DNA of 64,000 nt, taken from positions 37,257,351 to 37,321,350 of the forward strand of contig CP141140.1 in assembly GCA_035235625.1 (NCBI GenBank), in the 5' to 3' direction. The position numbers and the translations under genes were made by a program. The stretch is from Saururus chinensis. Taxonomy: Eukaryota > Streptophyta > Magnoliopsida > Piperales > Saururaceae. Each line of letters starts with the position of its first letter. Position 1 is the first letter of the stretch. Positions 1-64,000 of the stretch are shown here, in pieces. A model generated the notes under the pieces. The model made no database searches. It saw only the letters and a list, made by a program, of their open reading frames with translations, and was not told where the DNA came from.

Positions 1-2169
1 ATTTCCTGATTTGTGGCCTTAGTTTAGGCCATACTTTGGCTAATTAAATCCCTGATTTGAAGCCTTGGTTTAGGCTCTGCTTTTGCTTACTTAGATCCCT
101 ATTTTGCAGCCTTATTTTTGGCTCTATTTTCACCAAAGTAATACAAAATTCTCAGCCTTGATTTATGTTATAATCATGTTGCAAGAATATCTAAGTTTCA
201 GCCCCATTTTAGGTTGCATTATTGCCTACCTAATACTTGATTCTTAGCTTTGATTTAGGTTATAATCTTGCTGATTGAATCCCTGACTTTTGAGCCTTAA
301 TTCATGAAATATTCATGTTTATTAAGGCTCTAAATTTCAGCCTAAGATGCCTTTGAAATTCAGCATAATTTGTCCCGGAATTTTTGCCTTGATTGTGATA
401 TACATTAGGGTGAATGTTGATGGTTGTTTCATCCTAACCTTGTCATGTTAGGTGTATAACTTGAGTTATGCATCTCAACCCCAAATCCTTTTCATTATAA
501 TGTTGAATTGGTTATTTCATCTCAACATGAGTCGGAGTTCTTGTCATGTTGATTATTTTGATGTTCACATTTATTATTATTGTATTAAGCTATATCAATA
601 AATTAAGGTTAATAGAGAATAATCAAGAGATTTTGGTTGTCTTTGGATTGGGGGAAGAACACCTAATCAAGATAATGACTAAAATACCTCTTTAGGGTTG
701 GGACCGGTTCATGGAGTGAACGGGGCCCTGACATAGCATTTTACCTTGGTTAATGAACCGAGGATGGTTATGGGATGTTCTCGGAGTAAAAGTTTAAGTT
801 CACAGTAATAGCCATGGCGGATATTTAGGCCTTCGTGGTCTCCGTTTTTTAGGGACGATGGATCCCTGCAAATGCGTAAACCAGGTTTTTGAGCATCATG
901 GAAGGCTCATCTACCTCCGGCTAGTGTGTCCATGAGCACAACTGGTACCTACATCTCTAGGCCCATGGCTGATCCAAGTGGATCTCTAGAGATGCTAGGA
1001 TTTCTGATAATAGCGATAGTGGTAATCTTTTAGACCTTCATGGTCTCCGTTTCTTCGGGATGATCGATCCCTGCAAATGCGCAAATCAGGTTTTTGAGCA
1101 TCATGAAGGCTCATCTACCTCTGGCCAGTGTGTCCATGAGCATAGCTGGTACCTTCATCTCTAGGCCCATGGCTGATCCAAGTGGATCTCTAGAGATGCT
1201 AGGATTTCTGTTAGCATACAATTACTCCTTTGAGCAAGAATTAGTATTTTTAGGTAACAATTAGTTCATTGTTTCCTGAACGGTGTCCATTGTTTTGTGC
1301 ATTGTGTTGGTCTTTATTGGTTAAAGGTTAGCTCATGTTTCTAAGCTATGTTATATTCAGTGCTCCGTATATTACTTTACATGTGTCACTATATATTGAT
1401 TTTCTGCATGTTGGAGTCTTATGTCTGGAGATTTCTCAACGAGCGAGTTGTCTCTAAGTGAATACAGATTTATTAGTGTTAATTATCGAACAATGGTTCG
1501 AGAGATAATTAATAACATTATTTGATATTGTTTGTTAATTAGATAAGTGGAACGATTAAAGGACTTGCAAAAAAGGTAGGTTTCTTTAAAATACTTAAGC
1601 ATTGCATGGGTGATGCTATGCTTCTTAGTATATAGTAGTTTTTAGGCAGAACTTCGTCTGGATCCGATCTTGTTGGAAACATTGGAGATGTTGTATGATG
1701 AGTACGTAGGCAACTAACATCGGGTGATGTTGGCCCGATCTAAAAAATATTAATAAAACTTTTTATCCTTTGGAAGCTCTTCTCTTGAAGGCAAAGAGAT
1801 TCCATTGCTATTGTTGTGGTTGTTTGGTTTGGTTAGTTGCAGATTCTCTAGGTGACAACAAGTAAGACCAAACAAGCGAGCACAAGAAGAAGTTTCTGTA
1901 ACTTTGGTACGTAATTGTTTCATTAGCGTGAGATTCAACTTAGTTATATATTTTCAGAGGGTTGACAAACTTGTACTTAGATGGATGAGTTGTTCTTATT
2001 GATTTTTGAGACATGTAATAATATCATATGATTTGATATTCATATTTTTGAACCCCAGTTATCATGGCCTGGATATTTAATCGAATGGTTTGTTTTGCAT
2101 TTAAGAAAAAAAATTGTGACTATTGTTCATACGATTTTAGAAAGGCTTTTAAAAATCCGTATCGTGAAA
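1..2169 (+). mobile_element. Right part of a very large LTR (Ty3/Gypsy type), left end outside window
   Basis: No gene is visible here. The last 900 bases align by eye with the end of the complete LTR-type insertion at 30556-33953: both share the stretch around 'cgaacaatggttcgagagat', the 'gtctggatccgatcttgttg' segment and an end reading 'atccg..tcgtga'. The first 420 bases are a loose array of short imperfect repeats built on 'agccttggtttaggct', which the other copy lacks. The match fixes the right boundary near 2169. Orientation follows the TATA-like box of the 30556 copy. An old copy; the internal domains it once flanked are not in view. Confidence 0.65.
827..1212 (+). repeat. Tandem duplication, period about 205 bp
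   Basis: Two adjacent units start with 'aggccttcgtggtctccgtt' at 827 and 'agaccttcatggtctccgtt' at 1032. They stay alignable through 'gatctctagagatgctagga', with few differences. The duplication lies within the large LTR and looks like internal LTR growth by unequal exchange. Confidence 0.85.
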
Positions 2170-2187
2170 CTGAGCTTGTGGCTCACC

Positions 2188-2542
2188 TAGGGATGCCACT
2201 TGGGTCGGGTAAATGGTAAATCCGACCCGACCCTAATGGGTTGGGTTTGGTTTTAAAAAAAACCCAAATAGCTTGTTTGGGTCGGGTTTAGGTTTTAGGT
2301 GATCCAACCCGACCCAACCCCAATATTAATGTAAATAAATTTTTTTTATTTTTTTATATATTTTTTAATATTATTTTTTAAAAAAATTGAAAAAAAAAAA
2401 TTATTAAAATAATTTTTTTTATTTTATTCGGGTCAAACGGGTCGGGTTCGGATCGGGTTGGGTTTGGGTCACAGTTTTGTTATGTGGTATTAGGTTCGGG
2501 TTTGGCAAAACCCGACCCGAACCCGACCCGGCGACATCACTA
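2188..2542. mobile_element. hAT-type MITE with perfect 8-bp target duplication
   Basis: The element begins TAGGGATG and ends CATCACTA, so the termini are inverted with one mismatch. It is flanked on both sides by GGCTCACC (2180-2187 and 2543-2550), the 8-bp duplication expected of hAT transposition. Subterminal regions are rich in GGGTCGGGT on the left and ACCCGACCC on the right, and the centre is a run of A/T. This architecture (TAGGGATG start, GGGTCGGGT subterminal motifs, no coding capacity) matches widespread plant hAT MITEs. At 355 bp it is non-autonomous and depends on a hAT transposase that is not in this window. Confidence 0.93.
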
Positions 2543-2550
2543 GGCTCACC

Positions 2551-3874
2551 CCTCTTTCTCATGTTTTATTTTGGGGCTGCATGTCATGTCATGCAGGTGG
2601 TCAAGATAGACTTTATGAGGGGAGTATGGGTGATGATGTTGCATAGGAGGGGCCATTTAGAGATCTTGAGCTATATGATTGTTTACATAGCTTGTTATAT
2701 TGAGACTTATATCTACTTGATTATGCCTCATGCTCTATTTACCGAGATCGGCTTAGACTTTTGTTAGTCGATGTGGGCTTGGACTCTACTTCTTGAGCCA
2801 TGTGAGGGCTATGTTGGACTAAGTGTATGGGTTTTGCATGGACTAATACTTAATTTGTAGTCATTTATTTTCTCATTTCTCTCTTGTACAAAGTTGATGT
2901 GCACAACTCCGTTGTGAACTACCCAAGTAGGGGTTAAGACTTCCGCAATCGAATGTTACTACATCGCGCCACGCTTCATCTTCCCCTTAGACCGCATTCG
3001 GCTTGGGGTTGCCGGGTGGCTAGGCGTGGCATGTTTTGGCTCAAATATGAAGTCAACCATGTATGTATATTCTTGATTGTGCTTATATATTTTAATTGTC
3101 ACAAATGAACCATGTTTCAACATATTAGGACTTATTAGAGTATGTTTACCTATGCTTGCATTCATTTAACATTTTCTCACATATGTATCATGTTGAATTC
3201 ATCATAAGAATGATTTGTAAGTGAAGATTATTCATGTTTAATAGTGATTAATTGATTGGGTGCCATAGTTTTCCGAATTAGCTTCATCAGAGGTTTATCG
3301 AATCATTACATCCAGAAGGACGGGGTTTTACTTCCCGTTGAGGACGGTTTCCTCCCCGGGTGAGAAGAGTGTATTTGCTATAATGAGTAAAATTGATATG
3401 TTTCTAGATAGGAGATTCTAGGCTGGTTTGTCTTTGTACACTGGTTGACAAGGGGGTACTTTCCTCGTTAGGAACCTACCCAAACTACTCTAGTTTTTCT
3501 TTTTCGAAATTCAGACTTCTTTGTTAGGGATTGTCTAGGGAGCAAGTTTGTTTGTGCTTCAGCCAAATAAGCAAAGTTGTTTTCTCAATTGTGAGATATT
3601 CACTGAATGGTTTATACATGTGTAGAGATTATAATGCTCATTAACACATGTTGTGTAGGGACAATGATGCTTATATTACACATGGTATGTATAAAATAAT
3701 TTTACTTGAACATGTAGGATGGAATGTGGTTTGATACATTTGATTATGCAGGGTGAATGTGAATATTGACACATGCTTCATGCAAGACGTGAATCAACCA
3801 TGAGCCTGAAATGATTACACAGGGTGTGTATGTGTGATATGACTTATGAATGAAACTATGATGTACAAGTGGTA

Positions 3875-3926
<52 letters not shown>

Positions 3927-4430
3927 GATTTATATCATGATGCACAGGTGTGGAGAATAGATATGTGATGCATATTTAAATTGAGAATTCATATGATTTA
4001 TCCTGTGTTTAATTTTTGTTTTAAAACCCTCACTAAGCTAAGCTCACCCCCCTTTTGATTGTGGTTATTGTTTTGGGGTTGTATGTTGTGTCATCCAGGT
4101 GCCCTGGATGGTCTTTATGTTGAGCTTGAGGATGGACTTCCAGCATGAGAGGGGATATATATTGAGTGGTTTTAGACTTGTGATGTGATATGATGATCTC
4201 ATACTTAACTTTATCTTATACTTAAGTTATCTGGTGATGGCTTTTGATATATTGTAGCCCTAAAGCTTGAGATTATGTTCACTATAGATGTTTTGGGTAT
4301 TGTAATGGGCTGAAATAATGTTCAATTAAATATTCTCACATTTCGAATTGCAATCCTATTTTATGTTAATTCATTACTTATTTGCATTATTTATGTTTTG
4401 AATAAGTTAGTTCGACCTTGATTGAGTTTA
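2551..4430. mobile_element. LTR-derived, AT-rich non-coding sequence
   Basis: No credible gene is seen. A module reading 'gctcacccc' followed by a T-rich tract and 'ttttggggctgcatg' occurs at 2545-2590 and again, diverged, at 4045-4090. The second copy suggests parts of two related LTRs lying in tandem. The short open frames here show no protein family resemblance. Boundaries are uncertain. Confidence 0.45.
3877..3922. repeat. (AT)n microsatellite
   Basis: An uninterrupted alternating A/T run of about 46 bases within LTR-like DNA. Such runs are length-variable and can extrude cruciforms. Confidence 0.97.
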
Positions 4431-6337
4431 CATGTCTAAACAGGCTTCAATAAGATCCAACTAGAAGATAAAGTGAAGTCCAACTACCCAAAGCTATTTA
4501 AAAGTCAAGAATGGGCTCTTAATAGTCTAAACATGCATAAAATAATCGAATACAACTTGTAGACATGTTGGATTTTAGATTTGCATCAAGAGAACTAAAT
4601 TTGGGAAGAAGCTGATTTGGATAGATTGAGATAGCCTTAGTATTTCGACTATATCTTTCTATGTATAATTTAGATTTATACGATTCTGATGGCATTGTAA
4701 AGAAGACTATCCTGGCTACAATCTCTATTTAAAGAAGAAATTCATAATTCTGAAACAATATGGGTCAAATTTGTTATGCAAACAGAAAGCTAGTAAGCTA
4801 ACCCGAGGCCAACATATGAAAAATATTTTTATTGGTTGTGATTGATACGCATAAGGAAAGACAATGAGGCTGATTAGATAACTAAAGGAAGATTCAAATA
4901 TACTTATTTGCTAAATAAATTATTGATGTATTTGATTGATTTATAATCTAATCATTGCCAAAGAAGCAACCAATGAGGCAATTAATTAGGATGCAATCTA
5001 GAGATATGATTGGACTTTCCTCTTTAAAGCAACCCCTTCTACTCCTATAAATAAAAGGGTGGACATGATAGATGCATCATCCCCTCCTCTTTGGATCTCT
5101 CTTATCCTTTTTATCGTTTCTTCTTTTGTATTTTTATTTTTAGTTTTATTGTAATGGCCTTTTAAGCTCTCAAGCTAAGGCTAGAGGTGATTTGTAACAA
5201 TATAATGGAATTGTATTATTGTTTTATCAATGGTTTCAAGTAAGTATTGGTTATTTGAAGTGATGTTTATTTAATATTATTCTTCTTTTTGTTTCTTTAT
5301 AATTTAGATACATAAGATGCTTAAAGGCTCTCCTTCTTGATCTTTTGTAATTTTGATACATAGAAATCTTGAAGAGACAATTGTTTTTATCCTTCATCTA
5401 TCCAAAGCATTTTCTATCTTTACTTTTGCTTTCAATATTCATATCTTCTGGTTAGATAGAATCTTCATTTGCTTCAAACTGAGATAACATGACACATGAA
5501 GAACATCACTAGATGTTACAATGACCCTTAATGCCTTAATGTTTTCTTTTCTTGATTATTTAACTCTTTATTCCTTCAATACTCTTCTACTCTTTCCTTT
5601 TTAGTTTTTCTTTCCTCTATTTTTTCGTAATCCTTTTCTTTGTTGCACAAGGCTTTTCCTGTGGATCGATCTTGTCTACTACAATTGGCAAGTAAAACAA
5701 ATCTGAATTTGACTTTTTCACAGTCTTGTTTCAGACATAACAACAAATTGGCGTCATTGCCGGGGATTGCAATGTGTGACAAGAATCCGTTACAAAAAAA
5801 AACTCACCCTCACTCTAACTTTACTAATTTTCTAACTTTTATTTTTGCACACTAACTCTTTAAATTCAATCATTTACTTTATGTCATTTAATTTTAGTAT
5901 TTAAATTCTGCAATTTTTCTTTTTTTTTAGACCGGAGGCACTACCCACGTTACTACCGGAGATCTTTCGGGTTCAAATGTGTACCTTGATAGTGCAATTG
6001 GCCTTATTTTGTAATTTAAATTTTGTCTATTAACTTCTAACTCTCTAACTTTTTATATTTTGTCTTTTAATTTCTGCACTTTTACTTTTGATTGTAACCA
6101 AAAAAAATTTGTTGTTGCATGTTCGCATGGGTGTGTGATAATTCTAGGCGATTGAGAAGAGTGAACAAATCTTTTAAAAATTCTCTTTCTTTTAATACAA
6201 TGGAGAATCTAAGAATTAATGAGGAGCAAAGAAGTGATATTGGGGATAATAATGCACAAAATATTCAAGTTAAAACTATACATGATTATTTGCAACCAAC
6301 TAGATCAAGTTCTTCTAGTCAAATTCCCATAGCATGA
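4431..6337 (+). mobile_element. Athila/Tat-like Ty3/Gypsy fossil: LTR, PBS, leader and start of gag
   Basis: Broken element, 5' portion only. A TATA-like box 'ctataaataa' lies near 5046, followed by a pyrimidine-rich transcribed region. The LTR ends about 5743-5747, directly before a primer binding site at 5748. A T-rich leader of about 350 bases follows, then a gag-like start at 6119-6337 containing 'TIHDYLQPTR', which resembles the 'T.(K/R)DYL.PTR' motif near the start of Athila-type gag proteins. The remainder of the element is absent; another element begins at 6338. The left LTR boundary is a guess. The clade rests on the PBS type and the gag motif. Confidence 0.7.
5748..5769 (+). promoter_or_regulatory. 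Primer binding site, tRNA-Asp type
   Basis: 'ttggcgtcattgccgggg' differs by about two bases from TGGCGCCGTTGCCGGGG, the complement of the 3' end of plant tRNA-Asp. Athila/Tat retrotransposons use this primer. It lies immediately after the LTR end and fixes the plus-strand orientation of this element. Confidence 0.85.
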
Positions 6338-7540
6338 GCGGTTGGTGGTTACCCCGTGGTAATTCTACCGTAGTTTAAAACACATTAAAATCAAAGTTGT
6401 GGAAAACCGAAAAATGTAATGAATCCAAAATAGAATTTTCGATCAAGTCAAATTCAAAATTCGTAAAAAATAAAGTTTCAGATTAAATATAAAACTACAC
6501 ATGTAAAACAAAATTTCAATCCAATCTCGATGAGAAATTCAAATTTGGAGAAAATTGAAATTTGTCTTAAATTCAATGTAACATATGCAAAATAGAATTT
6601 TGAATTAAATCTCAATCAAATTATTTAGAAAAAATTTTCATATAACTTACGATTAACATTTATAATTGATAAAAATCAGAATAAATATAAATCCCGATGT
6701 CACACATACAAGATGAAAAGTTCAAAAGCAAAGTTCATAAAAAAAATATTAAACAAAATGCAACACATTTAGACTTAAACTATAAATAATTTTCAATTGA
6801 AAAATGAAAATTATCAAATTGATGTTTGCATCAAAACTCATGCAACATATGGCGATAGAAATCTCAAAGAATTCTTTGATTAAATCTCATACTAAATCTG
6901 ATGCAACATATTCAAAGCAAAAATTCTAAATCAATTCTAATTTAAAATCCACATCTATAAAGTCTAAGCATGCCATCAGTCAGATACACATACGTAAGAT
7001 AAAATAAAAATTACTTCTAATTAAACAAATTAGAATTTATCAAAATTAGAGTTTGATGTAATTTTAACATCACATAAGCAGAACAATATTACAAGTCACA
7101 ATCTTGTACGATTTATTCATAATAACATTTTCAAATCATTTTTATTTAAGATTAAAATTCATAAGATTTGCATTCATAGCAAATCCATTCCAAGGTATGC
7201 AAACAGAAATTTCAATTCAAAATCTACTTAAAAATCAAATTCTTAAAATTAGAGCCCATATTAATCTAAAGTCGCACATGTAGAATAGAATGCTCAAAAT
7301 CGAGGTTTGTATTAAGTCTAATGTTACATGTGCGGAATAGAAGTTCAAAACTAAATTTTGGATTAAAATCTAATATCGTATATGCATAACCAAAAGTTGA
7401 AAATCAGAATTTTATTCAAATCAACGACAACACATCTTAGAAGAGAAATTTACTTCAAATTTATTTCAAGACAATCACAACACATTCAAAACATAAATTT
7501 AAAATCAAAATTCTTATTATACTCTCACAGATAGATCAAT

Positions 7541-7552
7541 GCTCCGATACCA
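7541..7552 (-). promoter_or_regulatory. Primer binding site, initiator-Met tRNA type
   Basis: The plus strand reads 'gctccgatacca'; its complement TGGTATCGGAGC is the classical primer site for initiator methionine tRNA. It sits two bases from the LTR start at 7555 and shows that the element's internal region runs leftward on the minus strand. Confidence 0.9.
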
Positions 7553-7554
7553 TT

Positions 7555-9309
7555 TGTAACAACCCGACCCAAGTCGGGCCCACAAAATCACTAATAGAAA
7601 ATTTTTCTTTCCTTGAGCCAGGAATCATCGTCTTGTGCGAGAGGTATAACATTCGTTTACATACTACGGAGCTTCAAGCCTTCTCATACGTAGACTTAGG
7701 TTATAGCGGACACATACACACAATGAAGCTTCATAGTTCATTGCGTGTAAAACAAAATAACACATATACTTATAATTGATTTGGATTGGCCCAATGTTGT
7801 CTTGCCATTGTTTGCCTACGTACGTATTGGATATTATTCCAATACGATCGAATCCGAACGTAGTTCTGCCTAACGGCTACTACATACAACAAGCATCACA
7901 AAATCTCATATTCATTAAAATACGTATATACTGATATTTAGTAGGAATTATACAAACATTCATTATATATCGGAGTCAAATGGAAATTAATAAGCCAACG
8001 AAAATGTACATCTCACTCTACCACAGAGCGGGATCAAAACTACATACACACGTCTCGCTCCATCACTAAGCCGAGACCGAACTCACACACATACTATACA
8101 TCTTGCTCTACCCTAGAGCAAGACAGAACATAAACATGTCACATCAAAGCATAGCAGATTAGAGCACAAAGGGTCATGGCATAACACACATCATAATTTA
8201 GCACATGCAGCTCTTCAACAGGATATTAGAAATACTTACTCCCCTCATGTCTCGTAAGATAACGGTATTTGGAGTTGCTCGTTTCTCCTTAGCGTCCTTC
8301 CCTTAGGATTCAAAGGCATTAAACGGAGCTTCCTCTAGCTTTCATATGTTCCTCATCTTGTACTAAAAGACTACGTACAGACGTTCTCCTTGCCAGAGAT
8401 TCTTCTCATTTTCCATGCCAGTGGGTGGCAGACAGAACCTCCCCTACTCGGGGGAGTTCCTTACACATCATGGCTGTTCAGTGGAAGACAAAACCTCCCC
8501 TACTTTGGATTGCTTCTCTTGTTGTGGCCCGGCAACTTCGGGTGGAACCCCATCTTACTTCTGACTCCTTTTTCTATCTTCGGTGCTTGAGGACAACAAG
8601 CAAAGCTTCTCCTTGTCTTGGGTATTTCCTCCTCATACGATCACCAAATCATAGAATAGACCCCTCCATTGTGAAGAGCATGCTCGATTTAGTCAAGAAC
8701 ACCTCCTGGATGGACTAAATCGGAGTTAGGATGCTCAGAAACAGAGAAAAAGAAGATTGTCGATGCTCAACGACAACGGGCAGGACCTCTCCTCTTGGGG
8801 CGCAGGTCTGCTGAAACCCCGCGCGCAGTGCGAGTCGAGCCTGCGTTTCTGCAGTGCCTTCAAAAACAGGCTGTAGCGCCCGCAGAAATAGACCATGGTG
8901 CCCACAGTTTCAAGGGCACCGTCATCCCGCGCTACGCCGTGCCAGCCATACGCCGTTTCATTTTTTTTCTTCTTTCTTCAAGCACGCGTATCTCCCTACT
9001 CCGGATTCGGATTCACGCGTTTTAGGTACCATTGGACTCGTATCAATGAGCCCTTCGATACTAACCCACTTAAATCAATAAATTGTGCTCTTTCTAAGTG
9101 GGTCCCACCTATTTTCTATGATTCTTGAAGCTCGTAACTTCCAGTCCCGACCTCCATTTTGCTCATTCTTTGATTCATTACAATCATTTCTTCGAGCTCT
9201 ACTCAAATATGGAGGTTTCAACCTTTGAAACAGTCTATAATTTATTAGAAAAATACTAATTACCTCTAACCCCATTCGTTAGACATAATCGGAAAAGTGG
9301 GGTATTACA
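7555..9309 (-). repeat. 1.75-kb LTR with internal repeated 'gacagaacctcccct' modules
   Basis: TG...CA termini (TGTAACAACCCGACC at the left, GGGGTATTACA at the right) with partly palindromic ends. Modules of about 70-80 bp around 8400-8620 repeat the phrase 'acagaacctcccctac'. The same modules occur at 14256-14480 and 62880-63300, so three related LTRs are present in the window. The 3' portion 9025-9300 aligns with 63735-63960. Confidence 0.8.
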
Positions 9310-10968
9310 CCCTTGTATATAGGGGACTCAATAGTCTTCAACCAATGGCATTAAAGCATTTGAGAATACTCTCTATATATGATTCTTGAGATATACTAAG
9401 CTTTCTATCATTTCTATCTCTATAAATTTTTATCCCGAGGATGTAGAATGCCTCACCCATGTCCTTCATCTGAAACTGGGTTTTTGAGCCATTCATGTAG
9501 ACTGACAATCGTACTTAAGTCATTCCCATCAAGAGTGTGTCATCTACATACAATGACAACATCATATACCTAGTCCCGTCCCAAAAGGTATAGACACAAT
9601 GATCGTGCTCATTCACTATGAAGCCATACTCACTAATCACCTTGTGAAAAGTGAAGTATCATTGCCTTGGAGATTGTTTTAGGCCATACAATGATTTTAT
9701 TAGCTTGCATACTTTGTGTTTCTCTCCAGGAGCTACAAAACCTTCAGGTTGTTCTATGTAATTCTCCTCCTCTAAATCTCCGTTTAGAAAGATAGTCTTT
9801 ACATCCATCTAGTGTAGCTCTAAATCAAAATAAGAAACACATGCCAAGAGACATCGGATTGAGTCAAATCTTGACACAAGCGAGTATGTCTCTTTAAAGT
9901 GCATCCTATACACTTGCGTGAATACTTTGACCACTAATCTTGCTTTGTACTTGTCTATTAACCCATCTACTTTAAGCTTCTTTTTGAAGATCCATTTACA
10001 CCCTATGGGCTTTCACCCTTCAGGTAGATCCACTATCTCCTAGACTTTGTTTTTTAGGATATAATCCATCTCCTCCTAAATAGCATTTGCCATTCTTGAG
10101 CTTTTGGAAGACTCGGAGCTTGCTCAAGTGTAATTGGGTCATCTACAATGGGTACATCTAGAGTGATGTTGTCTTCCCCTACCATTGCCTAGAAATCCCT
10201 AAACCTTGTTGAAGGTTTTCTTTCCCTCAATGCCCTTAGTTCCTGTTTGGTTTGATTTTGACCGGATCCTATTACTTCCTCTGGGGTAGTACTAGGACCA
10301 GCCTCTTTTACAATCTCAAATAAATTAATTCTTTTATTAAGTATTTTGGGTTCAATTCTTCTTCTAAGAAATAAACATCTCTAGACTCTATAAACCCCAC
10401 TGTCTCATCCATGTGGTGAACCACAAATTTGTACCCCTTAGAGTGATTATAGTAACAAATAAAGTTACATTTTATGGTCTTAGGGTCCAGCTTAGACCTT
10501 TACATGTATCCTGGACCCCCACACTCTAAGATGCCCTAAGCTCAGACGTCGACCCATCTATAACTCAAAAGGTTTTCATTGGACTACCTTTGTTGGTACA
10601 TGATTAAAGATGTACACGGCGGTGTCTAAAGCCTCACCTCAAAAATTGGTTCCTAATTCAAAGTGATTTAACATGGATCTTACCATGTCCATAAGAGTCC
10701 TATTATGCCTTCTGGCCACTCTATTTTGCTGTGGAGTGTAAGGTAGGGTGTATTGATACACTATTCTCTGATTGGTACAATAATCCATAAACAAGTCAGA
10801 GGTGCACTAACCACCCTTGTCAGTCCTCAGGATTTTTACTTTCCTACCTAACTATGTGTAATCTCCCTCATATTTTCTAAGATTTCTTATAATTCTTTAA
10901 CTATTTTTCTAGTCATTCTTTGTTAGAAAATGTGACGCTTTGGCATATTTGACCTCATTATACATACC
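9310..10968 (-). mobile_element. Ty1/Copia fossil, integrase-to-reverse-transcriptase part
   Basis: Read on the minus strand, recognisable segments are integrase-like (residues resembling KVKILRTDKGG and TPQQNRVA near 10700-10830) and reverse transcriptase (a YVDD box near 9550, and FQMKDMGEAFYILGI near 9440-9470). The order is the Copia order, integrase before RT. The element is broken in many places, is interrupted at about 10969 by another insertion, and continues at 15954-16961. No intact LTR pair could be identified. Confidence 0.85.
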
Positions 10969-13463
10969 TGTAGAGTAGGGTATGTGGTTCAGTCATAGGC
11001 CGCGGGTCTGAACGCATGCTTACGACATGAAAAATTGAGAGAGAAAGAAAAGGATAAGTGAGAGAGAGAGAGAGAGAAAAAGAAAAAAAGAGAGAAAAAA
11101 TGGATCGGGCTTGTTCGAGCCCGTTCCAAAATGTTTAGACCCCCTCCCCTATTTTTTTTCTCTCTCGCTTAGTCGAGCATTGTGGTGGCATCGGCGATGG
11201 CCAGTGGGCTCTGCCCGGCACCCATCTAAACCACTACCTTTGGTCATTACCTCTAGCCAGATATAGCTTCTCCTGGCTGCTACGATCATGGTGGAGCCGG
11301 CCAAAGCTGCCAGTAACCCCCAGATCCTCCCTGTGTCCATAGGGTTTTCCCCTGTTTTGGGCCACCGTAGCCTCGTTGGACTTTGAACACCTTTTGGACC
11401 ACCTTAGTTCAGAGGGTCTCAGCTGGAGATGGCTGGCCACCCTACTATGGCACCACCCCTCTTTTTTTGGCATGAGATAGGCTCCTCCTTTGCTGATTAT
11501 ATGTTTGACCACGCTATATAGGGCGCCACTTTTTGCCCTCTTACCATCCTACCTCCACGGGATGCCGATTGGCCTCTAGTTGGCCTACCTTGACACGACA
11601 ATGGAAAATGCAGTCTCTCTCAGTCACCACCCTTGGGCATGGCCCTATTGCCCTTTTGAGCATTGGGTCACCTCCATCCAGCCCTCTCCCCCGCCCCTTT
11701 GGGCGGCATATGCATGTAGCCACGTATGCATGTAGCTACGCTGTGGTTTATGGTTTAGGTTCCGCATTTGCGCCGCCTGACCATCGATGGCTCTACCACC
11801 GAATGGATTTGACACCAGAGCCCTCCTCCACCTCTCCTCTATCCTTGAGTGTCGCCTCATGCCCTCCACCCTTATGTGGGCCATTGTAAATGCAAAATCA
11901 ACACTGTTTAGTGCTGTCCATGGCCAATTTCGATGTTTTGCAGCCGATCGAGTATTTCTCAGCTGTCAACCAACCTTCAGTGGGTACACCTCAACTTCTA
12001 GTTGCACTTGCCATTTTTGTTGGCAGAACCTTTCTCCCAGCCACCCTTAGTATGCTGCTGTGATCACAGATTTTTCCGCATTGTCTTCTGACACCCCGTT
12101 TGTTCGTGAGTAGTTCTAGTGTTTCCTAAACCCTCAGGACAAAAGCTCTCTTAACTTGGCAATGCTTTTGGCCACCAAATCCGCCACTAACGCCACCACC
12201 ATCATGTTCTTGCCATCAAATGTTATGATTACGAGGTAGGGGATCTTTGAACTCATAATTTCATGATAGCATGCTTTGAATGTGTAGTAGCATGCTCGGA
12301 TTGTATGATTCAATGCTTTGAATGTTAAATCATAATCCATTTGCATGATGTAAGAGAATGAATTATGCCACGTTGAAATGCATATGATATGTATGTGAGT
12401 TGTAAGTATGTTTTATGTATGTGTAATATGTATGTGCTAGTGATGGCTAGCGAGTATGTTGGTAAGTTACATATGTGGGTTGTGTGTGTTGGCAGAACTT
12501 TGGGTGATGAACAATAAGAGATGATAGAGGGTTTGGTATAGAATTGTGGATGTGTAAGCGTGTGACGGAAAATGGTGGATGTAAGTATGACGGGCGAGGA
12601 TTAGTTTGGAGCGTACATTAAGGGTTCAATAAGTAAGAGTATTTAGGCTTGGAGCCTTATGGGGGTTTATTAGACAGTAAGAGTGCTGCATAATTGTATA
12701 AGCATAACATACAGATTATAAAGTAAAAAGTAAGCATCATAAGTGAGGTATAAGTAAGAGGGTGATAACTAGGGTTGGCCATGAGGAGCTCAGTTTGATG
12801 ATGTCTGTGTAAGATGATTTGGCCATAATGTAGATGGTGAAGATTGTATGCATACGTAAGGATTTGTGTATGATGAGCTATGTTTTGAGTTAGAAGGGTT
12901 AAGTGAAGTCTACTGCCCTAACGAACTAGGGTTTCGGATCAGGCTCAGCTTGAGTTTGATCCATAGAGCACCATATGTTCGAGAGTTTTTGTAGCATAAT
13001 TGTACTGCATAAATTACTTAATTCAAACTATAATTATAAGCAAAACTAATGTTAGCGTTGTGAGTTTGAGACCGGAGGGTTCGTAAGAGTGGCAGTGGAA
13101 CTATAAGACCCCTAGAGTGTGGGCATTTGTATGACCAATTGTGTGTGGGTGTTTATGTTTGCGCATTTAGGTAAGTAGTATCATGGAATTGCTCATACCT
13201 ATTTGATCTTGTGACCCATGAGCATTGGTACACCTTGCCTTCGGAAATGTCCATGGCGTCTAGCCACTCCTCGAAGGTTAAGGTGATGCGCTAGTGTCAT
13301 TCTTTTCCATTTTGATGTTGGAGCTTATTAGTTGTGATGAGCTTCAAGGGTTGATAGTATGTGTATGACTGTATGAGTGAGTACGTATGTTTCTGAGTAA
13401 GTGTAAGTGTCTGAGTAAGACTGTAAGAGTATGATTCTTAGTACAACTGTAAGAGTATGATTT

Positions 13464-15016
13464 TGTTACGCCCCGACTTTTACTTTAACTTAAAAGTCGG
13501 CATTACGTAAAATTTGTAAGCGAAGAGGGCCTGGATCAACCGTGTATAAACAAGAAACTCATAATAATATTAAAGTGCATACGTACAAAAATTGAAAATA
13601 AATTAGAGCTATACATGCCATAAGTTTATGTCAGCAAAAATATACAATGTATACAAAATATTTAATTAAATAGAATCCAGCATATCCGCTCCTATTCCAC
13701 AGACTGGTCAGCTACAGTCCCAAACTGGGGGTGGGTGAGTATAAAACATTATACCCAGTAGGTAGCGTTATGTACTATAAACATGCAGAAGCAAAATAAG
13801 TTTAAAATCAAACATAACTTAAAACAAAATATTTTCATATCCAGAATGTCACCGATATTTAAATGACATACACCCATGCTCATAGGGCAACGGGATCAGA
13901 AGAGGGGTTTTCCCATGATACCCCAACTCCTATGCACGCCAAAAGCCTCTTTAGGCAGTATTGAGGAGTAATAAACTCCGATAGTCTTTGGCATTGCATA
14001 CCAAAGAACTACCCTTCAAATTCTGAATTCTTAAAATAAACAGAATAACAAAATAATATTCAAATATTTAATATTAAAATGATTTCGTAAGGACAGACCT
14101 TTGTCCGACCCTTAACGATATTTTAAACCCTTTAAAATAATCTCTATCATACGACTTGACACGATAAGAGAAAAGAATGGAGCATATCCCTAACACGAGA
14201 ATAGAATTTAAAACCACCTACCCTTGTTCAGCCTACGTTTAAAATCGGCTTAAAAGTGGTGGGCAGCACCTCCCCTTGCACAGAGATGGTTTCCTCGTTC
14301 GGTTCGGGTGAAGAGGACAAAACTTCCCCTAGCCCTAGGGTAGTCTCCACGTCCGGCTTGGGTGAGGCGGGCAGAACCTCCTTTAATGTCGGGACAGTTC
14401 TCGCTTCTGAGTGGAGAGTGGCAGACAGGGCCTCCTCGTGCCTTGGGTCATTTCTACTTTTTAGAGGGGTTATCTCAAAGAACAGACCCTCTCACAACGT
14501 CAGACACCCTCGATTTAGGTAGATTCGGTTTTTGAATGGTTAGAAATGGATATGAAATGGTTAAGAAACGCACGTTTAAAGTATAAAAACGGTGTGTAAT
14601 GAGGCAAAGGAGGGGGAGTATTGGGTAGGGGCAAGTTGGGCACCCCCTCCCCTTCCCTATAAATAGGCAAAACGAGCCGGCGTGCATCCAACAGCCGATA
14701 AATTGTAGGCTAGTCGCGGCTAGCCTGTGTCTAACCGCCGCTCTAGCCTGCGGTTAGCGCGGCTAACCGCAGGGCTAGCTTGCCGCAGCCCCGGATATGC
14801 TGGATTCTGTTTAATTAAATATTTTGTATGCATTGTATATTTCTGCTGACATAAACTTATGGCGTGTATAGCTCTAATTTATTTTCAATTTTTGTACGTA
14901 CGCATTTTAATATTATTATGAGTTTCTTGTTTATACATGGTTGATCCGGGCCCTCTTCGCTTACAAATTTTACGTAATGCCAACTTTTAAGTTAATGTAA
15001 AAGTCGGGGCATAACA
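13464..15016. mobile_element. 1.55-kb element with ~225-bp inverted ends and 5-bp TSD
   Basis: The element starts TGTTACGCCCCGACTTTT and ends AAAAGTCGGGGCATAACA. The left arm (13464-13688) and the reverse complement of the right arm (14793-15016) match at roughly 95 percent by eye, about 11 differences. It is flanked by GATTT on both sides (13459-13463 and 15017-15021). TG...CA termini and a 5-bp duplication are LTR features, but 225-bp inverted arms are not. The interior holds 'gacaaaacttcccct' modules shared with the LTR at 7555-9309, a TATA-like 'ctataaatag' near 14659, and a GC-rich palindromic tract (14700-14790). No protein is encoded. Confidence 0.85.
14700..14792. repeat. GC-rich palindromic cluster
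   Basis: Repeated 'ggctagc', 'gcggttagcgcggctaaccgc' halves and their complements are packed into under 100 bases. 'cggttagcgcggctaaccg' alone can fold as a near-perfect hairpin. It lies next to the inner edge of the right inverted arm, at the point where the inverted duplication begins. Confidence 0.7.
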
Positions 15017-15953
15017 GATTTTGAGTACGACTATAAGAGTATGATTTTGAGTATGACTATAAGAGTATGAGTCTGAGCATGACTGTAAGAGTATGATTCT
15101 GAGCAAGACTGTAAGCATATATTTATGAGTAAGACTATACGAGTAAGGTCATATGAGTAAATGTAAGATTGTACGAATAAGGTCATACAAGTATGTGTAA
15201 GTTGTATGAGTAACCGTATGATTGTACAAGTAAGTTTGTAAGACTCCGATTAAGAGTGTATTTGTAAGATTGCGGATGGTGTGTTCGGCATGATTGAATG
15301 CATATGTGCATAATTATTATATGCTTTCCTGCTTCATGTTTGAGTTGCATGAACACATCTATTTATAGACTTACTGAGTTCACTGTTTAGAACTCCCCTA
15401 CTGGGTATTTTCCTACTGAGTATGAAAATACTCATTACCCTGTTTTTTAGCCCTATTGTTCAGGAGGCTTTTGCAGGTTTGTGATGGAGAGCTCCTGGAG
15501 ATGGATGCCCATTTCTATGATGGATTGTTTCCCCCTTTGACTCAGGTATATTTGACTCACTATGAGTATCATTTGTGTCACGATCTAATGTATTGGTTGA
15601 GATGAGAATTAATGTGTTTATGTATTCTAGACATTTAATTTGGATCAGACAGTGGACTATTTATGGGACTTGTACTTAGGGATGCTTGGGATAGACTTGT
15701 ATTTAAAATCCATGATCATGGTAATTTATCTATATGTTTTTTTTAGTAGCGCATGAGGATATTTGGTTTGGTTATACGATGTTTGATCGAAAAAGGAAAA
15801 TTTTGGATGGAAAACTTGATGTGTGATGTTTTAAATTATAAATTATTTTTACCAGTTTTGTATTTTGTCATTTTCCCCCGATTTACAGTCGTTGCATTGA
15901 AAAAATTATCCGTGAATTTTAAAAAAATGTGATGAAAAATCATGGGCGTTACA

Positions 15954-16961
15954 CTAGGTCTCTAGCTCAACTTTAAATTTCACCCCTCGAATGAGACACA
16001 TGCACTGTGGCTCCAGAATCCAGTCATCAAGTCTTCCCCTTGATATCAGCTATCATGACCTTTGAGATAACACAAATAATTTATCTATTCTTGCCCTCGT
16101 TGTTGCTTGCTTGATCATGCTTCTGAGGGCAGTTCGCCTTGAAGTGGCCCACCTAGCCACCCTTGAAGAAGGCACCTGTAATTTGTTATTCCCCTTGTCA
16201 TTGCCCTTGTTCTGAGGCTTCTGCCTCTTTTTCTCGAAGGCTCTTTTCCTTGAAGGTCCTGGCCCATGTCCACCTTTCTTACCTCCACCAAAGCTCTATG
16301 TCAAGTTGGCAATAGCAGCACCTAAAGCATTCACATGGTTCCTCCTTTCTTGCTCAAACCTAAGCTTGGCAGTCATAGCCTCTATTGTCAGCTTCTGGTC
16401 GCTCATGTCGAATTACACCACTATACTCTTCCAGGACTTAGAGAGGCTATTCAACATAGTAGACACTTAGACTCCCATAGAGATGTGGTCATCCAATGTC
16501 TCCAGGTCATCAACAATGATAGACATGACACACAAGTGCTCCTTTACATCATCTCCCTCTTTCATCCTAGAATTATGGTATTTTGAGTGCAACATCCTCT
16601 TATGAGCCTCAATCTACTCCCCATACCTCACAGATACAACATCTAGCATCTCACTGGCAGTCTTTTACTTTTCAAAGAGTCTCAGCATCTTAGGCTCCAT
16701 GAAAGTAAGAATGGTGGACCTAGCCTTGTTATCATCATCCTTCAATTTGTCATAGACCTTCTATGCAGCTGAACAATTCTCTGAACATGGCTCAATTATC
16801 TGCTCTATGACATGATCAAGGTTAGATAGTGTGAGGATATGATATATCCTCTTCTTCCATACCATGTAATTATCAGCATTAAGCTCCTCTATCTTTCCTA
16901 GTTCAGAGGTGACCATCTTGGAAGTCATTTTACAACTACAAAGAATAAGGCAAAAAGACAA
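15954..16961 (-). mobile_element. Ty1/Copia fossil, gag to protease part
   Basis: Minus strand. The gag beginning at 16961 contains 'IEELNADNYMVWKKRI', the hallmark of Copia gag starts (K.EELNG.NY..WK). Further along, a CCHC zinc-knuckle region (about 16250-16080, HFKANC) is followed by a protease-like segment near 16010. This is the 5' half of the Copia element whose other half lies at 9310-10968. Many breaks; a fossil. Confidence 0.85.
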
Positions 16962-17734
16962 GAATTAATACTAAGTTATGACCAAAAGCTTCTTAGTTAA
17001 TTATGTTTAGATTCACTTACTCTAACAACAAAAAAAGGGACAAGTATATTATGCTAATTCAATTAGATTAATTGCATATAAATTAGGCTCATGTCACTAG
17101 CAAGTAAAAACCCTAACTACCCTGAAGTTCCCCTTAAGGAAAGTAATCACCATAATTGTGCAATTATCTGTTTATGGCTTATGCAATCCCTTAAACACAC
17201 CCAATCAGCACAAAATAGCACCTCTTAGGGTTTCTAGAATTAATAGTTTTCTGTCTAAAAAAATATTGGTGTGAAATTATCAAAATAACCCTAGAGCTAA
17301 TTTGGTCTTTTTACTCACACCAAGACAAAACACCCAGGAATCATCCAATCAGCATGAAAGACCATGAATAATATTCTGGCCAGGAAACATTCAGCCACAC
17401 ACATAGACCTTGTGAATCGACCAAAATGTCCCTAGGGATAAATCAATCAATTTACACTATATTCAATCCTATTAATTAATTAAATTACCAAAAAATAATT
17501 ATTTAAATCTACTAGACTACAAACTATGTGTATGAGCAAAGAGTAATCCAAAAATTTTAATTGGGCAAAACTTCACACGCATTAATTTACTATTTTGCCC
17601 CTAAATGTGCCAAATGCACAAATCCCAATAAATTGACTAATCACAAAAATTCTAGCAATCAAAATATGTCAATCAGTCTCAATTATAGTCAATTTCAATT
17701 CAATAGCAAAAGACCTATCAATAGATCAAGTGTA
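16962..17734 (-). other. Probable leader/LTR of the Copia fossil; no gene seen
   Basis: AT-rich, no coding sequence. By position it should be the 5' leader and perhaps LTR of the minus-strand Copia element, continued after the inserted element at 24515-24622. No primer binding site or LTR end was recognised. Confidence 0.4.
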
Positions 17735-18104
17735 TGTTGTGAATGTCCAATGGGTCTATTATTGGGGTCCACATACTAGTAGGATAGGTTTAAATTATAT
17801 TATTGTGTAATAAGGGCATTTGGGTCAATAGGTAATTAGGGTATTAGTGGTTCTATTTTAATTAAGTAAATGGGCCTTAGGTGCCTATTAGTGAGCCCAC
17901 TTAGTTAGTCTATTTAAGTGTAGGGGTTGTGCCCTAATTTGGATTAATGAATGAATTATCTACTGTCTAATCCTCTTGTCTTCTCCCTTGCCTCTCCCTC
18001 CTGTCCGACGGCCATGCCATTCCCTCTCCATGTTCTTGCCATTCCTGCTCTGCTGCCTTCTCATTACTGGTCAGCTAGGCCGTTGTGGACATCGGTTCAC
18101 AACA
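17735..18104 (+). repeat. 5' LTR of the gene-capturing element
   Basis: 370 bp, TGTTGTGAATGTCC...GGTTCACAACA. It shares with the 3' LTR long stretches such as 'ctagtaggataggttt' and 'gggtattagtggttct'. A TATA-like 'ctatttaag' occurs near 17911, a plausible promoter for the element. Confidence 0.9.
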
Positions 18105-18117
18105 TTGGTATCGGAGC
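18105..18117 (+). promoter_or_regulatory. Primer binding site, initiator-Met tRNA type
   Basis: 'ttggtatcggagc' directly follows the 5' LTR and matches the usual TGGTATC(A/G)GAGC primer site. It supports plus-strand orientation. Confidence 0.9.
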
Positions 18118-18190
18118 GATCGATCCCTGGAATCATCACCTTCGCTCTATCAACTAGTCTGTAGCAACAAATCTTCTCTCATCACTGATC

Positions 18191-18620
18191 TTGCCATCGT
18201 CCCTTTCTTCGTCATCTCTGCTTCGTCATGAAGGGGAAGAAGCCAAAAGAATGAGTCGTAAGAAGATGATGAATAGCGACCATCGCCATCTCTCTGTCGA
18301 GATGGATAGCTACTTCTCCGGTCTCCTTGAACTCACTGTAGATGTTGATGAGGAAACTGTTAGGCGAACACTTGATTGTAAACCACCTACGGTGGATGAC
18401 CCCAGCATCTAGTATGCTCGTCGTCGCAGCAGAACTAGTGGTCCTGCCAGGGATCTACTCTCACGGGCCTCCTCTCACGACTGGATAGAGTGCCCTTTCA
18501 TCCACCCCGGTGAGAAAGCCAGGCGCCGGGTCTGCCTCTTTGCCCACACCACTAAGGAGTTTCACCCACTTTACGTCTCCATGGGCTCTGCAGTTCCCTC
18601 GCCCCGGTCATCTTCCTCAG
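18191..18620 (+). pseudogene. Captured, contracted ankyrin/CCCH (TZF-type) zinc-finger gene fragment
   Basis: In one frame there are three pieces of a plant ankyrin-repeat tandem CCCH zinc-finger protein in correct order. First is an N-terminal stretch 'LLELTVDVDEETVRRTLD' like the LLELAADDD..G.RRAL region before the ankyrin repeats. Then comes 'SHDWIECPFIHPGEKARRR', the conserved SHDWTECPF.HPGE.ARRR block. Then comes 'VCLFAHTTKEFHPLYVSMGS' followed by AVPSPRSSSS, the CRRRVCFFAHTPEELRPLYVSTGSAVPSPRSS block. The ankyrin repeats and the intervening CCCH finger region are absent. Known members are RNA-binding regulators of stress responses; this copy lacks the complete fingers and is unlikely to bind RNA in the normal way. 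It sits inside an LTR element just behind its PBS. The family call is by residue recognition and is strong for the second and third blocks. Confidence 0.82.
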
Positions 18621-19029
18621 CTTTGGTAGTCGCTACTACTACCATGGAGATGGCAGTCGTTGCAACTCCTCCCAGGGTCGCCTTCATCAGCTTCCGCCAT
18701 GGCTAGCCATCTCCACCGTCGTGGCTCCATTGTCCTCCTCCCAGCCAATCGCATCTCCCTTGCCCAGCTGGTCTAGCCCATTGCCAATGGGGCCTTCGCG
18801 CTGAGCCTCGACACCGACTTTGATGGTTGTATATATGAGTCTGATCTGCAAGGTGATGGCAGAATTGCCGATCTCCCTTGCAAAAACGGCTGCCTCCTTA
18901 TGTGCTCCGCCTTCTGCCAAAACCCCGGTCACCTTCTTCTCCTCCGCCTGATCAACTCCCTATTTGTCTACCCCAACACTGCCCGACCTGAGCTGAACCT
19001 GGTCCAAGGGCTGGTCTAGTGCACGGGGG
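18621..19029 (+). other. Interior of the capturing element, unassigned
   Basis: GC-rich and codon-like in composition. The frame of the zinc-finger fragment runs on briefly past its Ser-rich block. After about 18700 I recognise no family. It may be further captured exon sequence. Confidence 0.4.
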
Positions 19030-19734
19030 TGATGGTATTGAAAATGGTTAAAGAAATAGCAAAAGACTTATGCCCTTACCATGGGCGGTCTAATTAACGG
19101 AGTTACACACTACTTTGAGCAAGAGTAAATAGGTAGAACCAAAAGAGTTACTTAAACTCTAAATTAAACCACAAATCTCAAACCCACATACTAATAATCC
19201 ATAGCCAACACACTTGGCTCAAAACAAGGTCTCAAACAAAACTAAAGATATAATATATCACAAGACTGAAACAAGAACCATTCCACGAGGGTTCTAGCAT
19301 CATAACAAAATAATCAGAGAGAGATACAAAATCTAGTGGACTCCACTCCTACTCTCAAGCTCTCCCTGACCTTTCCTTATAAAGAGGATCCTGTCCGACT
19401 GCATGTCACGTAGCCCCAAAATGAAACAAGGAAAGTGGGGTGAGTATAAAAACTCAATAATGGTTCGAATACAACTATAATAATCAGAAAACATGATGGC
19501 ATGGCAATGTAGCAATTCATATCCAAAATTAAAATGCTATACCACTTTCTAATCATTGACTAGCTAAAACTCCTATTTAACCATAAACATAAGAACTACC
19601 TTGCATAAGACATACCTATCAAGTCAAGTCATAAATATTCAAGTTATAACCTAACATGCATCCCACATAGGTATTTGTTCATATCTACTCAAATCAAGCA
19701 TGATAATCCCATAAATCAATAAGAAGTGTCTTTC

Positions 19735-20095
19735 ACACCCTTTTCTGATCATTCAACCATTTCATCTAAACCCGCATAATAGTGTCTCATTTACACACTT
19801 TCTGATCATGCATTTATATCACATAAACCTATATAATAGTGTCTCATTTACACACTTTCTGATCATGCATTTATATCATAAGCCTACATAATAGCGTCTC
19901 ATTCACACACTTTCTGATCATGCATTCATATCACATAAACCTGCATAATAGTGTCTCATTCACACACTTTCTGATCATGCATTTATATCATATAAACCTG
20001 CATGAGATGTATCTCTAACATACATTTCAGATCATGCATCAACATCATATAAACCTGCATGAGATGTATCTCTAACATACATTTTAGATCATACA
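19735..20095. repeat. ~56-bp minisatellite
   Basis: Units begin 'gtgtctcatttacacacttt' and recur at about 19783, 19839, 19894 and 19951, a spacing of 55-57 bp, with two more diverged units to about 20090. Located in the LTR-like insertion. Confidence 0.88.
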
Positions 20096-20225
20096 TTAAC
20101 ATTCTCATTCATCATGCATGTATAAGTGTCTCACACACACTAGTCTAATATGCAAGTCCACTCATAGAGGGAATAAACATGTTCTTCAAGGCCGAAGCCC
20201 TTGAGCAAACCCATACCAAATAAAC

Positions 20226-20520
20226 ATGCTCCTTAAGGCCAACGCCTTCAAGCAACCCCTGTTTCTCAAGGTCAAAGCCTTCGAGCAACCCTTGCTCCTC
20301 AAGGTCAAAGCCTTTGAGCAACTCATGCTCCTCAAGGTCAAAGCCTTCGAGCAACTCATGCTCCTCAAGGTCAAAGCCTTCGAGCAACTCATGCTCCTCA
20401 AGGTCAAAGCCTTCGAGCAACTCATGCTCCTCAAGGTCAAAGCCTTCGAGCAACTCCTACTCATCAAGGTCAAAGCCTTTGAGCAACTCCTGCCCATCAA
20501 GCCTAAACTCCTAGGCAACC
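20226..20520. repeat. 33-bp minisatellite, about nine units
   Basis: The unit is 33 bp, built on 'ctcaaggtcaaagccttcga' plus 'gcaactcatg', repeated head to tail with few differences in the centre and decay at the edges. As the period is divisible by three, several frames on both strands stay open and spell 11-residue repeats (for example LKVKAFEQLML). These open frames are a by-product of the repeat; nothing suggests a protein. Confidence 0.95.
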
Positions 20521-22680
20521 TTGCTTGTCAAGATCGAAGTCCCAAGCAACAATACCTGGTAAGCTGGTGCACTAGGACAAACCGGCTGGATTCTCAGGGT
20601 TTAGATAATCTCAATAACTAATCTCATCCACAAGACAAGTACACAACTCATTCCCACATAACTCAATTTTATTCAACTCAACCTAGGAGTATACATGTTC
20701 CACACAGGACTTAAATCGAAAACATGTCCTTACAGACCAACTAGGTTCCTATTAATTCACCAAGCGATTAATCTGGCATGCAATCTAAACCATTGCATAC
20801 AATCGATTAACTCCGGCAAAACATCGGTAAAACTCATTCATGAAGTCCAATACATGATGTGTGATATCATGATACTACGTGGGTTCCAACACATAGAATG
20901 TACTCTCAATCATCATAATCAAAGCATAATTAACTACAATTTCATAGTAGATTCCCCATCCGTGTGTGTATTCTTGCATAATCTAAGCACATGACCAATG
21001 CTTGACATAAACTCATAAAACAATATACGCCTACTTAAAGACATTCAAAACAATAATTCCTAACTGAAATCAAAGCAAAATCCACTATAAAGCTTAAATC
21101 TATCCATGTGAAATTGAACATTCACTCCCACAAACATGATTTTTCCACACATTAAGCCACAACATAATCATGTCCATTACCCATAAACCATCCTCGAGAA
21201 CACATCTCACCATTTTCCACATAATATCCCTGTTGGAAATATATTCTAATCATAAGAATTCCAACATTCAAAAGTTCAAGGTACTTCAATATCAACATGC
21301 ATAATTATCAACATAATGTGATGCCACATGACCACGCTTAAACACATTCCATAAACTTTCATCATCAATTCTACACCTCCAGTAGCCTAATTTTATCACA
21401 ACACACCTCTCATAACCATTAGAATCATTAGCTGGAGTAAAACATTGAAATAAACATAAATTTCAAAAATAGCAAAACTGTCGTGTAGCCGTTCGATTGC
21501 CTGCAAGGCCATTCGATCGGCTAAACTGAAAATGTGACAAAAATGTAGTGTTGTTGATCAATCAATTGGCCGTTCAATCACCAATATAGCAGTTTTGACC
21601 TTCTTCATTTTGAAAATCAAAACCGATACACCATGAAAACACCTTAAAACTTCCATCCATGGCCTCAAACTCTATCAAAAACTCATCAAACCTTCCATAA
21701 CACTAATCTAAATCATTCTAAAACAAAACCCTAAGAAATCAACGTAAAAGATCAACATTTATTAAACCCACCATTAGAGGTCAAATCAAGCAAATCCCAT
21801 TCAAATAAAATCATGAAAAATAACATGTTTACCACCCAAAGCTGAGATTGAAGAATCCATTACCTTTCCTTGTTGATTTGGGTAGGAATGAACCTTCAAT
21901 TTCCTCCAACACCTTCCAAAAACATGATTTTAAGTTAACATACAACTAATCTCAATTTAGCTTTGAGAAATCGAAAGTAAACATTTGATCTAGGGTTTTA
22001 GAAGCCTAAAAATGAGATTTTGAAGATTAAGGCTTGGAGAAGAGAGGTAAAAGAGTAGTTTTATGCTTTCAAAATAGATTAAAACAATGATTGAAGTCAA
22101 GATTAAGAATAGATTAAAAGAAAACCTAGGGTTTAGGCTTGATTAAAAAAGAACACACCTTAATCCCTTTCTAATTTGAGCATAATTCAGTAATTAAGCC
22201 TTAATCGCCCTCTCCTAGCCTATTCTCAAATAGGGAATGGCTCAACCCTTTCTATTTAAAGTAAGGCTTGGGTATACCTAATGAACTAGATGGGGTATAA
22301 ATAGAAATTCTAGCTAAAAATGGATATTTTGAATCAGCACTAATTAAATCCAAAAAAAATCTAAATTTTTTTATATAAGCTTGTTTAATGCCTGGGTCAA
22401 TTTGGTCTAAAAACCTCAATTTTGCCAAGCCCTAATTTTTAAAAACTTAGCAACAAATCAAAAAATTCCCAAAACTTCAAATTTGACCCAAAACCACTTA
22501 AAACTAATAAATGCAAAGTTGGTTTTTATTAAAACCTTTAGAAAATACTCATATTTAGAAAATCATCCCAATCCAATCAGAATTAATATTAAACCACAGA
22601 AAAGCATTTAAACAAAATGAATTCAAACCAGTTACGATCAAGGATCTTACACTATTTCACTATCGAAAACAGGGGATGTG
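20521..22680. other. No gene seen; AT-rich part of the LTR-like insertion
   Basis: Long AT-rich DNA with short frames lacking family resemblance. Around 21590-22480 it resembles the transcribed and promoter part of a large LTR. Nothing else supportable. Confidence 0.4.
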
Positions 22681-22685
22681 ACCTT

Positions 22686-23210
22686 TCAGCACTCGGGGTC
22701 TTGGAAACGTCTACCATAGCTAGCTCTCGGTGGCTCATCCTCCTCCAGTGACCACCCATCGAGCCCCACTGTCGTAGCTTCATTGTCTTTCCTTTGTCCA
22801 ATGGCTTGATTAAGTCTATACCAGCAGCCAAACCTCCAAAGTTGGGGCCTTTCCAGCAGTGGCCCCATCGCCTGAAGCCCGGCCTCCTCCTCCGTCATTG
22901 CCGGATCACTACCATCCCAAAACAAAGCCACAGTACTGCCTTCTCTATGGATTGTCACTTCAACCCGATTGTGTTGGCCCTCTATCGGCAGCTTGTTGCG
23001 CTGGAGAAGGGGATCACATTGGTGGTGGACAACATGTTCGCACCCATGGAGGTGTCCCCGGCCAAGCTTGGGGTGGACGTCGTGGTACACAGTAGAATCT
23101 CCAAGTACATCGGCAGCGATGGCGTGGGCCTTCTTTGCGGCAGCGGTCTTCTTTGGCTTGGCCATGGGGGTGGAGGCGGCGGCCTCATGGGTGTCTCTGG
23201 TGGATGCCAT
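22686..23210 (-). other. 174-codon open frame antisense to the lyase fragment
   Basis: A minus-strand open frame starting MASTRDTHEAAASTPMAKPK and rich in Ala/Lys at its start. It overlaps the plus-strand lyase-like segment. In GC-rich DNA antisense frames often stay open by chance, and the plus strand carries the recognisable motif, so this is probably a shadow. The plausible N-terminus means it cannot be excluded as part of another captured gene. Confidence 0.25.
22956..23124 (+). pseudogene. Captured methionine gamma-lyase-like fragment
   Basis: The plus-strand frame reads HFNPIVLALYRQLVALEKG, then ITLVVDNMFAPMEVSPAKLG, then VDVVVHS.ISKYIG. In plant methionine gamma-lyase the corresponding blocks are HFNPTVLNLSRQMAALEG and VTVVVDNTFAPMVLSPAKLGADVVVHSISKFISGG; the second block includes the PLP-binding lysine in SISK. 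The roughly 120 residues that lie between the two blocks in the enzyme are absent here, and the join falls where both blocks carry a similar EG/EKG. The enzyme splits methionine into methanethiol, ammonia and 2-oxobutyrate in the cytosol; this fragment is too short to do so. It lies within the LTR element 17735-24509. Confidence 0.78.
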
Positions 23211-23239
23211 GGAAGGAGATCATAGGAGTGTCGCAAGCT

Positions 23240-24182
23240 GAGAATCGAGAGACAGAGCTTGAACTGGATCTTCCAAGAGATGGCCCTGGTGAAGGGGGAT
23301 TTTATTTCCTATGTGGGTTTGATTTCCACTCACCGTAGTTGGAGATTTTCCACTGCTCACCATCAAAATCTCTAGTGATTCACCAGCAAAGGGGACTCTG
23401 GTGTTGCTGGAATTCCGGTGCCTACCTAAGATTTGCTGGATTCCAATCTAGTAGCGCCCAAATTGAGATCCACTTTCCCTTCACCCCTGGCGAAAATCTT
23501 GGCTTGCATCCCTATTTTCACTAGGTTCCCACAAGGAGTTATGCAAGACAGACATGCCTTATTGTGTCCGCTTGACACTCACACAATATGTGTGTGTCGT
23601 GGGTTATACTAGAACTTGGCAATCCTTCTGCATGGACTTTGCGTGAGTCTGACCCTACTCGGATCTAGATGCAGCTTCATACATGGGTTGGGCTTCCCGT
23701 TGGCTCTAAAATTTTGGTGGCCACATGGGTCCATTACTTCACCTATGTTCAATGTTGTTGCACTGCTGATGCCTTTGCTGATTGCTGCCTTCAGTATTTA
23801 TCTTACCTTGATGCAGTCTCATGCCCTCTGTGGGCAATCTTGGGGTGCCCTATAGTCCTTATGGTGACCCCTCTTGTTGGAGACCATGAAGGCACTCCAC
23901 ATTGTCCTGCACCAACATTGTTCCCTTGCTCTGCCACCTCCTTAATCTTCCGTCTCTACCGACTATAGCTATACCTTGCCCTTGGGTTCAGTTAACTGCA
24001 CTTCCATCATGTTTGTGCTGGCTTATGCGCGTCTGCTTTTGAGTAATGACCCATTATCTCCATCATTCTACATGTCTCATCCACAGTTTTGGACCGGCTG
24101 TTCACAGTGGAGCTTTGGTTGGCCTGATGCTTGGAGTTTTAGGGCCACCTCAAGGACGAGGTGATGCGGAAGCATGGTGGAA
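23240..24182 (+). other. 3' interior of the capturing element
   Basis: GC-moderate DNA with several short open frames but no recognised domain. The last 80 bases before the 3' LTR resemble the end of a Ty3/Gypsy pol region and a short purine-rich tract ('gcggaagcatggtggaa'), a plausible polypurine tract. Confidence 0.4.
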
Positions 24183-24509
24183 TGTTGTGAACGTCCTAAG
24201 GGTCTATTCATGGGGCCCACATGCTAGTAGGATAGGTTTTAATTATATTATTGTGTAATAAGGGCATTTAGGTCAATAGGTAATTAGGGTATTAGTGGTT
24301 CTCTTTTAATTAAGTAAATGGGCTTTCGGTGCCTGTTAGTGAGCCTACTTAGTTATTCTATTTAAGTGTAAGGGCAATGCCCTAATTTGGATTAATATAT
24401 CAATTATCTACTGTCTAATCCTCTTGTCTTCTCCCCTTTCCCGGCCTTCCTGCGCCGCTCCCTTTTCGTTACCGGTCAGCCAAACCGTTGTGGACATCAG
24501 TTCACAACA
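24183..24509 (+). repeat. 3' LTR of the gene-capturing element
   Basis: 327 bp, TGTTGTGAACGTCC...AGTTCACAACA, followed by the target duplication GTGTA. It is shorter than the 5' LTR mainly near its end. Confidence 0.9.
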
Positions 24510-24622
24510 GTGTATTAATCAAATTAGGGCCCTTTCAAGCATCAAAACCCTAAATAGGGTAAAAAGATCCAATCTTTATGCAAATCAGTGACTTATTCCC
24601 CTAACCTAGGCTTCGATAATAC

Positions 24623-25632
24623 TGTAGAGTGGTTAAACAGCAAAAAGGGTGGCGGTCCTTAGGCCAAGGATGGGCACAGAACATAAAAATCCTTTCTTTT
24701 GAATGATTAACTACACAGGAGGCATAATCATGCAATCACATAAGCAATAAACATGAAATCTTGGGCATGCATATCATCAAAATGAAATTAAGGAGCAAAT
24801 ATAAACTGTCCTTGGGCTGATCACCCCCTTGGATGTTCTCAAGCCTTCACACAGTTGTTTGATCACAATTGTAACTCAATTAATCAATCAAAGGAAGGGG
24901 TTATTACCTCTTATGTGTAGATACCTCTTGAAACCTTCTTCTTGGATGAAAATCATAGAAAGGAGGGCTTGCCAAGCCTTGTCTTTGAAGCCCCAACCAG
25001 CAAGGAGAGAGATCTCCTTCAAGCACCCTGTCCAAGAGAAGGAAGAGAGGAGAAAGAGGGGGTGGCCAGCAGGTTTTCTCTCCAAAACCTAGAGAGGAGA
25101 CGCACTAAGCAAGGGAGAAGGGGGTGGATTGGGAGGAGAGAGGAGAGGAGAGTGGGGTGGCACACTTAGGGAATCCTCTCCCTCTTCTCTCCCTTTTATA
25201 GCCCTCTTGATCTGCTCTTAATTGGGCTTCTTAAACGGGCTTTATTGGTTGGACCCCTTGCTGAAATTTCCGAGTTCTTCTTAGAGGGTCTGACACAATG
25301 GGAGCATGCTCTGCTCCTCAAAGCCCAAGGGGGCCCAGACCCCCTACACACGGCTAATCCCGTGACATGCTGGACCCCTTCCTAACTATAGCTCTGACCA
25401 TCGACACTTAATTCGTGAGTCGGGACCCACAACATGTTAATACACATCTTAGTCATATGCCTAGTGTGCATGTATGACGAATATGGGTCCCATTAGAATT
25501 TGTGTCATTATAGCTCATGTGGGGTCGGCATGACCGCCCCCACTAACCTTGGACCCCCTGGCCGGTACTGGCTCACCCAAATCACGAATAACATAGACCA
25601 AAATGGGCCCTAACCCATACCCTGGTCCAACA
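24623..25632 (-). mobile_element. Solo LTR, family 'TGTTGGACC' (copy A)
   Basis: Read on the minus strand it begins TGTTGGACCAGGG and ends CCACTCTACA. It matches four other copies in this window through the GC-rich 'ccggctcaccc'-type segment, a GA-rich stretch and a TATA-like box ('ccttttata' on the plus strand near 25193). No internal retroelement domains adjoin it. Flanks AATAC and CTTAC agree at three of five positions, a possible decayed duplication. Confidence 0.85.
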
Positions 25633-26153
25633 CTTACAATTATGTTTATGAGTTTTCTTGCTTTTCTCTTCTTGACTGAACCTTAGGCTTTATTAGATAT
25701 TGTTTATTGTTTGCAGTGCATTCATACCACGCATTAGAGAGATTATAGATATGTCTGCCGATTTGGTTTCTAAATGTTCAGTGTGGATAGCTTCAGCCTA
25801 AATGTTTGTTTGGCCAACTAAACATGTTCCTGCTCTGGAAAGTTAGTAAATTGAGTCAACACCGTGAACTTGTTTTAAATTGATAGTTCAACTTCAATTA
25901 AAATACCTCTATCTATCTAGGATTTTATATACGTGTATACTAGAACAATTACAGAGTGAAGCTTCTCAAACTTATATTCAAATTTGCTCTTATATTGCAT
26001 GCTCTCTTCCCAAGTGTAATTTGACCATGAAGAATCTGTCTTCCCGTCAAAGGCAAGCCATCTTTGTCTGCTGACCCTAATTGGGGCTGCATGAGTAAAT
26101 TAAGAATATAGTAAGTTTTCCTCCTCCACTTGCATTGTTCTTCCTACCAGCTT
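25633..26153. other. No gene seen
   Basis: T-rich unique-looking DNA between a solo LTR and a MULE. Short open frames only, none with a recognisable family. It may be original intergenic or intronic host sequence. Confidence 0.4.
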
Positions 26154-26352
26154 TAAATATTTGAATGAGTCTATATGCACCCCACTAATTCACTCAATAT
26201 CCCATTTTACTCATAAATTCATAAGGTTCTATGTGGATTGATGGAAACTGGGAGATAGGGAAAGAGAAAGAGAGTGAATCCAGGTGAAAGAGAGACTAGG
26301 AGATTCTTAAAATGTTTCTACTATTTGGTTGCACAAATAATGTTAGAGAAAA

Positions 26353-26601
26353 TTGATGGTGACGGTTGAGGTAGCGGAGGTCGTGGTAGTGGCGGTGGTG
26401 ATAGCGATGATGGTGGCGGTTGTGGTGATTGTGGCGGTGGTGGTGGTGGTAGCGGTGGCTGCGGCAGCGGAGGTGGCAGCAGTGGCTATGGCGGCAATAG
26501 CGGTTGTGGCAGCAATGGTGGTGGTGGGTGTGGCGGTGGTGGCGGCGACGACAGCAGCAGTGGTGGTGGCAGTTGTAGTGCTGGCGGCAGCAGTGGTGGT
26601 G
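26353..26601. repeat. GGT/GGC trinucleotide block, left half
   Basis: Imperfect GGT, GGC, GCA and GAT triplets. Because the pattern is triplet-based, frames read as Val/Ala-rich or Gly-rich protein without implying one. It continues after the inserted retroelement at 34218-34545. Confidence 0.92.
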
Positions 26602-26930
26602 TGTTGTGCAAGATCACCTGGACTACTTATTTTCCTTTTATTGCATTGTATTAGACTACTTTTATATTTCCTTCATATTTGCTTATGTAATAGGATAAAT
26701 AACTATATTTGGTCAGCTAGTGGTCCATGGGATAGTCGGGCCCACTAGCTAGTGCGGCTCCCTAGGAGAGAGGGCACGACTCCCTATAAGGGTCGTCCCC
26801 TACCTTGTTTCTTGCTTATGCAATTGAATATTCAGAACTTCTCCCCTTTCTTCTTCTTCTTCTTCTTCTTCTCTTCCCTTTCCCTACGTGAGAGTTTAAG
26901 GTACCATTTGTGCCCATATCAGGCACAACA
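26602..26930 (+). repeat. 5' LTR of the nested Gypsy fossil
   Basis: TGTTGTGCAAGATCACC...AGGCACAACA, 329 bp, containing a (TTC)n stretch near 26850. Mirrored by the split 3' LTR. Confidence 0.92.
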
Positions 26931-26944
26931 TTGGTATTGGAGCC
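26931..26944 (+). promoter_or_regulatory. Primer binding site, initiator-Met tRNA type
   Basis: 'ttggtattggagcc' immediately follows the 5' LTR; one base from the consensus TGGTATCGGAGC. Confidence 0.88.
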
Positions 26945-29900
26945 TTCACGATCCCCGGCCATGGCGCGATGCACGCAACTCGCCACGGGCCCAGGAGCTT
27001 AGCCCAAGAAGGAGGCCGAAGCTTTAGTGGACAGTCCCAAAACTGCCTTGGAGACCATCAGCACTCCTACCCTAGCGTAGATTATGGCCGTTGCGTAGCT
27101 CTAGGCAAGTCCTTCAGTTCCATTAGTGCCTCTCCTCTCTAGACCACCAATCGCGAACATGAACAAGGGTCGTAGGCACTGGAACAGCACTGCCCAAGCA
27201 CCCAGGCAGTGGCAGAAAGGGAGACGCGTATTCCACAGGCTCCTCTGCGCTTTGGCACCATCAACCATGCTGGAGAAGGGAGGCACCAGGCCTGGGATAT
27301 ACGAGGCCCACCAGGTGTTCGGGAAAAGTCCCCAATGGTGCTGCCTCCCAGAAACCTTTTCCAAGAGATGTAGGTCGACTAGGATGAGTACTCGGGGCCT
27401 TGCAGAGGACCACGAGGAGGAGCTGAGCCTCGTTTAGCCCGCCTGTAGTTCCCTTGTTACAATGGGGATGACAACCCAGTAGAGTGGTTGTACATGGCTG
27501 AGAAATTTTTTACCTACCAGGGAATGTACTCCAAGGCTGAATGACTATGCATAGCTTCAGGAAGGAGGTGTGTTACCCCACTTGCATCGCCTTCTCTGAC
27601 GAGCTATGAATACAGTTTGGCCCCAACGAATTCAAGGATTTCAACAAGATGCTCTCAATGTTGTGCCAAACAACCACCATCTGGGCCTATTACACGGAGT
27701 TCATGAAGGTGGTAACCGCCTTCCCGACTGGACAATGGCAGCCTTGGTGGTTACATTCAAGAGAGGTCTTAAGCCTGAGATTTCTAAGGAGATGTGCCAT
27801 TCCCATGCGCCAGTATGCGAGACATCGTGCGGCATGCATGAATTGAGGAGGAGAAGTTGGTCCAACAATGGAGAGGGGGGTGGCTTGGGCCCTTCCCACA
27901 TTCCAATGTCAGCGCTAGCCCCCTTGCTGCCTTGTCTAGCAGCCCAGTGCTAGGCTGACTCGGCCAATAGCCCCCTTCGTCAAGCCAGATTGTTCGTCGT
28001 CTTACACTAGCACATATGGAGGAGCGTCGGTCCAAGGGACTATGTTTCTATTGTGATGAAAAGTTTGTTCCAGGACACTGTTGCTTTGTCAAAGGCAGCC
28101 TCCTCGTTGAGGAGACCGAGGAGGAAGGCATGGTGGATAGGGCCTACTCTTCCCACTATGATGATGTGTTGTCCATGATTTCTGTGCATGCCTTTTCAAG
28201 GGCATTCACTCCTCCTGCGAAGCGGATTCAAGGCCACCTCAAGTGGCAGCAAGTGGCCATCTTGATCGATAGTGGTTTCACCCACAACTTCATCAATGAT
28301 AAGGTGGCTCAGCGTCTTGGCTGCTTCGTGTCCGATTTAAAGCCCTTTGATGTTTTGATTGGTGATAGGACACATCTCAGGAGCTCTGGAGTATGTGCTC
28401 AGGCCGCCCTCACCATCTAGGGCAAGACCTTCATCACCGACCTCTTCTTGCTTCCTACAAAGGGGGCAGACGTGGTGTTAGGGGTTCAGTGGCTACAGGA
28501 GCTCTGTGATATGGTCTGGAACTTCAGAGATATGGTTATGGACTTTGAGGTTCAGGGGCAGTGGGTTTGGATTGAAGGATCTTGGCCGGGCACCCTTCTC
28601 TCAGCCTAGTCGCGTGAGTTCTTTTTTCTGGTTCGTACCCCACGGGTTCCTCTTGCAACAGCGGGCAACAATCGAGGTGCCTCAAGATAAGCTGCCTCCG
28701 GATCTTCTTGATTTATTGGTGAGGCATCAGGAGGTGTTACTTTAGCCTACTTCAGCCAGGCTTTGGTTGGCCGCTCCTTGTCCTTGTCCATTTACGAGAA
28801 GGAGATGTTGGCTATTGTCCTCACCGTTAACAAATGGCAGCCTTACTTGCTAGGCCGCATATTTCTCACCCGCACTGACCACCAGCACCTAAAGTACTTC
28901 CTTGAGCAAAGGGTGTCCACTCCAGCATAGCAATGGTGGGTTAGTAGTACTTGGGTATGATTATGAGGTTGTTTACAAGAAAGGGTCGGAAAACACTGTG
29001 GCCAATGCCATTTCTCGTAACTCTACTTCCGGTTCATGCTTGGCTATTTTTACTCCGTCCTACCCCTTCATTTATGAGTTGAGGTAGGTATACATTGAGG
29101 ATCCTCCGACACAGACCTTGATTACAGCTCTCTAGGCCGAACCGGGCTGCTTGTCCCTTCTTTTTGTGGCGGGATAACCTGCTCTTTTGGAAGGACCGTC
29201 TTGGGGTACTGGATGTTGATGATCTTTGCCAACACATTCTCTCCCACTTCCATGACACTCTAGTGGCTGGTCATGAAGGTGCATTCTACACCTATAAGTC
29301 GGTCAGCCAAAAGCTTTATGTGGCAGGGTATTCACCGGGCCATTCAGGAGTATGTTGCCACTTGTAATGTATGTCAGAGAGCTAAGGCTGCCATGATGTC
29401 TCCTGCCGGTTTGCTTCAACCGTTACCCATTCCTGACAAGTTTTGGGAGGATGTTTCAATAGACTTCATGGAGGCCTTGCCCGTAGTGCAAGGCAAGTCA
29501 ATGATTCTGGTGGTGGTGGACAAGTTGTCCAAGTATGCTCACTTTTGTGCTTTGCGCCATCCATTCACCGTCAAGACAGTGGCAAAGCTCTATGTGCGGG
29601 AGGTAGCCAAACTCCACGGCATGCCTTGCACTATTGTATCGAACTGAGATAGGATCTTCATCTCTCAGTTCTGGCGGGAGTTCTTCGATTTCTAGGGCAC
29701 TCCACATGAGCACCGTTTATCACCCACAAACAGATGGTCAGACAGAAGTGGTGAACCATTATTTGGAGCAGTATCTCCGCTATTTCACTATGTCTCAGGC
29801 TCTCCGGTGGCTCCAACTTCTTCCATGGGTGGAGTGGTCGTACAACACCATCTTTCACACTCGCATGGGGTTTACTCCTTTTGAGTTAATGTATGGCCTC

Positions 29901-30555
29901 CCACCTTCGACCGTGTTATCTTATGTTCCTCACCTCCCCTCTGTGGCTGAGGTTCTTCGTCAGCTTAAGGAGAACTTGTCCTCTCCTCAGAACCAGATGA
30001 AGCAAATTTATGATGGCCATCGCACTGATAGGGAGTTTGTGGTGGGTGACTTGGTTTATGTCTCCGTTCTTCCTTAGTGCCAGACATCCTTGTTTTAGTC
30101 TGAGCATTCCAAGCTTGTCCCTTGTTTCCATGGTCCATATGCTATGGTGGATCATATCGACCCGATGGCTTATTGCCTTGCTCTAAAGCCTGACTTTTTG
30201 TCCACCCTGTCTTCCACGTTTCCAGGCACTGTTGTTGTATAGGTGATGCCTCCCTCGCCACTAATGTTCCACCACCTCCTTTGATGGGACCGGTCCATCC
30301 TTCTATTCTTGTTCCAGCCTTGGTGCTTGATTAGTGTCAGATCCATTGTTCGGGTCATATCATTATAGAGGTGCTCGTTTCTTGGCAGGGCCAGTCTCTG
30401 GAGGATGCTACGTGGCTCTCTAGGGACAAGTTCATGACTCGCTACTCGGCTTGGTCACCTTAAGATCAAGGCGAATAGCAGAAGCGTGGTAGAGTGTTGT
30501 GCATGATCACCTAAACTACTTATTTTCCTTTTATTGCATTGTAGTAGACTACTTT

Positions 30556-33500
30556 TGTAACGTCTGGGAATTTTCTAAATTCCCAAAGTCGTACACGGGG
30601 AAATTAGGGTGTTGGACTCCTTTATCTTATCATGGGAATATCTTGATCATCAGTTGGAAGTGGTGATGGAATCATATATGAATGGAAAGTAGACAGAAAG
30701 AGCTTCGAAATGCCACCAAGAACATGCGAATCAGAGTCTGGATGAGGGAGAAATGACCGTATGAAGTTGAACATATCATGCAGGACACGTTTACCCGAAT
30801 TGAACATGCGAATTGTCCATTTAAGTCACTATACTGGCTTGATCAATTAGTATTCCGAATTTGTGTTTTTGGGGCCCAATTTGGTTGCTAAATTGAAGAG
30901 TTTTTATTCCAAATTCTCATGGGATTAGGAGCCCTAATCCCATATGCCTATAAAAAGAGAGAATTAGGGCTTTTTGGGGGTCCTTTGCCCGATTGGGGGA
31001 GCTTTTTGGACGGTGAAGGAAAGTGAATTTTCCAGCGAGACTCCGGCGAGGTGTTGGCGGTAGTGGATCGACAACAACTCGACCTTAGAGGTAAGATTTC
31101 AATTTGAGACTGACGAAGACATCATTAATTAATTTTAATGAAAGTTATAGCGATTTTTGCAAATACTGTTCACGTGATTAGTGAACAGTACTTTCAATAG
31201 CCGGAATCATTGTATTATGGGGACCATTGGCCCTTGCCGTGGCGACCGTGGCTCTGGCCACGGAAGCCCTAACTCCGGCGGCCTTGGCAGCAGCAGTGAA
31301 ACTACTGCTGCAGGCCGTCTGGTCATTGTGCGAGAAAAAATAAAATAAAAACTTAGAACAGACCCACCACCGGACGATGGTGGGTAGCCGCTAGCCGAAA
31401 GAGGGATCGGATTCCCGGAATAGCTGGGCTAAGGTGATCCTGGTCTAGCCTAACCTATCGTCGGCCATGGCGCCCTGCCGCCACAGTAGCCCCGGCCGCA
31501 CGAACAGTGAAAGAAAAAAAAGAGGGACAAAAAGAAAGGGCAGCCTTTGGCTGCCGGCTAGCCACCGGGTGGCGAGGGAACAGATGTTGTCAGTTCCGCC
31601 GTTTGCCGGCGGTCCGAGAACACCTGGGCCATCCCTCCTCTGCCGCTGGCGGCACTGCCAGAGGCCGGACTGCCTCTTGTCCGTCGCAAAGAAGATGACC
31701 CGCAATGCGGGTCGTCAGCCGCTGGACCGGGTCGGGTTTCCCAACCCAATTCGGTCTGGTCTGATTTGAAAAAAAAAACAAATTTAACACCCACTGAACC
31801 AGGTCCGGTTAAGTAGGGTTTAGGTGTGGAAAAAAATCGTAGAAAATTACTGTTGAACCTTGATAGGTGTGGGAGTTTTCTGACTAAGTTTCATATCAGC
31901 TAAAAATCTTAGAGGTTGTGAAATGACCTTTTTACCCTTGTTAGTTAATTATCGTACAATATTAACTTACCCAATTTAGAGGCTCTGGTTCAGGAGCCTA
32001 TGAGTTGATCTAAAAAGTGGGAAAATTCTCAGTGAGAGTTTAATGGGTAACTAAATTATAGACTAGACCTTTTGGTGGGTAAAAATACCAATGAGTGGGT
32101 AATTGACCTTTTTGCCCCTAAGTTTAATCGTAAACTGTTAAATAAACCTGGGTCGGTTTAAGGGGTTCACAACCCCATTATATGCCAGGAAAATTACACA
32201 GAGTCCATGAAGTCAAGTAGTATACTTGAGTTCAATTTTGGACCCGTTGAATGTCATTAAGGCCTTAAACCAAATGATAGAAATACCCCTATGCAAACTA
32301 GCCTGCATTTGCGTGGATGTTGTTAACGGGCCAATGTGATACTGAAACCTTTTGAGAGGTTAAAAACCTACCCGAGTGCAGAGATGAATGTATCCAATGT
32401 TAGATAATTACTCTAATGCCTTTAGGTGCATTACGACCAGTTTCATAAAGATTTATTAAGAAAACCCAAGGAGGGCTAGGGCATGAGAGCTTGAATAATT
32501 CTTATATCATTAATGAATTTTATTATTGATATTATGATTTTCTTGGACCTGTGTAGTTATGATGGTTTACATTGTTCTTTGTTTCAATTTGTGATATTGA
32601 TGTTGTGATAGTAATTTATCACTATCTTAAGATTATTGGAAGATTAATTGATGGGGTTTGATAGCTTTGGATTGGGCGAGAACACCTAATCAAGATAAAG
32701 ACTAAAATACCTCAGAGGCGTCTGGGATTAGTTCATACAATGAACAAAGCCTTTGACCTGATGATTTGCCTTAGTTGATGAACCAATGGCATGTCTCGAG
32801 TTGTAAACCTTAGTCTAGAAGGGACTAATGGGGTTTGGGATAATCATTCGGAATCCTGGCTTATAGATGAGTAAGATAGGGTTCAGAATGGTTTTCTAAG
32901 TTTTAGCCCTATTGAGGAGCTACTGATTTGACCGTGTAGTTGTACCTCCCCATTGGACGAAGTTCCTTGTGAGCCGGGCTCACCGCAGATCTATTGAAGA
33001 TCTTTTAGTGTACATGCAATTAGGGTCGCTGACATCCTGCTTGGTTGGCGTCTCTAACCACTTCTGTTCAGGTGCAGTTGTGGGCCATGCCCTTCCACTC
33101 CGGTCAGGTCCATATGGGCTAGGTTGGGAGATGGCACTTCCTGGTGGATTCCAGGGGCCTGGTGGATTCTAGGGTATTTCGTTGTCATTTGTCACTTAGG
33201 TTGACATCTAATGAGTCTGTCTATCATTGGGATTAGACAGGGATATTAATTATCGAACAATGGTTCGAGAGATAATTAATAATATTGATTGATATTGCTT
33301 GTTTAATTAGAACAAGTGGAACGATTAAAGGACTTGCATAAAATGTAGGTTGCTTGAAAATACTTAAGTATTGCATGTGTGATGCTATGCTTCTTAGTAT
33401 AGTGTAGTATTAGATAGAACTACGTCTGGATCCGATCTTGTTGGAAACATTGGAGATGTTGTCTGATGAGTACGTAGGCAACTAACATCAGGTAATGTTG

Positions 33501-33953
33501 GCCCAATCCGAAAAATATTAATAAAACCTTTTGTCCTTTGGAAGCTCTTCTCCTAAAGGCAAAGAGGTTCCATTGTGGTTGTAGTTGTTGTTTGGTTTGC
33601 TTTGTTGCAGGTTTTCTAGGCGACAACGAGTGAGACCAAGATTGACGCGTGTAGGATGAAGTTTCTTCGTGTTTGCAACTCTGGTACGTAAGTGTACCTT
33701 AAGCATGAGAGTCAACTTGTTATTTATTTTCATACGGGTGACAGACTTGTACTTAGCTGGATGAGCTAGTCTTTATGAATTTTCAGACGTTAAATAATAT
33801 CATATACTTTGATATTTTTATTTGTAAACCGCAGTTATCATGACCTGGATATTTAATAGAAGGGTTTGTTTTGTACTTAAAGAAAGAAAGAAAATTCTTG
33901 CTACTTACCGTTCGTGCTATTTAAAAATACTTTGAAAAATCCGGGTCGTGACA
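30556..33953 (+). mobile_element. 3.4-kb solo-LTR-like insertion with perfect 5-bp TSD
   Basis: Starts TGTAACGTCTGGGAATTTTC and ends GGGTCGTGACA, flanked by ACTTT on both sides (30551-30555 and 33954-33958), and sits inside the 3' LTR of the Gypsy fossil. A TATA-like 'cctataaaaagagag' lies near 30947, followed by a GC-rich transcribed segment (31200-31750). No gag or pol is visible, so it is most simply a solo LTR of unusual length, or a pol-less element. The last 900 bases are shared with 1270-2169. Confidence 0.88.
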
Positions 33954-34217
33954 ACTTTCTTTTATATTTCCTTCATATTTGTTTATGTAATAGGATAAAT
34001 AACTGTATTTGGCCAGCTAGTGGCTCACAGGATAGTTGGGCCCACTAGCTGGCACAGATCCCTAGGAGAGAGGATGCAACTCCCTATAAGGGTCGTCCCC
34101 TGCCTTGTTTCTTGCTTATGCAATTGAATATTCAGAACTTCTCCCTTTTTTCTTCTTCTCTTCCCTTTCCCTGCGTGAGAGTTCAAGGTACCGTTTGTGC
34201 CCATATCGGGCATAACT

Positions 34218-34545
34218 TGGTGGCATGATGACGGTGGCGGGGCTGGTGGTAGTGAAGGCGATGACGGTTGTGGGAGTAGTGGCAGTGGTAGTTGCGGTGG
34301 CGGTGGTGGTGATGGTGGCGGCAGTGACAGTAGGGGTAGTGGCAATGGTGGTAGTAGTGGTGGTGGCGGTAGTCGTTGTGGTAGTAGTGGTAGCAGCGGT
34401 GGTGGTGATGGCGGTAGTGGTGGCGGGGGTGGTGATGGCAGCAGTGACGGTGACAGTAGTAATGGTGGTGGCGACAGCGGTGGTGGCAGTAGCGGTGGTG
34501 GTAGTGGAGGCGGTGACAATGATGATGGTGGTAGTAGCGGTAAGA
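34218..34545. repeat. GGT/GGC trinucleotide block, right half
   Basis: Continuation of the block at 26353-26601; together nearly 580 bases of imperfect GGT/GGC/AGT triplets forming the core of the MULE. All six frames stay open for 110-160 codons, which reflects triplet periodicity rather than a gene. Confidence 0.92.
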
Positions 34546-34811
34546 CATAAGTCTTTAGTACGCTAATTTTCTCCTAAAATCCATAGGTTGATGGGTGGAA
34601 AAAAATTTGGCCAATTTTTTATCCATTTTCTCTTAGTTTTCAGTCTAGGTTCTCTTTCCCTGTTGCACCAAATAGTAGAAACTAAGGGATTTTAAGAAGA
34701 TTCATTTCCTTTCCTCTACTTTCCACCAATCCGAACAGACCCAGGGTTTTATAGGGTTGTTGGGGTACTAAGGGGATCATTGGGGTGCATATAGACTCAT
34801 TCTAAATATTA

Positions 34812-36046
34812 ATGCTAATATTTTGGAAGTGGATGCACTATAATTAAATAGGATTCTCTACATGATGCTTACTTATCTTTATAAACTGGGTTCATTGTAA
34901 CTTCATAATTTTGTCGGCTGTTTGGCCTCTTTGTGGTGGACCATAATCGAGTATGGGATACATATATGGGGGTGACAAAACATTTATAATTATGGGGGAT
35001 GCAATTATGTGTCATGGCTATGCTCATCAACTACAAGAGTATCATCTAGCTAGAAAGCAAAAGCAAGTCAATCCAATAAGTGATCTGGTTATTGTTGCTA
35101 TTGTAGGGCTTCACTGGGTTCATTTGCTGTTCTCAAGGACTTGATAGTTCTGGCCTAAGCTCCACAGCTGTTGTAAGTTCTTACAAATCAAACTAGTGAA
35201 GAAGGATTTTTACTTATGGTTGTTTTGTACATTATCAATTGTTTTATTTTGTGGACTACTTCATGTGATTTTTTATTCTGTTTGTTATTATAGTTTACAA
35301 ATTTTTTTTGCTTGGCAAAGTTGTTTTTTTCCCGGTTTAGTGCTTGTTATGTTTTGTATGTTTTTTTTTCAGCTTCAGGCAGACTGACAACTTTAAACGT
35401 TTCTGTCCTCCGCATAAACTGTTATTCTCAGTCATCTGGCGCAGGGCTTGAATTTTTGGTGGTGCACAAAGGCATTATTTTAGTACGAATTGTGTTTGAT
35501 TTAATTATTCGTGCTCGCTAAACTGGTTTCAGGAGGGTGAAGCAATCTGTAAGTTCCTTCTGCTTCGTATCATCTTCTGTAACTTTCATTCATATGATGC
35601 ATACTTTTCATATTGAAATCTTGTTACAACTTACAACCATCTTTCTATTACATTACATGGATATCTTTCTTTCCTTTGGTGAAAAGTTTCTGACGATGCT
35701 TTGTGTTTTTTGAAGCCTTTTACTATTGGACGCCTGCTTTTCCTTTTTATTAACTCTCTGGCTTCTTCACGTTAATTGCTGCTCTATTTGGCTTCACATA
35801 AGCTGCTATTGGCCACCCTTCTCATTGTTGGTCTCTTTAATTTCATGTTAAGGCCCTTCTTCTCTTTTTTTTTTTCCATCTTAAGGCTGCTTCAAATTTT
35901 CTCTTGCTTGAGTTTCCTTTCCTTGGCCTCTCTTTCATTGGGTGCTCTTTTTCTCTTTATTCTCTATATGATGTGGTCCTTGAATTCAGTGAAGCTTTCT
36001 AGCTTCTTCTTTCCATTGGCCAGCTTTTTTCTGAATTGGAATTTTC
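34812..36046. other. No gene recognised
   Basis: T-rich DNA with several pyrimidine tracts followed by AG, an intron-like texture. Short frames appear hydrophobic simply because of T-richness. No protein family is recognised. Confidence 0.4.
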
Positions 36047-36050
36047 TGCT

Positions 36051-37001
36051 CTGACTGGCTTAAGCGTGGCAGTCACGAGCCTAGGAGGTGGCGCACCAAT
36101 CAAAAATCAAAGTTTTATGACAATCTACACTCAAACATGCATATATACACACATATATAAGCAATGAACTATTAATCAAAGAGTATGCATAATATGAAAT
36201 TGAATTAATGAGCAAAGACGTACTAACCTTAAAGGAATCGAGTGGGGAGAAAATAAATGTCTTGTATGTGTTGATCCCTCAAAGCCTTCACTCTTGGAAG
36301 CAAAACCTAATAGAATGGCGAACCAAAACCTTCTTCTTCAAGCACCAACACTAGCAAGGGAATGAATCCCTCTCTTTCACCATGTCCAAGAAGGAAGAGA
36401 GGAGGAGTTAGGGGGCGGCCAACAAGGGTTTCACCAAAAAAACCTAGAGAGGAGGCCAAACCACAAGGGAAGAGAGGGCCGGATTGGGAGAAGGGAGAGG
36501 AGAGGAGTGGGGCAGATTGAATTAGGGCTCCTCTCCCTCTTCTTTATCTTTAAATACTCCTCTTCTTTTCTCCAATTAAGCTGAGCTTAGATTAGGCTTT
36601 TGGGCTTTCTCGAAATGGACCTTTCCTACTGAGTTTAAAGGCTTATATTAAGAGGGTCATACACAACGGGAGCAGGCTCTATCTCTCAAAGAGAGAAAGA
36701 GATAGAGCATGCGAAGGCCTGGAACCCCTGCACACGGCCAAGCCCGCGACAGGGTTGACCCCTTGCTAACCACGGGTCCCACCATTGATATATAATTAGC
36801 GCATCTGGGCCCCACAACTTGTTAATGCACATCCTAATTGCCTAGTGTGTGTGTGTAACATAGGTGGGTCCCAACCAAATTAGTGTAATAATGGTTCATG
36901 TGGACCGCCCTCACCACTCTTGGACCCCGTGACTCATACCGGCTCACCCAGATCGATCAATGTAGACTGAAATGGGTCCGAGCCCATACTATCGTCCAAC
37001 A
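36051..37001 (-). mobile_element. Solo LTR, family 'TGTTGGACC' (copy B)
   Basis: The minus strand begins TGTTGGACGATAGTATGGGC and runs through the same modules as the other four copies, including the 'ccggctcacccagatcg' neighbourhood near 36940-36955 and the GA-rich U5-like part. Its terminal few bases are eroded. Flanks GCTCT and GCTCG are a possible decayed duplication. No internal element sequence is attached. Confidence 0.8.
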
Positions 37002-38089
37002 GCTCGTCCATTTATTATCAACCTTAAAATTATTTGATTACTTTTACCATTCATGCACCAATGTTAAAATTTATCTACTATACACTAGATAGAGTAAACA
37101 AGTGAAGATTGTGCGAAAAGTTATCATATGCAATAGATGTTCAACTCTGATGTCTTTGAAGATCTGATTTGGGGTTTATTTATAAATTTAATTTAAGCTT
37201 ATTATTTTTTACAAGACGTGGGGAAACATAGGAAGATAATGAAAATTACTTTCATTGGCCTTGTTTTGAAATGACTTTAATTACCTAAAAAGAAACTTTG
37301 TATATGTGATAATAATTTATTACTCTACACAAACGAGGCAGCACACTGTAATGTTTTGAGATGTGATACGCCAGAAGGGTTCTAAGTTTCAATTTGGGAT
37401 GGTCTCCTACTCATTCCAGCTCCATCTAGACCTAGATAATGAAATAAACTTTTGCCAAAAAAGTAAAACTTTTATGAGCTAAGGCCTAAGAAGAACGTCT
37501 AGGAAGTCTCTTTCGCTTTTGGATGTAACCCAGAACGTTAACAAAGCTTTGATTAAATTAATCTTTCTCATATTCAATTAAAATATAAAAATTCATTTTT
37601 TAGCACAAAAAATTAAAAGATGCTTTTTTTTGTAGTACTCGTTTGGCAAATGTTAAATAAAAAAACAATGAAAGTAATACCTTGTTTGCGAAGAGCCTCG
37701 AAGACCTTAGTAATGTGGTGATTCAAGAAATAAATAAATAAAATTTTTTCTTTACATATTATCTTTGTTATAATAATTTTTTTATTCAAAATAGAAAAAA
37801 GCTTATTTAAAAATTTTAAAATATTTATATTCATATTTAAATCTAATTCAGATTTAAAATAAAATTCAGATGATAAACTTTTAAAAAAAATTAAAATTAG
37901 ATAATTTTATATATATTAAATTTAGACGAAACAAGCACAACCTTACCTTACTTACTAACTTCGTATAACAAAAATATTAGAAACGTAACAGTCAAAATTA
38001 TGACCATCTGTGTCGACATCTCATATTCTCATCCGAATGTCTAAGTTCCAATCTTCACTGCGTACCCACTCTCTTCAGTACCTATGGCC
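37002..38089. other. Intergenic, upstream of the reductase-like gene
   Basis: Very AT-rich, particularly 37560-37930. No open frame with family resemblance and no repeat structure that I can assign. Confidence 0.5.
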
Positions 38090-38095
38090 CACGTG
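38090..38095. promoter_or_regulatory. G-box (CACGTG)
   Basis: A perfect palindromic CACGTG within 'cccacgtgccc', about 125 bp upstream of the TATA-like box of the reductase-like gene. In plants such sites bind bHLH and bZIP factors. Position fits a promoter element; function is inferred. Confidence 0.5.
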
Positions 38096-38215
38096 CCCAG
38101 CAATCAAAACCAGCTCGTCAAACGACTCGCGCTTATTTTTCCGTGCACAGAAAAGGCGGTAGAATTGCGAACTTGGGAATTTCATTAGCTTGCTGTCGGC
38201 CATTAATGGCAGCTA

Positions 38216-38224
38216 CTATTTAAG
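38216..38224 (+). promoter_or_regulatory. TATA-like box of the reductase-like gene
   Basis: 'ctatttaag' is 48 bp upstream of the first in-frame ATG and is followed by a pyrimidine-rich stretch that could hold the transcription start. If correct, the 5' leader is very short, about 20 bases. Confidence 0.45.
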
Positions 38225-38271
38225 CTCTTCTTCTCCCTTCTGCTGCTGCAGTGCAGCCTGATATCATAAAG

Positions 38272-40629
38272 ATGGAAATGGGTCTGTTGCAGAAGTTCGT
38301 GTTCCCGCCCCCGCCGTCGCTCTTCGTCCTGGCCATGTCCTTGGCCAGCTTCCTGGGCATCGCCGGCATCGGCCTCTTGGAGGTCTGTGGGATGCACCTC
38401 CAGTACTCAAAGTTCTGGGACTGGCAGTTGAAGAAGAAGAAGAAGGGAAAGGAGGGGGGGACGGTAGTGGCCAGGAAGGAGAAGAAGTCGGTCTCCAGCA
38501 GAGCGGGGATGGTCGCCATGTACGCCCCGGCGTTTCTCGCCGCCGCGGCCTCTCTGGCGCTCTTCGCAGGAGATAGGTCCTTGAGGTTTTCCCTGCTTGC
38601 TACCGCCGTTTCTGTTCATTTCCTCAAAAGGGTCCTTGAGGTAATCTAAAAAAAACTGCGATTTTGTCCTTCGTCTCGCCGATTTCAGTGCCATTTTCAG
38701 CCAAATTGAACGTCGAATCAGAAATTGAAGTGAACAGAAGAGAGATGAAGGACATGAATTTTTTCTGATATATTTAGAATTGCTGCGCTCCTTTTAAGAA
38801 ATTTTAATGGCACTAACGAAGATAAGTCCTTAAATTATTAGACGAGATGCAACTTGTTCGAACTAAAACTAAAGAATGTATTTTTTTGAGATTTGAGAGG
38901 GGTGAATTTATTTGGGCTTTCAATTTTAAGTGTCAACCATTCAATGTTTTTGATCATGGCTGAGAATGGATGGATCTGCACCACCATAAAGGCAGAAATG
39001 AAGTAAGTCTGTGGGAATGAAAATTGATAGACTTATTGAATTTCTAGAATGGTTTTTACTCATAATGTTTTATAGTAGAGCAAAATTGAATGAATTAAAT
39101 AGTATTCCTTCTGTCCTTCATTAATACTCTATTTGGTTTTTTAAATCAAATTATTATAGTTCTTTTTGAAAAACCAAATGAAGCTATTAATATAGGACAA
39201 AGGGATTAGTTTTAGACTCTCTTAATGATGTTGTGGAGTCTATTTTTCCTCATAAAAGGATCATATCACATACGGTAAATGATAATATATAAGACCTAAT
39301 TGAGTGACTTATGAGTAAGAAAATGTCTGTAGCCAACCAGGGTAATAGACCCCAATGACCTGAAAAGGGGAAGTAGAAGAAGAACCAATATATACTGTTA
39401 ATTATAGAATGTAGGAGAGGAGCCGTAGTTGGGTAGGTTCTATATTGATCCCTTTGATGCTGCAGGATCCTACATGAGGTAAGCTAGGACCTTTGGAGTT
39501 TAGTAATTAGTTTATCTCTATTTTGATATCTAACTGGATACTCCCTCCGTCCTATATTGATAGCTCCATTTGGCAAAAAAAAATTGTTCCATATTAATAG
39601 CTTTATTTTGTTAAATTTAATTAGTTGGGTACTTAAAGAAGGGTATCATAAGCTTATTTTCCGTTCTCTTAGATGTGAGTTTTATCATTTAATAAAAACC
39701 GCTATTTTTCCAAATGTGGCTATTAATATTGGACGGAGGGAGTATTTTCTATTGCTAATAAAGGTTTATGAACTGGTTTCCTTCTTTTCCTATGCTTTGC
39801 ACCAAATACATTTATGTTTTCTTGTTACCTTCTAGCCGAATATGGTTTAGGGGAAATCATGGAAGATACTTGGAGTTTATAAATGATCTCTATATCAACT
39901 CTGTTTCCCTGTAAAAGCAGAAATTTACTTTACTAGGACATTGGATGAATTATTACACAACCATTTTGCATATGATTTATTATTAAGTTGAGGCAATATT
40001 TAATTTCACAGCAATACTACTTGTGCATTCTGCCTTTTTTCTTTCCTTCGTTTCTCCTCTGCTTTGGTCATGTGTACATAAGAAAACATGTTATGCTGCA
40101 TTCTTGTATTGCTTCTGTTTATACCAATTGAGTTATGCTCAAATTTGGTCCCTTGCAGGTCCTGTTTGTTCATAAGTACAGTGGACGCATGATTCTTGAG
40201 TCTGTAGTGATTATTTCGCTGAGTTACTTCCTCTTCTCGGTGACTTCAATTTACAGTCAGTATCTTGCAGATGGACTCCCTGATCCCACCGTGGATGTAA
40301 AATACGCAGGCATCATTTTATTTGTTGTGGGCATGGTAGGAAACTTCTATCACCATTATCTTCTCTCAAAATTGAGAACCAAGGATGATGAAGGTTACAA
40401 AATCCCCAGGGGTGGTCTGTTTAACCTGGTTGTATGCCCCCATTATTTGTTTGAGATTATAGTCTTCATTGGGATCTCCTTCATCTCTCCAACCATCTAC
40501 ACCATCCCCTTCACCTTGGGCACCGCTGTGTACTTGTTGGGGAGGAGTTATGCCACAAGGAAATGGTATTTCACTAAGTTTCCGAATTTTCCCAAGGAAG
40601 TGAAAGCGATGATTCCTTATGTTTTTTGA
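38272..40629 (+). CDS. Steroid 5-alpha-reductase / enoyl-reductase-like membrane protein, two exons
   Basis: Exon 1 is 38272-38640 and exon 2 is 40159-40629, joined in phase 0 across a GT...AG intron, giving about 279 residues (277 if the second ATG at 38278 is used). The N-terminus MEMGLLQKFVFPPPPSLFV and the C-terminal half are those of plant proteins annotated as 3-oxo-5-alpha-steroid 4-dehydrogenase family (the Arabidopsis At5g16010 type). Conserved C-terminal features are GNFYHHYLLSKLR, YKIPRGGLFNLVVCPHYLFE and an end in FPKEVKAMIPYVF, the domain that in steroid 5-alpha-reductases and enoyl-CoA reductases binds NADPH. Five or six membrane segments are visible, so it is probably an ER protein. 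A Lys-rich loop (about residues 47-65) is unusual. The exact substrate is unknown. It is the only intact gene in the window and is surrounded by transposons. Confidence 0.9.
39105..39206. mobile_element. Old Stowaway MITE in the intron
   Basis: Eroded inverted ends 'ttccttctgtccttcattaa' and 'ttaatataggacaaagggat', with TA on each side. The core is short and AT-rich. More decayed than its neighbour at 39541. Confidence 0.75.
39541..39742. mobile_element. Stowaway MITE in the intron, TA target duplication
   Basis: Classic Stowaway ends CTCCCTCCGTCC and GGACGGAGGGAG, 202 bp, flanked by TA at 39539-39540 and 39743-39744. Mariner-type non-autonomous element; it would be mobilised by a Tc1/mariner transposase not found here. 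Confidence 0.96.
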
Positions 40630-42320
40630 GACTTGTAAACAAAGAGGACAATGCTTGATTACCTAGGTACATTTTTATGTCACGGAGGTGGTCTATTGGA
40701 GGATGCAAATACATGTCATTGCAAGAAAATGCTTTCATGTTGTTGTTTGTTCTGCCATCCATCTTAGTCATGTACACATTGTGATTGCATAGGATTGGCT
40801 ACTCATAACCTACCATGGAAAGTGGCATGTAAACGCCCTCATTAATGGCCTGAGGGGAGACATAAGATTATTGTTTTATCTTATTGATAAAGAGTTCTCG
40901 TTGTTAGTAATGAACTTGAACTTAGTGAATGGTGGAAACAAGTCCTAAAAAAGAAAAACAAGGAACGTATGAAAGCCCTTTTATCTATGAAATTGATGAC
41001 ACATACACTTGTGCACATTAGTGTCAATCGTCCTAGCATTAACATGTGCTAGGGTGTATGTCATCTATCTCAACTATTAAGGGTTCACATATATTTCTTA
41101 CATTGGGTTCATTGTCAGATGAGAGCATAAAAAACTCTTTTCAGCTCTAGACTTGCCTACGGACTTGTATCTTTGTGGTGAGAAATATGTTAAAAATAAA
41201 ATGACTAAAAAAGAAATTGGCTCATCTAGGTGATAAAATGTTTATTATGTACACATTGCAAAAATCTTTGCTCTTAATTATTTTTTTGTTTTCACGAAGG
41301 ATCTTAATTATTCTAGGAGCTGATTGGCGACACTTTAAAAAACAAAGACATTTCATCATAAGGAGGGTTATTTTTCAAAGTAACTTTCTTTGTGATGTGA
41401 TATCTTCTACTCAAAAGAAAGTAGCATTCCTTTTAATACAAATGAGGCCAATACTCTATGCAATTCATTCTCCCATTAGTAATCTGGCTTTTTTTAAAAA
41501 AGTATTAAAATAATATTATTTAAATAAATAATTACTCAATAGGAACAAAGATAATTTTAATTACCAAACATGTATTTTTATGGTAGTCACTATGCCACAT
41601 AGGCACCAACACGGCAAAATGGCGTGCTTTTTTAATCAACTTTATGTAAATTCATCACATGCAATTTGGTCATTTTCAATGACGAAATTATAAATTTTGT
41701 CTTAGTGAAAGCCATGTAATTTGTTACTCAAAGTGAGGATGCCACTTGGATTGTGTAATCCATGTAGTTTTACCTTTTTTAAACATGCTTAGTAATTAAA
41801 ACTCTCTCTTCCTATTTGGTACTTTATTTAAATAATACTATTTTTATACTTTAAATATATTAAAATTTTGAAAACATCCACCCAGTTGCACTTATTAATA
41901 CTTAGTAGAAGTACATGTACAAAATACATGTATTGTGCTAAAAAGATTTAATCATATTTTGATATGCAAATTAAGCTTCAATTTTAGAGATTTTATTGGG
42001 TTCATGGATGTAAGTTCATAAATAATACTTTCGGCATATTAGGTATCATATAGGACTTCTCCATATTAAGGTTTGATAGCTGTGTAGAGGAACCAAATCA
42101 GAATAAAATAAATGACGACTGTCAGTCTTTCATTTCATGAAACTGTCATGGACTCGAATAGCTAGTGGGAAGCAAGATAATATGGGCAAAAGGTATCTTA
42201 TTGACTTACGCATTAGTATGCTGAATACGACCACTGACTCTATATGGGCATGAAAGGATGCATCAACGATAAAAATTAGATTTTACCTAATCATGAAACC
42301 TAAGAGGAAGATGAGCTTTG
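40630..42320. other. Intergenic, downstream of the reductase-like gene
   Basis: AT-rich, with no recognised gene or element. I did not find a canonical AATAAA within the first few hundred bases after the stop codon, so the polyadenylation site is undetermined. Confidence 0.45.
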
Positions 42321-43356
42321 TGTAGAGTGGCTGTACCAGCGGAAGCGTGGTGGGAGGCGGTTGGCGCACAGATAAAAATCTAATCTTTAAAACAAATCTA
42401 CACCAAATATGCATAATACACAATTGATTAACTAATAAATATTCATCCAAACATGAATCAATTAAAGAGAATTGAAATACAGAACAAATACTAACGGACC
42501 TGGGCGTTCCAGCCCTTACACACTTTCCACGAACCAAATCTTGCATGCCAATCACAAGAATAACAAGTAGAGATTAGAGTTTACCTTTCTAATGTGCAGA
42601 TCCCTCCCAACCTTGCTTGGATGAAGGAAAATCACAGCAAGATTAGCCCCTTTGAACCAGCCAACACGTCCCAACCTAGGAGGAGAGGCTTCTCCTTCTT
42701 TCAGCACGCCAAATCAGTCACGGAGAGGAGAGCAAGAAGGGCAGCCAGCAGCAAAAATCTCCCTTGCTTGAGCAGGCCAAACCAAGAGAGATCATGAGAG
42801 AGAGGGGGGCGGCCAATTGGGAAGAGAGGAGACCCAAAAGAGTGGGGCGGCCCTTGCTTTTGCAACTAGGATTGTCTCCTCTCTTTCTCTCCTTTAAATA
42901 TTTCATCCTTTCCAAATTTTGGCCGGTCTAGAATTGGTTATTTTTAATGGGCTTATATATGGGCTGATTCCAATTGGGCCAACCTACTTAATTTCTTCGG
43001 GTTTTACTGGAGGGTCTTATACAACGGGAGCAGGCTTTGTATCTTAGAACCAGCGGAGGCTTGACCCCCTACACATGGTTAAGCCCGCGACACGGTCGAC
43101 CCCTCGCTAACTACGGGTCTCACCCTCAACACCTAATTTGTACGACTAGGCCCTACAATGTATAAATGCACAACCTAGCGAATGCTTAGTGCGCGTGTGT
43201 GACGTTTATAAGTCCTACTCGAATTATGTGTAACGAAGGTACATGTAGGTTCGGCGCGACAGCCCCACCACCTTTGGACCCCGTGGCCCGTACCGGTTCA
43301 CCTAGACCGCTATATATTGGACCAAACCGGGCTCAAGCCCATACCATGGTCCAACA
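42321..43356 (-). mobile_element. Solo LTR, family 'TGTTGGACC' (copy C)
   Basis: On the minus strand TGTTGGACCATGGTATGGGC...CCACTCTACA. Flanking CTTTG (42316-42320) and CTTCG (43357-43361) agree at four of five positions, an aged target duplication. Same modules as the other copies; a TATA-like 'ctcctttaaatatt' on the plus strand near 42889 marks the promoter region. No internal element sequence. Confidence 0.88.
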
Positions 43357-45642
43357 CTTCGGACCGGAAAAAAAACTGTATAGCAACGGCAATGTACTGA
43401 CTGTTGCTCATACTAAATACTCTTGGCCTTTGTTATCATAAATACATCTATTTTGAAAAGTGTATACCTATGAATTCAATTAACTGATAAAAATAATGGT
43501 CGATTTTGTTGAGGCAAAAGGTCATATCCAACAAATCAAGGGAAGCCGTCAACAACCATGCATTAGTCATTGCTTAAGGGGGTTAGCGAGTTGAGTTAGT
43601 GAGCAACTGTCATAACCTGGCCCAACGGCTTTCACTAACTTGATTTGATAGAAGGGATTCCACAATTGAGCAACGAATTCAATTTACTTAAAAAAAACAC
43701 AAAATAACGAAGTCAACTGCTAGAATTTATTGCTCGGTGTGTAAAAGAAAAGAGCAAGATTGATATGGGCTGCTGAAGAGCCCAAGAGTGTCTCCAACAA
43801 CATTTCTCAAATTTATATATGTGAACATTTTAACGGTCAGATTTGAAGTGACACATAGGCAGTGTCTCTAACTTCATTGAAGCATGTTTTTTGGTGTGTC
43901 AAATTCGACATACCCAAAAGCAATACTTCAATTCTTTTTCTTTGATTATTTTATTTAAAGCCCCACCTATTTATTCTTTGTCTTTTATTTGTTGTTTACA
44001 TGATTTCATATAAGAAAGAAATATAAATTTGATAAGGTAAAAGTTACTAATAGCCTCGTCTCATATAATTAATATGAGCCTTAACTAATAGCCGTTAGAT
44101 AATATTGAACGGCCCAGTCCAATTAACCTCGGTATTTATTTTCGTCTAGACTCCTTCTAAATTTGTTTGCCTTCCAGCCTCAAATCAGCCTGTCCACTCC
44201 ACTGTCACATCTGGTCGCCGCCTCCACTCCATCTGCAAGCAGTCGACCCCTGGTCTCCCCCTATGCCCCGCAATTGTAGTCTGTCATCACCTTCGCCCCA
44301 CGATCGCAACGCGTCTTCCCCTTCAACCCACCATCGCAGGCTTCATTCCCTCTACCCCACCATTGCATGCCTCGTTACCTCCGCCCCACCATTGCAGGAG
44401 GTTGTCTCCTTGACACCGACAACAAGGACAACTTTTTTATTAAGAAAGCAGGGAACGAGGAGCAAAGCACAGACAATGACTGAAGAGTTTTTCATTCTAC
44501 CCTTGTTGGAGATTCTTAGTAAATTTGGCATATCTTCCTTACATTTACGGAGCTCAAACAGTCAAACTTTCTCTCTTTTTCAAGTTATTATTTTTCTTCA
44601 TTTTGTCTTGGTCTTTGGTGTCTCAATCCGACCACTCCCTGGATTCTACTTCTCGTGGAGTGCCATTGAAGTAGATGTTTCTAAATTTCAGGCTTGGAGT
44701 GGTAAATTCATTGAAGAACGTGACCTCCTTTTGGTGTTAGTGTCATTTATCGGGTTTGAGTTGGCTTGTGGTCGAGGCTGACGTGATGCTTTGTTAGATG
44801 TGAGGTTTGTTGGATTTAAGGTATTGCTCAATGCCATCTTCTTGTTGTTGCACATGAATGATTTTTCGCATTGATACAGATTGTTATGATTTAGTGTGGC
44901 ATAAAAATAGTATCATATCATCTTGGCATTATTGGGAAAATCATATTTCATAGAGGTACTTTATGTTCCTGCCCTCATCTCTCTCCCTACTTTATGTTCC
45001 TTTACCTCCTATCCTTATCTTCTTCATATATGTTCCTTTTACTTCTTCCAGTCTTCTAAATCTGCAAATCCTGCCTATAACCCTTGTTTCAACCACGTCA
45101 ACTTCTTTCTTCAGAAAATTGATTCCTATCCTCAAACTACCCGAATGTACTAATTTGCTATCACGAAACCCTTCTTTATTATTCTGCTGCAGAAACCCAA
45201 AATTTCCAGTGTGAAGCCAGTCCTGCCATGACCTCAAACCCATCAATTACTTTATGAACAATATACTGTTTTACTCAAAATACCCATGAACACGAATCCT
45301 CTAATGCCTATTATGTCTTAATCAATCAAATTCAACCAGCCCCTCTTGTGCATTCACTTTGAACCTAACCCCAACCATTTAGAGCTAGGCCCAAACCACC
45401 AGCCCTATTTTTACTAATATATCCAAAGTACCCCTGCAGTCATATATTTCAAAATATCCAATTTACTTCAATACTTGAACTAAACCACACCAGTTACTCA
45501 TCATCTTGGTATCTAGTTTAGTTCAGTCAATGAAAAAAACATCTTGATATCTAGTTTAATTTATGTCAGTATTGCATCATTGAACATTTTTTCCTACTCA
45601 TATTAGTTTTCTATGGTGATATGTTCCTCGCCTTTTCTATAG
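43357..45642. other. No gene supported; one 204-codon open frame
   Basis: AT-rich at both ends with a C-rich stretch at 44170-44420. A plus-strand frame at 44167-44781 is open for 204 codons but has no ATG until 44260, begins with low-complexity Pro/Ser/His sequence and matches nothing I know. I do not call it a gene. Confidence 0.35.
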
Positions 45643-45999
45643 ACCATTTTTCGAAATCCAAATGAGGTCAATCCTTATGTGATTCCTAATCCAGAAAGAT
45701 GCAACGTGCCTGCTGCTGCCATATATATCCCCAAATTCTATTATAGTCCAGCTGCCCATGTTGCATTGCACAAGTGGCAACCAAACAAACCTGATGTTCA
45801 TGGATTGCCATTCCTAGTTCAACATGTTAGAGTTGTTGCAAGTTCTGCAGGTGGTGCTTTCATGCACATGTTCAAGGGACCTAATAGTTATGGTGGTGAA
45901 GATTTGCAATTTCCTCAGGCATCAGCATTTGCAATGTCAGGAATAAGAAGATCTGCAATTTTTGTCGTCACATTTGATAAGGAAAAAATTACTGGTTAG
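45643..45999 (+). other. Unidentified exon-like open frame
   Basis: Preceded by an acceptor-like 'ccttttctatag' and open from 45643 to a stop at 45997-45999. The translation TIFRNPNEVNPYVIPNPERC... continues with regular composition (Pro, Tyr, His, Gly well spread), including FYYSPAAHVALHKWQPNKPD and GGAFMHMFKG. It reads like a genuine protein exon rather than random DNA, but I do not recognise the family. It has no in-frame ATG at its start, so if real it is an internal or terminal exon. It lies just before the DUF632-like remnant and could belong to it or to another broken gene. Confidence 0.45.
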
Positions 46000-46063
46000 A
46001 ACCGAAGATAAATTTTTGTTACATGAATTGTCATTCCATCTAATTGTACTCGTGTTTATTATC

Positions 46064-46922
46064 TAGGTGGGCACACATAATAGTGTTAAGGTTATCCCAT
46101 CCGATGGAGCAAATTTTTGTTACACAAATGAAATCTGAGTTTCATTCTCTCACCTTGGGAAGAATGTATGAATGGGAAAAGAAGCTTTATGATGAAGTGA
46201 AGGTATGTATTAAATGTGAATTCCTATGTTTCATGCCAACTTCTGCCTCTAAATTTATTAACTCAGCATGTCATTGGCAGTAGCCTCTAGTTCATGATTA
46301 AACAATGTTGTGTTCCCGGTTCCCGGCTGGTGATCAGATCAGATGAATGTATGAACAGAAATGCGCATTGCTTTGGAAAAAAAATGTTTATGGTGATGAT
46401 CTAGAACTGTAACAAAACTCGCAATGCAGTAAAGGATTTATATACAAAGATAAGGGTTGCTCTTTGGAGAGCTGGATCGATATCAAATAGAATCCAAAAA
46501 CTAAAAGATGAAGAGTTACAACTGCAGCTTGTTGAACTGATTAAGGGGTAAAATAACTACTTATGATCTTGTTGTAAAATACTTATTTCATGTTGCCTAA
46601 CCATCCTTCATTGCACTGGTTGAGACTCTCTCTATCAAGGGTCAAATCCCCTTGGCATATTGTGTAAAGGGTGCACAAGTTCTTACATATCAGGTTAAAA
46701 AAACTAGATGTAAGACAAATAGTGGACTACTTGACAGGGAGGAATGATTTATTAGCATGTGTCGTAACAGGTTGGACATCCAGAAGGGGAAGCACTATGA
46801 CTGCATGCAAGAGATGCAGAGAATCCTACTTAGTGGCCTTCAAACAAGATTTACTGTTGTTTTTGAATCACTAATAGAATTCTTTAAGGCCTCTCTGAAC
46901 ATGTACAGTGAATTGGTAAGCA
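46064..46922 (+). pseudogene. DUF632-type protein gene, broken
   Basis: Three exon-like pieces in order. 46064-46202 encodes SEFHSLTLGRMYEWEKKLYDEVK, the DUF632 signature (S.TL.RLYAWEKKLYDEVK), ending at a GT donor. About 46406-46546 encodes CNKTRNAVKDLYTKIRVAL..AGSISNRIQKLKDEELQLQLVELIKG, matching KTRAAVKDLHTRIRVAI....SISKRIEKLRDEELQPQLLELIQG. About 46790-46922 encodes YDCMQEMQRILLSGLQTRFTVVFESLIEFFKASLNMYSEL, a coiled-coil-like stretch also plausible for this family. DUF630/DUF632 proteins are plant-specific (NRG2, a nitrate regulator, belongs here). The N-terminal DUF630 domain and much of the C-terminus are missing, and no long open gene can be built, so I call it a remnant. Confidence 0.75.
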
Positions 46923-48316
46923 TATAGCGAGAAAGCAAAGTTTACCCATGAGAGGCCATCTTGCATAGAAAATGGAATATGGAACCTCGCACAGAGGACG
47001 TGAGTTTGTGATGCCACAAATACAAAAACAACATGACCAATTCCAGTAATGTTCAAATTTTTTATTCCATTTGTAAATTGTTGTAGTACGGTTTTGTATG
47101 TAAATTTGTAGTTTTGTTTATTGAATGATGCTGAATAAATTTGATCATGTGAGAAACTTTTGTAAACATTACAGCTATAGTTTGTTGTTGTGGCATGCAT
47201 TTTAAATTTTAGTTGAGTACTGCATCTCATGATTAGACTTAAAAATTTTCATTTGTTTAAGGTGGGTTATTATCATAAATGAAGGCATCACAGGACTACA
47301 CTCGAGATTTTCTCTCATCAAGGTTTATGAGCATTTTCCCATTGAATGGATGAAATTTATTTGCTTCTTTGGACAGTTGTTTATCTTTTTTTCCTTGCAA
47401 CGATATTTTAGTTGTGTAAGCTATTGGAGGTGAAACTATTGCAAATTCCTATAACATAGAGATGATGACGGTTTTCAAAATTGTGAAGTGAGAGGATGGT
47501 CATTTTAGATATCACTATCTTATAATTAGACATGTATGTTTCTTAGACGTGAGTGTTCATTAGGATGATCAATCTGATGGTAGAAGTAATCATCATTTAT
47601 AGGTCAGCTGGTTATTTGAGCTAGAGCAATTATCCTATGGGGACGGTCTCTCATGTGAGTGTTTCAATTTGGCAATAGACAATGGCCACCCCTAGAGGAG
47701 GAACAACCATATTAGGAGGAGAAGAACCTAAAAGTTTGGCCCCTAGAGGTGGAACACCTGTATCAGGAATAGGAGGGAAAATCCAGTAAAGAGACAAGGA
47801 TATGATAAACCAATCTTTCTTTGGAAAGGAGAAATAGACTTTCATCTCACTTGTATGTAAAATTAGCTGCCTATACATTTATTGTCAAAAGGTCAGCATT
47901 CTCTGAGAAATTGTAAGTAAAAAAAACATCTCTTTGAGAATACAACATCCTCACAAAGATTGCTATCTATTAGAAAGAAAAAATAAAATGGTAAGGTGAG
48001 TCTCCGTTTCAATCAATTCTTTCTACTGTGTGTTCCACTTATTTTATTCTAAGGTTCAAAGAGGTAGTTTACTGCAATGACGAGTCCATAATAATAGCTT
48101 CTGAAAGAAAGATATGCAATTCACACAGTACGATACGAGTTGAATGCAATCAACGTGCATGATGCTCAACCTTGGAAATCTAGCTGAATAGCATAAAAAC
48201 ATGCAAGTCATGCTGATTTGACAAATTTTTCAAGTGTTGATGTATCCAAAGCTGAGAACTTTCCAACAGCTGCTTTCATAGCTAGTCCAAGCTTCACTGC
48301 GTCCCTAGTACTTGGT
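46923..48316. other. No gene seen
   Basis: AT-rich intergenic DNA with short frames on both strands and no motif recognised. Confidence 0.4.
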
Positions 48317-48403
48317 GCCCGTGATAACATTTGTAGTTCTTAGCACATTTGCCCGTGATAACATTTGCAGTTCTTAGCACATTTGCCCGTGATAACATTT
48401 GTA
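48317..48403. repeat. 34-bp direct repeat, 2.5 units
   Basis: 'gcccgtgataacatttg' recurs at 48317, 48351 and 48385, a spacing of exactly 34 bp, with near-identical units. Confidence 0.95.
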
Positions 48404-48776
48404 ACTATGGACAAGGAAATTTTTCAAAAATATGCAAATCAATCAACACATTTGCTTGAACCAATAGGGCTGCTACAAATACTAAACAAACAAATACTAT
48501 CATGATTTTAACTCCAAACATAGCTTGGATCAATACTGTATCTTTTACAAAGCAAAGTTCGTAATTAATAATCTGGTGACTTGTATTCTGTGTATATCTC
48601 CTACAAATAATTGTAAAATGAAACAAAAGGATGTCAAGAACAAAATTGCAAGCCTTGTACTTGAAGAACATCATAAATCACAAACTTAAACTCCACCCAA
48701 CAAGGTCAATCCATGAATCCCCCATAATTACCCCTTCAAGTTAGGAGCGTTGATCCCTTTTCTAATATTCAAATTC

Positions 48777-51428
48777 TGCAAAATTATTTAAATAATAAAA
48801 AAAAATTATTTACCAATTTAGACCACTTTGGGAAATGTTTCTCAAAGTGGTGTTGCTTTTTTCCACGCAGGCGCCAACTGTTTTGCTGGTGCATGTGTGG
48901 TTTTTTTTATAAAAAAATTATATGATTTTATTGATTTCGTCCATCTAAAGGACGAAATCGGTTTAACGTTTATAAAACTTAATCTGATTTCGTCCTTCTA
49001 AATGATAAAATCACCTTATATGGTGATTTTGTCTTTTAAAAGGAAAAAATTGTCGTCGTCTTAACCCACTTCCGCTTCTCCGCTCTAGATCGCATTGCTC
49101 GTTTTCTTTCTACTGTACTCGATCTGCCCTGCCATTATGCTTCGTGTTTGAGCACCACTGCCCCGCCGCTGTGCTTCATGTTTGAGCAACACTACCCAGA
49201 TCCTGTCCTCCGGTGTCATTTGCCTTCCCAGATCCCGTCCTCCGTTGTGTTTCAAGTTCAATTCCCCTAAATTAGCCGGTGTCCTTGCCCAAATTTTAAT
49301 TTCGGCCGTTGATTGATTTTGGGAATTTATTGTTATACATCTAATTTTGGACGGCGACTTTAGGACTTTAGGTTGTTATACATCTAATCTCTGGGCCCCC
49401 TATATTCATAGTTGCTGTTTTTACTATGCGTGGAAATTTTTTCATGTAAATTTGTTAGTTCCTTGCACGGCTTGTTTTTTGTTTGAATTTTTTTTAACTA
49501 TTGGGCTAAGTGGTATTTACATTTATACAACTATTTCTCTATAATCTTTTGCCTATTTTGACTCTCTGGATTTCTTTGCTAGTAGGTATAAGCTACTTTT
49601 AACATTGTATTGCGAGAAAATTTTTTTATTTAACTCAAATGTAGTTTTGATATTATATAGAGATATTGTTAGTAATAGTTTAATTTTTTTATCAATAGGG
49701 TAGATGTAATATTTGAAGAAGTGTATGAGAATATTTGTTGTCTTCTTTGGATTAGAGAAGAAATATGTGAAGAAGTGTATGATTATTGCTCATTTATATA
49801 TGAGGCAATTGCTTATTCTAATATTATTTGCTTAATCTAATTTTAGCCTCTTAGTTTTGAGATAATTGCTTAATCTAATATTAATTGGTTCATCTAATTT
49901 TGGCCACTGAGTTTTGAGATAATTGCTTAATCAAATATTAATTGGTTCATCTAATTTTAGCCACTTAGTTTTGAGATAATTGCTTAATCCAATATTAATT
50001 TAATCTATTGTTTATGAATTAAGTGAATAGATATGGCAAAAGAAATGGTTAGATTTTTACTTAACTATGACGGATGCACATAATGATTATTAATTAAGAA
50101 ACCGTCTGAACATGATGAATTTGATATGCAAGTAGCTAGCAAGGTTGGGTGGGATCGAAGAAGATGGATAATCACTAAAAATATGGTATTCCAACATATG
50201 GATCGAATTCAAGACAAATATGTATAAATGATGATGCATCAATGAGTTTTATTTTTGACCTCTAACCTCATGTAATTTGTTTTGACTTATTTCTTAAAAA
50301 AGAGGCCCAAGTGCCTAGTGAAAGGCGAAGTAGTTCACATAGAAGCTCACGTAGGAGCTCTCAAAGAAATGTGAACAATGAAAGGCATATGAAAATACCG
50401 ATGGACGATGAAGAATGAGGAAATTTATCTATGACAGTAGCTTCAAATGAACGTCATAAGTCATCTGCCCTTATTTGCAAAGGAAGTGGACCTAATTGAA
50501 GGTAATGTTTATTAAGTTGTGAATCCTTTTTGAATCTTATAATTATAAATAAAAATTAGGATGTTAAATTTTAAATTTTTTGTGTAATATGGAAGGCACA
50601 CATAGCATGCACATAAGCCATTTAGCTTTCAAATGTCTCCAACCAGTGCATGGTATGGAACTCAAAGTTCGATGGGTATTAATTACCCCTACACAGGCAT
50701 TGGTCATACCGATGTTGGACCATCTAATCAAAGGTGAAATATATATTTATAAATGAATATAACATTTTTAGTCATATAAAATTTAATATAAATGCAATAT
50801 TCATGGGCACTTATGTCCACGATGAAGATATTGATAGAAATGAGGCTAATGAAGATGAATATAATATTGATGAAGCAATTGGAGAAGATTCTGACATGAA
50901 CGAAGAAGGGGTCAAAGGTGAAGAAAGCGTTCAACAGATGGTTGACGGCGAGGGGGATGATGCGGTAGACAATGCAAATGCCACAAATTATATGAATGTG
51001 GATGATGAAGAGGCGCCATACTATGAAGTGGAGCCACTCTGTGCACACATCACAGATGAGGAGATAGACACAGCAGTTAATTCTGCCATGAATATGGATC
51101 AACAAAACGAAGATGAGTTATATGTTGGCCGCATCTTTGAGAATAAAGAACCATTTGGTATAGCCTTGCAGGAGTTTTCCATTCAAAATCATGTTGAATA
51201 CAAGGTTGTACGAACAAATTTCTCAGAGTATATAGTGAAGTGCGTTGATAGTACTTGCCCTCGGAGAGTTCACGGTTAAATAAAAAGGGGTGGAGGGTAC
51301 ATTAAATTGAAGACATACAAAGGTGACCACACATGTTGGAATGCTCAGCTTAGCACAGATCATAGGCAGTGCAGTACCTCCTTTATTTCGAAGGTCATAA
51401 TGCCCGCTATCCAAGCCGAATTAACTCC
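48777..51428 (+). mobile_element. MuDR-type MULE, copy 1, 3' part missing
   Basis: The left terminal region (48777-49100) aligns with the left inverted repeat of the complete copy at 53698: same 'aaaattatttaaataat' start, same 'ctcaaagtggtgtt' and the same set of GATTTCGTC...GACGAAATC palindromes. The body then tracks copy 2 through the leader, a ~58-bp repeat (49800-50010, 'gataattgcttaatctaat') and the first transposase exon. The match to the family stops around 51428, inside the N-terminal MuDR domain; the catalytic part and the right inverted repeat are absent. Confidence 0.88.
50803..51279 (+). CDS. MuDR-like transposase N-terminal region, partial
   Basis: From the ATG at 50803 a frame of 158 codons runs to 51279 (open upstream to 50734). 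An acidic N-terminal half (many Asp/Glu, MNEEGVKGEESVQQMVDGEG) is followed by the MuDR transposase N-terminal domain: RIFENKEPFGIALQEFSIQN, then YKVVRTNFSEYIVKCVDSTC and RRVHG. The family continues with a zinc-binding motif and the DDE catalytic domain; here the recognisable continuation (GDHTCWNAQLSTDHRQCS..FI) is in shifted or interrupted frame to about 51410 and then lost. Alone it cannot catalyse transposition; it might still bind ends. Confidence 0.75.
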   Translation: MGTYVHDEDIDRNEANEDEYNIDEAIGEDSDMNEEGVKGEESVQQMVDGEGDDAVDNANATNYMNVDDEEAPYYEVEPLCAHITDEEIDTAVNSAMNMDQQNEDELYVGRIFENKEPFGIALQEFSIQNHVEYKVVRTNFSEYIVKCVDSTCPRRVHG

Positions 51429-52144
51429 CAAAAAATGCCACTAGGATAAAAAAGCAAAGCCAAGAAATGCCATATCTCCCTCAGTCCCCAATAAGTGCCA
51501 CCAGGATCCTCCGACTGCATAATCAGCATTACCATATTAAGAAGAGAACAAAACTGAAGGAGGCAAGGAGCTACAGATTTGTGTACCACTTTGCCAATGA
51601 AGATGAGAAACAAGTCCTTTCTAGCTCCACAAAGGCTGAGACAGTCTCAACATGGCCGTCTACTTCACCCTGCCCAAAACTCTCTCCCTCCTCTGCTTCC
51701 CAAACTGTGCCTATAGCAGCAATCTAAGCATCATACCCAGCTTGGCTGCAGGGGTGGCCTTTTAGTGCCCCTATCATTGCCACCTCCAATTCATATTAGT
51801 TAGTCGGCTCCCCATACAACGTTACTGCCTTGGCTAGTCCATGTGGTCCTCAGCCCTTGAGCCAGTTGCAGGCAACCAGTTTATTCAACCAGCAGCAGGC
51901 CAGCCACTTTGTTTCTCAACATGGCCGTCCCATTCACCCCACCCAAGAGCCTTTCTCACCCCTCCTCCACCCCTTCCTCACCCCCACCCATCATGCCACC
52001 TACCTTCAGACCTCTAGCAGCCGGGATACCCAACATGACATAGAAACAGAGGATTTTGTGCACAGCTTTTGGGATGAGATGAGCAAGTCAAAAGTGACAG
52101 TGGCTGCATAGGCTCCTCCCGGTAGGAACCTTAGTACTTGGTGA
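51429..52144. other. Unassigned segment with two short open frames
   Basis: Lies between truncated MULE copy 1 and a solo LTR. Frames at 51467-51727 and 51830-52111 are rich in Pro/Ser/Gln and show no family I can name. The composition is coding-like, so it may be a gene or retroelement fragment. Confidence 0.35.
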
Positions 52145-53120
52145 TGTTGGACCATGGTATGGGCTCGGGCCCGGTTTGGTCCAACATTGTCTCAGTCCAG
52201 GTGAGCCGGTACGGGCCACAAGGTTTAAGGGTGGTGGGGGCGGTCGCGCCGACCCCACATATGCCATCATTACACTAATTAGAGTGGGACCCACATACAT
52301 CACACACGTACACTAGGCATACGTCTAGGTTGTCCATTAACACGTTGTGGGGCCCAGTTACACAAATTATGTATTGAGGGTAGGACCTGTGGTTTGCGAG
52401 GGGTCGACCTGTTGCAGGCTTGGCCGCGTGCAGGGGGTACAGGCCTCCACAAGGTTTGAGAGACAGAGCCCACTTCCATTGTGTTTGAACCTATAAGAGA
52501 AACCAGAAGGAATTAAGCAAGTTAGCCCATATAGAAAAGCCCACAATTAGGCCCGCCTAAAAGACAAAACAAGAGGGTATTTAAGAGAGAGAAAGAGAGG
52601 AGGAAGCCCTAGCCAAGGGCCTCCCCACTCTCTTCCTCCTCTCCCCCAATTGTCGCCCCTCTCTCTCTTTCACTTGGTTCGGCCTGCACATAGAAGGGAG
52701 AATCCTTGCTGTTGGCCGCCCCAATTCTCCCCTCTCCTTAGTCTCTTTGGCGGGCTGAAAGGAGAAGTCTCCCCTCCTTGGTTGGATTGTGTTGGTTGGT
52801 TCTTTGCTAAGATTTCCTTCATTCCAAGCGCTGGTTTGTGAGGGTTTAACACATAAGGTCCTCTTCCTCTACGTGTTTGTTCTTGTGATTGGCTTGCAAG
52901 GGCTGATCTATTGGAGGGCATGCAAGGGCTGGAACTCCCAAGTCAGTTTGTATTTGATCCAATTTGCATCTTATGGTTGCATGATTCTTTGATTGGATAT
53001 GGTTTATTGCTAATTGATTGTGTATTGTGCATGATTCCTTGTAGATTAAATGAAAGACTGATTTTTTATTGGTGCGCCATCTCCATACCACTGTGCTTCC
53101 GCTGGTCCGACCACTTGACA
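52145..53120 (+). mobile_element. Solo LTR, family 'TGTTGGACC' (copy D, plus strand)
   Basis: TGTTGGACCATGGTATGGGC at the start and GGTCCGACCACTTGACA at the end, the only copy of the five in plus orientation. A TATA-like 'gggtatttaagagag' near 52575 precedes a GA/CT-rich transcribed part. Immediate flanks (GGTGA and GTAAA) do not match, so the target duplication has decayed or one end was rearranged. Confidence 0.85.
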
Positions 53121-53277
53121 GTAAAAGGAAGGAAGGAGATGGTTGCATTGAAGGGGAGGAAGAAGATGGTTGCGCCGGAGGGGAGGAAGAAGAGAAGATA
53201 TGAGAGAGAGGGAATGTACTTGACTGAGATGGGAGGGATTGGGTGCAGTCTTTCATACTCCGGCTAAACAACACAAT

Positions 53278-53480
53278 GACGGGGAGGAGGGGCTGTGATG
53301 GCGAGGCAGTCTTGTAAGGGGGGACGAGGGACTGCAACAGCGGGGCCGCTCCGTGGGGGGAGATGAGGGGCTGTGATGGCGAGGCGGCCCCCTAAGGGGG
53401 GACGAAGGTCTGCGAAGGCGAAGCCACCTATGAGGTGGGGATGAGGGGCTGTGACAGCGAGGCACACCAATGAGGGGGAC
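53278..53480. repeat. GC-rich minisatellite, ~40-45-bp units, five copies
   Basis: Units follow the pattern 'gacgaggggctg' + 'tgatggcgaggc' + spacer + 'aaggggg', recurring about five times with variable spacers. G-runs on one strand make it a candidate for G-quadruplex formation. Confidence 0.8.
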
Positions 53481-53697
53481 AACCCACTACACCAAGACGG
53501 TAGCAATGGGAGGGAGGTGGGGGAGACTGAGAGGAACATAAACATGTCCAGGTAACCACGGTTAAAGGGGTTTACTCATCCCAAAATAAGAATAAGTTGT
53601 TGAATCAACATCCAATGACAAGAACAAAGTTGGCTCATGTATCCCTATATGAGCCTGATCTCATATAAACGGGGTCCGTTTGATAATATATATTAAG

Positions 53698-54000
53698 GGG
53701 AAAATTATTTAAATAATAATTAAAAAAATATTTAGTAATTTGGACCATTTTTCTCAAAGTGGTGTTCTTTTTTGCCTCACAGGCGCTAGACAAGCAGTTG
53801 GCGCCTACATAGCTTTTTAAAAAAAAATTATATGATTTAGTCTTGATTTCATCCTTCTAGAAGGATGAAATCACCTTAAGGTGAGATTTTGTCATTCTAA
53901 ATGACGAAATCCCCATGCTTGGTCAATTTGGCTGTTAGATTTTGAGAATAAAAGACTATTTCTTCCTTTTAAAGGACAAAATTGTCATAATCTTAACCTG
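53698..54000 (+). repeat. Left terminal inverted repeat of MULE copy 2
   Basis: Pairs with 57810-58126. Contains smaller palindromes made of GATTTCGTC-type half-sites, for example 'catccttctagaaggatg' and 'gtcattctaaatgac', so the TIR is itself a series of hairpins. Confidence 0.85.
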
Positions 54001-55599
54001 CTTCCGCTTCTCCGCTCTAGATTGCACTGTGCTCGATCTGCCCCGCTGTCGTGCTTTGTGTTTGAGCACCACCACCCAGATCCCATCCTCCGGTGTCATT
54101 TGCCTTCCCAAATCCCATCATCCATTGTGTTTCAGGTTCGATTCCCCTAAATATGTTAGTGTCCTTGCCCTAATTTCAATTTTGGTCGTTGATTGATTTC
54201 AGGAAATGGCTTCTTCATCTTTCTAGTTTATGTTGTAAATTGCGAAAATCTCAATTTAATAGATAGGGAATTTATTGTTATACATTTAATTTCCGGCCCC
54301 CCTATATTCACAATTGCTATTTTTACTATGCGTGGAAATTTTTTCTTGTCAAATTGTTAGTTCCCTCCACAACTTGTTTTTTGTGAATTTTTTTTAACTA
54401 TTGGGCTAAGTGGTATTTACATTTATACAACTGTTTATCTATAATCGTTTGCGTATTTTGACTCTCTAGATTTCTTTACTAGTGGGTACAAGCTACATTC
54501 AACATTGTATTGGGAGAAAAAAAATTTAGTTAGCTCAAATTTATTTTTGATATTATATAGAGATATTGTTAGTAATAGTTTAATATTTTTATCAATAGGG
54601 TAGATGTAATATTTGAAGAAGTGCATGAGAATATTTGTTGTCTTCTTTGGATAAGAGAAGAAATATGTGAAGAAGTGTATGATTATTGCTCGTTGATATA
54701 TGAGGCAATTGCTCAATCTAATATTAATTGCTTAATCTAATTTTAGCTTCTTAGTTTTGAGACAATTGCTTAATCTAATATTAATTGCTTCATCTAATTT
54801 TAGCCTCTTAGTTTTGAGATAATTGCTTAATCGAATATTAATTTAATCTATTGTTTATAAATTAAGTGCATAGATATGGCAGAAGAAATTGTTAGATTTT
54901 TACTTAACTATGACGGACGCACAGAATGATTATTGATTAAGAAACTGTCTACATATGATGAATTTGAGATGCAAGTAGCTAGCAAGGCTGGGTGGGATTG
55001 ACGAAGATGAAAAAACACTATAAAATGTGCTATTCCAACATATGGATCAAATTCGAGACAAATATGTATAAATGATAATGCATTAATGAGTTTTATGTTT
55101 GACCTCACGTAGGAGCTCTCAGAAGAGCTCACATAGGAGGTCTGAAAGAAATGTGAACAATGAAAGACATATGTAAATGCCGGTGGACGATGAAAAATGA
55201 GGAAATTTATATATGGCAGTAGCTTCAAATGAACGTCATAGGCCGTTTGTCCCTATTTACGAATGAAGTGGACCCAATTGGAGGTAAGGCTTATTAAGTT
55301 GTGAATCCTTTTTTAATCTTATAATTATCAATGAAAATTTGGATGTCAAATTTTAAATTTTTTATGTAATATGGAAGGCACATGTCAAATGCACATGAGA
55401 CATTTAGCTTTCAAATGTCTCAAGGCGGTGCATGGTATGAAACTCAAAGTTCGATGGGCATTTATTACCCCTATACAGGTGTTGGTTATACCGATGTTGA
55501 ACCATCTAATCAAAGGTGAAATATATATTCATAAACGAATATAACATTTTTAGACATATGAAATTTAATACATATGCGATGTTCATATTTAGGGGCACT

Positions 55600-56370
55600 T
55601 ATGTCTACGATGAAGATATTGATAGAAGTGAGGCTAATGAAGGTGAAGATAATATTGGCAAAGCAAGTGGAGAAGATTCTAACATGAGCGAAGAAGGGGT
55701 CGCAAGTGAAGAAAGCGTTCAACAGATGGTTGACAACGAGGATGATGATGTAGTAGACAATGCAATTGCCACAAATGATATGAATGTAGATGATGAATAG
55801 CCACCATGCTATGAAGTGGGACCACTCTATGCACACATCACAGAGTAGGAGATAGATGTGGCAGTTAATTGTGCCATGGATATGGACCAACAAAATGAAG
55901 ATGAGTTATATGTTGGGCGCATCTTTGAGAATAAAGAAACATTTGTTACAACCTTGTAGGAGTTTTATCATGTCGAATACAAGGTTGTGCGAACAAATTT
56001 ATCAGCGTATACAGTGAAGTGCATTGATAGTACTTGCCCTTGGAGTGTTCACAGCTCAATAAAGGGGTGGAGGGTATTTTAAATTGAAGACATGCAGAGG
56101 TGACCACACATGTCGGAATGCCTAGCTTAGCACAGATCATAGGCAGTGTGCAGTGCCTCTTTTATTTTGAAGGTTATAATGGCCGCTATCCTAGCCAAAT
56201 TAACTCTCAAACCAGGGGATATTATTCAAAGAATGAACGAGAAGTTTCATGTTGACGTATCTTATAAGAAAGTATGGGCAACAAGGAATATGGCGATTAG
56301 GGCTATTTATGGGGATTGGGTGGAATCATATAAATTGTTGCCAATGCACCTACTACCGCTTAGAGGATGA
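55600..56370 (+). pseudogene. MuDR-like transposase, N-terminal region
   Basis: Diverged counterpart of the copy 1 frame. The acidic N-terminus (about 55590-55797) ends at a TAG codon at 55798-55800. The MuDR domain continues downstream (FENKET, YKVVRTN, GDHTC, DHRQC, then 56146-56370: LTLKPGDIIQRMNEKFHVDV and WATRNMAIRAIYGDWVESYK). The last part is the region just before the catalytic domain in MuDR transposases. Frame changes separate the parts. A plain DNA transposon gene, dead in this copy. Confidence 0.85.
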
Positions 56371-56467
56371 TGAAGTACCTCATCCTAATGATGGCATGTG
56401 TAGGAGATTTAAGCGGTTGTTTTGGGCATTTGGGTCGTCTATAACGGGGTTTTGATATTGTATCCCT

Positions 56468-56863
56468 ATGATTGGTGTTGATGCCACTAACTTGTATGGT
56501 AGGTATCCTGGTGCTCTTGTGGCTACAACGGCTATAGATGGAAATAATGGGTTATTTCCTCTAGCATTCGGGCTTGTCGGAAAAGAAGATGGAGACAATT
56601 GGAAGTGGTGCTTAATAGAACTGAGGGATCATATATTGATGGGCATGACGAACATCGTTGTCAATTCAGATCGACATAAGGGGCTTCAAAAGCCCGTGCC
56701 TGAGGTTCTTCCCGAGCCTATGTACCACCATCGTTATTGCATCCATCATATAAAAGCAAATTTTAAGGAGTTTAAAAATGATATACTTACGGACTTGATT
56801 GGGGTAGCAACTTGTGCACTCATAGTAGAAAAGTTTGATGCTAAAATGGACTTGATTGGTTAG
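56468..56863 (+). pseudogene. MuDR-like transposase, DDE catalytic core
   Basis: Open from 56468 to 56863. IGVDATNLYGRYPGALVATT carries the first catalytic Asp (VDAT.L...Y.G.L..A...D), followed by LFPLAFGLVGKED and NWKWCL. Then comes NIVVNSDRHKGLQKPVPEVL with the second Asp (SDRHKGL) and HHRYCIHHIKANF with the C..H pattern typical of MULE transposases. The third acidic residue is expected after 56863, where the frame closes. Catalyses cut-and-paste of DNA in intact relatives. Confidence 0.9.
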
Positions 56864-57298
56864 GAGAGTCCTAGGGAAAAACATCTCCTCTTAGGAGGAG
56901 AATTTCATCCTGCACAGTGGTCTCTTGCTCACAATGGTTTTAGGAGATTTGGCATGACGACTACAAATATGGTTGAAAATTTAAATAGCATCTTGAAGGG
57001 GGCATGAGGATTACCCATGTAAGCTTTAGTGTCAGCTATTTTTTATTAGGTTATAAAATTTTTTGTTAAACAATCTTCTGTCGCATCTGTCATGGCCACC
57101 CCATATACTCTTAGAGTGGAAGCGATAATTAGAGAACAAACTAGAAAAATTGGGGAGTATATAGTTAATAAGATGAACAGCGGTCAGTACGAAGTGATAT
57201 CAATTCGTGGTCGGAAGGTTGTGGTAAATGCGGCGATGCATACTTGTACATGCAACATCCCTTAGGTTTATTTTTATCTTTACTCGCATTTTATAGCC

Positions 57299-57604
57299 AT
57301 GTGGGTAAAGCAGCGGGAGCCGATAGAGGCATCGCTGTTTTATACATCTTCCACTTATGAAAATGTGTACTCGGCAGAATTTTATTCTCCTCGTGGTCAG
57401 GATTATTGGGAGAGGGATATACCTTTTGTATTATACCCTCTGAGAGAAAAAAGGCAACCTGGTCGCCCACAATCTATTCGCATTAGGAATACAATAGACC
57501 GTAGAACTATGGAGAGAGATGGTAGAGGAGGATATAAATGCGGGAGGTGTAAACAAAGTGGGCACAATATTAAATCATGTAGAAACCCTCCTCTTGATTG
57601 GTAA
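57299..57604 (+). pseudogene. MuDR-like transposase, C-terminal part with CCHC zinc knuckle
   Basis: WERDIPFVLYPLREKRQPGR is followed by RIRNTIDRR and YKCGRCKQSGHNIKSCRNPP, a C-x2-C-x4-H-x4-C knuckle, then a stop. Just upstream 'HTCTCN' (57238-57256) is what remains of the SWIM zinc finger. Order and spacing match the C-terminus of MuDR transposases. Confidence 0.9.
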
Positions 57605-57809
57605 ACATATAATTAATCTTTTTATTTATTCTCTATTTAAGGTATGATTATATGTTCCTAACGATTGATGAAATGCTCTTAATTCTCTGCAGTTCATATG
57701 GATCATGTAGAGCCTTCTGACGGGTCAGGCCCGATTGATGACAGTGTACTCGTATAGCAGGAGTCACATAGGTCGGCTTCTATTTGGAAAAAAGAGGTAT
57801 AATAACTTT

Positions 57810-58126
57810 TTTGAAAAGGACGAAATCGTCTTTGGCTCTTAGAATCTAATGGACGAATTGCCCAAGTGCGGTGATTTCATCATTTATTTCATCATTCTAA
57901 ATGACGAAATCGAGATAAGTCTTATAAACCGTTAAACCGATTTTGTCCTTTAGAAGGACAAAATTAATTTAAACCTAAATGACGAAATCATATAAATTTT
58001 TTTAAAAAAGGTACAAGCTACATACTAGTGCCTGCATGGCAAAAAACAACACCATTTTGGCAATATTTTCCACATGATCCGAATTGGTAAATATATTTTT
58101 TTAATTATTATTTAAATAATTTTTCC
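57810..58126 (-). repeat. Right terminal inverted repeat of MULE copy 2
   Basis: The reverse complement aligns with 53698-54000 and, somewhat better, with the left end of copy 1 (48777-49100), including 'ttatatgatttcgtc' and 'ggacaaaatcggtttaac'. Contains 'cattctaaatgacgaaat' and 'gtcctttagaaggac' hairpins. Confidence 0.88.
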
Positions 58127-58147
58127 TATATTCAAACTACCACATGA

Positions 58148-58735
58148 CATGAGCGTATATTAAATAAAAATAAGAAAAGTGTAAGTCCTTAAAATGCGTA
58201 CCCATATTTATATTTAGGGTGAAAGTCATGAAATACGATGGCTTCCACAAACATGAAATGGCCTAGGATTTGGGGCACAAGATTAACATTATTGTATTAA
58301 GGTTACTTTTGGCAACCCATTTAGTTTTCAAAGGCCTTTTTCTGACTTACATCATTTTATATAATATCAAATCACAAGAAAAATACCTTTAACAAACAAC
58401 CCTCATTCTGAGGAAAGTTACCAAGGAAAGGCTTTTGTATTTGATATATGGCATAAGCATATATCAAATAAAAAATAAGAAAAGTGTACGTCCTTAAAAC
58501 GCGTACCCATATTTATGTAGGGTGGAAGTCGTGAGATATGATGGCTTCCACGAGCATGAAAATGACCTCAGGATTTGGGGCATAAGATTAATATTATTGG
58601 TCACATTTGGCCACCCATTTAGTTTTAAAAGGCATCTTTATGAGTTACATCATTTTATAAAATATCAAATTAAAAAAATTACTTTTAAAAAATAACTCTC
58701 ATCCTAAGGAAGGTCGGAAAGGAAAGGCTTTTAAG
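58148..58735. repeat. Tandem direct duplication, ~295-bp unit
   Basis: Unit 1 (about 58148-58440) and unit 2 (about 58449-58735) share, in order, 'aataagaaaagtgta', 'gcgtacccatattta', 'gatggcttccac', 'aggatttggggca', 'cccatttagttt' and 'ttacatcattttata'. Sequence divergence is moderate. No coding potential. Confidence 0.9.
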
Positions 58736-58799
58736 ACACTTTCCTTTTCCATCCAAACGTGACCTAAATATAATCATTGTAGATACATATTGTGCAAAA

Positions 58800-59165
58800 A
58801 TTGAAGTATGTGATTCAAGATGATCTTATAAGAGTATATGCAACTGATAGGCTGATATGGCATGGGTGATGTGGCTTCTCAAGGGTAAAAAAATAACATC
58901 TCAAGTGTGATTGAAGAGCTCCAATTGATTTGTCAAATGCCACATCGATTTTACATCATAAATTTCCTATTTGAATTTTGCATCTCGGTTAACATTACTC
59001 TATTAAATATAACCGTTGGTCTTGCCTATTGTGTAAAATTTGAAGTAACTTGCTGAAGATGCTCCAAGTGCTCAAGAATATTTGCAACGGATAAGCAGAT
59101 ATGGAAAAGGTCATGTGGCTTCTCAACCATTAAAAATAAAATATCAAGTGTCATGAACCGTGATA
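58800..59165. repeat. Diverged direct duplication, ~240-bp spacing
   Basis: A block containing 'tgtggcttctcaa' plus 'aaataacatctcaagtgt' (58870-58910) recurs as 'tgtggcttctcaa' plus 'aaataaaatatcaagtgt' (59114-59152), with similar preceding sequence ('gcaac.gata.gc.gatatgg'). Confidence 0.65.
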
Positions 59166-59200
59166 TTTAGATACCTAGTAAAAAACATCCAAGTGGCCAC

Positions 59201-60180
59201 TGTAGAGTGGCCGGACTAGTGGAAGTGCAGTAAGTGGGGATTGGCTTACCAATAAAAAATTAATACTTTAATTAATTTACCATCAATAAGCAATAAACAT
59301 ATTCCTAATTATAAATCAAGCAAATAGGAATTCAATATGGAAGAAAAACGAACTGACCTAGGCGTTCCGGCCCTTGCACACTCTCCAAGATGCAATCCTT
59401 TCATGCTAAACATAAGATCTAATTAAGCAATAGAGAAAGGAGATTACTTATGTGTTGATCCCTCACAAACCACCACTTGGATGAAAGAAAATCACAACAA
59501 GAACCAGCCCTTGAATCAGCCAATGAGATCTAACCAAGGAGGAGAGTCTTCTCCCTCATTCAGCCCGCAACAGAGACTAAGGAGAGGGGAGCAAAGGGGC
59601 GGCCAGCAGCAATGCTTCCCCGTGCTTGTGCAAGCCGCACCAAAGAGAAGAGGGAGGGGCGGCCCAAATTGGGAGAGATGAAGAGAGGAGTGGGGTGACC
59701 CTTGCCCCATTAGGGTTCTCTCCTCCTCTCCTTCTCTCTTTATATAACCTCTTCTTTCTTTATTTGGGCTGGTCTTAATATGGGCTATTCTTAATAAGGT
59801 TTAATTGCTTAATTCCGTCCAGTTTCTCTTGAGGTTCAAACACAACGAGAGCGAGCTTTGTTTCTCAGAGCCTGCGGAGGCCTGGAGCCCCTACATATGG
59901 CCAAGCCCGCAACAGGGTCGACCCGTCGCTAACCACAGGTCCCACCCTTGATACCTAATTCGTATGTCTGAGCCCCACAATGTGTTAATGCATAACCTAG
60001 GTGGATGTCTAGTGTACGTGTGTGATGTATATGGGTCCCAACCGAATTAGTCTAACAAGGGCACATGTGGGGTTGGCACAACCGCCCTTACTACCCATGG
60101 ACCCCATAGCCCGCACCGGTTCACCCGGACCACTACATCGTTGGACCATACTGGGCCCAAACCCATACCATGGTCCAATA
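59201..60180 (-). mobile_element. Solo LTR, family 'TGTTGGACC' (copy E), perfect 5-bp TSD
   Basis: 980 bp between GCCAC (59196-59200) and GCCAC (60181-60185). On the minus strand it starts TATTGGACCATGGTATGGG and ends CCACTCTACA. A TATA-like 'tttatataacc' on the plus strand near 59740 marks the promoter. The clean duplication proves insertion as an LTR element followed by LTR-LTR recombination that removed the interior. It defines the ends of the family for the other four copies. Confidence 0.93.
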
Positions 60181-60185
60181 GCCAC

Positions 60186-62540
60186 AACGTATATTCTTTT
60201 TAAATATCTTTTATAAAAATACATCCTAGTCCTTGATCATTGTTTTTCAGCAAAAACAACATAAATAGTTCAAATGATCCTCAAGTGCAAGCCACATGGC
60301 CAAATAGAACCACAAAATATAGTACAAATTGATATCACATGTGCCTTTTGATAATTTCTAATCAACACAAGTAAAAACATACAATGTTGTGCTACCCTCA
60401 CTCTGCATGGATTAGGAATTGCTGTTGGTTTGTCATTGCCTTTCTATCATGAAATCTATACTACTAAGATACTTGCGTATATCTAAATATACCCAATAGA
60501 AATAAATATTATAAATAAAACATCAGTCGGAATCACTTGTATTTGTATGCAGAATCTCTAACTAAAAAAAAGATATGTAGAATAATTCGGTACATGCTCC
60601 CATTACACCTTTTTAATAGGTATTATTTATTGTTTAATATATGTAGTCTTCATTCTGAACTTGTCTTTATTCATTAAACTAGCCGTCTCTTTGATCCTAC
60701 ATTAATTTTGCCCTCCATTCTTAGTGGAAAATCTCCTGCGAAAGATACTTTAGGACATTATTATAAACCAAGTATTATATTACCACTAAACAACATATCT
60801 CAAGGTGTACTGGTAAATGATGACCCTATGTCACATACTTGTATTTCACGAAGCCGCTTAAACAACACTACCACAGTCATGCAAGAAGCTTCAGAGCTCT
60901 CTGCTAATACACCACGTCCTATATTATGAACATCTAACGAGTTTTGCTTGGTAGTTCCATAACATGCCTTGACATGCCACCTACAGATATTTGTGTCATT
61001 TCTCATTTGTATCCTTCGACCGTCCATCCGTAAAAGATACCCACCTAAAAAGCAATCATAACCACTCATACAACCTTCTCGAGAATCCCACAACCCATCA
61101 TAGCTAAAAATAAACTTCTTCTTCAAGGGACCCACAATCCACCTTGACAGAATACCACTCCTTTATGCCACAATAAAGGAAATGACTATCATGATCATGG
61201 TCACTTGTATAGCGAAAATGCAGGTCTCAAAATGGCCTCAAGGTAATATAGTCATTACCTCCGTCTCCATATTTAGGACGCCATTATTCCCCTTAATCTT
61301 TAAGTAATATTTAAGTCATTTCTCATTGATTACCTAGAGTTTCAACAAGTATAATCTAAATTGTTCCAGCCCATTCCCTTAGGAATTCCTCATGCATTAG
61401 TATTCGATCATGACTTCAAGCAATGTTTTTTAATGTAATTTTTCCCATAGTACCTAGCCAAAGAACAAAACATTCAATATTACCTGACTTTGAATATTAA
61501 ATGCCATAAAACCCGAACATACAAGATATTCAAGGAAAATTGGACTGAAAAATGCCTGAGAGAGGGTTTATAATTTTATGTCGTGTTATCCGGTCAACAT
61601 GCCACAAATATCCAGAAATAACCAACCGTGGAGCACGAGTTCCAATCTCTGACTAGCAATTTCCAAAGTCTAACTTGTGAAAAGCAAATATGTAGTGGGA
61701 TGTTTGATTTTTAACCTCACATTTCCAAAATCCGACCCGTTGAAAGCGAGTTCTGGCCATGATGTGGGATTTGGCCTGAGGTTCTACTCGCGTGCTCCCA
61801 TTGAAGAAGTTATTTTTTGGCAAAGGTCAACAGCCCATTGAGGGATTAATCCGGCAAAGGCGAGCGGTGACAAACAGTCCATGACTTCCGTGGCAAAGAC
61901 AACTTCAAACTCTAGTTTTATTTTTGTATGCTCGAATATATGAGTCTTCGTGTATCGTGTTAGTGAGAATACAATAGTCAATACTTGCATATACACGCAT
62001 AGTACACAGATCGTATTATCAATAATGTGATACAAATAATATTGTGTTATCAATAATACAATATATGACATACAACAATGATAAGTCATGTTATGGTGTA
62101 TGGGAAGGTATATCTGTCATGTTATCAATAATACTATATAGGATATACAACATTGAAAAGTCGTGTTATCGTGTATGGGAAGACATACCTATCATGTTAA
62201 TGATAACATTACGTATGAACAGAGCGTGTATTTGGCCATTGTATATATATATATATAATATCAACAAGAAGAAAATTTAAGGGAGGAAACAAGGGCTAGG
62301 AACCAACAACTTCCCTAGTGGATTGAGACTATCCCAGGACCTTGTTGAATTGATGCCAAAATACAAGAAAATCATGGAGGAGATTGGGTTCTACCTGTAA
62401 GAACATATGAGTCATATGTCAAGGTTATTGGCTCATTTCTTTGTAAAAATTCTACGCAAAGAGGCTAGAATTTGTAGTCTTTATCTTTATTAGATAATCA
62501 AACTACAATCTAGTGATCTGCTAACTTGAAGATACATATA
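60186..62540. other. No gene recognised
   Basis: AT-rich. A 111-codon minus-strand frame (61135-60800) reads like coding sequence in parts but matches no family I can name. A ~74-bp direct duplication occurs at about 62085-62215 ('gtcatgttatggtgtatggg' and 'gtcgtgttatcgtgtatggg'), and a short (AT)n at 62241-62258. Confidence 0.4.
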
Positions 62541-64000
62541 TTTGAAATAGACATCTTGCTTTATCACATAGCGGAGGAAAACACATAAGAGCAAATTGAA
62601 TCATAGCAAATCACATAAGACCAGATCAGATCTCGTCTAACCATATTAGAGCATATCAGATCAAATCGGAGCATATCAAATCAAAAGAGAGAATATCAGA
62701 GCTTAACAAATGATATTTCAAAGCAAATCAGAACATATCGGATCATAGCATAGCATATATCTTCATTAGCACATGCATTCATATATTAAACCAGAATATC
62801 AAATACTCTCCTATAATTTTGAAAGTATCGGTATTCAGAGTTTCTCCTTCCTCAGGGTGTTTTCCCCTTCATGTTTGGAGACTGCGGGCAGAGCCTCCTC
62901 TTGCTTCAGAATATTTCTCTCATTATGCCCGAAGGTGACAAACAAACACCCCTATTTCCTAGGGCTTTTCTCTTGCTTTATGCTTGAAGGCGATGGATAG
63001 AACCTCCTTTTTCCCAGAGATGCATTACTCTTTACAAGCTTGTAGGTGGCAATTAGAACCTCCCTTTACCTGGGGACACTTCTCACTTTCTACTCCCAAA
63101 GGTGTCGGATAGAACCTCATCTCGAGGATGCTTCTCTCAATGTGTGGCCCATTAGTAAAGGACAAAGTCTTCCCTTACTCCAAGACACTTTTAATTCTCT
63201 TTCGGCCCGAAGGCATCGGACAAAGCCTCCTCATACCCCAGGTCATTTCCCCTCTCCAGAGTTGTCAACTCGAGGAGTGGATGCTTCTATTGCGTAAAAA
63301 CACCTTCAAATTAACTAAGAATGTCTCTTGAACTATCAAAACCGGACTCAGAAAGGGTAGAATACTCCTCCAGTCCTCTAGAAAGTCACACGAGTTTCCC
63401 ATTTAAAGAGAAAAACCCACTAGCGGACAAAGAGATACGCACGAGACATGTGTCATGCACTCATGAGGTGGCGTCTGCACACTGCATGCAGAGCACCTAG
63501 CGCTGCCATGTGTCGCACATATGGCCCGCATTCGCACAGGCCCTACAACGCGCAGTGCAGCTCAAGTGCCAATTCACATGACGTGGCTTCCACGATGTGG
63601 CTTGTGCGCCGCCATTGGTGATGATGCCAGCAAATTCATCATTTTCTCCAGTCTTAATTATTATTTTATTCAAATATTATCCGAAGTTCAAAATGCTATA
63701 TCTTCTTACCCCGAAGTCGAAATTATACATTCTTAGTACCGATGGTCTTGTATCAATGAGCCCTTTGAAACTAGACTGCACAAAGATAGGTTTTCCTGTA
63801 CTTTTTAAGTAGGTCCTGCCCATGTGGCATGCTTCTCAAGGTCATAACTTTTGCTCCCAACCTTTGTTTTGTGTGTACTTTGATTCATTATATTCGTTAC
63901 TTCAAGCTCTACCCATATACGGGGATTTCATCCCTTAAACCCCAAAAAACTTATCCAAATTTTTATAATCCCCCCTAACTCCTAGGGTTAGACTTAATCA
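62540..64000 (-). mobile_element. Large LTR at the window edge, same family as 7555-9309
   Basis: Contains the repeated 'ggacaaagcctcctcatacc'-type modules (62880-63300), as at 8400-8620, and its right part (63735-63960) aligns with 9025-9300 ('atcaatgagccctt', 'tttgattcattacaatc' against 'tttgattcattatattc'). The left part has short repeats 'agagcatatcagatcaaat' (62640-62750). The end lies just outside the window. Orientation is taken from the 7555 copy. Confidence 0.7.

Follow-up and report, generated by a model that had tools for sequence, protein, structure and literature searches.

In maize, soybean, and pepper, single LTR elements have been found to capture several genes, an occurrence that is uncommon. 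Bs1 of maize is described as carrying three transductions from three genes, namely those for an ATPase, a xylan endohydrolase, and a beta-1,3-glucanase (PMC13317346). In soybean, the TRIM GmaRetroS15 holds three gene pieces, and the gene-bearing TRIMs of that report contained exons free of introns (PMC4717578). In pepper, an NLR gene study observed two or three genes within one LTR element (PMC5664825). A maize survey identified, under its conditions, no element holding two or more standard nuclear genes among 425 fragment-bearing LTR elements (PMC2774510), and the counts of captured genes are 672 for rice and 1,343 for sorghum (PMC3726574). The published description of LTR-mediated retroposition has a host mRNA packaged by chance, with the reverse transcriptase jumping between templates at microsimilarities, possibly several times (PMC5408686).

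Here, we analyzed a 64,000-nucleotide stretch of Saururus chinensis DNA (the window; contig CP141140.1, positions 37,257,351 to 37,321,350) and found at 17735-24509 what is probably a single degenerate, non-autonomous LTR retroelement whose interior is in part made of segments of three host mRNAs, taken up by template switching. Like Bs1, it holds between its LTRs segments of three host genes that are unrelated to one another and of which none is full-length; unlike Bs1, it carries other genes, and its frames are broken, whereas the chimeric gene of Bs1 is transcribed and translated (PMC13317346). With GmaRetroS15 it shares the short, non-autonomous LTR structure and the fragments of three genes, but the soybean gene-bearing TRIMs measure 1,172-1,449 bp (PMC4717578), whereas the interior without its insert comes to about 2.4 kb here and the LTRs to 327-370 bp. 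The pepper elements resemble it in the number of genes per element and differ in that they hold annotated genes (PMC5664825) and not only fragments. The first-pass annotation of the locus had called it unusual for an element to hold two captured genes; the counts for Bs1 (PMC13317346) and pepper (PMC5664825) speak against that, yet such elements are uncommon, as the 0/425 of the maize survey (PMC2774510) indicates. A limited literature search, thin on subscription journals, found no element with the combination of CCCH, threonine synthase, and lyase genes.

RESULTS

Boundaries of the element

The bounds of the element were exact, the 5' LTR beginning at 17735 and the 3' LTR finishing at 24509, and one copy of it was present in the window. 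Its structural features were the following.

17730-17734, no strand: target-site duplication, 5' copy, GTGTA
17735-18104, + strand: 5' LTR, 370 bp, TGTTGTGAAT...GTTCACAACA, TATTTAA at 17911
18106-18119, + strand: primer-binding site, initiator-Met type, 12/14 bases
24183-24509, + strand: 3' LTR, 327 bp, TGTTGTGAAC...GTTCACAACA
24510-24514, no strand: target-site duplication, 3' copy, GTGTA, identical to the 5' copy

The matched LTRs, the initiator-Met primer site, and the perfect 5-bp duplication described in the first-pass annotation were thus all recovered. Across 327 aligned bases the two LTRs shared 89.9% identity, with 43 bases in gaps, and differed by 19 transitions and 14 transversions (K2P = 0.109), which at a substitution rate of 1.3e-8 per site per year would correspond, roughly, to 4 million years. 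Both had TG...CA ends and TATTTAA (17911 and 24359), and the 3' LTR showed a perfect 10-base terminal inversion (TGTTGTGAAC/GTTCACAACA). Random 5-mer pairs at a similar spacing in the window were identical at a rate of 0.00137.

The sequence TGGTATCGGAGCGA, one base 3' of the 5' LTR, matched 12 of the 14 bases of the plant initiator-Met complement, and no other place on the + strand of the window equaled it. A shorter primer pattern with 1 mismatch allowed gave 3 matches in the window, against 0.18 expected, the others being at 7541-7553 (minus strand) and 26931-26943; such sites therefore probably belong to other elements in the window as well. The purine stretch before the 3' LTR was interrupted and weak, ending in GCATGGTGGAA. 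The LTR patterns had 0 matches in viral and prokaryotic contig collections, a result that is uninformative on copy number.

Host gene fragments in the interior

We then determined the coding content of the interior with Pfam. The interior was divided into 18105-19029, 19030-22669, and 22669-24182, and each segment was translated in six frames with X at stops, giving 18 translations. At E up to 1, there were four matches, to zf-CCCH_AtC3H23 (E 3.5e-10), Cys_Met_Meta_PP (E 1.1e-5), Apolipoprotein (E 0.0041), and TraI_middle (E 0.083). The two below 1e-4 among the 12 frames of the two outer segments were both in the sense direction. No Pfam domain of reverse transcriptase, integrase, protease, or gag was found in the 18 translations at E up to 1, which agrees with the earlier statement that the first two were not recognizable; the gag-pol of an autonomous Copia or Gypsy element was thus not recognized. 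A search of 10 single open frames added three matches at E 0.096 to 0.23, and nothing in the window reached the gathering score of an Rfam family. The Apolipoprotein match sat on a 33-bp tandem array and was far under its cut-off.

The window was also searched by tblastn with provisional Arabidopsis protein sequences, and several of the block assignments below depend on these. The pieces assigned to a CCCH zinc-finger gene were the following.

18203-18427, + strand: N-terminal piece of a gene for a protein probably of the plant ankyrin/CCCH (KS) type, one in-frame stop (tblastn, AtC3H30)
18461-18616, + strand: CCCH zinc finger 1 fused to the segment past zinc finger 2 (Pfam PF25512, E 7.5e-12; tblastn, E 4.35e-12)
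18657-18704, + strand: additional CCCH-gene piece (LLPGSPS), other frame (score reached by 1/2000 shuffles)
18952-19029, + strand: possible C-terminal CCCH-gene piece, weak (8/1000 shuffles, AtC3H30)

As a single open frame, the CCCH piece matched zf-CCCH_AtC3H23 (PF25512) with E 7.5e-12 and 45.2 bits, the cut-off being 27; the frame from 18158 to 18706 had a single internal stop. The block at 18203-18427 reached E 1.75e-6 over the window and was equaled by none of 1,000 shuffles with AtC3H30, a query picked after a first, more distant relative had left this block non-significant alone (146/200 shuffles). The first three blocks were collinear with the query protein. They were devoid of ankyrin repeats and of most of the zinc-finger region (from the end of finger 1 to the end of finger 2); within 18461-18616, about 50 residues were absent between zinc finger 1 and the segment past zinc finger 2, and neighboring alignments overlapped by 6 nt (18524-18529), at the protein level only. 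The match at 18952-19029 was not reproduced with a second relative. Of the ankyrin/CCCH assignment made earlier, the CCCH finger was confirmed, while the ankyrin repeat itself was absent. Since the repeats and much of the zinc-finger region are missing, the ankyrin-type call rests on the flanking parts, and the piece is probably of this type by comparison with the provisional query proteins; the name of the Pfam model is AtC3H23-like.

A third host fragment, from a chloroplast-type threonine synthase gene, lay at about 18687-18900. The first-pass annotation had counted at least two unrelated host genes; pieces of unrelated host genes are indeed present, but their number is three, this one having been overlooked.

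18687-18833, + strand: fragment of threonine synthase with one in-frame stop (PDB 1e5x by phmmer, E 8.6e-13; provisional query by tblastn, E 7.7e-13)
18841-18900, + strand: probable threonine synthase continuation past a frameshift (1/2000 shuffles, collinear place)

In the phmmer search of 18690-19019 against PDB sequences, residues 210-245 of 1e5x (threonine synthase 1, chloroplastic; presumably the Arabidopsis enzyme) corresponded to 18726-18833. The piece was firm from about 18726 onward, and its weak start overlapped the CCCH piece, so that the two abut or overlap at about 18687-18726. It had no Pfam match at E up to 1, and the NCBIfam thrC model gave E 0.029 only. The support for 18841-18900 at its collinear place came from a shuffle test designed after the block had been seen; over the interior as a whole it failed to reach significance (82/200 shuffles), and phmmer with 18830-19027 alone found nothing in PDB.

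Two further pieces lay toward the 3' end.

22956-23006, + strand: methionine gamma-lyase-like piece 1 (HFNP...ALE), residues 98-114 (0/1000 shuffles; tblastn E 0.049 over the window)
22995-23144, + strand: methionine gamma-lyase-like piece 2, residues 213-264 (Pfam E 2.1e-6; met_gam_lyase E 7.7e-7; tblastn E 1.6e-12)

As a single open frame, the lyase piece matched Cys_Met_Meta_PP at E 2.1e-6 and 27 bits, just at the cut-off. The resemblances to zinc-finger and lyase genes proposed earlier are therefore both significant in Pfam (7.5e-12 and 2.1e-6). That the enzyme would be methionine gamma-lyase and not a sister enzyme is suggested by ranking, in NCBIfam (met_gam_lyase first at E 7.7e-7 and the following family at 3e-6, each scoring far under its full-length cut-off) and in PDB (top matches methionine gamma-lyase, best E 1.9e-4), and by tblastn with the provisional Arabidopsis protein. 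The two pieces were fused in frame, with about 98 residues absent between them, and their alignments overlapped by 12 nt (22995-23006), at the protein level only. An antisense frame at 22686-23219 (177 amino acids) had no Pfam or NCBIfam match.

The CCCH, threonine synthase, and lyase pieces all ran in the LTR sense direction. The lyase Pfam score, which does no more than equal its cut-off, could be taken to suggest that such resemblances arose by chance, but E values of 7.5e-12, 8.6e-13, and 7.7e-7 came from three libraries, and three of the query proteins, when reversed, reached nothing better than E 0.41 in the window; we regard the probability of chance as close to negligible.

A probable nested insertion and the remaining interior

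Between the two groups of fragments lay a long middle region, and a further stretch preceded the 3' LTR.

19030-22671, no strand: probable nested insertion, TG...CA, flanks GGGGG/GGGGA, no coding domain (GC steps)
23145-24182, + strand: remaining interior, with a weak run of purines ahead of the 3' LTR (no Pfam, NCBIfam, or PDB match under E 0.1)

The GC content was 0.352 in 19030-22668, compared to 0.541 on the left and 0.512 on the right, with steps at both ends. The best edge model was 19030-22671, and an alternative edge at 19033 fitted about equally well. The region held 57-bp and 33-bp tandem arrays and no coding domain by Pfam in six frames. Its flanking repeat was imperfect (GGGGG versus GGGGA), its terminal inverted repeats were not above shuffles (439/500 reached the score), and no relatives of it were found within the window. 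We conclude that 19030-22671 probably inserted separately into the element, a point which the first-pass annotation had missed; the interior would then originally have measured about 2.4 kb. A solo LTR is the simplest reading of this insert, though not a proven one.

A fourth captured gene was sought in the right interior in six frames against PDB sequences, with nothing below E 0.28; the third + frame was taken from 23136 on, the lyase part having been searched separately. Pfam and NCBIfam gave the lyase family alone below E 0.1 in the right interior, and for the left interior the PDB searches covered only 18690-19019 and 18830-19027. With the provisional query proteins, the leftover regions yielded no further pieces of the same three genes, except for the weak CCCH C-terminal match. 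The stretches 18901-19029, 22672-22955, and 23145-24182 were mostly without an assigned origin.

DISCUSSION

The sense orientation, the sub-gene size of the pieces, the internal skips at short overlaps, and the lack of a recognizable pol fit LTR-mediated retroposition, and the overlaps of 6 and 12 nt would suit template jumps at places of short similarity, of the kind set out in PMC5408686. The RNA of an LTR element and host mRNAs would have been packaged together in particles of an autonomous relative, the element thus being mobilized in trans, and the reverse transcriptase would have changed template several times, with skips inside one mRNA. The chimeric cDNA would then have integrated, giving rise to the 5-bp duplication, and the copy would have decayed through LTR divergence, in-frame stops, and frameshifts. 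An unrelated 3.6-kb element, perhaps a solo LTR, may have landed inside it later. We infer the mRNA origin and do not consider it proven; with a single copy, capture before mobilization is not separated from later rearrangement, and a non-autonomous family that samples host transcripts, as the first-pass annotation had it, is no more than a possibility.

The chief rival is that the fragments arrived by separate, later DNA-level insertions (Helitron, Pack-MULE, or break-repair fill-in) into an ordinary non-autonomous LTR element. Pack-MULEs are marked by long terminal inverted repeats and Helitrons by TC...CTRR ends and a 3' hairpin. Nesting does occur at this locus, 19030-22671 being probably a different insertion, and MULE transposase pieces are present elsewhere in the window. 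However, no inverted repeat of at least 30 bp was found in 17500-24800 with an exact 14-base seed, a search that diverged repeats could escape, all three genes run in the LTR sense direction, and the threonine synthase piece adjoins or overlaps the CCCH one at about 18687-18726. We judge later insertion to be fairly unlikely.

Of the five junctions, three keep the frame, two in the CCCH piece and one in the lyase piece. Together with the CCCH frame at 18158-18706 and its single internal stop, they could mean that the present element is a dead copy from a long-lived family in which selection maintains a hybrid open reading frame, a view that has been put forward for Bs1; the two other junctions break the frame, and we hold this to be improbable. 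An argument for selection from the in-frame junctions was dropped, three of five being expected by chance with a probability of about 0.2 (binomial estimate). It is a very remote speculation that the lineage has acquired transcripts from the methionine/threonine branch again and again, those of threonine synthase and of methionine gamma-lyase, along with a CCCH gene, and that the donors are influenced in turn by its transcripts or small RNAs.

The locus also illustrates how captured genes can be missed when only domain libraries are scanned, since the threonine synthase piece had no Pfam match at E up to 1 and only 0.029 in NCBIfam, while its match to 1e5x reached 8.6e-13. Well-described multi-gene captures help to separate template switching from DNA-level insertion, and the three sense pieces found here, which skip internally where alignments overlap briefly, are in keeping with template switching that occurred repeatedly.

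Antisense frame and tandem arrays in the LTR element

On the minus strand, opposite the methionine gamma-lyase-like piece, lies an open frame of 177 residues (22686-23219), whose N-terminus, beginning MASTRDTHEAAASTPMAKPKK, is plausible for a protein. A family search of this frame in Pfam and NCBIfam returned no match. It could be a fourth capture, inverted relative to the three sense host-gene pieces, or else a chance frame. The probable nested insertion contains tandem arrays of 57-bp and 33-bp units at 19725-20501.

Other repeats and a probable host gene

The paired copies 26659-26935 and 33959-34221 are 86% identical, and a match to a shorter initiator-Met-type primer pattern (one mismatch allowed) falls at 26931-26943; the pair perhaps represents another LTR element. 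Two frames between the copies (27971-28420 and 29607-30077) looked retroelement-like on visual inspection; neither matched Pfam at a cut-off of 0.01. Further repeats were observed as follows.

48780-51432 and 53701-56211, paired similar blocks (76% and 86% identity)
50728-51279 and 56456-56863, accompanying MuDR/MULE transposase pieces
24912-25632, 36265-37001, 42326-43359, 52145-53115 and 59279-60182, dispersed repeat, five sites in both orientations (about 68-75% pairwise identity)

The frame at 38224-38649 gave nothing in Pfam at 0.01, and downstream of it 40132-40629 matched Steroid_dh (E = 3.6e-31); 38224-40629 is probably a steroid 5-alpha-reductase-like host gene.
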